From NCBI GenBank assembly GCA_903813345.2, contig CAIIXF020000005.1:4619375-4683374 (forward strand): 64,000 nucleotides of DNA, written 5' to 3'. Below the pieces are notes generated by a model. The model saw nothing but the letters and a program-made list of their open reading frames with translations. It had not been told where the DNA came from and searched no databases. Each line of letters opens with the position of its first letter. The stretch's first letter is position 1. Shown here piece after piece: positions 1-64,000 of the stretch. Source of the DNA: Owenia fusiformis (lineage: Eukaryota; Annelida; Polychaeta; Sabellida; Oweniidae). The position numbers and the translations under genes were made by a program.

Positions 1-154
1 TCTCCGGAGGTTCACTCTTTGAATGAACTGGGGATGAAAGTATGTTCATTAAATTGCAGTTGTTCATACTTTCTGCAGATTTGGATGACTCGTCAGGTTC
101 TTTACATTTGTCACGTTTGTATTTAGTGCGCCTGTTTTGGAACCAAACTTTAAC
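1..154 (-). CDS. Vax: Vax homeobox gene, exon 3 (partial): homeodomain helix 3 and start of C-terminus
   Basis: The exon opens after a TTTCAG acceptor (AG at 156-155 on the minus strand) and reads VKVWFQNRRTKYKRD, which is homeodomain residues 45-59 with the diagnostic WFQNRR recognition helix. Homeodomain N51 (WFQN) contacts DNA. It joins exon 2 in phase 0 at the homeodomain 44/45 position, a common intron site in ANTP-class genes. About 35 further codons of low-complexity, S-rich tail follow before the window edge, with no stop, so the 3' end of the gene lies outside. Being short of the whole C-terminus, this piece alone cannot show Vax co-repressor motifs. Confidence 0.93.
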
Positions 155-481
155 CTGAAATGGCGACAGCTAATGTAATGACATGTATTCATAAATGCAA
201 TGCCGGAGTCGTTGATAGTTATTTTTCATTTGCAAATGTTTTCTTTTTTGACAAAAATACTCATCAGTTCCCTATAAACTTTATCTATCACACATGGTCT
301 AATTGAATATGTAAATATTGTAAATTATTTGATAATAATACCAATAAATCGGTCTGATTTCACTTGCGAAGAATGTTTTTAGAAAAATTGTAATATCTAA
401 TTTAACTGAGTTTCCGAAAGTTATAATATTATCATAAGTTTGATTTTAAAATTGCTTACAATAGATATTTTTGAAAATTAC

Positions 482-669
482 CTGAGTTTCGGAAAGTTTT
501 AATTTTTGAGCAAGTTGTGTCCTTTCTCTACCGACGAGATATTGATTGGCGTGAAATTCCTTCTCCAGGCGATATAGCTGTTCCGCAGAAAATGTCGTCC
601 GTGCCCTTTTTGGTCTGTCAAGGTCTAATGCTTTTGGAAACACTAGCTCTTTCAAGTTACCATTAGCTT
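482..669 (-). CDS. Vax: Vax homeobox gene, exon 2: pre-homeodomain motif and homeodomain residues 1-44
   Basis: Vax proteins are homeodomain transcription factors of anterior and ventral forebrain and eye patterning in vertebrates; they act in the nucleus. The exon encodes 62 codons: a stretch containing [17 protein letters not shown], then the first 44 homeodomain residues including [11 protein letters not shown] and [12 protein letters not shown]. The block before the homeodomain and the VGRERT segment resemble vertebrate Vax1/Vax2 more than Emx or Not, which is why I chose Vax. The acceptor is TTTCCAG at 672-670 and the donor is CAG|GTAA at 481-480. The exon starts in phase 1 and ends in phase 0, fitting exons 1 and 3. 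Reading on past the donor gives only intron sequence ([10 protein letters not shown]) and loses the WFQN helix, so the open frame there is not the real end. Confidence 0.96.
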
Positions 670-1186
670 CTGGAAACAAACATCATATTCATGAGGATAA
701 CATATGCCTGTCATAATAGTCTTTTTATTTGGAAAGGCATTATAGAATGCGGACGAAAATAGTTTTTAAAAGGCTGAATTCATTTGCGGTTTATTTAGAA
801 AAAAGGAGTTAATTGGTAAATTCTAAAATATACGAATATACATCCATAAAACATAAAATATACGAATATACATCCTTCAAATACACAACACCGAAGTATA
901 TTTAAAATATTAATATTTTATTTCCTATAAATAAAATAGTTCATGTAAAAATGCATTGAGCTGACTTGAGCTAGAGATAAAAATCATTGCCCTTATGTAC
1001 ATGAACTGACCTGCAATTAATTACACATTTCAAAATGACACAGATTGTTTAGATGCTGCCATGTGTAGATCTTAAATGTTTCCAGGTAATTTATTTCATT
1101 CCACTATTATTCTTAGAATAAAACTGTATTTATGTAAGTCAGACAGTAGTCCTGGTATTGGGGATTATATACTTGAGGGGATAATA

Positions 1187-2246
1187 CGAGGGTTGTCCCA
1201 TAAGTCTTGAAATTTTTATTCTAATTCAAAAAGATTTTAATGAATTTGGCTGAAACTTGGTATGTATCAAGATCAATCAATTACCTTCAACATGGGATAG
1301 TTTTGTAACAAAATTATGAACTTGAGTAACTATTATGGTTGCTATGGTAACTGGAGGAGTCACGGGGTGGGGCAGTAATGAAATATAGTAAAAATGTAAA
1401 GTGGAGCCATGGGAGTATTAAGGATTTTAAAGGATGGTATACATCTTAAATTGTGAATCACCTGTCTAGATTGACAAAAACACTGTATTCTTGGTAAAAT
1501 CTTATGAAATACCTCTGTGATGTCATAATAAATTAGCACAATTGCTCAATTTTGGTACAGAGCCACAGCATTTTGAAAATCAAAATGGCAGGGATTTTGT
1601 CACCAGATGTTAAATCTTTGCGTGCAGTTGTGCAATACCACGCCTCCTTAGGGCATACACCTACACAAACAAGAACAGCCATGAAAAAGTATATAGACAG
1701 TGAACTCCAAGTGCACCTACAATATGGAGGTGGCAGAAGAAGTTAAAAACTGGAGATACCAGCCTGGAAGATGCTCCTAGAAGTGGAAGGCCAAAATCCA
1801 GTGACGATCTCAAATCACATATTGCAGAGAATAAGGGCTGAAAGGAGAACTACTTGTAGGAAGATTGCCATAGACTTTGATATTAGTGAGAGTACTTCTC
1901 ACAGAGTGATGAAGAAAGACCTTGGGATGTCAAAGGTAGCCCCTAGATTCGTTCAACATATTCTGACAGAGGAGCAGAAAAGGCAACGTGTTAAGCTGAG
2001 CCAGGGGTTCGCAAATCCTTAATTTTTACGTCATATTTGTATTTTTTTATCCTGTTTTCTGCCCCGGGTACCCCCAACATTCCATTTTAAATCATCTGTA
2101 ACATTGCCAAATGATCGTATTATGCTATGAAACTTACAGAGATAGTAGAAATATATCTAAGTTACAAAATGTGAAATTTTTACCATTGTATTTCAAATAT
2201 TCTATGAATCAGAATAAAAATTTCAAGACTTATGGGACAACCCTCG
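1187..2246 (+). mobile_element. Internally deleted mariner/Tc1-type DNA transposon
   Basis: The element is bounded by inverted repeats of about 42 bp beginning CGAGGGTTGTCCCATAAGTC (1187-1228 and 2205-2246, one mismatch seen) and flanked by TA on both sides (1185-1186, 2247-2248), the target duplication of this superfamily. At 1060 bp it is shorter than a full mariner (about 1.3 kb). Inside are relics of the transposase DNA-binding half only. The near-identical ends suggest recent mobilisation in trans, or a young insertion. Confidence 0.92.
1552..2022 (+). pseudogene. Mariner transposase N-terminal relic
   Basis: Two overlapping frames carry the paired helix-turn-helix region of mariner transposase. 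One has the linker APRSGRPKSSDDL (about 1770-1812, frame +2 relative to its neighbour). The other has RTTCRKIAIDFDISESTSHR and TEEQKRQRVKLS (to about 2010). A frameshift near 1835 and a stop at about 1744 separate them, and the DD34D catalytic half is missing after 2010, so no active enzyme is made. The family is known to bind its own terminal repeats through this half. Confidence 0.85.
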
Positions 2247-3180
2247 TATACTTAAAGTTTTTAAAAAGTTTAAAATGGTTTATTTTTGTGTCTCTGATAT
2301 TACAATATACATGCAAAATACATAATAAAAACAACATTTTGTAACATTACCAGCCGGTGCCGACTTATGAGACACAGTATACATTATATCTGAGTGTCAC
2401 CCATTACTACTAATAACAATAATATACACTCCTAAAAAATTTAAAGACAACTTTTTACTTGTGTACAACATTTCTGAATAGTATATATTTCATATTATAA
2501 GGTCATAGCCTAGACATTTCATTAATATTATTGCTGAACAGACTAGAGATATGAAATTTAAATTTAAGAAATTGAAAATCTCTTGGCGCCATGTTACTTC
2601 TGGATGTACGCCGTATATAGTTCTGAAGTTAGTATGAAAAATAACTTATTCTTTGGATAATGAAGTTTGACGAGCTCTTAGTCCGTTCTTAAATTCATAT
2701 ATAACTATTTTCGCGATGTATAAAGTAAACTTTCATGTAAGTCACTAAAACTCGAAAGAAGTCATGTGGGTACAAGGTAAATTCGTCCATTACGTGAATG
2801 ATTTAAATGCATGTAATTTGTTGTTGTTACTACTGTAGTATTAATTCCTTTTAAGGTAACATGGCATTTTCTCATCAGTTATCCACCGTTCGTATTATTC
2901 ATTTGGTCACTTTCTTGTATTTCGTTTGATTTGACAGTAATTGGTGAATATACATGTTTGGAGTCCTCAGTAATGGTCAGTTAGTGGTCACGCAAATACT
3001 AATTATCAGACACTGAAATGATTAAATTATGAGAAAGTTAAAGCTGTTATTACAAGGTGTTATAACTCTCTCAAATCAGATTTATCAAGATATACTAGGA
3101 TTTTCAAGTTAACAACAAAACTATTATGTCCGTTTTGAGGCAATACTGTACATGCATTTCACCAGCGAGATAGATAGATA

Positions 3181-4054
3181 CACTCCCCTCCATAAGTTTG
3201 GCAACCTTTTTTCATCATTGAACTACGTGTTAAAGCCTCTTTACCTTTGAATTTTTATTTACTTAACCTGCGATGAAAATACTTATACTATTGATGGAAA
3301 CGTAATTTGACTTTAATTCCAATACCTCCAAATTTTCTCAATTTTTTTCTCAATTACAATAGGTCGAAAATTGATGATAAATTTGATGAATTTTTGAAAA
3401 TCGACATTCCCATGTTAACCAATGGGAAATGGTAGGTTTGCCGCAAGTCATATGACAGAATATCCATCCATCTGAGTCCTTGCAAAAAATACGAGTTAGG
3501 CAGGCAATTGAATTTGCTAACTTTATTTAACAAAAAATTGATATGTTTCTTCAGGTTCAACAAAGTTATAGAGCTTTAAAGTCAAAGTTGTTTTTCAAAA
3601 AAACTCTCCCATTGAAATAACACAGGAGGCGAAAAATTATTTTCAAAAATGACTTTGAAGCACTGTAACTTTTATATTCATCAAATAAACTAAACACTTA
3701 GTGTTTTAAAAAGTAAGACAATTCAATTTTCTATATGAAAATATTTTTTGCTGAATCTTTTACTGAAAAGATATCCTGATTTCTGATTTGCCCCGAACCC
3801 TCCATTTCCCATTGGATTACATGGGAATGACGATTTTCAAAAATTCATCAAATTTATCATCAATTTTTGACCTATTGTAATTGAGGAAAAAAATTGAAAA
3901 AATTTGCAGGTATTGGAAATAAGGTCAAGTTACGTTTCCATCAATACTATAAGTTATTTCATCGCCGGTTAAGTAAATAAAAATTCAAAGGTAAGGAGGC
4001 TTTAACACGTAGTTCAATGGGGAAAAAAGGTTGCCAAACTTATGGAGGGGAGTG
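3181..4054. mobile_element. Long-arm palindromic MITE, family CACTCCCC, copy 1
   Basis: The 874 bp element starts CACTCCCCTCCATAAGTTTG and ends with its inverse, flanked by TA (3179-3180 and 4055-4056). The arms are inverted copies of about 260 bp each; for example the AATTTGATGAATTTTTGAAA block recurs inverted near 3840-3860. Only the middle (about 3450-3780) is single-copy, and no transposase is visible. A second copy lies at 40821-41685. The TA target site fits Tc1/mariner-type mobilisation. Confidence 0.93.
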
Positions 4055-5429
4055 TACATGTACAATAGCTTAGCCGGAGCTCAGCCATAGACGATATCCA
4101 CGAATGGAAACATTTTTCTAATTTATGACATCACTTTAAATTATTACTTTAAATAGACCACGTTCACTCCGACGAATATTTTTAATGTTAAATAATATAT
4201 GTTCCAGTCCTTTAGTTTATATATTTAAAATGGTGGACTTCTTTTTTGAATTAATTACCCGCTAATTATTTTAATTTTTTAAATGACTATTCTCCTCCAC
4301 TACTATATTATCATGTTTCGTTTTTATAGTTTTATTTCGATTTATTGATATATCTTAATCCAATGTAAATAAAACGATATTCGCGGAAGAAATATGTCGA
4401 ATAAGGCAATGAAGTTAAGAAATACATTATTGGTATTAGGTATCATCTTAATTCAGGAAATCACTGGTTCAAAAGTATGATTAGGTATATTTAAAGCAGC
4501 AATTCGAGCTCTATTAAGTATTAGCATCTTTGAGATTTTTTAATGTGATATTTTTGGCATTTATTTATCGCATTTTACTTTAAAACATATCAGTGTAAAA
4601 AGAGAAATTGAATCTCTTGGAGCTTCTTTGATGTACCCATAACATATTATATATCAATGTTATTTTACTTAGAGGGATTGACTATATTTGGGCTTATACC
4701 GATATTTACCGAGAGACAGAGAGAGAATCATTTTGACAGAGGTGTAAAACTCGTATTGAAATTCCCTCAAGGAAATAAGCGTTTTATCCCATGACTTTGA
4801 AGGATTTTCAGTTGTGTCACCATTAACTAACCTCGAGGATTATACGATATTACATCTTGATCTAAATAAAAAGTAATAATTTGCATAGTTTTATTGATTA
4901 TAATTTACATTACAATTAATATTCAATTACTTTAATTTGGATTGAACAACTTTTGCATTTTTACTGTTGAACATTGCGAGCATGTTAATTGAATAAAAAA
5001 ACGCCAGAGAATTAATAAACTACAAGGACGATCAGGTGAATTTTTGAGGAGGTATTTTTCGATATCAATTAATGATTGATAATAGCATCATGGTATAGGA
5101 GTTGAATAATGTATTTGGACAATGATAATATTATGATAATGATTTACTAATAATTTATTTATTTATATATTTATTATATAATTAATACAGAATTTTAGTC
5201 TTAATTTTTGCCTCTTCAGATTATGGTTGGTTAAACAAATGTAAATATAATATTTAGCGTGTACTGTTAACGTCATTAGAATAAGAGAAAGTCAGGTTAC
5301 CAGTGGTCGGTGGAAATAAATTATTATTCTTATTTTATTTATATCAGCATCTACGTCGTCCTGAATTACAAAAAATACTAGTATAAATGATTTTTTATAT
5401 TCAAGTTATCATTTATATAAATTACTTAC

Positions 5430-5595
5430 CTCTTATTGTGATTGTCTTACAATAATCTGGATAAAGATGTTGCTTCTCTTCGTTATCTATTATGTCATCT
5501 TTTTGGCCCACAATTGTATCTTCGTTATCTTGTTCTTCACTGCGGTATACACGACGACGCCGTTCTGGTTCGGTCATTTCCCTATCTTCGATCAT
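5430..5595 (-). CDS. Vax: Vax homeobox gene, exon 1 (start codon)
   Basis: The exon is acidic and low-complexity until its end, which reads LYPDYCKTITIR. This parallels the DPDYC segment just before the exon boundary in vertebrate Vax. It gives 55 codons plus G and leaves through AGAG|GTAAGT at 5429. The leftover G plus the AA that opens exon 2 makes GAA, so the spliced protein reads ...[15 protein letters not shown]..., and the homeodomain starts near residue 75. The ATG at 5595 is the first one after an in-frame TAG upstream, which supports it as the start. The exon was found only by reading the minus strand with splice logic; its distance from exon 2 makes intron 1 about 4.8 kb. Confidence 0.85.
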
Positions 5596-8500
5596 AGCTT
5601 GCGTTGGATTTGTGAAGTTTTGTTTTATCTATCTTCTTTTCTCGTAAACACTGTATTATTGTAAAATATCAGTTTTATGCTTTAACATGTATTTCAATTT
5701 CAAACGACGGAGTTGATACCTTATACAGTTGCGTATTTGTACTCTACTAATTTTTCATTTTGGTTTTATAGCTGCAATGACGTGCGAAAACTCGTTAAAA
5801 TTTTCTGTCACAGTGAAATTTTGACTCCGTTTAGTAATTTACTTTGTCTGAAAATAACACTAAAATAATCACTCTTTCATTATAAAGTTATCTTGCTTCC
5901 CGTCTGATGGTCTGTCGTGATGGTCTGCTGAGGGTCCAATTAAGAGAGAAAAACAACTAAACACCATTAATACATTAATAGCAATTTACTTTGTTCAAAT
6001 TATATGCGCTGCAAACTTTCCCATAGCTGTTCCTGATTGGATAATTGAAGAAACTTAGATCATGGCATTGCTTCATGTGATGGGAACAGAAATTAAAAAT
6101 TCCATTTATAGTCGTGAAAGTTCTTTAGATTACGATAACAATATAAACCGCATCAAATTTGAGTAAAACTGATTTTCAAAAATTATTGAAATATATTTTT
6201 TGTCATTGAATGAATGACCAAAGGATCGTGAGACTGTTAAGTGATAATTGAAATACAAGCTATACGATTGAATTGTGAATGGTTCCAAAGACGAGGTTGG
6301 TTGACAGGGTGCCAATCAACTTGAGGCTACCAAATCAGATTGGAGTCTAGACCAGCCTACCTTTTTACTTTAAGACTTGTATATTATAAATAATACTTTT
6401 TTACCTGCTTGCTGGTTGTGTATTTTATGGCCTCATATTCTGTTAAGTTAAGGTATATTTGAAAAAATGCTGTATCAATCATATCGATGGATACTAATTT
6501 TATTTGCAAGTAGATCATGCAATCCGTCTTTTCAAATAAAAATTTACAAACTTGTGAAGAGTAGTAATAATAGTTAATTACTTTCAAGATAGAAAACTGA
6601 CATGCCAAAATCACATACTAGCCTATTTTTCGAAAGTAACATGCTAACGTTATATTTGGCTGATTTCAATTCAAACTTTCATATCGTTTATAATACACAT
6701 GTAGTATATTTGTCGCCAAGTTGAATTGATGGTACAGAAAACTTTCAGAATTTATATTTCCGAGTTTTGGTTTTGTGTGAAAGCGTTCATAGTATAAGTG
6801 TCAGTCTGTCTTCCCAGTGGCCCCATTAAGTATTTTGACTCTTCAAACTAGAAAGTGCTGTCACAAAGCGTCGACAGTGCATCAAACAAACGTCCAGCAG
6901 GGACGTCCAATTTACTGTCGTGTCACCGCTCAACAATTCTGTGAGGTAATTATAAAAGCATACTCAGATAAAATTTAATCCTCAAATTCAACGATTTCTT
7001 TAGCAGTATATATCATTCAGAGTATTTAGTATAACTAAATTTTGGGTTTAGCAATGGAGTAATATTTTTTGTGAACAAGCTGCAATATCATTTCTTTCTT
7101 ATCAATTCTAGTGATATTTGAAATTTTTATTTTAATCTATAATGCACCTACATTGTTCAAGAAAATACATCGGGGTCAGGCAACATCTTGATGACATTTC
7201 ATAAAATGAAGAAAGTCTGAAATTAAAAATTTATTAAAAACTCATGAAGTCTTTGAAACTCCACATTCGAGAAAAAATGGATGTAAATAAGATATATTTG
7301 ATGCGAATGAGCTAGGGACTATCAAAATGTTTTTTTTGAAAAATGCAGATAAAGAATCATACGTTCCAAATGATTGTGACTTAAATTATGAATTTGGTAG
7401 CATTCATTAATATTTCGATAGTGTTTTTTTAAATATCAGCATTTATAAATATTCCTTCCAATTTATATTTTCAAAAAAGCATAAAATTGTGTTGACGAAT
7501 TTCTACTCTTAAGGCATTTAGTATTTTGAATTATTTTTTGAGATTTTCTCCAATATTCTTCTTCATTGCAAGAGTCGCGGTTTCTATTATAGAATCAATG
7601 AACCAAAGCATATTCGGTTCCAGATTTCTTGCTATCCAGAAATCTGATCTCCATTTTTAATTTATTCACTTTGTTTAAATCGTTTTCAATAAATTATTTG
7701 ACAATTATATTTGAATACAATCAAAGGTAGACTGTAGAAGAAATGACCAATTCATGTAGTGATTTTCGCCCGAGGTTGTTGGCAAATATGTCGTCTGCCT
7801 TTGAAAGCACGCAGACGACACGGGACGTTCAATGTAACAACATTTTGATAAAAAGTGAAAATATAGCATTGATAGTGTCTAATAGAACGTAAACCCTTGA
7901 GGCTGTGAACCTGTAAGTGGGAGTTCTAAAGCACTTGATTTAAAGAAGATCGAAGGTCACCTGGATAATGAGCCTCACGAGTTGATAAAAAATACACATC
8001 TTCAATATCAAGTAGCCGTTTCCATTTTTGTTGATTGTATGGATTGGCTTATTTTGGATACAATCACCTGTCTGAATATGTACACGTTGACATCAATTAG
8101 AAACACGTTTGATAATTAGGGTATAAATAAAATATAATATAATTTCCACGAAAGTAATGTTTTCAGTCTAATTAAACATGAAGGAGATATTTGCTCTTTT
8201 CTTAGTACGCTCGCGTGTAGGACACCTGGTTGCGTTCACAGCATTTAAACAATTAGAAAATTATAGCACAGTTGTAATTATAACAGCAGAAAAGAAGCTA
8301 TCATGCGACCTTTCATTAGGTGATTAATTGTTAGAGCATATTTTAGCATCGGTATTGTAAGTGGAGGGAGGAACTTGGAGTATAACTGTTTTGTTGTAAT
8401 GCCAGAGAAGGTAATATTTAACAAATTAGCCATTTTTTATAAAAGAACAGTTAGCCTTTATACTTTACACTTACTTCAATGGGCATGTGTCACAAAGTTG

Positions 8501-9186
8501 TACTCTGAATTTGATTGACAGCAGAGCTTCACTATGGAAACCATTGAAAATATTTGACCATTGATATTTGCTACAGAAACGGCTTGGAAATTTTCACTTT
8601 TCAGTGAAAGGGCAAATTGACAGGTGGGAGACCACAACGGGAACTATCGAGCGTCCCTCCCCGTAAGTGCCCTTCCCGGGGCGAGCGTCTTGTTCTTCAT
8701 TGTCGACCCATTGTCACAGAGTTGATACATCTATTAAGCCAGTTATACGTGCACATTTGGAAGTAGATTGCGTTTTCATTGTGTTTTACTTTGAGTGGTT
8801 TTAGCAAGACAACTCCATGTTTAATAACAGAGCTTTTCAAACGGCATATGTCATTTACTTGAGTTAGTGGAGCTTTCTTTAGACGCCACGGGGATTCATA
8901 AATTGGTTTCTATCAATTATCCAAGAATGCGAAGAATAATATGTAGGTGCTAATATGTTTGTTCTACTAATTTCTCTCTGAAAAGTCCTAATTTGGTGTT
9001 TTATTTTTTGAGGGTCATTAATTGGAATAAAAACTGACTAAGTGATTAGTCCAAATTGACAGTGGAACACTTAGTTAATCTCATGCAGTGAATTAAAAGA
9101 GGCGATGAAATAAATTATTCTGCTATAAACCCAGAACAGCTGATACTAAGAAAACGTAAATATGTTATAAACATATTTCCGAGTTT
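5596..9186. other. Intergenic, between Vax and the palindromic element
   Basis: I find no gene here. The sequence is AT-rich with many stops in all frames. One perfect 9 bp stem with a 12-base loop (GTCGTCTGC at 7790-7798 with GCAGACGAC at 7811-7819) stands out. Vax promoter sequence should lie just above 5595, but I recognise no core element. Confidence 0.6.
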
Positions 9187-9979
9187 CAGGGGATAGCAAC
9201 GCGTCCAGTATTTTCGTCTGGTACAACTGGAAATACTGGACGCAGCCTGTTCATTTTTGATCCAGAGAGAGGTAGGTGTAATTTAACTCGATAGCCTGTG
9301 ATCGTTTTACAGCGTGTCCTTACCTAAAAACAAGCTCATCATTCCCAGTAGATTGGGGAACATCCAATTCTTATAAAATGACAGCTATCCATCTAGTTTT
9401 TCTGTAATGTGGGGTTAAGCACAACTATTTTGATTTTTTCATGGAAATTCACGAATCGAGAACTATGTTTCTTTTTATTTACCATTTTATCGACAAAATA
9501 TGCAATTTTCTTGTGTATGAACTCATTATACAGTCTCTAATTTGCAAATTTTTGAATTTTTTTTAGAAATACTGGACGAAATAAAAAATGTACTGGAGGT
9601 AAGAAATACCTGATGGCATTGTACATTTTTATTCCGTCCGGTGTTTCTTTTTTCGTCATTTTTCTATTTTCGATCATTTCAAAGCTAAAATTTGCCGACT
9701 GGAAGCTGTAAGCTTATTCTTATTCCATACACAAGAAAATTGCATATTTTGTCAATGAAAATGGTAAATAAAAAGAAATATGACTCGATTCGTGTATTTC
9801 CTGGGAAAGTATTTCCGTGTTTAACCCCACATTAAAAAAATCTAGATGAGCCTGTTTCTAGGAAACACTGTAAAACGATCACAGGCTACCGAGTAAAATC
9901 ACACCCCAATCAAAAATGGAGGTCTGCGTATTTCTCGGTTTGTACCGGACGAAAATACTGGAGGAGTTTCTACCCCCTG
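9187..9979. mobile_element. Palindromic DNA element with CAGGGG ends
   Basis: The two ends are inverted: CAGGGGATAGCAAC...CCAGTATTTTCGTC at 9187 onward pairs with the 3' end that reads, inverted, CAGGGGGTAGAAAC...CCAGTATTTTCGTC. Arms extend inward well over 150 bp, with the segment containing AGCCTGTGATCGTTTTACAG near 9290-9315 recurring inverted near 9868-9890. There is no coding capacity. Short CAGGGG-type ends resemble hAT elements, but I cannot see a clean 8 bp target duplication, so the superfamily is open. Confidence 0.75.
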
Positions 9980-10541
9980 TGTTTGGTAAACACACTTGAG
10001 CTTGATTAACAAGCATTTCTGGAGCAAGGTGGTTGAGGCTCTGGTGTTTACTAGTTATTCAAGTGAATCAGTATTGTAACTTGTTAGAACATAATAGGCA
10101 GACATGGTTTCATTTTTTGTGAGTACCTCAATAAATAAAGAATCTGCTGCATGTAATTGGAGGTATTTTGATTTGCTGTGTAGTGTTAATGTGAATAAAT
10201 GTGGTAACATTAACTATAAATTGTAAATGCCATGTCATTTCGCTTCCATTCACTCATTTATCAAAGATAAAGCTTACGATTTATTCCTGAAATCTTCAAA
10301 TGCTAGGGAGTTGAACAAGCACCTCATTGGTGAAGTAAAGTGTTCGTTATCAGGTAAGTACGTTGATGTACATTGTCTTATCGAGGCACTTGAATCTTGC
10401 TGGTTGCATTAGCTTCAACAATTACCAGATAAGTATGTATATTCAGCGAAAGCGTGATACAGTATCGTTTTATTTCAAAAGTTGTGCAAGTTAGAGTATT
10501 TTCGATCTGGAACCGACAGTCAATTTCGTATAGAAAGACTT
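9980..10541. other. Upstream region of the GPCR gene
   Basis: No gene is supported. The reading frame of the GPCR stays open upstream of its ATG to about 10482 but has no other ATG. A 61-codon open frame at 10227-10412 resembles nothing and has no splice context joining it to the receptor. Confidence 0.5.
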
Positions 10542-11771
10542 ATGGATTTGGTCAACCGGTCGTATTTCTACAAGGTGGATAATATACAAGGATGGGGATA
10601 TCGTCATTATTTTGCATACTATAGTGAATTTCAAAGGTCTTCTATGACCATCAAGGCAGTGGAGACATTTTTCCTGTTCCTAATATTCACATCGGCTCAG
10701 TTAGGGAATATGCTGACTTTGTTGACGGTGGTCCGAAATAAACCGCTTAGAACAACGACAAATATCTTTATTGCGAATCTTGCCATTGCGGGGAACCTCT
10801 TCACGCTTTGGATTCCTCTCATCGCCATCACTAGAGTTAAGGAGAGTTGGGTTTTCGGCGACTTCGTCTGTGGTTTGGTCCATTACGTTGAATATGTCTG
10901 TGGAGTTTCGTCGATATTCACCGTGGTTTTAATCAGTTTCGATCGCTATAAGAATGTTGTAATGTACCACGAGAAGCAATGGAGCACAGATCGGGCGGTC
11001 ATCTACATCATCGTTATCTGGATTGTTTGCATCGTCGTATTCTTTCCCAGTGGATTATATTTCTACGTTGAAGAATTTCCATTGAATGAACAAACAGTGA
11101 AGATATGTACCCAAGTGTTGCCTAAGGTAACAGTGAATCTATCATACATTTTTATGATACCTGTTGTATTGCTTGGATTCTGTTTACCCGCGTTTTTAAT
11201 ATCGTTTAACTATTTTCGAATCTTCCGTACACTTTGGAGATCGCGTAACAAAATGTCTTCTAATCCTAGTTTAGCTAGTCTTAGTACAGCACTGGACACA
11301 AGTGCAACAACAGATCTTGCAGCGTCAAGGGGTAAACCAGGTGTCGGTAACTTACATAGCACAAGGAATCAGAGGGATTTTAAAGTCATTCGCCGATTGC
11401 TTTATGTCGTGGTACCATTTATTCTTCTTTGGGCGCCGGTGTTCGCATGCTTGCTTCTCATACTACACGATGAAGTAACTGAACGGTTCACACTGAGCTC
11501 ACAATTTTACCTATTCTCAATGTGCGTCGCGTATGTGAATGCTTCTATGAATCCATTGTTCTATTGCCTGAAGAATGAGAACTTCCACAAGGGTATACGG
11601 AATGTGTTAACATGGATAATGCCAGTAAGTGTCTGGAGTTGGTGTACGACAAGAGGTCAATGCGATGACTTTATGGATAATTGCATAGAGGGCGTAATGA
11701 ATCGATGTATTAAAACTGGGGAACAACGCAAAAAGTATGTGCCACGCCCACCAAGCAACCAAGAACTTTGA
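10542..11771 (+). CDS. Class A (rhodopsin-like) GPCR, FFAR4/GPR120-like, intronless
   Basis: This 409-residue plasma-membrane receptor would couple an extracellular ligand to G proteins. Seven hydrophobic spans lie near residues 38-64, 75-96, 107-132, 152-174, 198-228, 283-308 and 317-342. Class A marks are GN in TM1 (N56), C110 with C189 for the ECL2 disulfide, DRY at 134-136, LWAP at the CWxP position (W297, P299) and NPLFY in TM7 (337-341). An N-glycosylation sequon (NRS) sits at residue 5. The pattern in TM1-TM3 (AVETxxLxLIF...LGN, IPL, ESWxFG) and in TM6 (QRDFKVIRRLL) is closest to FFAR4, but the ligand may not be a fatty acid. The residue at 2.50, nearly always Asp, is Gly84. The ATG at 10542 is the first Met, and an N-glycosylated short tail is typical. 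No intron is needed. Confidence 0.93.
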   Translation: MDLVNRSYFYKVDNIQGWGYRHYFAYYSEFQRSSMTIKAVETFFLFLIFTSAQLGNMLTLLTVVRNKPLRTTTNIFIANLAIAGNLFTLWIPLIAITRVKESWVFGDFVCGLVHYVEYVCGVSSIFTVVLISFDRYKNVVMYHEKQWSTDRAVIYIIVIWIVCIVVFFPSGLYFYVEEFPLNEQTVKICTQVLPKVTVNLSYIFMIPVVLLGFCLPAFLISFNYFRIFRTLWRSRNKMSSNPSLASLSTALDTSATTDLAASRGKPGVGNLHSTRNQRDFKVIRRLLYVVVPFILLWAPVFACLLLILHDEVTERFTLSSQFYLFSMCVAYVNASMNPLFYCLKNENFHKGIRNVLTWIMPVSVWSWCTTRGQCDDFMDNCIEGVMNRCIKTGEQRKKYVPRPPSNQEL

Positions 11772-12084
11772 TAAATTGTGGAAACCTAATTTGAACCAAT
11801 ATTTAGAATAACTAGCTTGGATCAAGGAGGATATATGGATGATTCTTGAACTGAAAATATGTTTTAATGAATGTAGTTTTAAATGTGTTAAATTATAACA
11901 TGATTTTTGATATCTACTAAACCTATTGTAGGATGTATAAATGCACACAAAAATCGAGTTATTTTGCTTTCATATATATTAACAATATTTACAAGTATTT
12001 ACAATATTAACAATTATTCAAAATATTTACAATTATTTACAATATTTACAAGTATTTACAATTGTCAATAACAGTTATTGACAA
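11772..12084. other. 3' flank of the GPCR gene with short AT tandem repeats
   Basis: After the stop the sequence becomes a run of degenerate ACAATATTTACAAGTATTT units (about 11985-12065), leading straight into the 35 bp minisatellite. I cannot point to a convincing AATAAA signal. Confidence 0.5.
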
Positions 12085-12975
12085 GATCTTATTGACTGAA
12101 TCACCAATTGACCCAGTTGTCTTTGATTTTATTGAATCACCAATTGACCCAGTTGTCTTTGATTTTACGGAATCCCGAATTGACCCAATTGTCTATCATT
12201 GACTGAATCACCAATTGACCCAGTTGTCTATCATTGACTGAATCACCAATTGATCCAGTTGTTAATCATTGACTGAATCACCAATTGACCCAGTTGTTAA
12301 TCATTGACTGAATCACCAATTGACCCAGTTGTCTATCATTGACTGAATCACCAATTGACCCAGTTGTTAATCATTGACTGAATCACCAATTGACCCAGTT
12401 GTTTATCTTTGACCGAATCCCCAATTGACCCAGTTGTTTATCATTGACCGAATCCCGAATTGACTCAGTTATCTATCATTTTACTGAATCACCAATTGAC
12501 CCAGTTGTTAATCATTGACTGAATCACCCATTGACCCAGTTGTTTATCATTGACCGAATCCCCAATTGACCCAGTTGTTTATCATTGACCGAATCCCGAA
12601 TTGACCCAGTTGTTAATCATTGACTGAATCACCAATTGACCCATTTGTTTATCATTTGACCGAATCCCGAATTGACACAGTTGTTAATCATTGACTGAAT
12701 CACCGTTTGACCCATTTGTGTATCATTTTACTGAATCACCAATTGATCAAGTTGTCTATCGTTTGACTGAATCACCAATTGATCAAGTTGTCTATCGTTT
12801 GACTGAATCACCAATTGACCAAGTTGTCTATCATTTTACTGAATCACCAATTGACCCAGTTGTTAATCATTGACTGAATCACCAATTGACCCATTTGTTT
12901 ATCATTTGACCGAATCACCGTTTGACCCAGTTGTCTATCATTTGACCGAATCATCATTTGGCCCAATTGTCTATT
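12085..12975. repeat. 35-36 bp minisatellite, about 25 copies
   Basis: Head-to-tail units centred on TGAATCACCAATTGACCCAG followed by TTGTYWATCATTGAC. Variants alternate (GTTAATC, GTCTATC, GTTTATC; ACTGAATCACC against ACCGAATCCCG), so the array is diverged and not freshly expanded. It lies between the stop codons of two convergent genes. A short open frame inside it (12691-12873) is only the repeat. Confidence 0.95.
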
Positions 12976-13128
12976 ATTTAAGACATGTACTAAAATCATA
13001 TATTTAGAGCAAAACGTACACTTGATCCAATTCGATATACATGTGTCATTATATCAATTCAAAGTTAGGAACATCCCAGTTTCTCAAAATGCCATATAAC
13101 ATTTATATGATTGCCTTGTCGTAGCCGG

Positions 13129-16100
13129 TTATTCCCGTCTTTCACGTGGAGATTGTTCTTGGAATTCCTCAGACAAATATAGTGTCCTCATTCTATTGAT
13201 TTCCTTCTGTTGAGTTTTAGGACTAAAAACAACGTCGAAAGGATATTCAATGATTTCTTGTGATTCTTCCGAATCGAAATGAAGGTCATCATCATCATTG
13301 TATGATCTACTTGATGTTTGTGGAGACGTCTGTGATCGATCGAATTCGGTGGGCTTGACATTACTATATGTAGACATATTTGGTTGAATACCTTCATCAC
13401 TGGCGCGTTGCTGCATCATTGTATTGTTTTTCTTATGTAACGCATTACTATCTAAAGATGAGCTGTCTTGATGGCTCTTGTCACCGCATTCCACGGGGGA
13501 TTTGTTTTTTTTGTTCTTTTCCTCAATCAAAGTTGGCGTTAAATCTGCTGCAGACATAGGAGTTATCGTCGTGTTTTTGCCTTTAGATGGAAGACCAGAC
13601 ACACTATCGTTAGAATCGGAATCTTCTGTGAGGCTAATCAGTGGTCCTTGTACAAAAACAGGTTTACGTAAAACATCTTTAAAAGCAGGGTTGTTTTCAA
13701 TAGGATCATCTACGTTGGAAAAGAATTTCAAAGGCCGTGGTTTGGTTCTAACTTTTTTTATTTTTCCTTGTTTGGTAAACTCTGCAATTTCTTCATCTAG
13801 TTTTTCTTCCTCACTTTCCCTAGCTCTTTTATTTCCTTCTTTCATTGGTTCAACCTCTTGCATTTCCAATGCCCTTTCTCTTTCTAACTCTTTTAGTTTC
13901 TTCTTTTGCTCTTCTTCAAGCTTCTTGTCTTGAATTCGCTTTTCCTCTTGTTTTCTCAGTTGAACTTGTCTCTCTCTTTCTTTATCTGCTCTCCTCATTT
14001 CCTCCCTCAAAGCCAGTTGTCGTCTTTCTTCTTCATCTTCTACTTCTTGATTTTTTCTTCTTTGTTTTTCTCGTCTCTTCTTTTCAATTTCTTTCTTTTC
14101 TTTCTCAGCTTGTTGTTTCTTTTCTTCTTGCCGCTGCTTGTTTGCATTACGCATTCTCTCAACCTCAAGTGCAAGTTCTCTACCTCTTACACGGCGTTCT
14201 TCTTCTTCCTTCTTTTTGATATCAGCTTCTTCAGCCAGTCTCTTTTGTTTTACTTCTTGTTGTTGTTTCTTCAACTCTTCCGTTCCTTCCTGTTTTTCCT
14301 TCTCTTTCTCCAATAATGTTTGTTTTAATTCATCCAAACGTTTCTGCCTATCTTGCTCACGTTTTTTTCTTGACTCAACTTCACATTTTCGTCGGTGTTC
14401 CTCTAATTTTCTGTTTTCTATCTCTGCCTTTTCTTTCTCTGTTGCAAGTTTCTCAGTCTCTTCTTTTTTAACTCTTTCTTCAGGGTTTTTCTTTTCTTGT
14501 TGAATTTCTTTAACTTTCTGAACCTCTTCACCTTTCTGCTTTTTCATAAGATTTTGCTCTTCCTCGGTATTCTGCTTTTCTTTTAATTTCTGTTCCTCTT
14601 CAGCTTTCTGCTTTTCCTTTAATTTGCATTCCTCATCGGCTTTCTGCTTTTCCTTTAATTTGCGTTCCTCATTGGCTTTCTGTTTTTCTTTTAATTTGCG
14701 TTCCTCTTCAGCTTTCTGCGTTTCCTCTAACTTTCGTTCCTCATCGGCTTTCTGCTTTTCTTTCAATTTTCGTTCCTCTTCAGCATTCTGCTTTTCCTTT
14801 AATTTTCGTTCCTCTTCAGCTTTCTGCTTTTCCTTTAATTTGCATTCCTCATCGGCTTTCTGCTTTTCCTTTAATTTTCGTTCCTCTTCAGCTTTCTGCT
14901 TTTCCTTTAATGTGCGTTCCTCATCAGCTTTCTGCTTTTCCTTTAATTTGCGTTCCTCATCAGCTTTCTGCTTTTCCTTCAATGTGCGTTCCTCATCAGC
15001 TTTCTGCTTTTCCTTTAATTTTCGTTCCTCATCGGCTTTCTGCTTTTCCTTAAATGTGCGTTCCTCATCAGCTTTCTGATTTTCCTCTAATTTTCGTTCC
15101 TCATCAACTTTTTTCTTTTCCTTTAATTTTCGTTCCTCTTCGGCTTTCTGACTTTCCTTTAATTTGCGTTCCTCATCGGCTTTCAGCTTTTCCTTTAATT
15201 TTCGTTCTTCATCGGCTTTCTGACTTTCCTTTAATTTGCGTTCCTCATCGGCTTTCTGCTTTTCCTTTAATTTTCGTTCTTTATCGGCTTTCTGACTTTC
15301 CTTTAATTTGCGTTCCTCATCGGCTTTCTGAATTTCCTTTAATTTGCGTTCCGCATCGGCTTTCTGCTTTTCCTTTAATTTGTGTTCCTCTTCAGCTTTC
15401 TGCTTTTCTTTTAATTTTCGTTCCTCATCAGCTTTCTGCTTTTCTTTTAATTTGCGTTCCTCTTCAGCTTTCTGCTTTTCCTTTAATTTGCGTTCCTCAT
15501 CGGCTTTCTGCTTTTCCTTTAATTTTCGTTCCTCATCGGCTTTCTGCTTTTCCTTTAATTTTCGTTCCTCTTCAGCTTTCTGCTTTTCCTTTAATTTGCA
15601 TTCCTCATCGGCTTTCTGCTTTTCCTTTAATTTTCGTTCCTCATCGGCTTTCTGCTTTTCCTTTAATTTTCGTTCCTCTTCAGCTTTCTGCTTTTCCTTT
15701 AATTTGCGTTCCTCATCGGCTTTCTGCCTTTCCTTTAATTTTCGTTCCTCATCGGCTTTCTGCTTTTCCTTTAATTTTCGTTCCTCATCAGCTTTCTGCT
15801 TTTCCTTTAATTTGCGTTCCTCTTCAGCTTTCTGCTTTTCCTTTAATTTGCGTTCCTCATCGGCTTTCTGCTTTTCCTTTAATTTTCGTTCCTCATCGGC
15901 TTTCTGCTTTTCCTTTAATTTGCGTTCCTCATCGGCTTTCTGCTTTTCTTTTAATTTACATTCCTCTTCAGCTTTCTGCTTTTCCTTTAATTTTCGTTCC
16001 TCATCAGCATTCTGCTTTTCCTTTAATTTGCATTCCTCACCGGCTTTCTGCTTTTCCTTTAATTTTCGTTCTTCTTCAGCTTTCTGCTTTTCCTTTAATT

Positions 16101-18171
16101 TGCGTTCCTCTTCAGCTTTCTGCTTTTCTTTTAATTTTCGTTCCTCATCAGCTTTCTGCTTTTCTTTTAATTTGCGTTCCTCATCAGCTTTCTGCTTTTC
16201 CTTTAATTTTCGTTCCTCATCGGCTTTCTGCTTTTCCTTTAATTTGCGTTCCTCATCAGCTTTCTGCTTTTCCTTTAATTTTCGTTCCTCATCAGCTTTC
16301 TGATTTTCCTTTAATTTGCGTTCCTCATCAGTTTTCTGCTTTTCTTTTAATTTTCGTTCTTCATCAGCTTTCTGCTTTTCCTTTAATTTACGTGCCTCAT
16401 CGGCTTTATGCTTTTCCTTTAATATTCTTTTATCTAATATCTTTTTGTTGTAGGCTACTCTCTGTTTTCTACGAATTTCATAAATATTGTCATAATCGTC
16501 GTCTAGTAGTATTTCACCTTCTTCGTTATCACATGTCTTGAGGTAATCACCTTTGCTCTCATTAGGAATCATACTTCCAAAAGATGTGTTTTTCTTCAAT
16601 ATGGACTTTACGCCAGTTGTTACCCTGTGATCCTTCATTTCCTCAATTTCGAGTTTATCATTTTTCAATTTCATTTGTTGTTCTCTCAAGTCCCTTTGTT
16701 TTGCTTCAATCTCCAAGTTCTTATTTTTGAATTCCATTTCTTTCGAATTCATTTCAAGACCTTTCTTATTGAACTCCAACTCCATTGCATTCATATCCTG
16801 CAATTTCTTTTTCAATTCATTTGCTTCTGTATCAATATCTTGGCATCTCACTTTCAATTCCATTTCTTTCATACCAATCTCATGGCCCTTCGTTTTGTAT
16901 TTCATCTCTTTTTCCAAAAATTGAGCATAGATTTTTCGGGCTTTCTTTTCAAGCTCCAACTCCCTCCTTTTGTTCATTTCTTCAATATCTTCTTCATGTT
17001 GTTGTTGTTCCCTTTTTAGCTTTTCTAACTTAAGTTTTTCATCCTTTAGTTGTGCTTGGTCCATATTTTTTATCTTATCACTAGATGCCAGTAATACCTT
17101 TTTCATTTCAATCGCCTTCTTTTCAAATTCAAGTTCTGTTCTATCAGATATGGCCTTTGAAGTCTCTTCACTCAGCTCTTCTCGCATTTTTTCAAGTCGT
17201 TTATTCTCAGTCTCCATAATCTTCTTACTGACCTCAAGAGAATCCTTTTTTGCCTTCAGAATATCTTCATCGTGTCTATGTTTCATCTCCAGGCATGCAT
17301 CTATCGTGAGGTAGTTTAATTCTTTCTGTTCAATCACTGTATCTTTGGCCAGTTGCACCAATTCATTTGTTACATCAATCTTGGGTGGAGATGGCGCCGT
17401 TATATCTAATGTCATATGTTTCAATTCATTTTGCAGTTCGCCTAATTGAGATTGTATTCGTTCTTCTTGTTTCCAAAACAAATCATAGAGCACTGCTGTA
17501 CTAGGAGAGGTGGCTTCTGTTTCATTTGGAAGTGCCAGTGTCTCATCTTTTAATTCCACGTTCTTTTTAAAAGAAGATTCTTTCATTACATCGTTTAAGA
17601 GAACGTCATCATGTATAACACGATTCCGCTCGGGTATTACATCGTTATTGCCAGTTCTCATCTGCTGGGAAGACATGCTATCAGCATAGGGGATGTCTCT
17701 CTCAGGTGTAAACCTTCCATATTTGTGTATAACAGGTGCATAGATTATGTCACCTGAGACATGCCAATTGGAATTAGAATAAGTACCAGGTCTAAGCTCA
17801 TCGAGACGATCAAAGTCTATTCCGCCAAACAATTCATTTTGAAATTCCTTGCTGCATTTGTAACTTGATTCATCAAGCGAATGATTATTTGGCGTATGGG
17901 TTAACGGTTGCTTTAAGTCCTCATAGCAGTCAGGAATTTCTTTCTCGAACTGTACATGTTCTAGCTCTTCATACTTTCCTTTCAATGATCCTTCCACGTA
18001 ATCATAAACGTCGTCCGGGATTGTAATTTTAAGATGTAATTCTTCAGACGACTTGCCAAGATGCTGTTTGCTCATTGGATAGTCATCAAAGAGAGTACGG
18101 GGACGGGGGTAGTCTAGTGCATGCATCATGTCAGCAGTGTCGAAATGATCAAGCCTCTCATCAAAACATAG
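13129..18171 (-). CDS. Repeat-rich charged helical protein, exon 5 (main exon)
   Basis: I do not recognise the protein. This exon supplies residues 122-1801 of the assembled product. In order: an acidic N-terminal part; a K/E-rich helix with coiled-coil character at about 350-665; about 52 copies of a 12-residue unit, typically KLKEKQKADEER, at about 698-1328; more K/E/R-rich helix to about 1590; then a disordered S/T/D-rich tail ending SPRERRE. A 12-residue period matches neither a heptad nor a hendecad, and the alternating K/E suggests a long single alpha helix or charged rod. No membrane span or signal peptide is seen. The frame stays open upstream of its first Met (18129) to an acceptor TTTTAACAG, and the added 14 codons (LCFDERLDHFDTAD) resemble the following protein, so I start the exon at 18171. 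It joins exon 4 in phase 0. A basic stretch KKVRTKPRP near residue 1595 could be a nuclear signal. Confidence 0.9.
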   Translation of the reverse strand, partial: LCFDERLDHFDTADMMHALDYPRPRTLFDDYPMSKQHLGKSSEELHLKITIPDDVYDYVEGSLKGKYEELEHVQFEKEIPDCYEDLKQPLTHTPNNHSLDESSYKCSKEFQNELFGGIDFDRLDELRPGTYSNSNWHVSGDIIYAPVIHKYGRFTPERDIPYADSMSSQQMRTGNNDVIPERNRVIHDDVLLNDVMKESSFKKNVELKDETLALPNETEATSPSTAVLYDLFWKQEERIQSQLGELQNELKHMTLDITAPSPPKIDVTNELVQLAKDTVIEQKELNYLTIDACLEMKHRHDEDILKAKKDSLEVSKKIMETENKRLEKMREELSEETSKAISDRTELEFEKKAIEMKKVLLASSDKIKNMDQAQLKDEKLKLEKLKREQQQHEEDIEEMNKRRELELEKKARKIYAQFLEKEMKYKTKGHEIGMKEMELKVRCQDIDTEANELKKKLQDMNAMELEFNKKGLEMNSKEMEFKNKNLEIEAKQRDLREQQMKLKNDKLEIEEMKDHRVTTGVKSILKKNTSFGSMIPNESKGDYLKTCDNEEGEILLDDDYDNIYEIRRKQRVAYNKKILDKRILKEKHKADEARKLKEKQKADEERKLKEKQKTDEERKLKENQKADEERKLKEKQKADEERKLKEKQKADEERKLKEKQKADEERKLKEKQKADEERKLKEKQKAEEERKLKEKQKAEEERKLKEKQKAGEECKLKEKQNADEERKLKEKQKAEEECKLKEKQKADEERKLKEKQKADEERKLKEKQKADEERKLKEKQKAEEERKLKEKQKADEERKLKEKQKADEERKLKERQKADEERKLKEKQKAEEERKLKEKQKADEERKLKEKQKADEECKLKEKQKAEEERKLKEKQKADEERKLKEKQKADEERKLKEKQKAEEERKLKEKQKADEERKLKEKQKAEEEHKLKEKQKADAERKLKEIQKADEERKLKESQKADKERKLKEKQKADEERKLKESQKADEERKLKEKLKADEERKLKESQKAEEERKLKEKKKVDEERKLEENQKADEERTFKEKQKADEERKLKEKQKADEERTLKEKQKADEERKLKEKQKADEERTLKEKQKAEEERKLKEKQKADEECKLKEKQKAEEERKLKEKQNAEEERKLKEKQKADEERKLEETQKAEEERKLKEKQKANEERKLKEKQKADEECKLKEKQKAEEEQKLKEKQNTEEEQNLMKKQKGEEVQKVKEIQQEKKNPEERVKKEETEKLATEKEKAEIENRKLEEHRRKCEVESRKKREQDRQKRLDELKQTLLEKEKEKQEGTEELKKQQQEVKQKRLAEEADIKKKEEEERRVRGRELALEVERMRNANKQRQEEKKQQAEKEKKEIEKKRREKQRRKNQEVEDEEERRQLALREEMRRADKERERQVQLRKQEEKRIQDKKLEEEQKKKLKELERERALEMQEVEPMKEGNKRARESEEEKLDEEIAEFTKQGKIKKVRTKPRPLKFFSNVDDPIENNPAFKDVLRKPVFVQGPLISLTEDSDSNDSVSGLPSKGKNTTITPMSAADLTPTLIEEKNKKNKSPVECGDKSHQDSSSLDSNALHKKNNTMMQQRASDEGIQPNMSTYSNVKPTEFDRSQTSPQTSSRSYNDDDDLHFDSEESQEIIEYPFDVVFSPKTQQKEINRMRTLYLSEEFQEQSPRERRE
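14540..16435 (-). repeat. 36 bp coding minisatellite in exon 5
   Basis: About 52 units of 36 bp keep the frame intact. Differences cluster at fixed places (plus strand TTTGCG or TTTTCG; CATCGGC, CATCAGC or CTTCAGC), giving D/E and K/R-neutral changes. Units are also ordered in threes (108 bp). Blocks 15421-15540 and 15781-15900 are almost identical, showing higher-order duplication of about 360 bp. Because the unit is a multiple of 3 and has no stop in several frames, long antisense open frames appear here and are not genes. Confidence 0.96.
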
Positions 18172-18289
18172 CTGTTAAAAAGGAGAAGTGATTATAAAAG
18201 AAGTCCGAGTAGAAATCTGGGCACTTTAAATGGTGATTATAAAAAAAACTCCGACCAAAAATAACTTAATGAATCAAATATCTTTTGTG

Positions 18290-19990
18290 ATTGGCAGGAT
18301 ACGCAAGACAATGATAAGCTCAAGGAATGTGGTGTTCAATGAGGAAATGAAGATCAATATTCAGCTCTGGTTGTCTGGTTTTTAATTAGAATACTAGCAT
18401 AGTTTTCAATGAAGAGATACAAGGTCAATACTAAGCTCTGGTTGTTCTGGTATTCAATGAAGAGACGAAGGTCAATGTTCAGTTCTGGTAGTCTAGTATT
18501 CAATAAGAAAATGAAAGGTTAATGTTCAGCTCTGGTAGTCTGGTATTTAATGAGGAGATGAAAGGACAATATTCAGCTTAGGTAGTTCTGTATTCAATGG
18601 GGAGATGAAAGGTCAATGTTCAGGTCTGGTAGTCTGGTATTCAATGAGGAAATGAAAGGTCAATGTTCAGTTCTGGTAGTCTGGTATTTAATGAGGAGAT
18701 GAAAGGACAATATTCAGCTTAGGTAGTTCTGTATTCAATGAGGAAATGAAAGGTCAATGTTCAGCTCTGGTAGTCTGGTATTCAATGAGGAGACGAAAGG
18801 TCAATGTTCAGCTCTGGTAGTCTGGTATTCAATGAGGAGACGAAAGGTCAATGTTCAGTTCTGGTAATCTGGTATTCAATGAGGAGATGCAAGGTCAATG
18901 TTCAGCTCTGGTAGTCTGGTATTCAATGAGGAGAAGAAAGGTCAATGTTCAGTTCTGGTAGTCTGGTATTCAATGAGGAGACGAAGGTCAATGTTCAGCT
19001 CTGGTAGTCTGGTATTCAATGGGGAGATGAAAGGTCAATGTTCAGCTCTGGTAGTCTGGTATTCAATGAGGACATGAAAGGTCAATGTTCAGTTCTGGTT
19101 GACTGGTATTCAATGGGGAGATGAAGGGTCAATGTTCAGTTCTGGTATTCAATGAGGAGATGCAAGGTCAATCTTCAGCTCTGGTAGTCTATCTGGTATT
19201 CAATGAGGAGATGAAAGGTCAATGTTCAGTTCTGGTTGACTGGTATTCAATGAGGAGATGCAACGTCAATGTTCAGCTCTGGTAGTTCTGGTATTCAATG
19301 AGGAGATGCAAGGTCAATGTTCAGTTCTGGTTGACTGGTATTCAACGAGGAGACGAAGGTCAATGTTCAGTTCTGGTAGTCTGGTATTCAATGAGGAGAT
19401 GAAAGGTCAATGTTCAGTTCTGGTTGACTGGTATTCAATGGGGAGATGAAGGGTCAATGTTCAGTTCTGGTATTCAATGAGGAGATGCAAGGTCAATGTT
19501 CAGCTCTGGTAGTCTATCTGGTATTCAATGAGGAGATGCAACGTCAATGTTCAGTTCTGGTTGACTGGTATTCAATGAGGAGATGAAAGGTCAATGTTCA
19601 GTTCTGGTAGTTCTGGTATTCAATGAGGAGATGCAAGGTCAATGTTCAGTTCTGGTTGACTGGTATTCAATGGGGAAACGAAGGTCAATGTTCAGTTCTG
19701 GTACTTCTAGTATCCAATGTGGAGATGAAAGTATTCAATGTGGAGATGAAAGGTCAATGTTCAGTTCTGGTAATCTGGTATTCAATGAGGAGATGAAATG
19801 TCAATGTTCAGCTCTGGTAGTCTAGTATTCAATGAGGAGATGAAAGGTCAATGTTCAGTTCTGGTTGACTGGTAATCTGGTATTCAATGGGGAGACGAAG
19901 GTCAATGTTCAGCTCTGGTAGGCTTGTATTTAATATCAATGAGGAGATAAAAGGTCAATGGTAGGCTCAGGTATTCAATGTGAAGATGAG
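18290..19990. repeat. 47 bp minisatellite, about 35 copies, in intron 4
   Basis: Units centre on GGTCAATGTTCAGTTCTGGT, then AGTCTGGTATTCAATGAGGAGATGAAA. Copies vary by short deletions (missing AGTCT; GTTGACTGG in place of GTAGTCTGG). It fills almost the whole intron between exons 4 (20119) and 5 (18171). Reading frames at 19258-19449 and 19583-19825 are repeat artefacts. Confidence 0.95.
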
Positions 19991-20118
19991 ATGAGATACA
20001 AGGTTAAGCCACCAGTTAAGCACTTGCCTTAAGTTTTAGTTCAATACTACCTGATGTTTCTATTTGAAATTCCAGATTTAGATGGACTAAAATATTTAGA
20101 ATCAAATGTTATACTTAC

Positions 20119-20173
20119 ACCTTCACCCATCACATAATAGCCCCCTACTTGGCTTCCAAGCTCTCTATATATC
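20119..20173 (-). CDS. Repeat-rich charged protein, exon 4
   Basis: A 55-base exon reading IYRELGSQVGGYYVMGEG (after completing an Arg codon). The acceptor is TTTTAG|G at 20175-20174 and the donor is GAAGGT|GTAAGT at 20118. It enters in phase 2 from exon 3 and leaves in phase 0 into exon 5, so the frame is kept on both sides, which is the main evidence. No homolog is recognised. Confidence 0.8.
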
Positions 20174-20324
20174 CTAAAATAGAACTTAATATATTTTATA
20201 TAAGCTTATTTATAAGTGTTGAATCAAAGTTTGAGGATATAATTGTATATGTGCTATTAGCCTAGCACCTGGGCTATTTCATATTAATCTGTTTGTCTGT
20301 TTTTAAATTGTAACCACCGTTTTA

Positions 20325-20690
20325 CTGGCACTTCACTTTTCAAACTATATCTTGTAACCGATCCGTTACGGTAACAAAATGTTGGAACGATTTTTCCTTT
20401 TTCCCCCTTTTCACAAGTTGTAGGCAGAATTCCAATGACATGTTTTTTTATCACAAATGTATATGTTTGCGAAGAAATAGTTCAGAAGACAACAAAATCG
20501 TCGATTTAATACCTCACTGTTGTTACGTAAAAGTGCAAATTTTTGAAGTTCCGTTTACTTAACACAATTGAGGAATTGTATGGACGATTCTGTCACCCCA
20601 CTAACTATTTCACACGAAATCAATCTTACCGAACTTTCCAACCGGAACCGTAGCCATTTTGTTACCGAAACGGATTCGTTTCAGTGCATT
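20325..20690. mobile_element. MITE, family CACTCTTCAAACTAG/GGTAACAAAATG, diverged copy in intron 3
   Basis: The left end (about 20331-20385: CACTTTTCAAACTATATC, CCGTTACGGTAACAAAATG) and the right end (CATTTTGTTACCGAAACGG near 20655) are inverted and match the better-preserved copy at 33195-33643, including the shared interior GAAATAGTTCAGAAGAC block. It occupies most of the 543 bp intron between exons 3 and 4, ending about 30 bases from exon 3. Confidence 0.78.
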
Positions 20691-20716
20691 TGCATCATTA
20701 ATTAAGGATTACTCAC

Positions 20717-20828
20717 CTCCTTAGTTCCCTTGTATACTCAAGAGAGTATGAATCCTTTTCCTCTCTTGTTTTACATACTTTCATCAACATTGGGTAAACG
20801 TACGTTGTTATATCCATAATATCCGGGT
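20717..20828 (-). CDS. Repeat-rich charged protein, exon 3
   Basis: A 112-base exon reading PDIMDITTYVYPMLMKVCK, then TREEKDSYSLEYTRELR. It is bounded by TTGTAG at 20830-20829 and GGAG|GTGAGT at 20716. It starts in phase 1 (T|AC gives Tyr66) and ends in phase 2 (AG|G gives Arg103), matching its neighbours exactly. With exon 2 it forms a compact, mostly helical N-terminal region of about 100 residues that I cannot assign to a family. Confidence 0.83.
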
Positions 20829-21232
20829 CTACAATAAGAAACAGTTAAAACTAAAATCAGAAATACAAAATGGTAGCAGAATCGCAAGTAATATCTCTCA
20901 TTTTCCAATCTTTGTATCTAGTTATATGTATGGCTTAGTTAATGCATATGTTATGTTATATTTATTTTCATATTATAATTATTACAATTTGAATAACAAG
21001 GAATGCACAAGACGCTGGGCGTATACTGTGCAGTTTACACCACATTACATATTACATTGTAGTATAATATATAGCAAGAGCACATTCTTTGATGATAAGG
21101 ATCACTAGATTAGCAATGAAACATGAACAAAATGAACCATGACATGATATTTGATATTAGATGTAGGTGGAGAGGAGAAGTGATTTCAAAGACGATTTAA
21201 ACAAAGATAAAGTAGAAGACATAATGATGTTT

Positions 21233-22141
21233 TCATTTACTCCGTAGTCCGTTCCATACTCTTGATAGTTCTACTTTTATTGACTTTTCACCAAATTTGT
21301 TTTTAAACATACATAAACGTAGACGGTCTTTATTTCTCGTTTCATGGTCATGTGTATCAGCATTTGTAGAATAGACTTGTTGATGTGGAAACTTGTCAGG
21401 TTTATTCATAATTTGGTATGCAAAGTTGGCAACATTGAAGTTGAATATGTTATAAATATTTAAGATTCTAAGATCTTTCAATAAAGGGGCGGCATGAGCT
21501 AACTTACTAGAATTTCTTATTAACCTGGCAAATTTCTTCGGGAGTATATGCAGAGGCTCGAGGAGTTTTTTTTATCAGCATTACCCCAAATTATATTACA
21601 GTAATCAAGCCCCGAATGAATAACAGCATTTTTTCGAACATTTGTCAAGTAAATGCTTAGAAGTATATAATATGTGTATAATTTTAGCTATCTTCCCTTT
21701 TAGTTTTTGAGTGTGAAGTTTCCAATTTAGTTCGTCATCGATTAGGACACCAAGAAAATTAATGTTATCATTCCTTGTAATATTTTTGTCATCAATTGTT
21801 ATCTTGATTTCTGCAGGGCTATACGTTCCTTTTTTAAGTGAAAAGAATAAAAAAATAGTCTTTTCAATATTAAGCGATAACTTGTTAGCCATGAACCAGT
21901 CATTGACTTTTTTAAGTTCATTATTTGCAACAGATATGAGTTCTTCTTTCGACTCATTTGAATGTAAAATACTGGTGTCATCTGCAAAAAGTACAAACTT
22001 CAATATAGCAGAAGTAAAACTGAGGTCATTTATGTAAATGTTAAAAAGTAGGGGTCCTAGGATAGACCCTTGGGGTACTCCACATGAAATAGTTGTTGGG
22101 ATAGAGAGAAAAAAGTGAAAAGTCAAAAATGAACATATCAA
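21233..22141 (-). pseudogene. LINE (Jockey/CR1-like) reverse transcriptase fragment
   Basis: Two frames carry the 3' half of a non-LTR retrotransposon polymerase. The first (21605-22141) has GVPQGSILGPLLFNIYINDL, the catalytic FADDTS box and VNDWFMANKLSLNIEKT; the second (21233-21481, continuing the same protein) has HDHETRNKDRLR and ends SRVWNGLRSK. They are split by a frameshift near 21600, and the 5' part is missing, so it is a 5'-truncated dead copy. It lies in intron 2 of the repeat-protein gene, same strand. Confidence 0.92.
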
Positions 22142-22257
22142 TCAACCTCGTCTCGTTCCAATACAGCATTTCTGGAGCAGAATATATCTTGTATTGCATT
22201 TCAAATCATTCAATAATTTATATTAATTAATATTTTGAACAGGGTGACCAGAAAGTC

Positions 22258-22495
22258 GACTGTGGTTTTTTCCTTTTACTTAATTCCACATAAATGCCAT
22301 GACCAGGTTCATATTTGGCAAAAATGTACATTAGTCAATGCATGACATCATGACAAAGTGTGAAATGTCAATATCCTTCCATTTTCATTTGACATTATTT
22401 TACTCGTAAATGCGCGAAATTGGTATAACATACATACAAAAATGAACCTGATCATGGCATTTTATGTACTCCTCAAATTAATTTTTGAAAACCAC
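22258..22495. mobile_element. Short inverted-repeat element
   Basis: GTGGTTTT...CATGACCAGGTTCAT at 22260-22313 recurs inverted as ATGAACCTGATCATGGCAT...AAAACCAC at 22442-22492. It is about 240 bp with no coding capacity. The arms are imperfect, so this is an old MITE or fold-back. Confidence 0.65.
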
Positions 22496-22814
22496 AATCA
22501 AACCTACATCAAAGTTTTCGCTTCAAATCAGTTCATAGTGACACCGTACACCTAAAGTGTACGACGGTATATCTTGTCACTGTACGTTGTGAGGCGTGAA
22601 ACTTGGAAGGTTATACATTATGGATGAAATTTGTGAGAGGGAAATGTTTCTGTATTGATGAATCTTGGAAGGTGGACTATATATTTCGACATGGATGAAA
22701 CTTTAAAGAGGGATACATTTCAATATAGAATGTGTGGTATATAGAATATATGGAATACATTTAGATTAATCTTGGAAGGGGAATACATTTCGGTTGAGAT
22801 GAATCTTGGAAGGG

Positions 22815-23225
22815 GATGCCTTTCAGTATAGATCAACCTTGGAGGGGGTGCATGTCAGTATATAGATCAGTCTTGGAGGGGGTGCATGTCAGTATATAGA
22901 TCAGTCTTGGAGGGGGTGCATGTCAGTATATAGATCAGTCTTGGAGGGGGTGCATGTCAGTATATAGATCAGTCTTGGAGGGGGTGCATGTCAGTATATA
23001 GATCAGTCTTGGAGGGGGTGCATGTCAGTATATAGATCAGTCTTGGAGGGGGTGCATGTCAGTATATAGATCAGTCTTGGAGGGGGTGCATGTCAGTATA
23101 TAGATCAGTCTTGGAGGGGGTGCATGTCAGTATATAGATCAGTCTTGGAGGGGGTGCATGTCAGTATATAGATCAGTCTTGGAGGGGGTGCATGTCAGTA
23201 TATAGATCAGTCTTGGAGGGGGTGC
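22815..23225. repeat. 34 bp minisatellite, about 11 near-identical copies, in intron 2
   Basis: Perfect or near-perfect head-to-tail units of GATCAGTCTTGGAGGGGGTG plus CATGTCAGTATATA run from about 22858 to 23220. Diverged relatives of the same unit (TTGGAAG...ATACATTTC...) flank it on both sides, from 22600 and to about 23300. The array stops about 90 bases from the exon 2 donor. There are no spacers, so it is not CRISPR-like. Confidence 0.96.
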
Positions 23226-23312
23226 ATATCGGTATGGATGTAACTGGGCTACGATTTTGTATAGATGAATCTTGGAAGAGGGTACATTTCATTAGGATGA
23301 ATGTTCACTTAC

Positions 23313-23440
23313 AATCGTTTGCATCAATTGTCTTTTTTCTGAATCTACGCCAGTTGACACTGATGAAGCTTTCCTGATCGGGTGTAGCGTAGCTGATGTT
23401 TCGCCATTCCCGGAATGCGTCTTCTAAACACTCAACGTAC
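23313..23440 (-). CDS. Repeat-rich charged protein, exon 2 (first common exon)
   Basis: A 128-base exon reading YVECLEDAFREWRNISYATP, then DQESFISVNWRRFRKKTIDAND. The acceptor is TTGCTGCAG at 23441 and the donor is GATT|GTAAGT at 23312. It starts in phase 2; the AG ending any of the three upstream first exons plus its G gives Arg. It ends in phase 1 into exon 3. The regular aromatic and charged spacing suggests a folded helical domain. I recognise no family. Confidence 0.83.
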
Positions 23441-24411
23441 CTGCAGCAAGGAGATGAATTTATTTTCACAATGAAACGTCATCAACAATCTATTCACCCA
23501 TAGCTAGGCAATGTGTGTCCAAATTCTAGGCAATCCGTACAGAGTATTCACATAATGAACAGTGTGTGAAATATCAATAACGCATTATTTGTGTACAGTT
23601 GCTAAGCGATTGAGATTGAAATTGAGTTTTCCAATATTCAATGCATTGTGGCTGCTTCATTCCACTCAGATGTTGTTTCCTAAACTTTGCATTCCCCCTG
23701 CGAGGTCATGCAAAGATTTGAAAATAACATCTTCGTGGAATGGTTCAGCAGACCATGCACCGAGTCCAAGGCTTAAATCCTTAAATATAATCTCTTAAAA
23801 CCTAACGTAGTTAAATATTTCACTGGGATTGGACCTCTTGAGTAACACTAGATAATTCAGTGTCGTCAAGGTGCCCCACTTTGCTGGTTTAACACTTGTT
23901 ATATGACAAGATAAACCCGTCTCTCAAATATTTCAATGAGTTTTCTTTTCCCAAAATAGTAATGCAATATACTGTACTAGTTCAAATCTTTTCTACATGG
24001 TATGTGTAAAATATTATTACATTCATCATTTAATTGCGCATTAATGTAATAAATAAAGTAAAAATATTGACAGGTTAAAAAATGCTATTGCATTTTTTTG
24101 CATATCTGCTATATTGAATTAGAAAATGAATTAAAAAGGTAAGCTAGTAAAGGAAACAATATGATATAATATAAATAATATATACAGATAAAATATGATA
24201 TAGCATGGTAAAGTATATACAGTACGTAACGTGCATGTACAATGTTTTATCCTGTCAGCTGCCCTTATAAAAATGTACATAGGTTATATATCATGTACAA
24301 TATGGCGACATTGCGAAATCCAGCATTGTAAAATCGAAGCCATATTCTTAAATGTAAAATTTGCTGCTTAACACTTCCAGTACCAGAAACATTTCATGAA
24401 TTTGTCATTAC

Positions 24412-24476
24412 CTTGAAATTATCCGTCTCTGTTCATCTCTTCGCATGAGAAGAAACGATCTATTCACTTGAAACAT
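24412..24476 (-). CDS. Alternative first exon A of the repeat-rich protein gene
   Basis: It reads MFQVNRSFLLMRRDEQRRIIS and exits through CAAG|GTAATG at 24411. It ends in the same phase 2 as exons B and C and aligns with them over SFL...RR.E....RII. The ATG at 24476 is preferred to the one at 24446 because the upstream residues align with B and C. It would join exon 2 directly. It is the nearest cassette to exon 2 and the most diverged of the three. Confidence 0.7.
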
Positions 24477-24538
24477 GATATTTTGTGAAAATCTCCTTGG
24501 AAAATCGTATCCCAGATCAGATGAATATTGCTAAGAAG

Positions 24539-24680
24539 CGAATATAAACAAAACTGTATCTATGACGTAATCATAATGAAGAGGAATTACTAAACAATGC
24601 ATTTTCTGGAAACAATGTGGTTGATTGGGAAATTAATATGACGTCACTAGAACAAGAAGGGCATAACACGAATGACGTGT
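24539..24680 (-). promoter_or_regulatory. Promoter A with CRE-type sites
   Basis: Upstream of exon A lie TGACGTAA (24563-24570), an inverted CCAAT box (ATTGG at 24624-24628, so CCAAT on the gene strand), a perfect palindromic CRE TGACGTCA (24639-24646) and a half-type TGACGTGT (24673-24680). The first, the CCAAT region and the perfect CRE are in the same order as in promoters B and C. ATF/CREB-family factors are known to bind such sites; use here is inferred. Confidence 0.65.
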
Positions 24681-24839
24681 CCAGGTGTAACATTCAATTT
24701 TTTTCGTGGAAAAACAAACAAACACTAAAGTCGGACTTGCTCTACAAGTACACTGATTGTGCTCCGACTATATCCAATTTTGACACGCAGTTTTAATGCG
24801 TTTTCACTCATATAGCCTATGCCTTGACACCTGAATAAT

Positions 24840-25105
24840 TTGATATTTACGAAAAATACCATGGAAATTGTCAATAATTTCTTAATATTCAATTTTTAAA
24901 TATGGTTCTTCTCGGGCAAAATAAACCACCTCATGCAATGGCTTTTGTTATCAAGATAATTTTGGACCCCGGAGCATGATATTTACGAAAATCCCATTGA
25001 AATTATCAATAATTTCTTAATATTCAATTTTTAAATATGTTTCTTCTCGGGCAAAATAAACCATCTCATGCAATGGCTTTTGTTATCAAGACGTGTCATC
25101 ACAAA
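24840..25105. repeat. Tandem duplication, period about 138 bp
   Basis: The block from TGATATTTACGAAAAA to TTTTGTTATCAAGA (24840-24957) is repeated from 24978 to about 25092, with few differences (for example ACCATGG against CCCATTG). It lies upstream of promoter A and has no coding function. Confidence 0.9.
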
Positions 25106-25989
25106 CTTCGTTTCATATTGGAACAATCGCTTGTATAAATGATTTTTTATGTTTGGAATTATACAACACATTTCAAAACGTTTTGATCATCTCATAGAAA
25201 ACCATCCTTCGGATTATGGGACATTTGTGCCGTTTTCAATAACTTCGTATTTGATCAGACTTGGCTTCCAATAAAACTCGCGCAAAAGTATTGTATCGGG
25301 TCATTTATTTTGTTCCAGATGAAGCAGATTGTGCGAAACAATTTATATATCTTAGTAAAAATCATGCTCTGAGTCTTGAAAATATGACGATCCCACTAAT
25401 CATTTGAAGTCCATGGTAAGTCTGATATAGTAAGTTGGGGCACAACGTTGTGTATTGCCTAACTTTCGTAAAGAGACAAAAGAGGAGGGGCTCACCAAAG
25501 TTTTAGAGATAACAGACATAACTGCGTCTCTTGCTTAAGCTTACTACTTTCGTTTGTTCGAATTTTCACCGACGAGTTTCTAAATACTTCTTCGATGCGA
25601 TGTTTTAATTGATGTAGGCATATTCAATACACCTTTCTTTATCTTGATGTGAAATAAGACGCTATGATATTCGTTAACAAGTCATAAATGAACATAATAT
25701 TATTCGAAGCGTATTTCGAAAGTTTTGAGGCTACCATTTTTTGTTGAATTTTGACCAATCAGAGACAGGTTTACATCAAGGATATATCATCTTTGAACTC
25801 TGGGATTTATCCCTCTGGGAGACAAGTTAGGTTTGATGTTGCTGCCATCTTTCTATGCAATGTCAAGTCATAATGCTTTCTAAAATACTTTTGTAAAGGC
25901 ATAGTATGTTTACCGCAGAGTCGGGACGGAGCCTGGTATTTAATTGCCGGCCAAGTTCTAAACAATTAAATGGGGTTGACTGAACAAAC
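25106..25989. other. Intron DNA between first exons A and B, no gene seen
   Basis: I find no exon or recognisable element. It includes diverse short inverted patches and the start of G-rich sequence near 25920. Confidence 0.5.
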
Positions 25990-27795
25990 CAGGCCCGTAA
26001 GACACTTTTCTCCAAGGGGGGTGCGGTTTTTAGCTTACTAAAGAGAATGTAAAATTGTCAATTTTTTTACCGCGTCAAATCGCGTAAGACAGAGAGGGGG
26101 GGGGGGGGGTCAGTTACTCCCTATATTGGTTTGGAATTAACAAATGCAACTTCCAAACGTTCCAATTGTTTTGTGGGGGGTGTGAGGAGTAGTCCACTCC
26201 CCCTAGAAAATTTTACAGTTTTGAGATGCTATTTGGTGCTTTCTGGGCACTTTCAAAGTGTAAGTTTCTAAGTAGTACGCCACCACCACAAGAATAAGAG
26301 TTGAGTGAATAAAAAACCGAACATTCTGGGGGGTCTGGGGAAAATTTTGAAATTTGGTTGTATTTGGAGCGACTTTGCAACCATCTGGTACGCCTGTGCG
26401 TTATGAGTCAATAAGAAAAATGTGAATTTTTTTCAAATTCTTTTGGGGGTGTCAAAGAGGATGAGAGGGTGAAGTGGGGTGGGGTGCCAGTAGGGGAGCA
26501 AGGGGTTGTCCCCCAGAAACATTGACCATATCAAGGTGCTATTTGATGATGTCTGGGCACTTAAAAAATGTCTGAGACAATACATGAAATTCAGAATATT
26601 TTATTTTGTTTTGTGGGGGATGTGAGGGGTGGCTAACTCTCCTAGAAAATTTTACAATTTAGAGATGATATTTGGTGCTTCTGGGCACTTTTAAAGGTAT
26701 TAGTCAATAAAAACATTGAAAAACAATCACAATTTTTTTCAAATTTTGGGGGTGTCAAAGGGGGGGGGGGGGGGGAGGGGTGCCAGAGGGGGGGGGGGGG
26801 GTGGGGCTGTTGTGCCAGAGGGGGAGCAAGTGTTTGTCCCCCATATCAAAATTTACAACATCAAGGTGCTATTCGATGAAGTTTGGGCACTTTAAAAGTG
26901 TCTGTGCCTAAAAGCGCATATTTCCCAAGAAAATGTTACAATTTTAAGATGCTATTTGGTGCTTTCTGGGCACTTTCAAAATGTACGAGTCAATAAAAAG
27001 ATTTGAAAAATCTCAATTTTTTATTTTTTTTTTGGGGGGGTGTTAAGGGGGGGGGGGGGGCTGCCAGAGGGGGGGGGGGGGGGTGGAGTGGGGATGCCAG
27101 AGGGCGAGTAAGTGTTAGTCTTCCAGAATCATTAACTTTATCAAGGAGCTATTTGATGATGTTTGGGCAATTTAAAAGTGTCCGAGACAATACATAAAAC
27201 AAATTCAGAACTTTTTCATTGTTTTGTTTGGGGAGTGAGGGGTGGCCCACTCCCCCTAAGAAATTTTACAATTTTACGACGCTATTTGGTGCTTTCTGGG
27301 CATTTTCAAATTGTATGAGTCAATTAAAGAATTTGAGAAAATCACAATTTTTTTAAATTTTTTTTTTTGGGGGGGGGGGGGGGTCAAGGGGGGGGGGGCG
27401 CCAGAGGGGGGGGGGAGGTTGTGCAAGATGCAAGAGGGCAAGTCCAAGATGCAAGAGGGCAAGTCCCCCAGAAACACTAACTATATCAAGGAGCTATTTG
27501 ATGATGTCTGGGCACTTTAAAAGTGTCTGAGACAAAACACTAAAATAAATTTAGAACTTTTCCATTGTTTTGTGGGGGGTGTGAGGGGTGGCCAATACCC
27601 CTAGAAAATTTTACACTTTTAAGATGCTATTTGGCGCTTTCTGGGTACTTTCAAAGTATATGAGTCAATGAAAAAAAATTACAAGAAAAAATATTTTTCA
27701 AAAAAAAAATTTTTTTAATTTTTTTTTTCAAATTTATTTTGGGGGTAACAAAGGGGGGTGCGGTCGCACCCATCGCACCCCCCCCCATCTGACGG
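25990..27795. repeat. G-tract-rich tandem repeat array, units of about 280-440 bp
   Basis: A unit recurs at least five times, marked by GATGCTATTTGGTGCTTTCT (near 26229, 26949, 27625, with variants near 26665 and 27283) and by TATTTGATGATGTCTGGGCA (near 26540, 27150, 27500, with a variant near 26870). Each carries runs of 8-18 G on the plus strand (for example 26096-26109, 26760-26778, 27047-27060, 27365-27383). The ends carry GGCCCGTAAGACACTTTTC and a related inverse near 27785, suggesting an amplified mobile element. The G runs could form quadruplexes on this strand, which is the template strand for the gene. Confidence 0.85.
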
Positions 27796-27943
27796 CCCTG
27801 CAAACCTTTTTTATTGAAATTCAAATAAAACATGTAAATGGATCTCAGGCCCTAGCATCCTTCGACCAAGAACTCCAAGATCCAGTTTTATATGTCTCTG
27901 TTTAGATATATTTATTCCATTGAGAATTATATGTTGTTCTTAC

Positions 27944-28011
27944 CTTTCGATAATTCGTATCTTTTCTTCACGTCTTAAGCGGAGGAAAGATCCATCCCTT
28001 AGTAAATTCAT
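27944..28011 (-). CDS. Alternative first exon B of the repeat-rich protein gene
   Basis: It reads MNLLRDGSFLRLRREEKIR plus IIE and exits through GAAAG|GTAAGAAC at 27943. It aligns with exon C nearly residue for residue (MN....DGSFLR..REEK.RI.ER), and the first 25 bases of intron are also conserved with C. The coding bases keep the frame and the splice site, which argues for selection. Confidence 0.75.
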
Positions 28012-28104
28012 GATGTTTGATATGATTAGAAGTCCATGGTTTGACAAAAGATTTGATAATTCTGTCGAAATCTGATCTCCTCGAATATCGTTTTAGAAAT
28101 GTTG

Positions 28105-28220
28105 CTAGGTTGCAAACAAACACAAAGTTGAACTATGACGTAATTGAATAAACAGCAATAAGAGTACAATGTTTTTCACGGAAAGCAGGTTGATTGGATA
28201 CAAACATGACGTCACTCAAT
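28105..28220 (-). promoter_or_regulatory. Promoter B with CRE-type sites
   Basis: TGACGTAA lies at 28136-28143, an inverted CCAAT (ATTGG) at 28193-28197 and a perfect CRE TGACGTCA at 28207-28214. The order and strand match promoters A and C, with the two CRE-type sites 71 bases apart (76 in A, 82 in C). The intervening sequence is diverged, so the sites are preserved better than their surroundings. Confidence 0.68.
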
Positions 28221-28537
28221 TAATAATGTTGTTCTTTGTTACGATTCTAATATGATAAACAGACAAGAAAAACAAATATTTGCATTTATGAATCTTAGTG
28301 GGCATACATACTCCAATATAGACCAATAAATCAATTGTTCACGTATCATATTAGAATAGAAATTCTAAGAACAATTTGCTTCAGTATGTCTGGTGCATTA
28401 TTTCTATTATTTGTTACCGCTCCCGCATAACTATGTGAACAGGAATGTACACAAGATCTTGCATTTTCATTCAATTTTCAATTTCAATTTCAATTGAATT
28501 TGATAGTCTATTTCATAATTTCTTCAAAAGCTTAGAT

Positions 28538-29308
28538 CACGCGGTACTAACTCACCGGGGCGTATCGAAAACGCCCCGCAAAACCGTTAATTTGAATTTC
28601 AAACCTACCCTTTCTTTGGAAAATCAATGATTGTGAGTCTCACAGTACACCGTTTTTCTTCAAACTTGTTCCATTAAAACCAGACATTGCTTTTGTTTAC
28701 AAAGTCCCTCGTTTTAGCGGCGTTTTGGTCCCCAGATGTGAGAAGATGCAAATCTTCAGAGATTTCAACCAAAAGTCTCGATATATTGCCAGTTCTTTTA
28801 TTATTCTCCCCTATATTTTGCACAAGGACCCCCATTACAACCCTCCATCTCTGCATCAACATATTTATTACATTAAATGCAGCAATTTCCAAAAGTCCTA
28901 CGCATTTGTTCGAAATTGATCAAAACGCCCCGTCCTCTTTCAAAACGCCCCATTGGATCTATACACCTTATCTAGATACTGACTGGACTGCGGGGCGTTT
29001 TGGAAGACAACAAGGCGTTTTGGTCAATTTCGAACAGTTGCGTAGGATTTTTCAAGGTTGCTGCGTTTCAACTTCTCACATCTGGGGACCAAAAACGCCG
29101 CTAAAACGAGGGACTTTGTAAACAAAAGCAATGCCCCGACTGAAAGGTATTTCTGTGAAGGTTTTAATGGAACAAGTTTGAAGAAAAACGGTGTAGTGTG
29201 AGACTCACAATCATTGATTTTCCAAAGACAGGGTAGATTTGAAATTCAAATTAACGGTTTTGCGGGGCGTTTTGGTTTCGATATGCCCCGGTGAGTTAGT
29301 ACCGCGTG
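28538..29308. mobile_element. Palindromic fold-back element between promoter B and exon C
   Basis: The arms begin CACGCGGTACTAACTCACCG and match inverted for about 370 bases to near the centre (about 28920). They include AATCAATGATTGTGAGTCTC, CAAACTTGTTCCATTAAAAC and AGTCCCTCGTTTTAGCGGCG. The element is flanked by GAT on both sides (28535-28537 and 29309-29311), a possible 3 bp target duplication. The centre is rich in AAAACGCCCCG motifs. No transposase is encoded. A diverged relative lies at 62520-62730. Confidence 0.9.
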
Positions 29309-29868
29309 GATGTACAATCATTGGAACAGCAGTAAATCTTACACCTTCATCGCCATGCGAAATTGGCGACGAGATCAGTACCCGGGGATCCGTAAATTTT
29401 GCAAAGGCTGTTTTGCCATAATTATGTTTCCAGAATATTTTCCAGAAATCGAACATGATCTGTAGTTATAACGATCGTAAGAGTGAAATAGTTTTCGCAC
29501 TACTGATGAGAAAACATGTCCAAATATATTTATCAAAAGATTATATTGATTCCTTTAGGTTAAAAATACCATTTCATATCTGCTTTAATGTCAATGACGA
29601 AGAGTGATTTTCAGAAATTCCTAAAATATTGCCACCTTTGTGCCATTTACCATTGTAATTGTAAAAGGAACTAGTAATTTACATTATTGGATTGAAGGAA
29701 TCAATGTCTCATATTGTCACAAAATGGAGGCAATATTCCTGTTACAAGATGGCGACATTGCGAAAACCATAGAGTAAAGATATGAATATCGGCGCAGACA
29801 AGATCACCAAATGACAGGCCGGCTGTGTAGATATGTCTATCCCAATGAGAACTATAAGTTGTTCTTAC

Positions 29869-29936
29869 CTTTCGGTAATTCGTTTCTTTTCTTCACGCTT
29901 CGGGCGAAGGAAAGATCCATCCGTTTGTGAATTCAT
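29869..29936 (-). CDS. Alternative first exon C (most distal) of the repeat-rich protein gene
   Basis: It reads MNSQTDGSFLRPKREEKKRI plus TE and exits through GAAAG|GTAAGAAC at 29868, again phase 2. Downstream intron sequence near 29749 (ATGGCGACATTGCGAAAACC) matches sequence downstream of exon A near 24303, showing the duplicated unit reaches over 100 bp into the intron. Use with exon 2 requires a 6.4 kb intron. Confidence 0.75.
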
Positions 29937-29997
29937 TATTATTGCCACAAGATTTGATAATCTATTATCACGAATGTTTGTCTCTAGAATTATTGCC

Positions 29998-30125
29998 ATG
30001 TAGCGAATAAAAACAAAAAGTCGTAACTATGACGTAATCACATGAACAATGACAGAACAATGTGTTTTCAGAAAGTTTAAGATTTCAACATCGGTTGGCT
30101 AGATACACATATGACGTCACTCAAC
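29998..30125 (-). promoter_or_regulatory. Promoter C with CRE-type sites
   Basis: TGACGTAA (30030-30037) and a perfect CRE TGACGTCA (30112-30119) lie upstream of exon C. The CCAAT position is degenerate here (GGTTGGCTAG near 30093). It is the third member of the promoter set. Confidence 0.65.
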
Positions 30126-31489
30126 TAACTTTCTCGTAAAATTCCAACAATTTTGTCGAGTCATTGCGTCTTCTTTGCACTGAACGAAATGCTTGAAGAT
30201 TGTAATATGGTGTAATTGGTATTTGTTACCCCTCTCACAAAACCGTAGTCTAGCGACAATACATTGTGGCCCCCTCTACTTGACTACACACCTTCTCACA
30301 CTTGTTGTAGGGGGAGGGGGCGGGGTTCACAAAAAGGCTTTTAGCTAAAATGTAATCAGAAGTCGCACAGGACATTTTTGAAATATAACGAACATGTACA
30401 TTTGTGTGCTTCCGTCATGGTTAGCTAGGGACAACTGAAATTAAGTGATTGAGCAATTAAGTGATTGAGGAATTGAAGCGACAGTTATGTTCGCCATTTG
30501 TGACAACGGTATCTGACTTTACCGTTGTCAGGCTATTCCGGTGTGTATCTCGTGCCAAGACCATCTCTTCGAACGAAGAGGTTGTCTTTGTACGAGGTAA
30601 AGAGTTACTAATGTAAAACATCTTCTTTAAATATCCTCCTCATTGTTGTTGTTGTGTTTTGTTTATCACCAATGAAGGTGAGCAATACCTCTTGGGTATA
30701 TCCCGTATACATGCGGTCGTAATTAACGTAATTAGCCTGGAAGATAGACCCAGAAACCCATCTTCAAAGGAGACCTGTGTTCTTTTATGTGCACTCATTT
30801 ATAGACATACAAGTACACATCACAGACCACAGCCTTTTTGTATGAGTTGTGGACTACTCAGTCAAACACCCTGAAGTACTTTGCGCAAAGCAAATTATTC
30901 AGCATCATCTTCAATGAAAACATCATCATTGAGAATATAACCATGACATCTTCTTCTGTTAGAATATCTTTTTTTGTGATGAAAATTAAGTGACTGCATT
31001 TGGAAAATAGCTATTACAGCATTTAAACAGTATTTCGTTGGAAGATGGACATTACGAATATTATGGCAAATTCAAGCTAAATTAATTGGCAGTCTAGTCT
31101 ACAAAATATGAGTAAAAATACCAAATTGATTCCGGTGGTCCACTCTAAATAAATTGGGTATATATGTACAGCATGGCCAATTTTGGCTTTGGGCATAAAC
31201 CATGGAAACTGGCCAATCTGAGAGGAAAAACACTGGAAATCACTGGAAAAATGAATTTTTCAGTTAATTTAAAGATATTTCGGGAGATTTAGTTCCAATA
31301 AACTCAAGAGGAATTCGTCATGGACATATTAATGGAGTTGTGAGGAAAATTTGATCTTTATAAGTTTGACAGGAATAAAACATGGAAACCTTCAATCGTG
31401 AGAAAAACCTCCTTCACCAACAATTCAAGTATCAATATAACAATCTGAGCCAGTGCATCAAGGGACATTTCATTCATACTGAAGTCATT
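30126..31489. other. Intergenic, nothing recognised
   Basis: I found no exon, repeat family or RNA gene. Short open frames here (30659-30874) lack similarity or splice context. Confidence 0.5.
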
Positions 31490-31735
31490 ACAATTTATTA
31501 TATCATTGTCATATTCCTCACTCTCCTATTGGTCCATGTCCTACACGTGACTAAAAAATAACTAGCGATATTCAACGGAAGTCACGTGACTTCCGGTGAA
31601 TATCAAATGTTATTATATCACTGTCATATTCCTCACTCTCTTATTGGTCCATGTCCTACACGTGTCTAAAAAATAACTAGCGATATTCAACGGAAGTCAC
31701 GTGACTTCCGGTGAATATCAAATGATATTCAACGG
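31490..31735. repeat. 117 bp tandem duplication around a perfect palindrome
   Basis: The unit CATATTCCTCACTCTC...CGATATTCAACGGAAGTC...GAATATCAAATG occurs twice. Each copy holds GGAAGTCACGTGACTTCC, an 18 bp perfect palindrome centred on CACGTG, near 31576 and 31692. It leads into the hairpin units that follow. Confidence 0.85.
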
Positions 31736-32700
31736 TCATGAATGGACATTTGAAAAACATTCCCAATCTTGTGTCCCACATGGCCAATACCATGAGTATG
31801 AACACAATGGTTCCATTTTCATTGACCCATTGCAATGTTACAATTAATTATAATGCTAACATGAAATCTTAAATTAAAATACCACTTGGGAATTGATATT
31901 TATTGACTATACAATTTGGTAGTTGACATTTATTGTATTTATTGTTATATTGTGAGAAGAAATAAAAATGTATTTCAATGTTAACATATGACTTATTTAA
32001 TTATAGAAGATGTTATGACAGTGATATAATAAAACAAATATTTAATTCTATTTTCGGTGAATACCTGTGACACTTTCACAAGATGATATTCCACTAGCCC
32101 TTCGGGCTTCGTGGAATATCACTTGTGAAAGATGCACAGGTATTCACCTCAATAGAATTAAATATTTGTATAATATTCAACGTCATGAATGGACATTTGA
32201 AAAACATTCCCAACCCTGTTTCCCACATGGCCAATACTATGAGTATGAACACAATTGTTCCTTTTCAATGTTACAATTAATTATAATGTTAACATGAAAC
32301 CTTAAATTAAAATACTACACTTTATTTATTGACTATACAATTTGGTAGTTGATATGTATTGTATTTATTGTTATATTGTTAGAAGAAATATAAATGTATT
32401 TCAATTTTAACATATGACTTATTTAATTATAGAAGATGTCATGACAGTGATATAATAAAACAAACATTTAATTCTATTTTCGGTGAATACCTGTGACACT
32501 TCCACAAGATGATATTCCACCAACCTCCGATCACAGGGCTTCAAAATCCAGAATATATTCCTTCGTTTTACCGAAGAAGGAGGTACGGATTCTTGACACC
32601 TGCTCAGGAGGATGATATTCCACTAGCCCTGTGGGCTTCGTGGAATATCACTTGTGAAAGATGCACAGGTATTTACCTCAATAGAATTAGAAATTAGAAT
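31735..32700. repeat. Tandem duplicated hairpin unit of about 446 bp
   Basis: Two units start CGTCATGAATGGACATTTG (near 31733 and 32181). Each ends in a long hairpin: TTCGGTGAATACCTGTG...GATGATATTCCACTAGCCC, then its inverse GGGCTTCGTGGAATATCAC...CACAGGTATTCACC. In the second unit the loop is expanded by about 90 bases. The stems are long enough to fold in single-stranded DNA or RNA. There is no coding content. Confidence 0.8.
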
Positions 32701-33194
32701 TAGAAATATTTGTATAATATGTTGGAGAATATTTAAAATTGATATCCAATACTCATAATATCAAAAACAGTTGTAGATTATTCATACAACATAGAGCATT
32801 CAGTATCAAATTAACCTAGTTTCAACTATACTATGCAACTGCAGATATAAAAAACAATTATTCAACAACTTCAAGTGTGACTATCATATCAAAGATTTGT
32901 TCTTTGCTTTAGCTCGATTTGCACCTATAGAGTATGTACGTAAGGTACACATAAACATATATGACAACTATATGAGTTATAATAATCACTATCTAAAAGC
33001 AAGTAAGAAAAAAGCAAGTGAGAAAAAAATCTGTTTTAAAAACATATCAAAGTAATTAGCTGGACAGAATATTCATACTTGTGTTTTATCCAGTGAATGT
33101 GTATTTTAAAACAACTCAAAATTTTGTGGTTCAGTTAATCTAAGATAGATGCGGTAAGTCATAAAATTGATCGTATACATCATCACTGGTACTG
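32701..33194. other. Intergenic, nothing recognised
   Basis: AT-rich sequence without a supported gene or repeat family. Confidence 0.5.
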
Positions 33195-33643
33195 CACTCT
33201 TCAAACTAGTTACCAAAACGGATCCATTTCGGTAACAAAATGTCGGAACCTCGAAGTTATGATTTATCTTTTTTCCTTATATCAGGAGCATGTGTTACAG
33301 ATATGTGTCAGTATCTAAACGTCTGCGAACAAATAGTTCAGAAGACGATATGTACTGCAATACCTCACTTACGTAAACGGAACTTCGGTAAAACGGTTAA
33401 AATATGCACTTAAAATCCGGTTTTGTTAACATAATAATAGTAAGGTATCATATCCATGATTTCTTCATCTGAACTATTTGTTAGCAAACGTGTAGATGTT
33501 CTTAAACATATGATACTGGCATACGTTTGTGATCAAAATGTCGTGAAGATTGTGCCTACAAATTACAATTCGTGAAATAAGGAGAAAAATCATACTTTCG
33601 AATTTCCGAAATTTTGTCCGTTTTGATACTAGTTTGAAGAGTG
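33195..33643. mobile_element. MITE, family CACTCTTCAAACTAG
   Basis: The 449 bp element has inverted ends CACTCTTCAAACTAG (33195-33209; inverse at 33629-33643), followed inward by CCAAAACGGATCC and CGGTAACAAAATGTCGGAAC. It is the better copy of the family also seen at 20325-20690. It lies about 90 bases from the stop codon of the next gene, in its 3' flank. Confidence 0.85.
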
Positions 33644-33732
33644 ATTGATCATTGGATTTAAAAATTAACCCATCTATATAATATGGGTATCATTCAAATT
33701 TGATTTAACCTTATAGATCTAGAAGTTGTGAG

Positions 33733-35462
33733 TTACAAAAGACGTTGCAATGCTTTCTGCGCTGCAATGATATCCGGGTGCTCAACGTTGCCGTGTATTT
33801 CTTTGAATATTGCCAAAGCTTCTTCAAAGCAAATTTTGGCATCTTCGTGTTTTGAACGTCCATACTCAAAGTACACCTCTCCTAAATTTCGGAGCGTCTT
33901 GCCTACACTGGAATTGGGACGATTCTGAGCCAACGTTCTCCTGGTTCTTAACGCCTTGCTGAGATATTCAGTAGCTTCTCCATACTGTTTCAGCATCTTC
34001 AATGTGTTCCCCATGTTGTTGCAAAGTTTGGCTGTATCGCCATGGTCATTGCCGAAGATACGGAGATACATATTATACGATCTATTTTGGTAGTCAAAGG
34101 CCTGGTCCCAGTCTCTCATGGAATAGTACAAACTGCCAATATTATTCAATGATGCAGCTACCTGTTCAGCATCTTTCCCTTTACTCATTTTCCGGCTAAT
34201 CTGGTATGACTTTTCGTAGCATTTAAGCGTATGATAATAATCGCGGTCTTTCCTGTATGCCATGCCAAGCGTGTTGAACGCAGTACACATTGCATTCATG
34301 CACGCTTCATCCTCGTTTGGTGAACGGGAATCAACATCATCCGATATATCGGTTGGATTTTCGAATTCAGATACAGTTTGTTTTAGAACATCAATCGCAT
34401 ATTGATTGTTGCCCTTTGCCATGGCAATTGATCCCAGAAGTGAACTGATCTTTACACCAGCAACTGATATTCTAAGCTTGATGTCAGTTACCTCCCGTTT
34501 TGCAAAGTTTTGTAGAATTACCCGGGCTCCTTTAGCTTTTTGAAATGCCATATCATATTTGTCCATCTTGGTAAGTAATCTTCCAATATTGCATTTCACA
34601 TCACAAATGCTAAGAGTGTCTTCGAGACCAGCCGTGGCTGTATTATAACGCTCTTCAAGCTCATGCTCTGCTTGCTCAAAAGAAGCTAATGCATTTCCAA
34701 GAAATTGCATGTTTTGATGCAAGTTTCCTTTTACCATGGCATTGTTGTCAAAGAATCTCGGCCAGAATCTGAAAGATGATTTTTCCTGTTTCACGCGTTC
34801 TATATCTATCGTCAGAAAATCCACAAGAGGTCGTAAAGTGTAATAAAAGCGATAGATGGCACTGTAGTCTCGGACAGAAAATGTTAGGGAGTCCGAGGTG
34901 TTACTCTGTTGGATAAATGATATGTCATCACTCTGCCTGTTCTTTTTGGAGTACACGATGTGGCGGAGGTTTGTTGCGATGCAAATCATTAAGGCGAGGT
35001 CATCTCTAGCTTCTTTGGACAGCACCTCATTGGCGACAAGAGTATCAAGGATCTCCAAACCACTGGATTCAGCTAAACCGTACATCAGTTTTAAAGTATT
35101 CACGGTCATTGTTGCGAATCTATAGACATCTTTCTTTGCATGCAGCTGGCGACTTAGGGAATATGGTGTGAAAGGCGACGCATTAAAAGTGTCTAAATCA
35201 CCTTTGAATGACGCTAAAGCTCGAACTTGACCAACCGTGAATGCTGGATCTACTTTAGAAGGTTGTGTGATGATATGGGAAACTCTGGTTTGATAGTCAT
35301 GCAAAAGCTGGATGTTGCCATGCAAGAGTGTAGCAGAGAGTAAGACGTCTGAGAGATGGTAGCCCTCAGCTAATGATCGATCGTCATGCTGTAAAGCTGC
35401 CATGTCTTCTGGAGTCATAATCAACTCAAGAGCTTCATTGTGGCTTTCTGTAGCTTTGCGTC
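33733..35462 (-). CDS. Nucleotidyltransferase-TPR protein, exon 3: substrate-binding-like domain and TPRs
   Basis: This exon carries residues 320-894. The first part (about 340-520, with RQLHAKKDVYRFATMTVNTL, LMYGL and ATNLRHIVYSKK) resembles the helical C-terminal domain that follows the catalytic module in DUF294-type nucleotidyltransferases. The last 190 residues contain four TPR units of the kinesin-light-chain type, for example AFNTLGMAYRKDRDYYHTL, SLNNIGSLYYSMRDWDQAF, LCNNMGNTLKMLKQYGEATE and TLRNLGEVYFEYG. Acceptor CTTTCAG at 35463, phase 1, completing Gly319. TPRs bind other proteins; the partner is unknown. The gene ends at TAA about 90 bases before a MITE. Confidence 0.93.
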
Positions 35463-35600
35463 CTGAAAGATAAACAACAGAATCAAAAGTAAACACGAGA
35501 AACATGCGCCAAGAGGGCCTTATATTAAATGGTCAGGGGGTAATGCGAAATTCGATACTAACATTTTAAAACATTGTCCCGTAATAATTTCAAGTCTTAC

Positions 35601-36503
35601 CGGCTGGAAATTTACTTGCCCAAGGCATTCTACCGTCGAAGCAGATCCCCCGGGGCGTAACGTTATCATAGTAGCCTCTCTCTGAGCTCTTGCCCTGTAG
35701 CTCTTTGTACCAATCATTTAGATACGGAATACCAAGTGAGGGCAGAATCGTTTCTCCGATATTTAAGATTTTCAGGTGGTAATAGTGATGTAGTACTCTG
35801 AAGTATTCTTTACATTGCTCCTGATTGGGTAAGGGTTCTATGAGAATGGCCCATTCTAGATCAGACCAAGGAGTCGATTCTTTACGTGCCACCGAACCAA
35901 GGGCAAGTATTGCATATTGACACGGGGGTGGCCCCAGAACTTTTATACAATCATCAAACAAGCCTGTAAAAAACTTCACCATGTTATCATGAATGAGTTC
36001 GTAATAATCTTTGGATCGTTCGATAATCCGTTTTTCCTGATCTTTGCCCATGTCACCCGTCTCAATATCTACCTTCATCAGCTGCTGGATATTTGTGGAC
36101 TCATCCTTAGCATTCTCTCTGATTACTTTTAGCTTTTCAATATACCATGCACTGCTATCCGGAATTTCAACATTCAATCCAACAACTTCTTTCAAAAATG
36201 TGGCTTCCACGTTCTTCAACTTTTGGCTAAGTCCAATTTCAGTGTCATTATTTGACTCTTCTTCCATGTGTATGTCTGCGTCTACTGTATCAAGATCACA
36301 CATATTTCCCCGGGCCCTGGCTGCATTATACAGTCCACTTGCATGTGTAAAACATTCCTGGTCGCCGGTGATTATAGCTTCATCCATATAGAGGTCCCCC
36401 ATTTGTCTCATTATTTTCACTTGATCGAGGAGAGGCGGGTCCTGCTTCAAACAACGGGCTAGATCATCTAACTTTCTGCCCCCTGGAGTCATACTCGATT
36501 TAG
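35601..36503 (-). CDS. Nucleotidyltransferase-TPR protein, exon 2: nucleotidyltransferase-like domain
   Basis: This exon gives residues 19-318 and holds the module LGSVARKESTPWSDLEWAIL. It fits the nucleotidyltransferase pattern GS-x10-D-x-E (G220-S221, D232, E234), the type found in DUF294 and GlnD-like proteins, where the acidic pair holds metal ions for nucleotide transfer. The third catalytic acid is not obvious. In animals, TPR proteins with this module form multigene groups of unknown function; a role in stress or innate defence is only a guess. Exon bounds are TTTTTAG|CT at 36505-36504 and GCCG|GTAAGA at 35600. Both phases agree with exons 1 and 3. The first Met of the open frame (36492) is not taken as the start, because the frame runs on to the acceptor. 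Confidence 0.92.
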
Positions 36504-37206
36504 CTAAAAATGAAAAGAAATGAAGGTTTGGGAGGAGTTAGCCTAATAATCTTTAATGCAACAGCTAGTAAGATGGTCAGGAAGTCTATAACTATACAGT
36601 CAAGCCACGAATCTCTTTCACATTTGATCAATGTAAAAGTTGAAAAAATGAAATTTTAGATTGAGATATAAATGCATATACCATTAGCCATGGGGTTTAA
36701 GAAGCGTTTCTCAAAATATTTTTATTACCCTTTAAACAATTACTTGATTGTGCATCAAAACGTAAATATACTCTTAAATTGCTGGTGTCGATGATGGTGT
36801 ATACATAGGCTTACATTGATTCATGTTTCACAATTAATTTTGAGTTTAAAGATAAACTAATGTATCAAGTTTGAAATATTTAATCACATGAATAAAAATA
36901 AATTGCAATAGTTGTTGTTTATCTTAACAAGAGAATTTTATTAAGATGATCGTTGAAATACATTGTTTTGAGTTTCCCTAAAGATAATTAATTTCAAGAT
37001 TTTGTTTTCTAAGCTAAATAATATGCCAAGTCAATTCCTCGATCGACAAAATGAATGTACAAATAAGACACACATGTCTTCTTACATCAAAATACAACAT
37101 TGTTCCGAATAGGTCAATCACTCCTCCTTGTGATATTAAGTGTTATTTAACAGTGTCGCTGATGGTCGCTTAGGTTTTTAAACAATAACGTACATAATTT
37201 ACACAT
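36504..37206 (-). other. Intron 1 of the nucleotidyltransferase-TPR gene, proximal part
   Basis: AT-rich sequence with no exon. A short phrase GTGTCGATGATGGT at about 36784 recurs near 37153, 38667, 38838 and 39028 in degenerate form. Confidence 0.55.
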
Positions 37207-38142
37207 TTAAGGTCGTCTTTTATTGCAATTAAAGCATGTAAATATTTCTCCAATGAGTATCCCCTTTACACGAGAACATTTCCCGGAATCATGAAACCAG
37301 TCGGGGCATTTAGAGCACTTGATCCATTCGAACTGCGATTGTAAATACGAATAATAGTTAACACCGCATGCCTTGCAAATATTTACAGTGTCTGTTCTTT
37401 TTATCGGGCCTTTCCTTTTCTTCGCGGAAACCATTGTGTCTAAAGACTTTGAACTTGTTGATGGGGTTACTAAAGGCCGACGCTTCAATGTGGTTGAAAG
37501 AGTGGAAACGTCGGAGGGCGTCGATGCTTTACTTGACGTACTGGGTGTCGGGTGTGCTCGTCGTGTGGTCCGTTTTGGTTTTAAAGGTTGCTCGGTGACC
37601 ACCTTAGCTGCCTGCTCGGTCTTCCTAACGGTTATAAGGTTGTTCCTTTGCCAACCACAGGGTGAGGATGACGTATCTGTTCTGCATGCGTTACAAAAGC
37701 ACGATAATTCTCGCGTTTCAACAATATTATCGGAAACCCCTCTCACAGCATTGATTCGAAAGGTACATGTACCTTGTACTGGTTTAAGTCCAGTCGCCCT
37801 ATCTTCAATGTTTTAATAATGCGTTCTGGGATTTCTTGGATTTTCATTTGTGTCCTGGCAGTTTCACTTTGAGACTCTGAGCGTTCCCTTCAGTCTGGCG
37901 TGTTTTGATTGTTTCTCTATACACTTGGCGTATGCGTGCCCTGTATTCCCGGGATGCCTTGTCGTTCTTTTCTCTGATCCGTTGAAGAGCTTCAGCAGAC
38001 AGGTTATTTCTCGGTGTATACGATGCTCGCTGTCGCAATCGTTCTTGCTCTAAGTAGCCTTTGCTATCTTTTCTTTCTTTCTCTCCCTGTACTGTAGTCT
38101 TAGGGAACGACGACACTTCTCGGCGTTGGTGAGTGCCATATT
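37207..38142 (-). pseudogene. Decayed multicopy PHD-finger-type sequence, probably transposon-linked
   Basis: Three open pieces run in order on the minus strand. One starts MALTNAEKCRR (about 38139) and breaks off after about 23 codons. A second frame (to 37844) continues it with RKDSKGYLEQERLRQRASYT and KASREYRARIRQVYRETIKT. A third (37207 to about 37813) has TGLKPVQGTCTFRINAVRG, RELSCFCNACRT and a C-terminal Cys/His cluster (ICKACGVNY..., CSKCPDWFHDSGKC, CFNCNKRRP) like a degenerate PHD finger. The frameshift after MALTNAEKCRR and the stop between pieces point to a relic. It lies in intron 1 of the nucleotidyltransferase-TPR gene, same strand. I cannot name the element family. Confidence 0.55.
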
Positions 38143-39560
38143 CTTATATCATCAGAAAGGTCTGATAAGTAAGACAGATATGTTAATGAGAGTGTGGGAA
38201 GTTATGCACATTAATAAAATGTCACAAAACTGATTATCCCAATGAAATATTTATTGTTTTACAATAATGGCAAGAAATACATTTCGTCTAGTGGTACACT
38301 GAACGAAACGTTTATAAATTAAGAAATATCGGGGAATGTGCATCTATATTTGTCAGTGATTTTATAAAACTATGAACTGCTCAATCATCCCAATTCTTGT
38401 GTCACATTACCATAGCATTTCAAAACAAACAGAATATGCATCATAAGTAAATAACATGGTCTGCTTAATAGATTCAATTTTACTTATCACTATACGTTGT
38501 AATCACAATGAACAATATGCTCTAAATCCTTAGCTCGGTATCACTGTAAAATGCTACACATACAACAAAATAGTCATTTAATGAATGTAGGTTAATTCAA
38601 CAAATATATAGCATTCGATTATACATGTGACCTACTTAATATGTGGATAGTATTTTGGAGTCGTATGTGGTGGAGTCGTTGATGGTCGTAAATATCTCAA
38701 TCTTTACGTGGTCAAAGAATAACATCAATAAAGCGTATTTTTATATTATCAATATATATTGAGACAAACCGTCAACACCATTACTTAACATTGAAACCTG
38801 ATTTTGATTGAAAGCAGAGTGCAAAGACAACGTACTTGTGGAGTCGATGATGATTTTGAAAAATAGCACTTTACGTCGAAAAATACGTAACAAGCTAAAT
38901 ATGTTATATTCAAATGTATTTTGAAAATGTTTTACATCCGTTAATAAGGCAATTTATATTTCAAGTGAAGTGAATGGGGGATTATCATGAATAGTGCAGA
39001 GGCTTCTCCACACCGTTGATTTCAAGCATGGTGTCGATGATGGTGCCTTCGAGGGCTACACATACTTAATGTCGATTTTCCAATAGTAAATTAGCAAATA
39101 AATTAATTCCAGCTAACGTACAATCGACACGATGCAGTCTTTATGATGAAATTGTCAATTATCATAACAAAATACGTTCCAGAATATAAAAAAGTTACTG
39201 TCAATTAACATAAGGGTGATCGGTTACAAGGCAAAAAATGATAGTTTGGAATGTTCGACGATTGATAATGCGTTCAGCTTTTATAACCCTGAGATAAAAA
39301 CTAAATGATAATTTGCAGGATTAAGAGACGTTTAATTTGATACCAAATACTCATGGTAGAGCGTATATTAAATAGCGGAATAAAAACATATAGTCATGTA
39401 ACATAAAATTCGTTATAATGAAAGGAATACGTGGCCTGAGTGTATAGTGTGTAAAGTTTAAATGCATAAACAAAACATTGAGAACTTTGAGGGATTTGGA
39501 ACTTAACTTGTATTATGAACTTGGTATTTAGCCCTACCAAATGGTATTCACCATTCTTAC
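38143..39560 (-). other. Intron 1 of the nucleotidyltransferase-TPR gene, distal part
   Basis: No exon seen. It contains three of the dispersed GTSGTCGATGATGG-like phrases (38667, 38838, 39028). Confidence 0.5.
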
Positions 39561-39612
39561 CTTCACTTTCAGTCCCGGCCGTATCCATTACTGTCATTTG
39601 TGAAGGCTCCAT
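39561..39612 (-). CDS. Nucleotidyltransferase-TPR protein, exon 1 (start codon)
   Basis: ATG at 39612 opens MEPSQMTVMDTAGTESE and leaves through GAAG|GTAAGA at 39560. The single leftover G plus the CT opening exon 2 gives Ala, so the protein continues ESE-A-KSSMTPGGRK. Exact phase agreement and good splice sites are the evidence; the exon is short and carries no domain. The assembled protein is 894 residues, cytosolic by absence of a signal or membrane span. Confidence 0.75.
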
Positions 39613-39774
39613 GATTCATCTGCACAGGTCTCACTTGCAATAGTGAGCTATGTAAAATATCTACTTGTTTATCTACCGCTCCTGAAATTAATATCACAAA
39701 CGATCATATCCGGACTAAATATAGGATGGAATATACTTACTCTTACTAAGTATGAAGGCATGTGTTAATTTCAA

Positions 39775-40178
39775 AGGTTCAGCTGGAAAGTAACATTTTG
39801 GTAAAAATTGCTATACCTGCACATGTTATTTTCTGGTACAAAATTAAGTATGAAGGCATGTGTGTATTTCCTTGCTTTTTTCAGGAAAGTATCATTACAC
39901 TGTCTACTTTTAGTAAACCTGGAAACAGGTCAATGGTAGCTCCTGTGTTGTCTGGAAACTTTGAAAGAAAATTTGGAAAAACAGAAAGTGTGAAATATCA
40001 GAATTTCCTGGAGTTCCCATTGAACTCCTACCAGATATTCAAAAAGAAGACAATGTAATGATACTTTCCTGAAAAAAGCAAGGAAATTGACACATGCCTT
40101 CATACTTTATTTTGTACCAGAAAATAACATGCGCAGGTATAGCAATTTTTTACCAAAATGTTATTTTCCAGCTGTACC
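39775..40178. repeat. Fold-back repeat just upstream of the nucleotidyltransferase-TPR gene
   Basis: Arms of about 133 bases (39775-39907 and 40045-40178) are inverted copies at high identity, for example GGTAAAAATTGCTATACCTG and AGTATGAAGGCATGTGT with TTCAGGAAAGTATCATTACA. The spacer is about 137 bases. It lies about 160 bases 5' of the start codon on the minus-strand gene, so it is in or near the promoter. Confidence 0.85.
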
Positions 40179-40820
40179 TAATGTATGCCACCATATTTGT
40201 GAAAGTTTAGATCAAAATCATCACTCAATAAAAGGCATATACAAATATATATTACCAGCTGAGTACAACGGCCTACCTCATACATGTAGCTTGTTAATGT
40301 TGAACGACATAGACACTTCTCCTCCATTTGCTTAGAACATCTAACCACTTACTTTATATCATGGACTTTGTCGTTTTCAGTATACGAATACTATCTGACT
40401 ATGTACGTCGGTAGAAAAGCACTTAAAAGAACCAATCGATAAAACCTTACATTGGCAATGGCCCCGGTTAACTTGACTATAAATACAACATTGGTCTATT
40501 TTTAACATTCAGATGTTCTAGACTTTTTTTTACAATAATAGATGTTTCCACTGAATCGGAGTTGAGGAATAGACTTTTAAAAGGACATTGCATTAGCATT
40601 TTAGTAATCAAATAGAGAAGGGTACAGGTTTTTAATTACCCTACATGTCTTAAATGTCCAAAGAAGTCCTTGATCAAATATAAAAATATGTCCAGGCGCC
40701 GATAAACTATAAATAGAGATTATTCACCATGCATGTCTCAAAACCTGTTCATTCGAAAAGACTGTACAGTCCATTTCAAATTTTCGGGGATGTTTATGCG
40801 TTATAGGTACATACTACATA
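40179..40820. other. Intergenic, nothing recognised
   Basis: No gene or repeat family seen. Confidence 0.5.
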
Positions 40821-41685
40821 CACTCCCCTCCATAAGTTTGGCAACCTTTTTCCCCCCATTGAACTACGTGTTAAAGCCTCTTTACCTTTGAATTTTTATT
40901 TACTTAACCTGCGATGAAAATGCTAATACTATTGATGGAAACGTAATTTGACTTTAATTCCAATACCTCCAAATTTTCTAATTTTTTTCCTCAATTACAA
41001 TAGGTCGAACATTGATGATAAATTTGATGAATTTTTGAAAATCGACATTCCCATGTTAACCAATGGGAAATGGTAGGTTTGCCGCAAGCCATATGACAGA
41101 ATATCCATCCATCCGAGTCCTTGCAAAAAATACGAGTTAGGCAGGCAATTGAATTTGCTAACTTTATTCAACAATATGTTTCTTCAGGTTCAACAAAGTT
41201 ATAGGGCTTTAAAGTCAAAATTGTTTTTCAAAAACCTCTCCCATTGAAATAACACAGGGGGCGAAAAATTATTTTCAAAAATGACTTTGAAGCGCTGTAA
41301 CTTTAATATTCATCAAATAAACTAAACACTTAGTGTTCAAAAAAGTTAGACAATTCAATCTTCTATATAAAAATATTTTTTGCTGAATCTTTTACTCAAA
41401 AGATATCCTGATTTCTGATTTGCCCCGAACCCTCCATTTCCCATTGGATTACATGGGAATGACGATTTTCAAAAATTCATCAAATTTATCATCAATTTTC
41501 GACCTATTGTAATTGAGGAAAAAATTGAGAAAATTTGGCGGTATTGGAAATGAAATCAAGTTACGTCTCCATCAATATCATAAGTTATTTCATCGCCGGT
41601 TAAGTAAATAAAAATTCAAACGTAAAGAGGCTTTAACACGTAGTTCAATGGGGGGAAAAGGTTGCCAAACTTATGGAGGGGAGTG
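40821..41685. mobile_element. Long-arm palindromic MITE, family CACTCCCC, copy 2
   Basis: The 865 bp element is flanked by TA (40819-40820, 41686-41687) and has the same ends and arm order as the copy at 3181-4054. It is highly similar along its whole length. Short losses are visible (for example around 41170, where AAAAATTGAT is missing). Confidence 0.93.
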
Positions 41686-41694
41686 TACATGAAC

Positions 41695-41915
41695 AGACCA
41701 GTAGCCAGGATATGCCAAGAGGCGGTCAGTTTTCAAAAATTTCCAGGGGGGGGGTTCATATTTGACTTTGGTCCATTATGGCTAAAATTGAAAGCCCATG
41801 GTTTTATTTCCACTTGGGAAGTGCTCAAAATGGTGACAAACTGTATGATTTTGAATTTTTTTTTGGCCGGGGAGGGGGGGTCGGACCCTCCAAACCCCCT
41901 GGCTACGGGCCTGAA
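41695..41915. mobile_element. Short inverted-repeat element with TAGCCAGG / CCTGGCTACGGGCCTG ends
   Basis: The left end AGTAGCCAGGATATGCC pairs with the right end CCTGGCTACGGGCCTG (about 41899-41914). Blocks of C or G runs follow each end and the centre has CAAAATGGTGACAAACTG. A relative lies at 50834-51000 and the G-rich array at 25990-27795 has similar ends, so this is one dispersed family. Confidence 0.7.
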
Positions 41916-42040
41916 TGTATGTTGGCGAATCAGCCTCTCCATGTTGTGTGGATGGAGACGTATGTTGTCACTGTGACATTTAACTACATTTGTGTCCGTG
42001 TGGTCCGTATGTTTTAATCATAATATGGTCACCCATCTGC

Positions 42041-42775
42041 ATTATATATGGCTTATGGGCCATGTAAACCAGCATAGAATATGCAAATTAGATAGATACA
42101 TATATGTATACATTCATATATCTATGTATTCATGCATATATATATTTTATGCCAGCACAGAATATGCAAATTAGATAGATACATACATTATCATATGTAT
42201 TCATATATATGTATGATATATATACAAGCATGGAATATGTTAATTAATCTATTAGTTGGCATAGCATATGTTAATTAAATAACAATAATTCATGAATATC
42301 TGAGATATCTATGAATATGCTTTAATTTATAAGATATATGTGTATTGTATACATGTTATATATGTATGTATTTGTATTCTAAGCTGGTCCCCAGTCCCCA
42401 GTTCCCAGTTTGAGATATCTATATGCTATATATAATATGTATGTATTTGTATGTATGTATCTTTTAAGAAGGTCCCCAGTCCCCAGTTCCCAGTTTGAGA
42501 TTTCTATATGCTCTATATAATATGTATGTATGTATTTGTATGTATCTTCTAAGCTGGTCCCCAGTCCCCAGTTCCCAGTTTGAGATATCTATATACTATA
42601 TATAATATGTATGTATTTGTATGTATCTTTTAAGAAGGTCCCCAGTCCCCAGTTCCCAGTTTGAGATATCTATATGCTCTATATAATATGTATGTATGTA
42701 TTTGTATGTATCTTCTAAGCTGGTCCCCAGTCCCCAGTTCCCAGTTTGAGATATCTATATGTAGGTATTTGTATA
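42041..42775 (+). repeat. Left inverted arm with GGTCCCCAGTCCCCAGTTCC array
   Basis: It begins GCTTATGGGCCATGTAAACC, then AT-rich repeats of ATATGCAAATTAGATAGATA. Five tandem units of about 85-100 bp follow, each containing GGTCCCCAGTCCCCAGTTCC and CAGTTTGAGATATCTATATG, with the flanking AAGCT or AAGAA alternating. The same set in inverted order lies at 48590-49305. Confidence 0.92.
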
Positions 42776-43392
42776 AAACATTGACAGAATATGATTAAAC
42801 ACAACTCCTTCAGTTTGCTTTCCTTATTTATTTCGAATTCCGATTCTTATACTCGAGATCGATTCGGCCAGCAGAGTTTCAGTAGTCTTGTTGTTGTCTC
42901 TTCTTTCATTAGTTGTTCAGCATTGTTGTGAGCGAGTAAAACTTACTGAATAATCAGATTTTGCTGTGCTCTTTATATACCAGGTAAAATGCATTATTTT
43001 ACCTGTCAAAATTGTGCAAATATAAGTAAGAATATTGCTTATTTCATGCTTATGTAAGCAAGATTCAAATCATAATTCCGAGTCGTGATTGGTTGTTGAA
43101 AGTAACAACTTGTCAGAATTACATTGATATATCTTTGTTTTGGCTGAATATAGTAGCGTAGGGATTCCCCTGTACTAGAACAAACTGGGGTCTAAATAGT
43201 CATTAATCATAAGAATACAGCAAGATCTTAACAATGTTTGAATATGCTGAATATTGCTTTTATATTAAATATAAATAATAAATAAATAATATAGTTATTA
43301 TATATAATTAAATATAATTACGTACTGACCGAATCATAACACATGTATTAAACATTGACAGAATATGAAATTAATATTCACCTTTCCACAAA
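42776..43392. other. Between the left arm and the 914 bp element, nothing recognised
   Basis: AAACATTGACAGAATATGA occurs at 42778 and again near 43350, so a direct repeat flanks this stretch. No gene is seen. Confidence 0.5.
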
Positions 43393-44306
43393 CACGGGAT
43401 ACTAGAGTATCCGCGTATATTGAGTATGACCGGTTCTAAGCTTACGAGTGTGACCGTATTTCTGTTCCTATAAACAGACGAGGTGAGTACTTGCTTTTTA
43501 TGAACACTTTCGAACGTTTTCTTTTTATCCTACTTGGTCAATGAATGATACTTGGTATACTTATAATGCCAGGCATTTCACAAGGTGCCTTAATCAAGAG
43601 AAAACGTATTAATATTAGATTGAAGTCGTAAAATCCTAGTTTCCAGCATCTTTGATCAGTTTTTGTGTAACACAACGCAACTTCGAAAAGGATGACACAT
43701 CTTATGTATAATATATAGCTAGATCTACGAATAAGTCATGAATATTTTAAATAATTTAGCCTGCTCTGTCCAAATATGATACATCTTTGAATTTTTGAGA
43801 ATACGAATGTCACTGGTGCCCCATTATTGGAGAATACGGTTGTGAAACAATCAGTGGGCCGTGTTACGCTCGTTTCCATGACATTTCACAAGCGTATCCT
43901 CTGGGAAAAGATAAATCCTTCTCTTGCTCACTCTACGCGGGATCATATAAACTGAGATTTGGAGATCTTGTTCAGGTTAGCCATAAAATGGTTTGGGATT
44001 TGTTTTTTTCTACTGTGATATTAATGATTTGGCTCTAAGGCGAGAAATCTGTACTTTCTGATTGATATTCCATTATGAACAGTTACATTGCTAAAATAGC
44101 TCATGTTTAACATTTTTTGTTACATTACTATTAAATACAGCATAAACTATATTCAACAAACACAATTTCAAAAAGGATAATATAGAAGTTAACCTTTATT
44201 TTCCATTTTTAAGCAGCTGTGCCTCTCATGACTTTCCAAAACAGGTCATATTCGTAGCCTAAGAACCGGTCATACTCAATATACGTGGATACTCTAGTAT
44301 CCCGTG
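43393..44306. mobile_element. MITE with ends CACGGGATACTAGAGTATCC and CACAAA flanks
   Basis: The inverted ends of about 45 bases (CACGGGATACTAGAGTATCC, then GCGTATATTGAGTATGACCG and its inverse at 44262-44306) enclose 914 bp. CACAAA lies directly on both sides (43387-43392, 44307-44312), a likely 6 bp target duplication. It is non-coding. The flanking TATTCACCTTTCCACAAA also has an inverted partner at about 46604-46621. Confidence 0.85.
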
Positions 44307-44312
44307 CACAAA

Positions 44313-45229
44313 GTAAAGAAAATCGCTGATTGGTTGTATGCAAATGAGTCAAATCAATGATGTCAATGCCTGAAAGTTTTGAAGAATTAGTACAGCCAAC
44401 ATAGGAATACTTTGAATTAACTGCAATAAAGGATTCTATTTGCCCAATGCACTAATTACTTTTAGTCAAATATGAAATATGGACGGGGCACTTTCATTCC
44501 GAATCTTATGTAATTTAATTTAATCATTTTTTTGACAGAGTTATTTTTTATTAAGACTTCTCACATCAGCCTCACATACCCGGGCTCACATGTCTCGTGT
44601 GATTGTAAACAAAAAATGTAAATTGAGAAGTTAAAAATGACTCGGTTAAATTATTTTATAGTGGTCATACAATATCCTGTTAAATGGTTATTATGTCTTA
44701 GTAAGAAATTCCATCAGAAATTCACCATGAGTAACATTCGCACAAAGCGTTACATTTTGGTACTTATTCGCCATCAGCGATGTCAATAATGATCAGCAAT
44801 GTCAAAATATCATCAATAAACATTGTACGATATATGCTCTTTCTCTGAAATCTTCCCAGTGATCATTATTCAAAACCAATCATCACATAACTAATTTATC
44901 CTATGAAAAGTGAGGTTTTACAAGTGAAGTTTTCAGGACACCCTGCATATCCATTTTTTTTTTATTAAGCGTTCTCATTCTCATTATTTTCAAGAAATCC
45001 ATCATCATTTTGGTTAAGAAAAATTATACGGTCTGCTGGATCTATTTTGACAGTTTTGCTTTAGCAAGATACTTTTACAAATTGACTGTTTCTACACTGA
45101 ATAAAAAACATTTTCCCGGGAATATTTGGATTGGGAGATACACAAAATTTGAGAGAACAGGAAAATCCACCCACGGCCAAGAAAACAAAACTGGACATGG
45201 ATATTCTAAAATATTTCCACGATTGAACA
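44313..45229. other. Interior of the arm-bounded interval, nothing recognised
   Basis: AT-rich sequence. A frame at 45010-45264 is open for 84 codons but has no recognisable motif and runs into a hairpin. Confidence 0.5.
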
Positions 45230-45960
45230 ATGTGAACCAGATGACCAAGATTGGTATGGAATAAACATATTATCCTTTAGTCGGTTCAGGATATTGGGAT
45301 TTTCCTTGGCCAATACAATATATTTTCCCTCTGGACCTAGCTGCGGCCCTCGGACAGATATATTATATTTACCTCGGGATACTTCCAATATCCTGAACCT
45401 CATATAGGATAATCTCTATATATGTCACGCTCCTCCAAGATATCAATTCTTTATCCCATACTTGGACGTGTTACGGGTACATAAAGCCGGTTTGTAAAAA
45501 CTTATATTTTCATCAGGGGGCAGATATAGCTTTACGTCCCGCTCCGAGCGGTCAGATATAGTATATCTGCCCGCTACGTCACAATCGCTGTTCCCGTATT
45601 GGTTATTTTTTGTAACGTTCGCATACTGTAAACCACAATGGGGAAAAACGCAGACAATTGCGATCTGTTTGATCCGTTAAAGAAGGGAAGGAGCAGTATA
45701 CTCCATTAATAATCAAAGATTTGATCAGGAAAAGAAACAAGAATACAAACCTGGATATTTTAAAATAATTCTACAGTTGGTTGCAAAGTTTCTGAACTTT
45801 GGCCAATTGAACAATGTGATTGGTATGGGATAAACAAATCATCCTATAGTCGGTTCAGGATATTTGGATTATCCCTTGGCCAATATAATATATCTGCCAG
45901 AGGGCCATAGTATCCTGAACCTCATATAGGATAATCTCTATATATCCCGATGTTTTCAAG
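45230..45960. repeat. Compound hairpins (TCGGTTCAGGATAT family)
   Basis: Two hairpins share TCGGTTCAGGATAT... and its inverse ATCCTGAACCTCATATAGGA (45278-45410 and 45850-45935). Between them is a GC-rich stem near 45520-45590 pairing AGATATAGCTTTACGTCCCG-side with GCCCGCTACGTCAC-side through GCAGATATA/TATATCTGC. Each looks like an inverted pair around a loop rich in CCCTCGG or CTGCCC. No protein is encoded. Similar designs recur at 52296-52790. Confidence 0.65.
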
Positions 45961-45979
45961 TATAGTATTTTCAAGATAT

Positions 45980-46090
45980 GATCTGATATAGCCTTGCCCA
46001 AGTCGGTATTTTTTTTACTAATCTGAACTTCAATGGTCATAATAGAAATCAATATAAGTAAAAGAGACCGACTTGGGCAAGGCTAGATCT
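45980..46090. mobile_element. Small hairpin element with TAGCCTTGCCCAAGTCGGT ends
   Basis: TAGCCTTGCCCAAGTCGGT near 45989 and its inverse ACCGACTTGGGCAAGGCTA at about 46067-46085 close a loop of about 60 bases. It is short, non-coding and probably a truncated MITE. Confidence 0.7.
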
Positions 46091-48589
46091 GATATGACTT
46101 GCAGAAATAAATAGGAAGTAATCGTTTAGTTGATTGAATCATGGAACTAGTGAAGTCAATGATTTAATGAATTAGAGGAAATGTTTTTCATTTGAACAGG
46201 TCATTCAACAAATGACAACCGAAGATTAACTTAAAATAGATTGTCTATCTATATATTTATATGCATGAGAGACATGTTATAATGTTAGTGAACTAATGAT
46301 TATGACATTCAGTTCCTATCATGATTGAAAACTGACCGGAGTAATTCTCTTCAAATTATTTACTCATTATGAACAGAAATTTAATATTTCAATTGCTTAG
46401 AAGGCGTAAATAAATGCCAATTTGACTTTCAATAAAAATCCGTCAATAATTTACTGATTACTTGCAAATTTGAAGAGGTAAAACTTACAGCAATCATGTA
46501 CATGTAAACTCAATCTGAATTGCATTTGATTTTCGCGGGAAAAAGTTTCTCTCATTGACGTCACAGATTTCTAAGCAGCTCATTATAATATTCATGAGCT
46601 GACTTTGTGGAAAGGTGAATAACATTGTAACAAAAAAGTACAATTGTAAATCTAATATTTATGTATTTAACAATTGTCTTCAAATATCAAGGTAAAATAA
46701 CCAAAATGTTATCTGAGTAGTTTTACTCCAGTATATTGCATGTTTAAGTTATCTAATATTTATGAGCATTTTAAAACTTATTTTTTGGCATACAGCATCA
46801 ATCAATTTGTACAGATTTTTATTCTTCTGTTTGGGTTTGAGCTGCTAGTTCATAATGAAGGTGTTATATTTTTTTCTCTATCTGATCTAATACTGGCCAC
46901 ATGAGCACACCAGGTAGATATCAGTTACGCAAACTTCAGAGCAACGTTTAACATTAAACTTGTATATTTAAGTTCACTGAGTTACCCTATATGTGGAAAT
47001 AAAAGACATTAGCGCAACCAGCAGACCAGGGGGGGTCGCAATCGCCAAATTTTTACTATTAGCTAGAAGCTTCAAACAAAATGCATTTGAAAGCTCTTAT
47101 TTTTATTGGTCATCGCCCCTACCTCCTGGCTACGCCTATGATAGGTATATAGGTCAAAAATGGTAAGCGGCAATGGTCATAGTATGTCTAAAAATATAAG
47201 TGATTCCAATGTAGATATTTTATACTTCATATTTCATTATAGAAATTTTAACTTTACTCCAGACTTGACAGAACTTTAACTTTTAAGAACTCTTTAAAAT
47301 TGTCTTTGAATTATACATTGAATCAGCCTGAAACCTATCTTCTAGAGGGAAACAGTTAATCCAATCAAGACTACAGTAATGAGACAAACCCATAACTTAC
47401 ATAACTTAAATAATTTGTGTCCAGATTGGAAAAGAATTATACAGTTATATGAAGCACTGTAAAGCTGATAAGCTGTTAGTTATCCAACCATATGTGTCTA
47501 CTTAAGATGGATCATTTTATGTCTTATCTTGATACTGATTTTAAATAGAGAGTCAATTTCAGAAGCTTTCAGTCTAATGTATTTCAATGTATAATGAATT
47601 CTCTTCCCTTTCAATATATTGAAGCAAAATTAGAAAAAAGTAAAACAAAACCCCCTAAAAATAGATAAAAATCAAGATAAACCTTTTATATCATCAACAC
47701 TTTTTTAAAATCAACCAAAATTTCCTTTGTACAATTACAATATCGAGAGACTTAAACATGTTGTGTATATGTCGTTTTGTTCAAAACAGGTTCGGAAAGA
47801 TGTTTCATTTCATTCTGAGCATATGATACCAGAAGCAAAAGAAGTGTTTGATGTGTTTTCTAAAACAATATAGAGAAAAGTATATACATTTTTTCAAATT
47901 ATATTGTTACCATTCAAAAGATGACCATTAAATTGACGATATGAAATTTTTAGAAAAATTTGATGACTGATTTAAGAGAAAAGTGTGTTCAAAAAGTTCA
48001 CCATATCAATACCAATCCTTTACAGGTTCTCCTAAATATCCAGGATGTCAACTCTTCAGTCTATATGGAAAGGTTAAACTTGTGACTAGGATAACAAAAA
48101 GGTCAATCATTCTAATTTTCACATATTTTGTTATATATCAGATAGACATTTAATTGAAGTTCTGCCTAAATAAAATCTGGCTGTTCTTGGATTTTAAAGT
48201 GTTATGTAAAGATGATAACTTAATGACTATTAGATGACTCTTCCACCTACACCAGTCCAGCCTATACCATTAAACATGCAATAAGAGAAGTTAATATACA
48301 GGGTGGTCCAAAAAAAGTGAACCCCTGCAACAGGCTATATTTTCCTAAATACTTGCATGAATAGACTCATATTATCACATGTTGTAGAAAAAGGTCTAAA
48401 ATTTTGGTTGATGCCATAATTTATTCTCTGTCTTATATTTTGAAGAAATCACATCTAAATGAGGTTTTATATATTAAGATTCATCCTCAGTGTATATTGC
48501 TATCAACTCATAAAAGAGAATGGATCAATATGAATCTTGAATGATTAAAATTTACTTTAAAATAGTTTACATACTTTAACATAGAGATC
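46091..48589. other. Interior of the arm-bounded interval, no gene seen
   Basis: There is no supported coding region. A CRE (TGACGTCA near 46556) and a G-run with CCTGGCTACG (47025-47120, a relic of the family at 41695) occur. At about 48300, CAGGGTGGTCCAAAAAAAGT looks like one end of a DNA element, with no partner found. Confidence 0.5.
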
Positions 48590-49305
48590 TCGAAATGGGA
48601 ACTGGGGACTGGGGACCAGCTTAGAAGATACATACAAATACATATATACACAAACATAGATATCTCAAACTGGGAACTGGGGACTGGGGACCTTCTTAAA
48701 AGATACATACAGATACATACATACATATATATATAGCATATAGATATCTCAAACTGGGAACTGGGGACTGGGGACCAGCTTAGAAGATACATACAAATAC
48801 ATATATACACAAACATAGATATCTCAAACTGGGAACTGGGGACTGGGGACCTTCTTAAAAGATACATACAAATACATACATATTATATATAACAATATAG
48901 ATATCTCAAACTGGGATCTGGGGACTGGGGACCAGCTTAGAAGATATATACAAATACATACATATATAACATGTATACAATACACGCATATCTCATAAAT
49001 TAAAGCATATTCATAGATATCTCAATGTAGGATGTTCATGAATTATTGTTATTTAATTAACATATTCTCTGCAAACTAATGAATTAATTGTTATGTATCT
49101 ACTGTAGTTCTATATATGTATATTATCTAGTCTATCTTATTAACATATTCCATGCTTGTATATATATCATACATATATATAAATACATATAATAATGTAT
49201 GTTTGTATATATATCATACATATATATAAATACATATAATAATGTATGTATCTATCTAATTTGCATATTCTGTGCTGGTTTACATGGCCCATAAGCCTTA
49301 TATAT
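48590..49305 (-). repeat. Right inverted arm with GGAACTGGGGACTGGGGACC array
   Basis: Five units carry GGAACTGGGGACTGGGGACC, the inverse of the left-arm core, with CAGCTTAGAAG or CTTCTTAAAAG alternating. AT-rich repeats follow, then ATTCTGTGCTGGTTTACATG and GGCCCATAAGCC, the inverse of the left-arm start. Arms are about 700 bp with a 5.8 kb loop. Confidence 0.92.
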
Positions 49306-50830
49306 GTTATACTGTATGCGTAAGCCTTTTCTCAGATAATTAAAATGGAACATATTTTCACGTCACCAGGAGATAAACAACCTCCTGTAATAGATTATCA
49401 GGAATAGGCATTTCAAAGTTCCATACTCCCTGGATGAAGTACTATGTCAAACTCCAACCCCCTGGGACAGTAATTTATGTCAAATTCAAAACATTTCCTA
49501 TAAGGGTATGTCACACAGACCACTAAATAGTGCATTACTGGGACAAACAGTTGTAATCACTGAATCATTGTGAAATAGGCAGAAGAAAAAACGGTTTTAT
49601 CAAATAGATAATAATATAATGCTTTTTAAATTTTCAATACCATCACTTTATTACATAAATATAATAATGTCGAACATAATAATACGGTACATCTGACACA
49701 AACAAAAACAACAGTAAGCCCCATTTCATAATACAGTCAAACCTCGAAACTTGAACACCCCAAACTTTGACCAATTTCTGTCAAAAAGAGGGAGTATTCA
49801 AGGATGAGGTATTAGTATTGGAAACTGTGCTGGTGTAGATATAGTATATAATGCATATTAAAACATATTGCAACTATCAAGTTATATTCAAGTTATCTCA
49901 AAGCAAGTGACATCTATACTTGTGTTTAAGTATTCACTAAGGAAATTAGCTACATGGCTTAAGCATACTCAAAATCTCTTTTATCGACAGAGATTTGTAT
50001 GATCTACAATGTAAAACAACTCGACATGGTTCAGTAAGTAACACTTATGACATCGCCAATAGCCAATATAGCTTCTTTGATTATCAAAATATTGAAGGGT
50101 TTATTGGAAAGGTTAACTGTCAAGTAAAACAAGTAAAAGAAACTCTTTAAGGAAGAGTAGAAATACAGTACTGTACTTATACTTTACTTTTGAAAAACTG
50201 CACTAGCTTCTCAACTGAAAGATCTCAATTCTTAATTATTTCATATACCTGTTCTAGTAATCAAGGCAACTAATTTTTGAATGTTTAAAGTAGTTAATAT
50301 ATTAAGCAAGCAGTAGGATTATCCAATCACCAGCTATTTACTAAATCACACAATATATTACATATTCATATCAATTATATATATTTATAATGAGCAACTA
50401 TAAAGCAAGTCCGGCTCACTTTTCTCTAAATAGGGTGTTTTCCTGGAATATATTATATGTTATTTCTAGTCATACAAACTGTATGATGTCATAGAATGAC
50501 AAAACAGATTCATAATTGTTCCCATTTCCCTGGGTCTATTTTGATATGGTAGTTACTTGTAAAAATCATGATTTTGTTATAAGCCAAAGAATTCTGGTCA
50601 GACTTTTTTGTCTACATTCTTTACAGTTAGTATGACTATCACACATAGGCCCTGTGTAATATATGTTATAATGTCATATATCATTTTACATATATTTGAA
50701 AAACTTGGAGAAAAGTTGTTAAAAGTCACTAGTAATGCACAATGCAAACTAAGTTACTTACTGTTACATGGGTTAATTTGTCGCTCGCTTTATTTTGAGG
50801 AGATTTTATCAATTTATATCAATGATGAGT
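49306..50830. other. Intergenic, nothing recognised apart from one orphan terminus
   Basis: No gene. Near 49732 the sequence CAGTCAAACCTCGAAACTTG resembles a Tigger/pogo-type terminal repeat; no partner end was found. Confidence 0.5.
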
Positions 50831-50833
50831 TCG

Positions 50834-51003
50834 AGCAAACCCCCCCTGGCCATAAAATCTTTCAAAATCATGCAATTTTTCACCATTCTGAGCACTTTTT
50901 AAGTGATTTTGGCCATTTTTGGACCAAAATTGTCACAAGTGAACCCCCCTGGAATTTTTCAAAAAGTGAATCCCCTTGGCAAATCCTGGCTACGGGCCTG
51001 GGA
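50834..51003. mobile_element. Short element of the CCTGGCTACGGGCCTG family
   Basis: It contains AACCCCCCCTGGCCATAAAA, two CCCCCCTGG blocks and ends CCTGGCTACGGGCCTGG. It is a relative of 41695-41915, with the left end lost or diverged. Confidence 0.6.
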
Positions 51004-51481
51004 ATTCTGTTGAAATAAGATGTTTGGCCTGCTAAATAATGTGAGAATGTATGAAAATGCAAAAATTGAACAGCCATCTAAAAACTGTAAATCAAGTAGC
51101 GTCAAATTGACCCAAGTTACAGTTATTATTAAATCACCGGTTGAAAACATTAACACACACACAAAAATAATATGTTATTATATTGGCTGCCATAGCAACA
51201 ACATACATGTTGCTAAGCGTATGGCTGGCATGGTAATGGCTTCACCTAAAATTAATCTAATTAAGCCCAGTCCCACAATCACATTTCAATGACAATGATA
51301 CTCCCTATTCTATTTATTTACCTACATGCTAGCTGTATATTTATTTGAGCACAAGGTGTTTGCAGCAAAACCTGATGCCTTTAACATTATACATGTATAT
51401 CAGGCTATGAGCAGGCATGAACTATAACAAACTGCACATACAGTGACTGCTTAGTAGAACATATATAAGGCATAATGCAAA

Positions 51482-51580
51482 ATGTCACCACCTGCCATTT
51501 GTTACAGACACCAAACACCAACCACCATGATATAAAAGTTTGAAACAATACCAATATGTCACCACTTATGGTGGTGACAT
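51482..51580. mobile_element. Mini-MITE, family ATGTCACCACC, copy 1
   Basis: About 99 bp with inverted ends ATGTCACCACC and GGTGGTGACAT. The left interior is TGCCATTTGTTACAGACACC. The family has two more copies here, at 51938-52048 and 58366-58481. Confidence 0.85.
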
Positions 51581-51937
51581 AATAATACGTTTGAACTAGA
51601 CATGGATTTTGGCCAAATCTCTGACAATTGATTCATTCATGAATCATGATTGCGAATTTGAGGTAAACAACTAATTGCATCTAAATACAAACTACAATGT
51701 ACACCCACAGAGTGAAGTAATGATATTCTAAACCTCAATTACTATAATGTACAATATAATTGTATCAGGTCAACATATCAATGTTCAACATTCAACATAT
51801 CAATGTATACTTGGTGATTTAGGGAGTTTGAATGACAAATCATTAATTTGTTCCCATATACTGTACATATATTCGATTATTCTAAATGTGGTATTTTTAC
51901 AATGGCAACAATGTCAATATGAGGCATAAATATGCAA

Positions 51938-52048
51938 ATGTCACCACCTGCCATTTGTTACAGATGTCAAACACCAAACACCAACTACCAAACACTGTCC
52001 ACTAAAAGTTAGACTGTAACAATATGTCATCACTTGTGGTGGGGACAT
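51938..52048. mobile_element. Mini-MITE, family ATGTCACCACC, copy 2
   Basis: About 111 bp; right end GGTGGGGACAT has one change. It shares CTGCCATTTGTTACAGA and CACCAAACACCAAC with copy 1. Confidence 0.85.
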
Positions 52049-52295
52049 AACAAATTGTGTATACCAGATCACTTTGAAATGTATACCTATCTAAACCTTA
52101 ACTCATGTTTATATTTACTAAACAAATGATATTACTTCCAATAGCATGGATAACATCCAGATGTTACATATACATGCACCAAAAGGACCAACTGACAAAT
52201 ATTTCCGTATCTTGGATTGTGTTAACTGTTGTTCACCTCAGTGATGCACACAGTTCTATTCATATTATGTTATTCACAATATATACATAGGGGTT

Positions 52296-52790
52296 ATGCA
52301 CTGGGAGGCTTTGGATACAGGGAATATCCCGAGGGATATACAATATATCTTCCCGAGGGACCGAAGGGACCGAGGGAAGATGTATTGTATATCCCAAGGG
52401 ATATTCCATGTATCCAAACCGACCGTGCATAACTGGTGTATCTCATACTTGAGTGGGTTTAGGGTAGATAAGGGTAACCTTTTCCACCTTTTTCAGATGA
52501 CAAGATATTTATATTGAACATTTTCGTAATATTCTCTTTGTTCAATACAATGAAATTGTAACATTTAAACTTAAAAAAATTTAATTTTAAAATTAAAAAA
52601 TGAAAACTTTTGATATTTAAACATTTTTAAATTTTTGAAAAATTCCCGGGAGCGGGATGGATATATTATATCTGCCCGCATTTGGCCTGGAGCGGGACAT
52701 ATACAATATATCCTGCCCGCTCCTCAGATACGATATATATTCCCGGGTGATATCTACCCCAAACCCACTCAAGTATGAGATACAGCAATA
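52296..52790. repeat. Nested hairpins with CCCGAGGGA and GAGCGGG motifs
   Basis: The first hairpin (52310-52432) pairs TTTGGATACAGGGAATATCC with GGATATTCCATGTATCCAAA, with CCGAGGGAC stacks in the loop. A wider pair, GTATCTCATACTTGAGTGGG (52439-52458) and CCCACTCAAGTATGAGATAC (52765-52784), encloses a second hairpin near 52640-52740. The inner part has GAGCGGGA repeats around ATATATTATATCTGCCCG. No gene is seen. Confidence 0.78.
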
Positions 52791-53906
52791 TATTTATGAA
52801 TAGTGGATTACACGTAGATTAATATTTACACATCATTATGATCGATATCATAAACTGTCTCATGTTTAGGAAAATGAAGTGATTAAAATACAAGATTTGA
52901 TTTACAAATGACACTTTTGTGTCACCCTGTACAAGAACGTAACATGTGTCTTCATACAAGTTGCAATCTGACAGCAAATCTTTGAATGTATTTTAGATGG
53001 GAAAATTGTTAATTTATTATTCAATAGCAAATCAAATTCAAATGAAAGTCAGCATCTCTAAAAGAACAAATTAATACATGACACTAAAACTTGTGATTGT
53101 AAGCACCCTTAATGTTAACACCTTTACAAAGACTGTTCACTGTAGGGATGTTGTATGTATGTGCACTTAGCATTGGTTTTGCTCAATATAGGAGGTAGAT
53201 ATATTGATTACTTGTTTATTTCATAGTCATATTCTGTATGTTTACTTGTGGAAGCACACCAAGGGGGTGAGGAATAATTTAACACACTAATATATAATAA
53301 TAATGATCAAGCAATTTGTTAAATGGCTATGTCAGCAAAGAAAGGGAACCAAGAGGCAGGCCTAGTCTCAAATAAATATATATCGAATTTGAATAATTTC
53401 ACAATTCATTTGGTATCATGTTAAGAATGGAACTTAAGCTATATTGAATCACACTGCTTGCTGAGGTAGACTAGGAATTATATACATTGCAACAAACTTA
53501 CTGCTAAATTGCAAGAAAATAATGTATGCTTTACTTACAAAGCTTTAACTCTTATATTATAAAAAATATATCAACAGAAAGTGAAAATGTGGCCATGAAA
53601 ACTAAATAGCATGAATCAGTGAATATTATATTTATGTTGCTGTAACCTGTTACAGTAAATTGCTGATATATTTGTATTTGATTTAAACATTATCCCAAAA
53701 CAAAACATACACTTGACAGAGTTGATCACAACTAAATGGATGTATAATGAATCTAAAAGTTGAACCTCATTTATTAGATTAGGGCCATATTTATTTGAAT
53801 AAGTGACCTGGGTTAGATAAAGCAAGATTTTAAACCATGTAGGGCTATGATCTTTGAGATCATGATTCCTGCATGAAGATTTGTTTGATTTGTGTGATTT
53901 GACTTC
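52791..53906. other. Intergenic, nothing recognised
   Basis: AT-rich sequence with no supported gene. Confidence 0.5.
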
Positions 53907-54190
53907 GGTTCTGTGGGGTAGAGGTTGGCACTGATGCCAAGATCCTGGGTTCAATCCCAGGCAGGAGCCAGCTTGTGCTAACTAGTACACCAGAGAAGTT
54001 GATTACTAGAGTGATACTAACTTGATAAAAGGCCTGTGCTGGCTTGAACTGTTTGTGGTCCTAGCCAGGATAAAGATACCAGTTCCTGTCAGATTAATAC
54101 GGGAGCTGTTTCTACCTTAGGATATCAAGTTACATTACCCTACCACAGGTATGTGCCCTATGGTGTCTGTGTGAGATATGTAACTCAAAT
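53907..54190 (+). mobile_element. Probable tRNA-derived SINE
   Basis: The first 64 bases look like a decayed tRNA. They have a TGGGGTAGAGGTTGG A-box-like segment and a clear B box GGTTCAATCCC (53948-53958) inside a perfect T-arm (CCTGG...CCAGG). The acceptor pairs weakly (GGTTCTG with AGGAGCC) and the anticodon loop is 6 bases, so it is not a working tRNA. A tail of about 220 bases without a gene follows. Confidence 0.55.
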
Positions 54191-55535
54191 GAAATGAAAA
54201 GATGATTACATATTGTGCTGAAATGTGATTTGATTCCATGATTGCTCCCTGAGACCATTTATCATATAGTACATTCAGCCAAAATGAATATTACATCTGC
54301 TTCAGTTGATAAGGTGCTAAATAAAATAATTTATAAAATATATTTCTACAAGTGGACAATAAAATATACACAGAACATGTGCTCAAAATTGCCTATAGTT
54401 TGTCTGTTGATTTCATTGAAGTTTTTGAAATTTACATCTGATAGTCAGACTACTTTCAAACCACAGTAAGGCTGCATCGCGTATGCAACTATAAACAATA
54501 ACTGGTTGTCCATTTGACGAGTTTGTTCATCTATCAACAATAACGGGTTGTTCATTTTCACTTCAAAATGACGAGTTTAATTTATGCAAATAACTTATGA
54601 ATTAGAGGTCAAACAAGCAGCTAATAGCCGATTGTTGTTTTCGCAAATGCAGGCTTAGCCATGCTTTAACTGCAGTGTCTAAAAAGAGTAATAATACCTC
54701 ATATCAAATTCTTCACATTCTAAACTAAATCAAAGTTGACTAAACATGAGCGTAAATATCATACAATGACTATATAGACATTGCCTAAAAGCAGTGATGC
54801 AATATTACAATCAATGATTTACCCGGGTTAAAATTGAGGTAAAATATGTCCCTGGGTCATAAAGTTTATCACTAAAAGACAGCACTAAGCTGTATATATA
54901 CAATTTTCTCATGACAATCAGCTAGTTATTTTCTATATTATAATACATATACAGACCATCCACAGGACATTATGCTATATATTTTTATACTTTTTTTCAT
55001 AAACATCAACCATCTAAACCCGTGACAATATTCAAATAAATACCTTGTTTTTGCTTGTAAGATTAGCATATGACTGTATAGCTCCTAATTTGGGCATGTC
55101 ATAAAATTTGAAATGTACTGGTCAACATTGAATGATGCACCAGCTGGTATAACCCAGTCTGTATGGTACCATATTTTATGGTACTCTACAGTATCGTAGC
55201 AAGAACAGTAGCATATGGAACAGTTTGAGATTGGCTAATCTATATCCAAAATTCGCTGGACACTGCCCAAATGACCAGCTTAATACAGCTGTGGACATAC
55301 AGCTAGAAATTCACTCAAATCCACCATACATATATGGTTATCATCTTTTCTTTCCAAAGCCATTCATTCCTTATATATATGACTATAGACCTGGCATTTT
55401 TGGAGCAAATATTTGTACATATGTATATATGTACACGTTCAACTTCTATACATGTATTAATACTTGAGCTTCATTCCGCAACAATGAATAGGAGTACATA
55501 ACAGTAATAAAATAACACATGAATCCAATGGTCTT
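54191..55535. other. 3' flank of the nuclear receptor gene, nothing recognised
   Basis: No gene or repeat family is seen. Confidence 0.5.
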
Positions 55536-56012
55536 TTATCTCAAGTTAAATATTTCCAAGAGAAGAGGTTCCATCTTTGTCATATCAACTTGAGACGCTG
55601 ATTGTTCATTCTTGTCAGCCAGAGCTCTTAAATCCACCAGTAACATTAAGATTTTTGGGTAAATCTGTTTCGCTTCATGTTCAGGCAATATAAACAATAA
55701 ATATTTCTGCAAAAGTTGTGAATAGGTCTCCTGTGCCTGATAAATCCCAGTTTTATTCTTAACATTCACACGATCAGGTGAGAATAACTCGAGAGCATAT
55801 AAAAGAATAATGATCTTCATATCTCCATTTGTTAAAGAGGCTAGTGTTGTCGCAAACTCACGGATTGATTTAAATAAGTCAGGACATCCAGGGTTCATAA
55901 CAGGCATACCTGGCAAGGTCTTAGTGCCAGCAGAGTCTTTGTACTGCCATCCATTGACCTGAGCATCAAACTTGTGCGCTCCTCGCATTATCATAACTGC
56001 CATGACACTTCC
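55536..56012 (-). CDS. NR1J: HR96-like nuclear receptor, last exon (C-terminal half of the ligand-binding domain)
   Basis: It encodes 158 residues from GSVMAVMIMRGAHKFDAQVN to the stop. It follows TLLK at the exon junction as in DHR96 and vertebrate NR1I receptors (xenobiotic and steroid sensors). The last residues, EPLLLEIFNLR, form the AF-2 helix with the pattern LLLEIF, which recruits coactivators. The acceptor is TTACAG at 56013, phase 0. The exon alone resembles Drosophila HR96 most, including its ending. The frame stays open upstream of the acceptor, but that part is intron. Confidence 0.94.
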   Translation of the reverse strand, partial: GSVMAVMIMRGAHKFDAQVNGWQYKDSAGTKTLPGMPVMNPGCPDLFKSIREFATTLASLTNGDMKIIILLYALELFSPDRVNVKNKTGIYQAQETYSQLLQKYLLFILPEHEAKQIYPKILMLLVDLRALADKNEQSASQVDMTKMEPLLLEIFNLR

Positions 56013-57279
56013 CTGTAACAAATGTATTTTAATATAATTAAGAACTTTTCTTTTCACAGCAACATGAATTTTGACTCAAAAGAACCACCATAGTTCTCAC
56101 ATGGGCTGCAATTTTGTCGTTTTGTCAGCTTAAAAAACTCTGACATTTAAGACTGTATTTTAACAAAAACTTGTCCAGATATTCAACTGAACTAGCTTTA
56201 CCAAAAGAAAAAAATCATGCCATGGGCACTGGGGTCACATGGTGTAGTGTTGCTATTTTTCTGGACAAAAAAATTACTTATAAAGCTACTAAATGTATTT
56301 TGAGCAACACAAATGGCCGCCATATTGAAAATAGGTGAGCTTTGGAGCAGGGAATCTTTCTTTATTGAAGATGAACAAAAATAAAAAAATTAAACGAGAA
56401 TCCTATTGACAGATGTTTTAAATCATGCCATTGTTGTTGACAGACAGACAGAGAAGTGAGTGATTGAGCTAATAAAAAACAAAGATTATTTATGGAGTCA
56501 ATGGTATTTAAATGAAGCTAGTACTGACAATTATAAAACTAATAAACTGAAAATGAAATGATAATAATTCATTTGACTTTCCAATCTGCGGGATATTGCC
56601 CTAGGATACATAACTCGCAACAACATCACTATCTGTCAAGTTCATAAAGAACCTTAATAATATCATGAGAAAAATAAATGAGTCTATGTTCAAGAAAGGG
56701 GGTATTTTCCACATTACATGGATTTTTTTATTTCTAGTTCCATGGACTATTGACCTCAAAAAGGTCTTTCCAATAAACACTGTATTTCCTTCACAGATAA
56801 TTAACTCAACAATTATTTATATGCATTTCCTTTCAAATTTTTAGTTTTTTGATTTTGGTTCAAATTTTTATCAGATGTGAAGGTCCACGTGTTCTTGTGA
56901 CACAGCTCAATTTTGAGGACACTGTAAAGTATTAAAATGAAACCATACTTTATGACATTATACGTGTATATGACGTAATATAATTTGCTATGGTGAAATT
57001 GAAAGAAGTTGCAAGAAATATAATATATTTCCTCCCAAGTAAACAACATCTTTTAATCCCTAATATCAAATAGTATTATCATTTAAAAGATTCTAAATAA
57101 TGTACAGAATGATTTCTTAATTCCCAACAATCAAAAATTTAGAAGAGAATAAGACAGAATCATCAAATAAACATGAAAATCTATTGATTTTTAAGGAAAA
57201 TGGCGTAAAATCAATATCAACACAAGTTGAATATTAAAACCCCTCATTATATCAGACTCTTAAGTCGAGATAACATTAC

Positions 57280-57824
57280 CTTCAGCAAGGTTATCTGGTC
57301 TTCCTGATCTAGCATCTTGAACTCTGGAATTGCCTTGGCAAATTTAATCAAGCGTCGAATGAACACATCTGTCATGTTAAACATCTCCGTTGAACTTGAC
57401 GGCATCGGTTTAAAATTCTTCGTTTCTTGCTCCTTATATGGTAGATCAAACACGGAGTAGTATCCCTTGACCAGAGTGTCTAGGCGGGCATTTTCCTCTG
57501 GGAGTAATTGTCGGGTATGTTGAGGTAACTGGGACTCCAGGAATGCATCGAGGACTGTTTTTAGTTCAGTTTGAGATGCATCGCCCATGTAGTCCTGGGG
57601 AGTGAGGTCTGGAGATGGTGCTTTGGCAGCAGGTATGTTTGTCGTTGGTGGAGGAGGTGATAGGGAGCTGCAGCTAGTGCTGGTAGCCGTATCCATAGGT
57701 AGACTTGTGGAGATATTGTGCTGCTGTTGGTGGGACTGTGACTGGGTAGGGGCTTGTAGCATATAAGGGTTCTCCATGGGGGCTTGGTGGAATATTGTAC
57801 TGTCTGCACACATACTCTCAACGC
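57280..57824 (-). CDS. NR1J: HR96-like nuclear receptor, hinge and N-terminal half of the ligand-binding domain
   Basis: 181 codons follow an S/P/Q-rich hinge (SQSHQQQHNISTSL, SPPPPTT). The exon ends in the family signature FAKAIPEFKMLDQEDQITLL (helices 3-5), the region that lines the ligand pocket. It is bounded by TTTTTCAG at 57825 and CTGAAG|GTAATG at 57279. Phase 1 in, phase 0 out. The read-through after the donor (VMLSRLKSLI) is intron. Confidence 0.95.
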
Positions 57825-57904
57825 CTGAAAAATACATAATGTACATCTTGTATCGAAAAAATGATACAATAGAAACCTTTTTTCTTTGAAAAATTAAGGC
57901 ACTA

Positions 57905-58355
57905 AAGCTAGCCGTACACCAATGGGACAATGTCCGACTTTGTCCCTTTGTCCGTTTTGTCCCAACTTGTCCACTCTTGTCCCCCGGACATCATGGGACA
58001 ATGTCCCACCTTGTCCCATTTTGTCTGATGATGTCTGGAATATAGCGCCATTTTGTCAGAAAATGGTCATATGATCATCACGTGATGAAATGCCCCTCAT
58101 TTGTCCGGTAATGTCCCAAGAAAATAATCAACATGTTCATTCTTTTCTTGGGACATAAAGGGACAAAAAGGGACAAAATCGGACAACTTGGGACAATGTC
58201 CCGGGGACAACTTGGGACAAAAAGGAACAACGTGGGACAATGTCTCCTGATGTTCCATGGGAATGTCTGAACTTGTCCCTTCATGTCCCATGAAAATATT
58301 TTACTCAATAACTCCCTTGATGTCTCATCATGTCCCATTGGTGTACGGCTAGCTT
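57905..58355. mobile_element. MITE built of TTGTCCC modules, in the receptor intron
   Basis: A 451 bp element flanked by TA, with inverted ends AAGCTAGCCGTACACCAATG and its inverse. The left half is full of TTGTCCC/TTGTCCG and the right half of GGGACAA, about a dozen short units each, so the whole would fold into a long stem. It lies about 80 bases 5' of the ligand-binding exon. Confidence 0.88.
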
Positions 58356-58365
58356 TACATGCAAA

Positions 58366-58481
58366 CTGTCACCACCTGCCATTTGTTACATGAACATCAA
58401 CCACCAAACACTGACATTTGAACACAGTCCATAATAAATTTGGAGACTAAAACAAAATGTCAACATTTGTGGTGGTGACAT
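58366..58481. mobile_element. Mini-MITE, family ATGTCACCACC, copy 3
   Basis: About 116 bp, left end CTGTCACCACCTGCCATTTG and right end GGTGGTGACAT. It begins 11 bases after the TTGTCCC element. Confidence 0.83.
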
Positions 58482-59429
58482 AAAGATTATATCTATGAAT
58501 ATCATTTACATTTACGGTAGTTTTATTGTGTAAAATCTATTCTATCAATGTCTAATTCTTTAAGAGATTCATTTCAATTCATTACTTTTACACAAAAACA
58601 CACAGTGTATGCTTATTCCAACTTTTCCTTTTGAACAGTTATTCCTAATAATAAATAAATTTTCATACATAGAAACATCCCTAAAAATTGGATCCTTCAA
58701 ATGGTTTGGCTAGAAACCAGAAGACAAGATTTTGGGATGCCCATAACAAGTTAAGCCCACCGACCCACCCACATGTCCACCCACTGTGCAATCTGATTAC
58801 AATATAACCCCGTTAATTCAAAAGCAGCAAGCAGAGCATCTCTCAGCTCCACTCTTGTTAATGCTGCAATTATCACGATTGACTCAAACAACCTTGAATG
58901 CAGTTGAGCCTAGCAACCATTAACCTTGTTTTTAATGACATTGTGTACTAAAAGGAATGTGTACTCATTCTCAGTACTGAATTAGTGCTCCAGAAAAAAA
59001 CAGTTGATAATCTAGGACTTTGGTTAAATGCCACATTCTGTAAACACCATCAATGAAAAAGTCAAGGGCATGATTTGCAAGAGCTAAATATAGTCCTCTC
59101 TTTAAGTTAGAGTTAGCCTTATATCCTCTAAATCAAAACATTATATTCTCTACCTATAAATAGCTAACATCCATTTTTCTATAACACCCTCCCCCGAAAT
59201 GTTATGTATTTGATATTGTTATGTTCAGCGGCAAAACTGTTAATAGTCAGAGGGTCTAGCAGATTTATGTGTTAAGAGAGTAGGTCAGGGATAAATGTAG
59301 AGACATAGACATAACAACTTCATATTATTGATCATTCCACTTCTATTCCTATTCAAAGAGCATACAGCATGGTGTGCCATGTTTATGTTTCAAAAGAATT
59401 ATGCACTGACTGACTTCACTGGTTCTACA

Positions 59430-59546
59430 TATTATAATACAGACTACAGAGAAGTCAATATTATAATACAGCCTACAGAGAAGTCAATATTATAATACAG
59501 ACTACAGAGAAGTCAATATTATAATACAGACTACAGAGAAGTCAAG
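59430..59546. repeat. 29 bp tandem repeat, about 4 copies
   Basis: Units of CAGACTACAGAGAAGTCAAT plus ATTATAATA, one copy with GCCTACAG. In the receptor intron. Confidence 0.93.
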
Positions 59547-60239
59547 AATAATTCAAACTTCTTTGTCTTACTGTTTTCTACCTCAATGAAACGTTTTCAT
59601 TGGTTTTATAAAGAATATGTTGATTTTTGTATGCAATCAGAATATTGAGGGGTTGACAAATATTAACTAGAAACCACCTGATGCCACTGAACAGCAAAAA
59701 AAATTGATAAATATTTTTTTTAGGTTCTTTCAAAAGTAAATGTGAAATCTAAAAGGTGATAAATTCAATAAAGTCAGATAATATCTTTATATTTAGAAAG
59801 TTTAGCATATTTATGTTTAGCAGATTTATGATGACTTATCAAATGGTGGAAATAATGAATATTGGTTGACGTTCACTTAATTCAAAAGTTGTATAGAAAA
59901 ATATAATACAGTGGAATATTTGACAATCTGAAAATCTGAACTCCTGTCATTTTAAGTCTTTTCACTTTTCGATGTTATAATAAAAACTAAAATTTTCCCT
60001 TTGAAGTAATGTGAGAGAAATATGCATGCAGATTCAAATATTTCAAATATTGCAAATTATGGGCTGGATCTTCGCAAACAAAATTATGATTTCTACGAGA
60101 CATGATGTCTAATCGAGATCATTTTCAGAATTTCTTTAAGTTCCTACATCTATCAAAATGCATTGATGTAATTCATCAACTGGACTGGCAACACAAAAAC
60201 ATATTCCATAATCCCTTGGGAACCATCACATTATCATAC

Positions 60240-60392
60240 CTGTGGAACTAGGAGGGCTGTATGATCCTGAGCCGAATGGTGGAGAACACATGGTCGATGA
60301 AGGACTTTCAATACTGTCTCGTTGTTTAGCCCTATTTGTCCCTGTAGCCTTCTGCAGTCGCCTGTCTCTCCGCCTAGCAAGTTCAGAGTCAT
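60240..60392 (-). CDS. NR1J: HR96-like nuclear receptor, post-DBD hinge exon
   Basis: It reads DSELARRRDRRLQKATGTNR, then AKQRDSIESPSS...PPSST. It begins with the second half of the Asp codon after IL, so the product reads KKDWILDDSELARRR, the C-terminal extension of the zinc fingers. TNRAKQR resembles the HR96 hinge. Acceptor TTTAG at 60394-60393, donor CACAG|GTATGA at 60239. Phases 1 and 1. Confidence 0.88.
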
Positions 60393-60640
60393 CTAAAGTA
60401 AAGGAATATATATTTAAAAAAAATTAAATTCTGCACAAAGGGCTCATTTGAAAAAGGTATCTATCTTATGCTAAATAAACTGCTTCAACTACTTGTATAT
60501 TTATAAACAATAAGAATTATTTCTCTCAATTACAACCATTCTTTTTAGTACATAGTTTAAAGGGGGTAGGGGGGGGGGGGTTATGGAATCTGAAGATTTA
60601 ATGCAAAACTACATACAGAACATGTAGAACCAAGATTTAC

Positions 60641-60758
60641 CAAGAATCCAGTCTTTCTTCATGCCGATGCTGAGACATTTTTTGAGTCTGCATGATGAGC
60701 AAAACTTCCTCGTGTGGGGGTCAAGTTTACAGCATCCCTCAAAACTACACTTCAAGTC
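60641..60758 (-). CDS. NR1J: HR96-like nuclear receptor, second zinc finger exon
   Basis: It encodes DLKCSFEGCCKLDPHTRKFC, then SSCRLKKCLSIGMKKDWIL. The spacing C-x5-C-x9-C-x2-C fits the second zinc module of nuclear receptors, followed by the GMKK extension. The spread is closest to VDR/PXR/HR96. The acceptor is TTTCAG at 60761-60759 and the donor is CTTG|GTAAAT at 60640. The first finger exon must lie further upstream; I did not find it up to 64000. Confidence 0.93.
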
Positions 60759-60804
60759 CTGAAAGTAGAGAAATGAGACAAGTCAAAAACAGAACAGCAC
60801 AATG

Positions 60805-61080
60805 AGTAACATAGATTCAAACATGACCATTTTAGGATCTCACATAGATTCAAACATGACCATATTAGGATCTCACATAGATTCAAACATGACCATTTTA
60901 GGATCTCACATAGATTCAAACATGAGCATTATTAGGATCTCACATAGATTCAAACATGACCATATTAGGATCTCACATAGATTCAAACATGAGCATTATT
61001 AGGATCTCACATTGATTCAAACATGAGCATTATTAGGATCTCACATAGATTCAAACATGAGCATTATTAGGATCTCTCTC
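60805..61080. repeat. 33-34 bp tandem repeat, about 8 copies, beside the zinc finger exon
   Basis: Units of CACATAGATTCAAACATGAC plus CATTTTAGGATCT; late copies have GAGCATTATTAGGATCT. The array is 50 bases 5' of the exon, in the intron. A frame through it is an artefact. Confidence 0.93.
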
Positions 61081-61189
61081 CAATCAGGTTGCAGCTTAGT
61101 CTTTCTCTAATTCTCAATAGATAAACAACTGTTCATTATGCGATGTATCTTGGAATTTGCATCATATTGTGACATCACAGGGCACTGTC

Positions 61190-61290
61190 TAGGGACGGAC
61201 AGACAGACAAATTTGACACGATAATGACACAAGTTGATTCTACAGACGGACGGATAGACGGACGGATAGACGGACTGACTGACAGAGGGG
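61190..61290. repeat. GACGGACGGATA-type simple repeat
   Basis: Short runs of GGACAGACAGACA and ACGGACGGATAG repeat, degenerate. No function is seen. Confidence 0.75.
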
Positions 61291-62519
61291 TTCACTATAT
61301 CCCAACCAATCTTTGTTCATTGGGATAATCTGAGCCTAGTTATATGTTAAATACAGTATCAAGTAGATAATGAATGTAAATGTCATTAAATCTATGATAC
61401 TTAATATAAATCGGTACTTCTAACTTCCTAATAAATATTACCTTTAGGCCACATAGACATTAGAAATGCCTATATATAAGCATTAGCACAGAAATAAACT
61501 TGTTTGGACTGTCTTTCTAATTTATTGCCAATAACAAGGCAAGACAACCCATCTCATGATCTGTATCCAGTGCTGAGAGTACAGTTATCGATCTTTAAAT
61601 CTCCCTTGATGAGATTTAGCAAAAACAACATTTGCCTAGTATAGACAATACTACAGTTTAGCAGCAGTCGCCCCGAAAATTGGTACCTGTGACAGCCCAG
61701 GTAATAAATAATTTCAAATCTACCACGCTGACCCTTTCTCAACCAATCAGCAAAGTGGAAGGAACACGTCCTAAATACATGCTCATTATATATGCGGGGA
61801 TGTCAGAGGAAATGACCATATTTCCGACAAGGAACTTAGATTGGCTCGATGAGATCAGAGATTCATTGTAAACTGAAAGAGCGAAGATGAAGCTCTCTTT
61901 TAAGAAGTGAAGTTGAACGAATGCAAAGGGTAATTAATACAGACAAATGAACAGATTTTCATTTTCTCCACTTGTATACATTATAAATTTTTGTTCGGAC
62001 AAAATCAATAACATGTATTCTCTTAGCAAGGGCCCTAATAAAAAACAACTTAATCTAGCATTGAGTACCACTGTAGTCAAGGTCAGGGTTTTATCTTACT
62101 CTAGACAGATAAATAATTTAGCACATAATGCGCACATAAAGTGCAACTTTATTGCTTTAATGATTATTGAAGTAATTCAACTGTACTTCAGTTGCATGTT
62201 GCTCAAGTTCAAGTCTATTGGCAGCCTCTATAGCAGCCTTGGTTCCTGAAGAAAACTAATGGTCACCTTCAGGTGGCAGTATGGGGTATCCCAGTTTTTT
62301 CAGGCTGTAGGGGTCGCTGTAGAATTATAGCACAGGGTTATGACTTTTCTTTTATTTCTATAGTGGCTGTGGAAATTAGACAAGCTGCAGCTACTCTGTA
62401 GACTAGCTGCATGGTAATGTACAGTAAACCTGCAGCTGACTTGCATTTGCCCTAGTGTAAGATTGATAAAACTACTTCAAAGGCATTCAACATATGCAAT
62501 ATATTACGCTGGTCCAAAT
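61291..62519. other. Upstream or intron DNA of the receptor gene, no exon seen
   Basis: No zinc finger exon was found. Several short frames have no motif. Confidence 0.45.
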
Positions 62520-62730
62520 ATGCCAGAGTTTGAAAATCAAGGATTGTGAGTCTCATACTGCAACGTTTTTCTTCAAACTTCTTCTCTTAAAAGCAAAACA
62601 AAAAAATGCCTTTCTGTTGGTACATTACTTTATAGTACAGAGTCCCTCCTTTTAGCAGTGTTTGGGTTCCCAGCTATGAGAAGCTGCCTCTTACAGCTGG
62701 GGACCCAAGCACAATTACTTCTCACTTTTG
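62520..62730. mobile_element. Diverged relative of the fold-back element at 28538-29308
   Basis: It shares GATTGTGAGTCTCA, CGTTTTTCTTCAAACTT, AGTCCCTCSTTTTAGC and CAGMTRTGAGAAG in order with that element. A later copy of CAGCTGGGGACCCAAGCAC suggests the inverted half, much decayed. Confidence 0.65.
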
Positions 62731-63439
62731 GCAAGACTTGATAAGTCTTTTTTACTGATGATTTTTTAGTAGTGATTTTGTCCAAATTTAAAGCAGCTTT
62801 CAAGTTCAAAAATTGTGCAAAATTCTTGATATTTATGAGTATAGTTATCTTGTTCCTAAGTTAAAAAGTTAGACATTACCACTCTGTGATATAGATATTG
62901 TCATATTAATCAATTTTAACCTACTTTATGAAGTGCGAGGCAATGACACATAGAACTTACTCGGGTCTCTAGCCTAATTATTTGGCTAGAAGACATGGCA
63001 TGTGGACCAACGTGCTCTAGTGAAAACGTTGATTCTGGAGTAAGATTGTTTTAGATATTATTCTAAAAATTGTAATGAGAATATTTCATCAAATAGAATG
63101 TAAACGAATGCTAATTCCTTTATGAGCTATTGCTTGCTTTCGCCTAAACTTAAAATCATTTGGTTTGCCATTTATAAAAACATCTGTTGAGGTTGATCTT
63201 TATCTCGCTTTAGCGAAAAACAAAATGGCCGTCTTTACTGAAGGATCTTTTTCAAAAGATTGCTCTTTAGAAAAGACTAAATAAAAGCCGATGTAGATGG
63301 TCATATGAACTAAGACTACATACTAAGTTCAATGAAGGTATGTTTATTACATTTGAGTTAATTTGTAGCAACAGTCCATACGGGATAAGCGTAGCAAATC
63401 CCATCGAACAGCCATGGTTGGCATTTTTACAAACAAAGT

Positions 63440-64000
63440 ATTTAGCAAAAATGGCAGCCATTTTTCAAAATGGCCACCTTCTACCAAAATTGTCATTAGA
63501 CAGTGTGCCATGCTTATAGTGTTCACATACCAAATGCTCCACTACTTTTTGTGTTATAGTAAAATACATTAAAATGGCAGCCATTTTTCAAAATGGCCAC
63601 CTTCTACCAAAATTGTCATTAGACAGTGTGCCATGCTTATAGTATTCACATACCAAATATGAACAAAATCGCTTCAGTACTTTTCGAGTTATAGTAAAAT
63701 ACGTTAAAATGGCGGATGGCCGCCTTCTACCAAAAGTGTCATTAGACAGTGTGCCATGCTTATAGTATTCACATACCAAATATGAACAAAATCACTCTAC
63801 TACTTTTTGAGTTACAGCAAAAATCGTAAAATAGCGAGTAAAGGCCGCCATTTTTCAAGATGGCTGCCATGTGCTTCTTTAATACATACATTTCTAGCTT
63901 TATTAATGTCCTACATAAGTTTTTTACATTTAAAACATATTGCTACAGTTTTACATATTGTACCTAGATTACTGTAAAATCGGCAATAAAATGGCCGCCA
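63440..64000. repeat. Tandem repeat of about 122-135 bp rich in AAAATGGC motifs
   Basis: Units start TGGCAGCCATTTTTCAAAAT and run through GTCATTAGACAGTGTGCCAT and TTATAGTRTTCACATACC. At least three units, diverging towards the window end, and likely continuing beyond. The ATGGCNGCCAT cores resemble YY1-type sites by sequence. Confidence 0.85.

Follow-up and report, generated by a model that had tools for sequence, protein, structure and literature searches.

Tandem promoter-like blocks and short first exons upstream of a single shared exon set in four paralogous genes of Owenia fusiformis

In a 64,000-nucleotide stretch of the Owenia fusiformis genome (hereafter, the window; GenBank assembly GCA_903813345.2, contig CAIIXF020000005.1, positions 4,619,375 to 4,683,374), three tandem cassettes, each composed of a promoter-like block and a short first exon, are located on the minus strand upstream of one exon 2. 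The same arrangement was found at three paralogous loci (C8a, C8b and C3; the locus in the window is designated C5), and the ATG, the open frame and the GT donor are kept in all 12 cassettes. On the evidence of the sequence, the array is very probably a set of alternative promoter/first-exon cassettes, each of which would act as an alternative transcription start unit.

Results

Cassettes A, B and C in the window

The elements of the three cassettes are listed below in the direction of reading; the two types of first exon are described in a later section.

30112..30119, minus strand: cassette C, upstream CRE TGACGTCA (sequence scan)
30030..30037, minus strand: cassette C, downstream CRE-type site TTACGTCA (sequence scan)
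29869..29936, minus strand: cassette C, first exon, type II, coding MNSQTDGSFLRPKREEKKRITE(R), phase-2 donor (gene model)
28207..28214, minus strand: cassette B, upstream CRE TGACGTCA (sequence scan)
28136..28143, minus strand: cassette B, downstream CRE-type site TTACGTCA (sequence scan)
27944..28011, minus strand: cassette B, first exon, type II, coding MNLLRDGSFLRLRREEKIRIIE(R), phase-2 donor (gene model)
24639..24646, minus strand: cassette A, upstream CRE TGACGTCA (sequence scan)
24563..24570, minus strand: cassette A, downstream CRE-type site TTACGTCA (sequence scan)
24412..24476, minus strand: cassette A, first exon, type I, coding MFQVNRSFLLMRRDEQRRIIS(R), phase-2 donor (gene model)

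Each cassette has the order TGACGTCA, TTACGTCA, ATG, a first exon of 65–68 nt and a phase-2 GT donor, the second site reading TTACGTCA on the coding strand and TGACGTAA on the plus strand. The spacing of the two CRE-type sites is 76 bases in A, 71 in B and 82 in C, and the distance from the second site to the ATG is 87, 125 and 94 bases, respectively; the ATGs are at 24476 (A), 28011 (B) and 29936 (C), with GT donors after 24412, 27944 and 29869. A reading of the minus strand and a TGACGTMA scan reproduced to the base the coordinates, CRE spacings and ATG distances that a preliminary description of this DNA had given. The window contains 13 TGACGTMA matches against 2.27 expected, a number reached in none of 100 shuffles (largest, 9), and cassettes A–C account for nine of the 13 rows, the palindrome being scored on both strands. 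The cassettes aligned with one another at 68% (C and B, E = 1e-36), 62% (C and A, E = 4e-15) and 60% (B and A, E = 5e-9). Chance as the source of the likeness was rejected on the basis of these E values and the TGACGTMA shuffles.

Shared exons and the predicted protein

Downstream of the cassettes, the gene model contains a single set of shared exons.

23313..23440, minus strand: shared exon 2, 128 nt, AG acceptor and GTAAGT donor; 77–80% protein identity at the three paralogous loci
20717..20828, minus strand: shared exon 3, 112 nt (gene model)
20119..20173, minus strand: shared exon 4 of 55 nt, matched by a counterpart at C8a and one at C3; no counterpart was located at C8b
13129..18171, minus strand: shared exon 5, the bulk of the protein, with KEKQKADEERKL-type 12-residue repeats, to the stop codon (gene model)

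Exons 1–5 are bordered by GT/AG, and the same phase-2 donors and in-frame joining to exon 2 at 23440 claimed in the preliminary description were confirmed, since A, B or C each gives a full frame to one stop codon, with spliced products of 1800 aa (A), 1801 aa (B) and 1801 aa (C). The CCTAG|CAA sequence before the ATG is not favoured as a splice acceptor, because cassette C has ATGGCAA (no AG) and the CRE is about 30 bp off. The predicted long, coiled protein is mostly charged and repetitive, and its coding sequence includes a 36-bp repeat of 51.5 copies. Searches of Pfam with exon 5, exon 2 and the joined N-terminal part gave no family above its cut-off, and a PDB search with the N-terminal 140–145 residues as the query gave a best E value of 0.4. 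Matches to stem cell factor (E = 0.085 and 0.12), neuroglobin (best E = 1.1) and Taf250 (E = 0.4) were discarded as noise. Neither Pfam nor PDB, the latter searched with the N-terminal residues, revealed homology to the UGT1, protocadherin or sDscam protein families.

Paralogous loci and genome-wide distribution of the cassettes

The three paralogues were obtained by a search with exon 2. C8a and C8b share contig C8, about 1.2 Mb apart, and the third paralogue is on C3. The start of exon 5 matched the same four loci at 52–57% identity, with paralogue open frames of 1523, 1609 and 2564 residues, and its last part also matched all four, C3 weakly (E = 0.006). Exon 3 was found at all four loci. 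Exon 4 was recognized at C5, C8a and C3 but could not be placed at C8b; the paralogue gene models are therefore incomplete. Upstream of a single exon 2, C5 carries three cassettes, C8a four, C8b two and C3 three, a total of 12. Only one exon-2 match per locus was detected at E values up to 10, with no exon-2 remnant between cassettes. Distances to exon 2 are 1.0–1.8 kb for the nearest cassette of each locus and reach 22.8 kb for the most distant one. The exon-2 acceptors of the three paralogues are in a phase matching the cassette donors, and the full frame was demonstrated for the three C5 cassettes. The loci thus have homologous tandem first exons before one common exon set, and same-phase donors (GT in 12/12) compatible with the common exon. 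The picture of tandem promoter/first-exon cassettes with preserved sites and frame, initially drawn from C5, is supported across 12 cassettes in four genes.

Two exon-1 pattern scans of the whole genome (up to three mismatches) gave nine type I and three type II exons, with no match outside the 12 cassettes at the four loci and 0 matches for the controls. A 12-row profile run over 202 kb with default filters recovered the same 12 cassettes, followed by five matches of at most 5.2 bits, and detected no decayed cassette. A mobile element is not favoured, as every cassette that the scans detected precedes one of the four exon-2 copies. Tandem multiplication has likewise affected the 5′ part of exon 3, of which C8a has 12 extra pieces, C8b 8, C3 15 and C5 none, indicating that tandem duplication is common in this gene family. 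None of these extra pieces is complete, whereas all 12 cassettes are whole.

The promoter-like block

A CRE octamer near the start, as in a cAMP-responsive promoter, is present in every cassette in the form of TTACGTCA (12/12). Eight cassettes have an exact upstream TGACGTCA in the homologous position, and 10 have one somewhere upstream of TTACGTCA; the additional two are C3 cassettes in which the homologous site is altered and an exact copy is found 9 bp upstream of it. C3_1 and C8a_1 have no exact upstream TGACGTCA. TTACGTCA is the longest invariant run of the promoter segment over the 12 cassettes, a result matched in 15 of 20,000 column shuffles of segments that were anchored on TTACGTCA. 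CATTGT was found in 11 cassettes, its start preceding the second CRE by 25–29 nt in ten of them and by 35 nt in the eleventh, and AGCAAY in 10, starting 31–39 nt after the start of the second CRE. The composite CATTGT-TTACGTCA-AGCAAY occurs nine times in the genome, each time in a cassette (reversed control, 0 and 1). The CRE pair alone gave 94 genome-wide matches, 10 of them cassettes, against 54 for the reversed control; it was rejected as a general promoter signature, because the excess is only 1.7-fold and many of the matches are repeats of one another.

We take the CATTGT block to be SOX-like and the TAGCAA block to be RFX X-box-like. A composite of the CRE with these two elements would hint at expression in ciliated cells or in cells that form sperm, a suggestion that we treat as no more than a lead. 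A link among SOX30, CREM and RFX2 in mouse is described in the available part of PMC5732304. Against the X-box consensus RYYNYY N1-3 RRNRAC, as given in an excerpt of PMC2375033, exact matches in the leader were limited to C3_2 and C3_3, both on the reverse strand; the remaining 10 cassettes had none. Looser X-box scoring beat 300 of 300 shuffles, with best windows that differ in element between cassettes; since they are not one element throughout, the X-box reading stays a lead.

Two types of first exon

In a maximum-likelihood tree, the nine type I cassettes (MFRASGSFLLMRRDEQRRIIS-like) and the three type II cassettes (MNLQAGGSFPRLRREEKRRIIE-like) fell on opposite sides of a long branch that had 100% support, which shows that the two types have been separate for a long time. 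Only C5 and C8a have type II cassettes, in each case upstream of type I. C5_B clustered with C8a_1 of another contig and not with its neighbour C5_C (support, 76%); this grouping and the shared upstream position indicate that the type II pair is probably older than the separation of C5 and C8a. The three C3 cassettes clustered at 99%, and the other type I groupings had 25–63% support.

Within a locus, type I peptides differ at 0–1 of 21 residues (the three of C3 identical, those of C8a at 0 or 1, those of C8b at 1), an observation that argues for type I copies multiplying promoters. The C3 first exons are identical or one synonymous change apart, and the C3 cassettes are 82–87% identical across their whole alignments. 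Type II peptides differ at 5–8 of 22 residues, and B and C at 7 of 22, so the near-constant peptide is limited to type I. The preliminary description had called the starts interchangeable; given two long-separate types and varying type II peptides, the word suits the type I copies of a single locus better than the whole array.

Selection and preservation

In addition to the frame, the donor sequence AAGGTAA is invariant in all 12 cassettes. In a neutral simulation that evolved the type I exon on the tree of the cassettes, with base frequencies and kappa assumed and branch lengths taken from the cassettes themselves, a mean of 2.0 of nine exons stayed intact, and all nine did so in 0 of 20,000 runs; when the branches were halved, nine of nine were intact in 0.24%. 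Between loci, mean type I identity decreased from 0.89 in the exon through 0.74 in the leader and 0.69 in the promoter block to 0.59 in the intron, the last over its first 110 nt. Parsimony counts on the tree gave 11 synonymous and 10 nonsynonymous changes for type I (p = 0.003, ratio about 0.27), and 7 and 12 for type II, where the synonymous excess was not significant (p = 0.10); pooled pairwise ratios were 0.36 and 0.34. Between B and C, 7.5 substitutions were nonsynonymous and 3.5 synonymous, indicating little protein constraint in that pair alone. Since its changes are mostly amino-acid-changing, the B–C pair by itself is weak evidence for protein selection. The paralogues provide the stronger evidence, and the selection that the preliminary description had suggested is supported by the tests on 12 cassettes in four genes.

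Cassette matches were obtained for 65 of 66 pairs, the exception being C5_C with C8b_2. The homology of a pair starts 114–267 nt before the ATG and ends 73–398 nt past it, and in 34 of 36 type I pairs it starts within 20 nt of the upstream CRE place. Between loci, the aligned parts are mainly exons, minisatellites and cassettes, plus some other stretches. One C5–C8a alignment of 60% spans cassette A, intron 1 and exon 2 and runs into intron 2; as it extends beyond the cassettes, part of the similarity may be residual. Gene conversion could also help in keeping copies alike. As a whole, 12 intact cassettes at four genes point to start cassettes maintained by selection.

Discussion

The simplest account of the sequence, in our judgement, is that the cassettes are alternative promoter/first-exon units under selection. 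A compact promoter-like block 150–200 bp before the ATG, usually with two CRE-type sites, CATTGT and a TAGCAA-like element at nearly fixed spacing, is followed by a short leader, the ATG and a first exon with 21–22 full codons. Transcription would start within each cassette, the CRE sites would be bound by CREB/ATF-type factors and may respond to cAMP or stress, as the preliminary description proposed, and the cassette might be chosen by cell type or stage. RNA from any cassette would be spliced from the phase-2 donor to the single exon 2, such that every cassette would yield the same rod-like protein with a slightly altered N-terminus. The most likely role of the type I copies within a locus is to multiply or diversify promoters, and the type II copies, together with the split between the types, would add N-terminal variants.

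Several other explanations were weighed. Each gene might have one working start, probably the cassette 1.0–1.8 kb from exon 2 that is found at all four loci, the others being unselected tandem duplicates of a duplication-prone locus, and the partial exon-3 copies (12, 8 and 15 extra at three loci) do show tandem duplication of fragments. We regard this as highly unlikely, because all 12 cassettes are intact against a neutral mean of 2.0 of nine, the profile over 202 kb detected no decayed cassette, and distal type II cassettes occur at two loci and are probably older than the separation of those loci. Gene conversion from one selected copy, rather than selection on each, could account for C3 exons that are identical or one synonymous change apart and for C3 cassettes that cluster at 99%. 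However, the C3 cassettes are just 82–87% identical over whole alignments, and C5_B groups with C8a_1 instead of its neighbour C5_C, though at 76% only, so that conversion is an unlikely reason for the intactness of the copies.

The conservation of the CRE-type sites and the composite block would also be expected if the blocks were distributed enhancers of one promoter and the open frames were by-products. This we consider very improbable indeed, given that the type I exon is the most conserved part (0.89 versus 0.69 for the promoter block), that its nonsynonymous rate is low and that the AAGGTAA donor is invariant in 12 of 12 cassettes. An origin of the array as a remnant of tandem whole-gene duplications, the upstream copies of which would have lost exons 2–5, is compatible with present use as start cassettes, and two whole-gene paralogues do lie on one contig, 1.2 Mb apart. 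It is nonetheless rather doubtful as a reading of the origin, because one exon-2 match per locus (E up to 10) leaves no exon-2 remnant between cassettes and the main cassette homology stops 73–398 nt past the ATG.

Read as alternative promoter/first-exon units, the cassettes share their layout with UGT1, clustered protocadherins and chelicerate sDscam, although their exons are tiny. According to the accessible portions of the sources, UGT1 clusters have first exons in tandem, each joined singly to common downstream exons (PMC1885805), with a promoter for each first exon (PMC3325998) and lineage-specific duplication of the first exons (PMC1885805). The present genes resemble such vertebrate UGT1, or multiple-variable-first-exon, clusters in having tandem first exons upstream of common exons; the variable exon of UGT1, however, encodes a large N-terminal domain and the array diversifies protein specificity, whereas here it encodes 21–22 residues that in type I are identical or nearly identical per locus. 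In the chelicerate sDscam family, as presented in extracts of PMC4835542, tandem 5′ cassettes are each preceded by a promoter and spliced to constant exons, and in sDscam-beta6 the promoter activity of two cassettes was measured by reporter. Both cases are invertebrate gene families with tandem 5′ cassettes, the promoters here being predicted from sequence, and the sDscam cassettes generally consist of two or four exons coding Ig domains, in contrast to one tiny exon here. Clustered protocadherins have a promoter before each variable first exon and common exons after, in the relevant passages of PMC1885805 and PMC4835542. They are similar to the present genes in that variable first exons, each with an upstream promoter (here a promoter-like block), are spliced to common exons, but the variable exons of an alpha or gamma cluster are large and number more than a dozen, against 2–4 cassettes of 21–22 codons here, and the promoter block is different. 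Among the titles and abstract openings listed by searches on tandem first-exon arrays, no account of this gene family, the protein of which is nameless, was found. Compared with the known arrays, what differs here is a tiny first exon that is nearly constant within a locus in type I.

From this tiny and nearly constant exon, it would follow that the type I array mainly multiplies promoters, whereas the UGT1, protocadherin and sDscam arrays diversify proteins. We tentatively extend this to the family, as a possibility rather than an expectation: the family may repeatedly multiply the promoter and not the protein, in that the promoter and the tiny type I exon have been tandemly expanded to two or three copies with near-same N-termini, all intact, in three of the four genes, and the fourth gene has multiplied type II with variant N-termini. 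The near-constant type I peptides would set the role of the promoter apart from that of the coding sequence, and type II beside type I would represent older, diverging variants in the same genes. If this is true, a promoter-multiplying array would serve output or stage-by-stage control, and it raises the question of whether dose, timing or cell type is the reason for which near-identical promoter arrays are retained.

Repeated sequences at the gene and its paralogues

Minisatellites were present in the introns and 3′ of the gene for the rod-like protein (window 12091-12978, 18405-19960 and 22797-23235), and these were found again at the paralogous loci, as exemplified by the 81% DNA identity between 12899-11839 of the window locus (C5) and the paralogue C8a. 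At three of the four paralogues, arrays of partial exon-3 copies, each consisting of the acceptor and about 24-57 nt of the exon, were observed close to the complete exon 3:

C8a, 35329.0-35330.7 kb
C8b, 36506.9-36507.7 kb
C3, 12078.3-12080.6 kb

Other features of the window

Mobile-element-type and other protein-domain matches were as follows.

1747-2022, plus: transposase HTH, a weak match below its cut-off
21605-22141, minus: reverse transcriptase fragment, inside intron 2 of the gene
446-682, minus: homeodomain match
10458-11771, plus: rhodopsin-type GPCR match
33733-36537, minus: neighbouring frames that hold TPR repeats and match a DUF294 nucleotidyltransferase
57247-57990, minus: nuclear receptor ligand-binding domain match

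Sequences around cassette B

An imperfect palindrome (foldback element) of 771 bp was located at 28538-29308, between the promoter/first-exon cassettes B and C. Cassette B carried a 3-codon upstream ORF (ATG GAC TTC TAA; 28011-28050, minus strand) a short distance 5′ of the main ATG, with the start context ACCATGG. This ORF, if transcribed, could reduce translation from cassette B.
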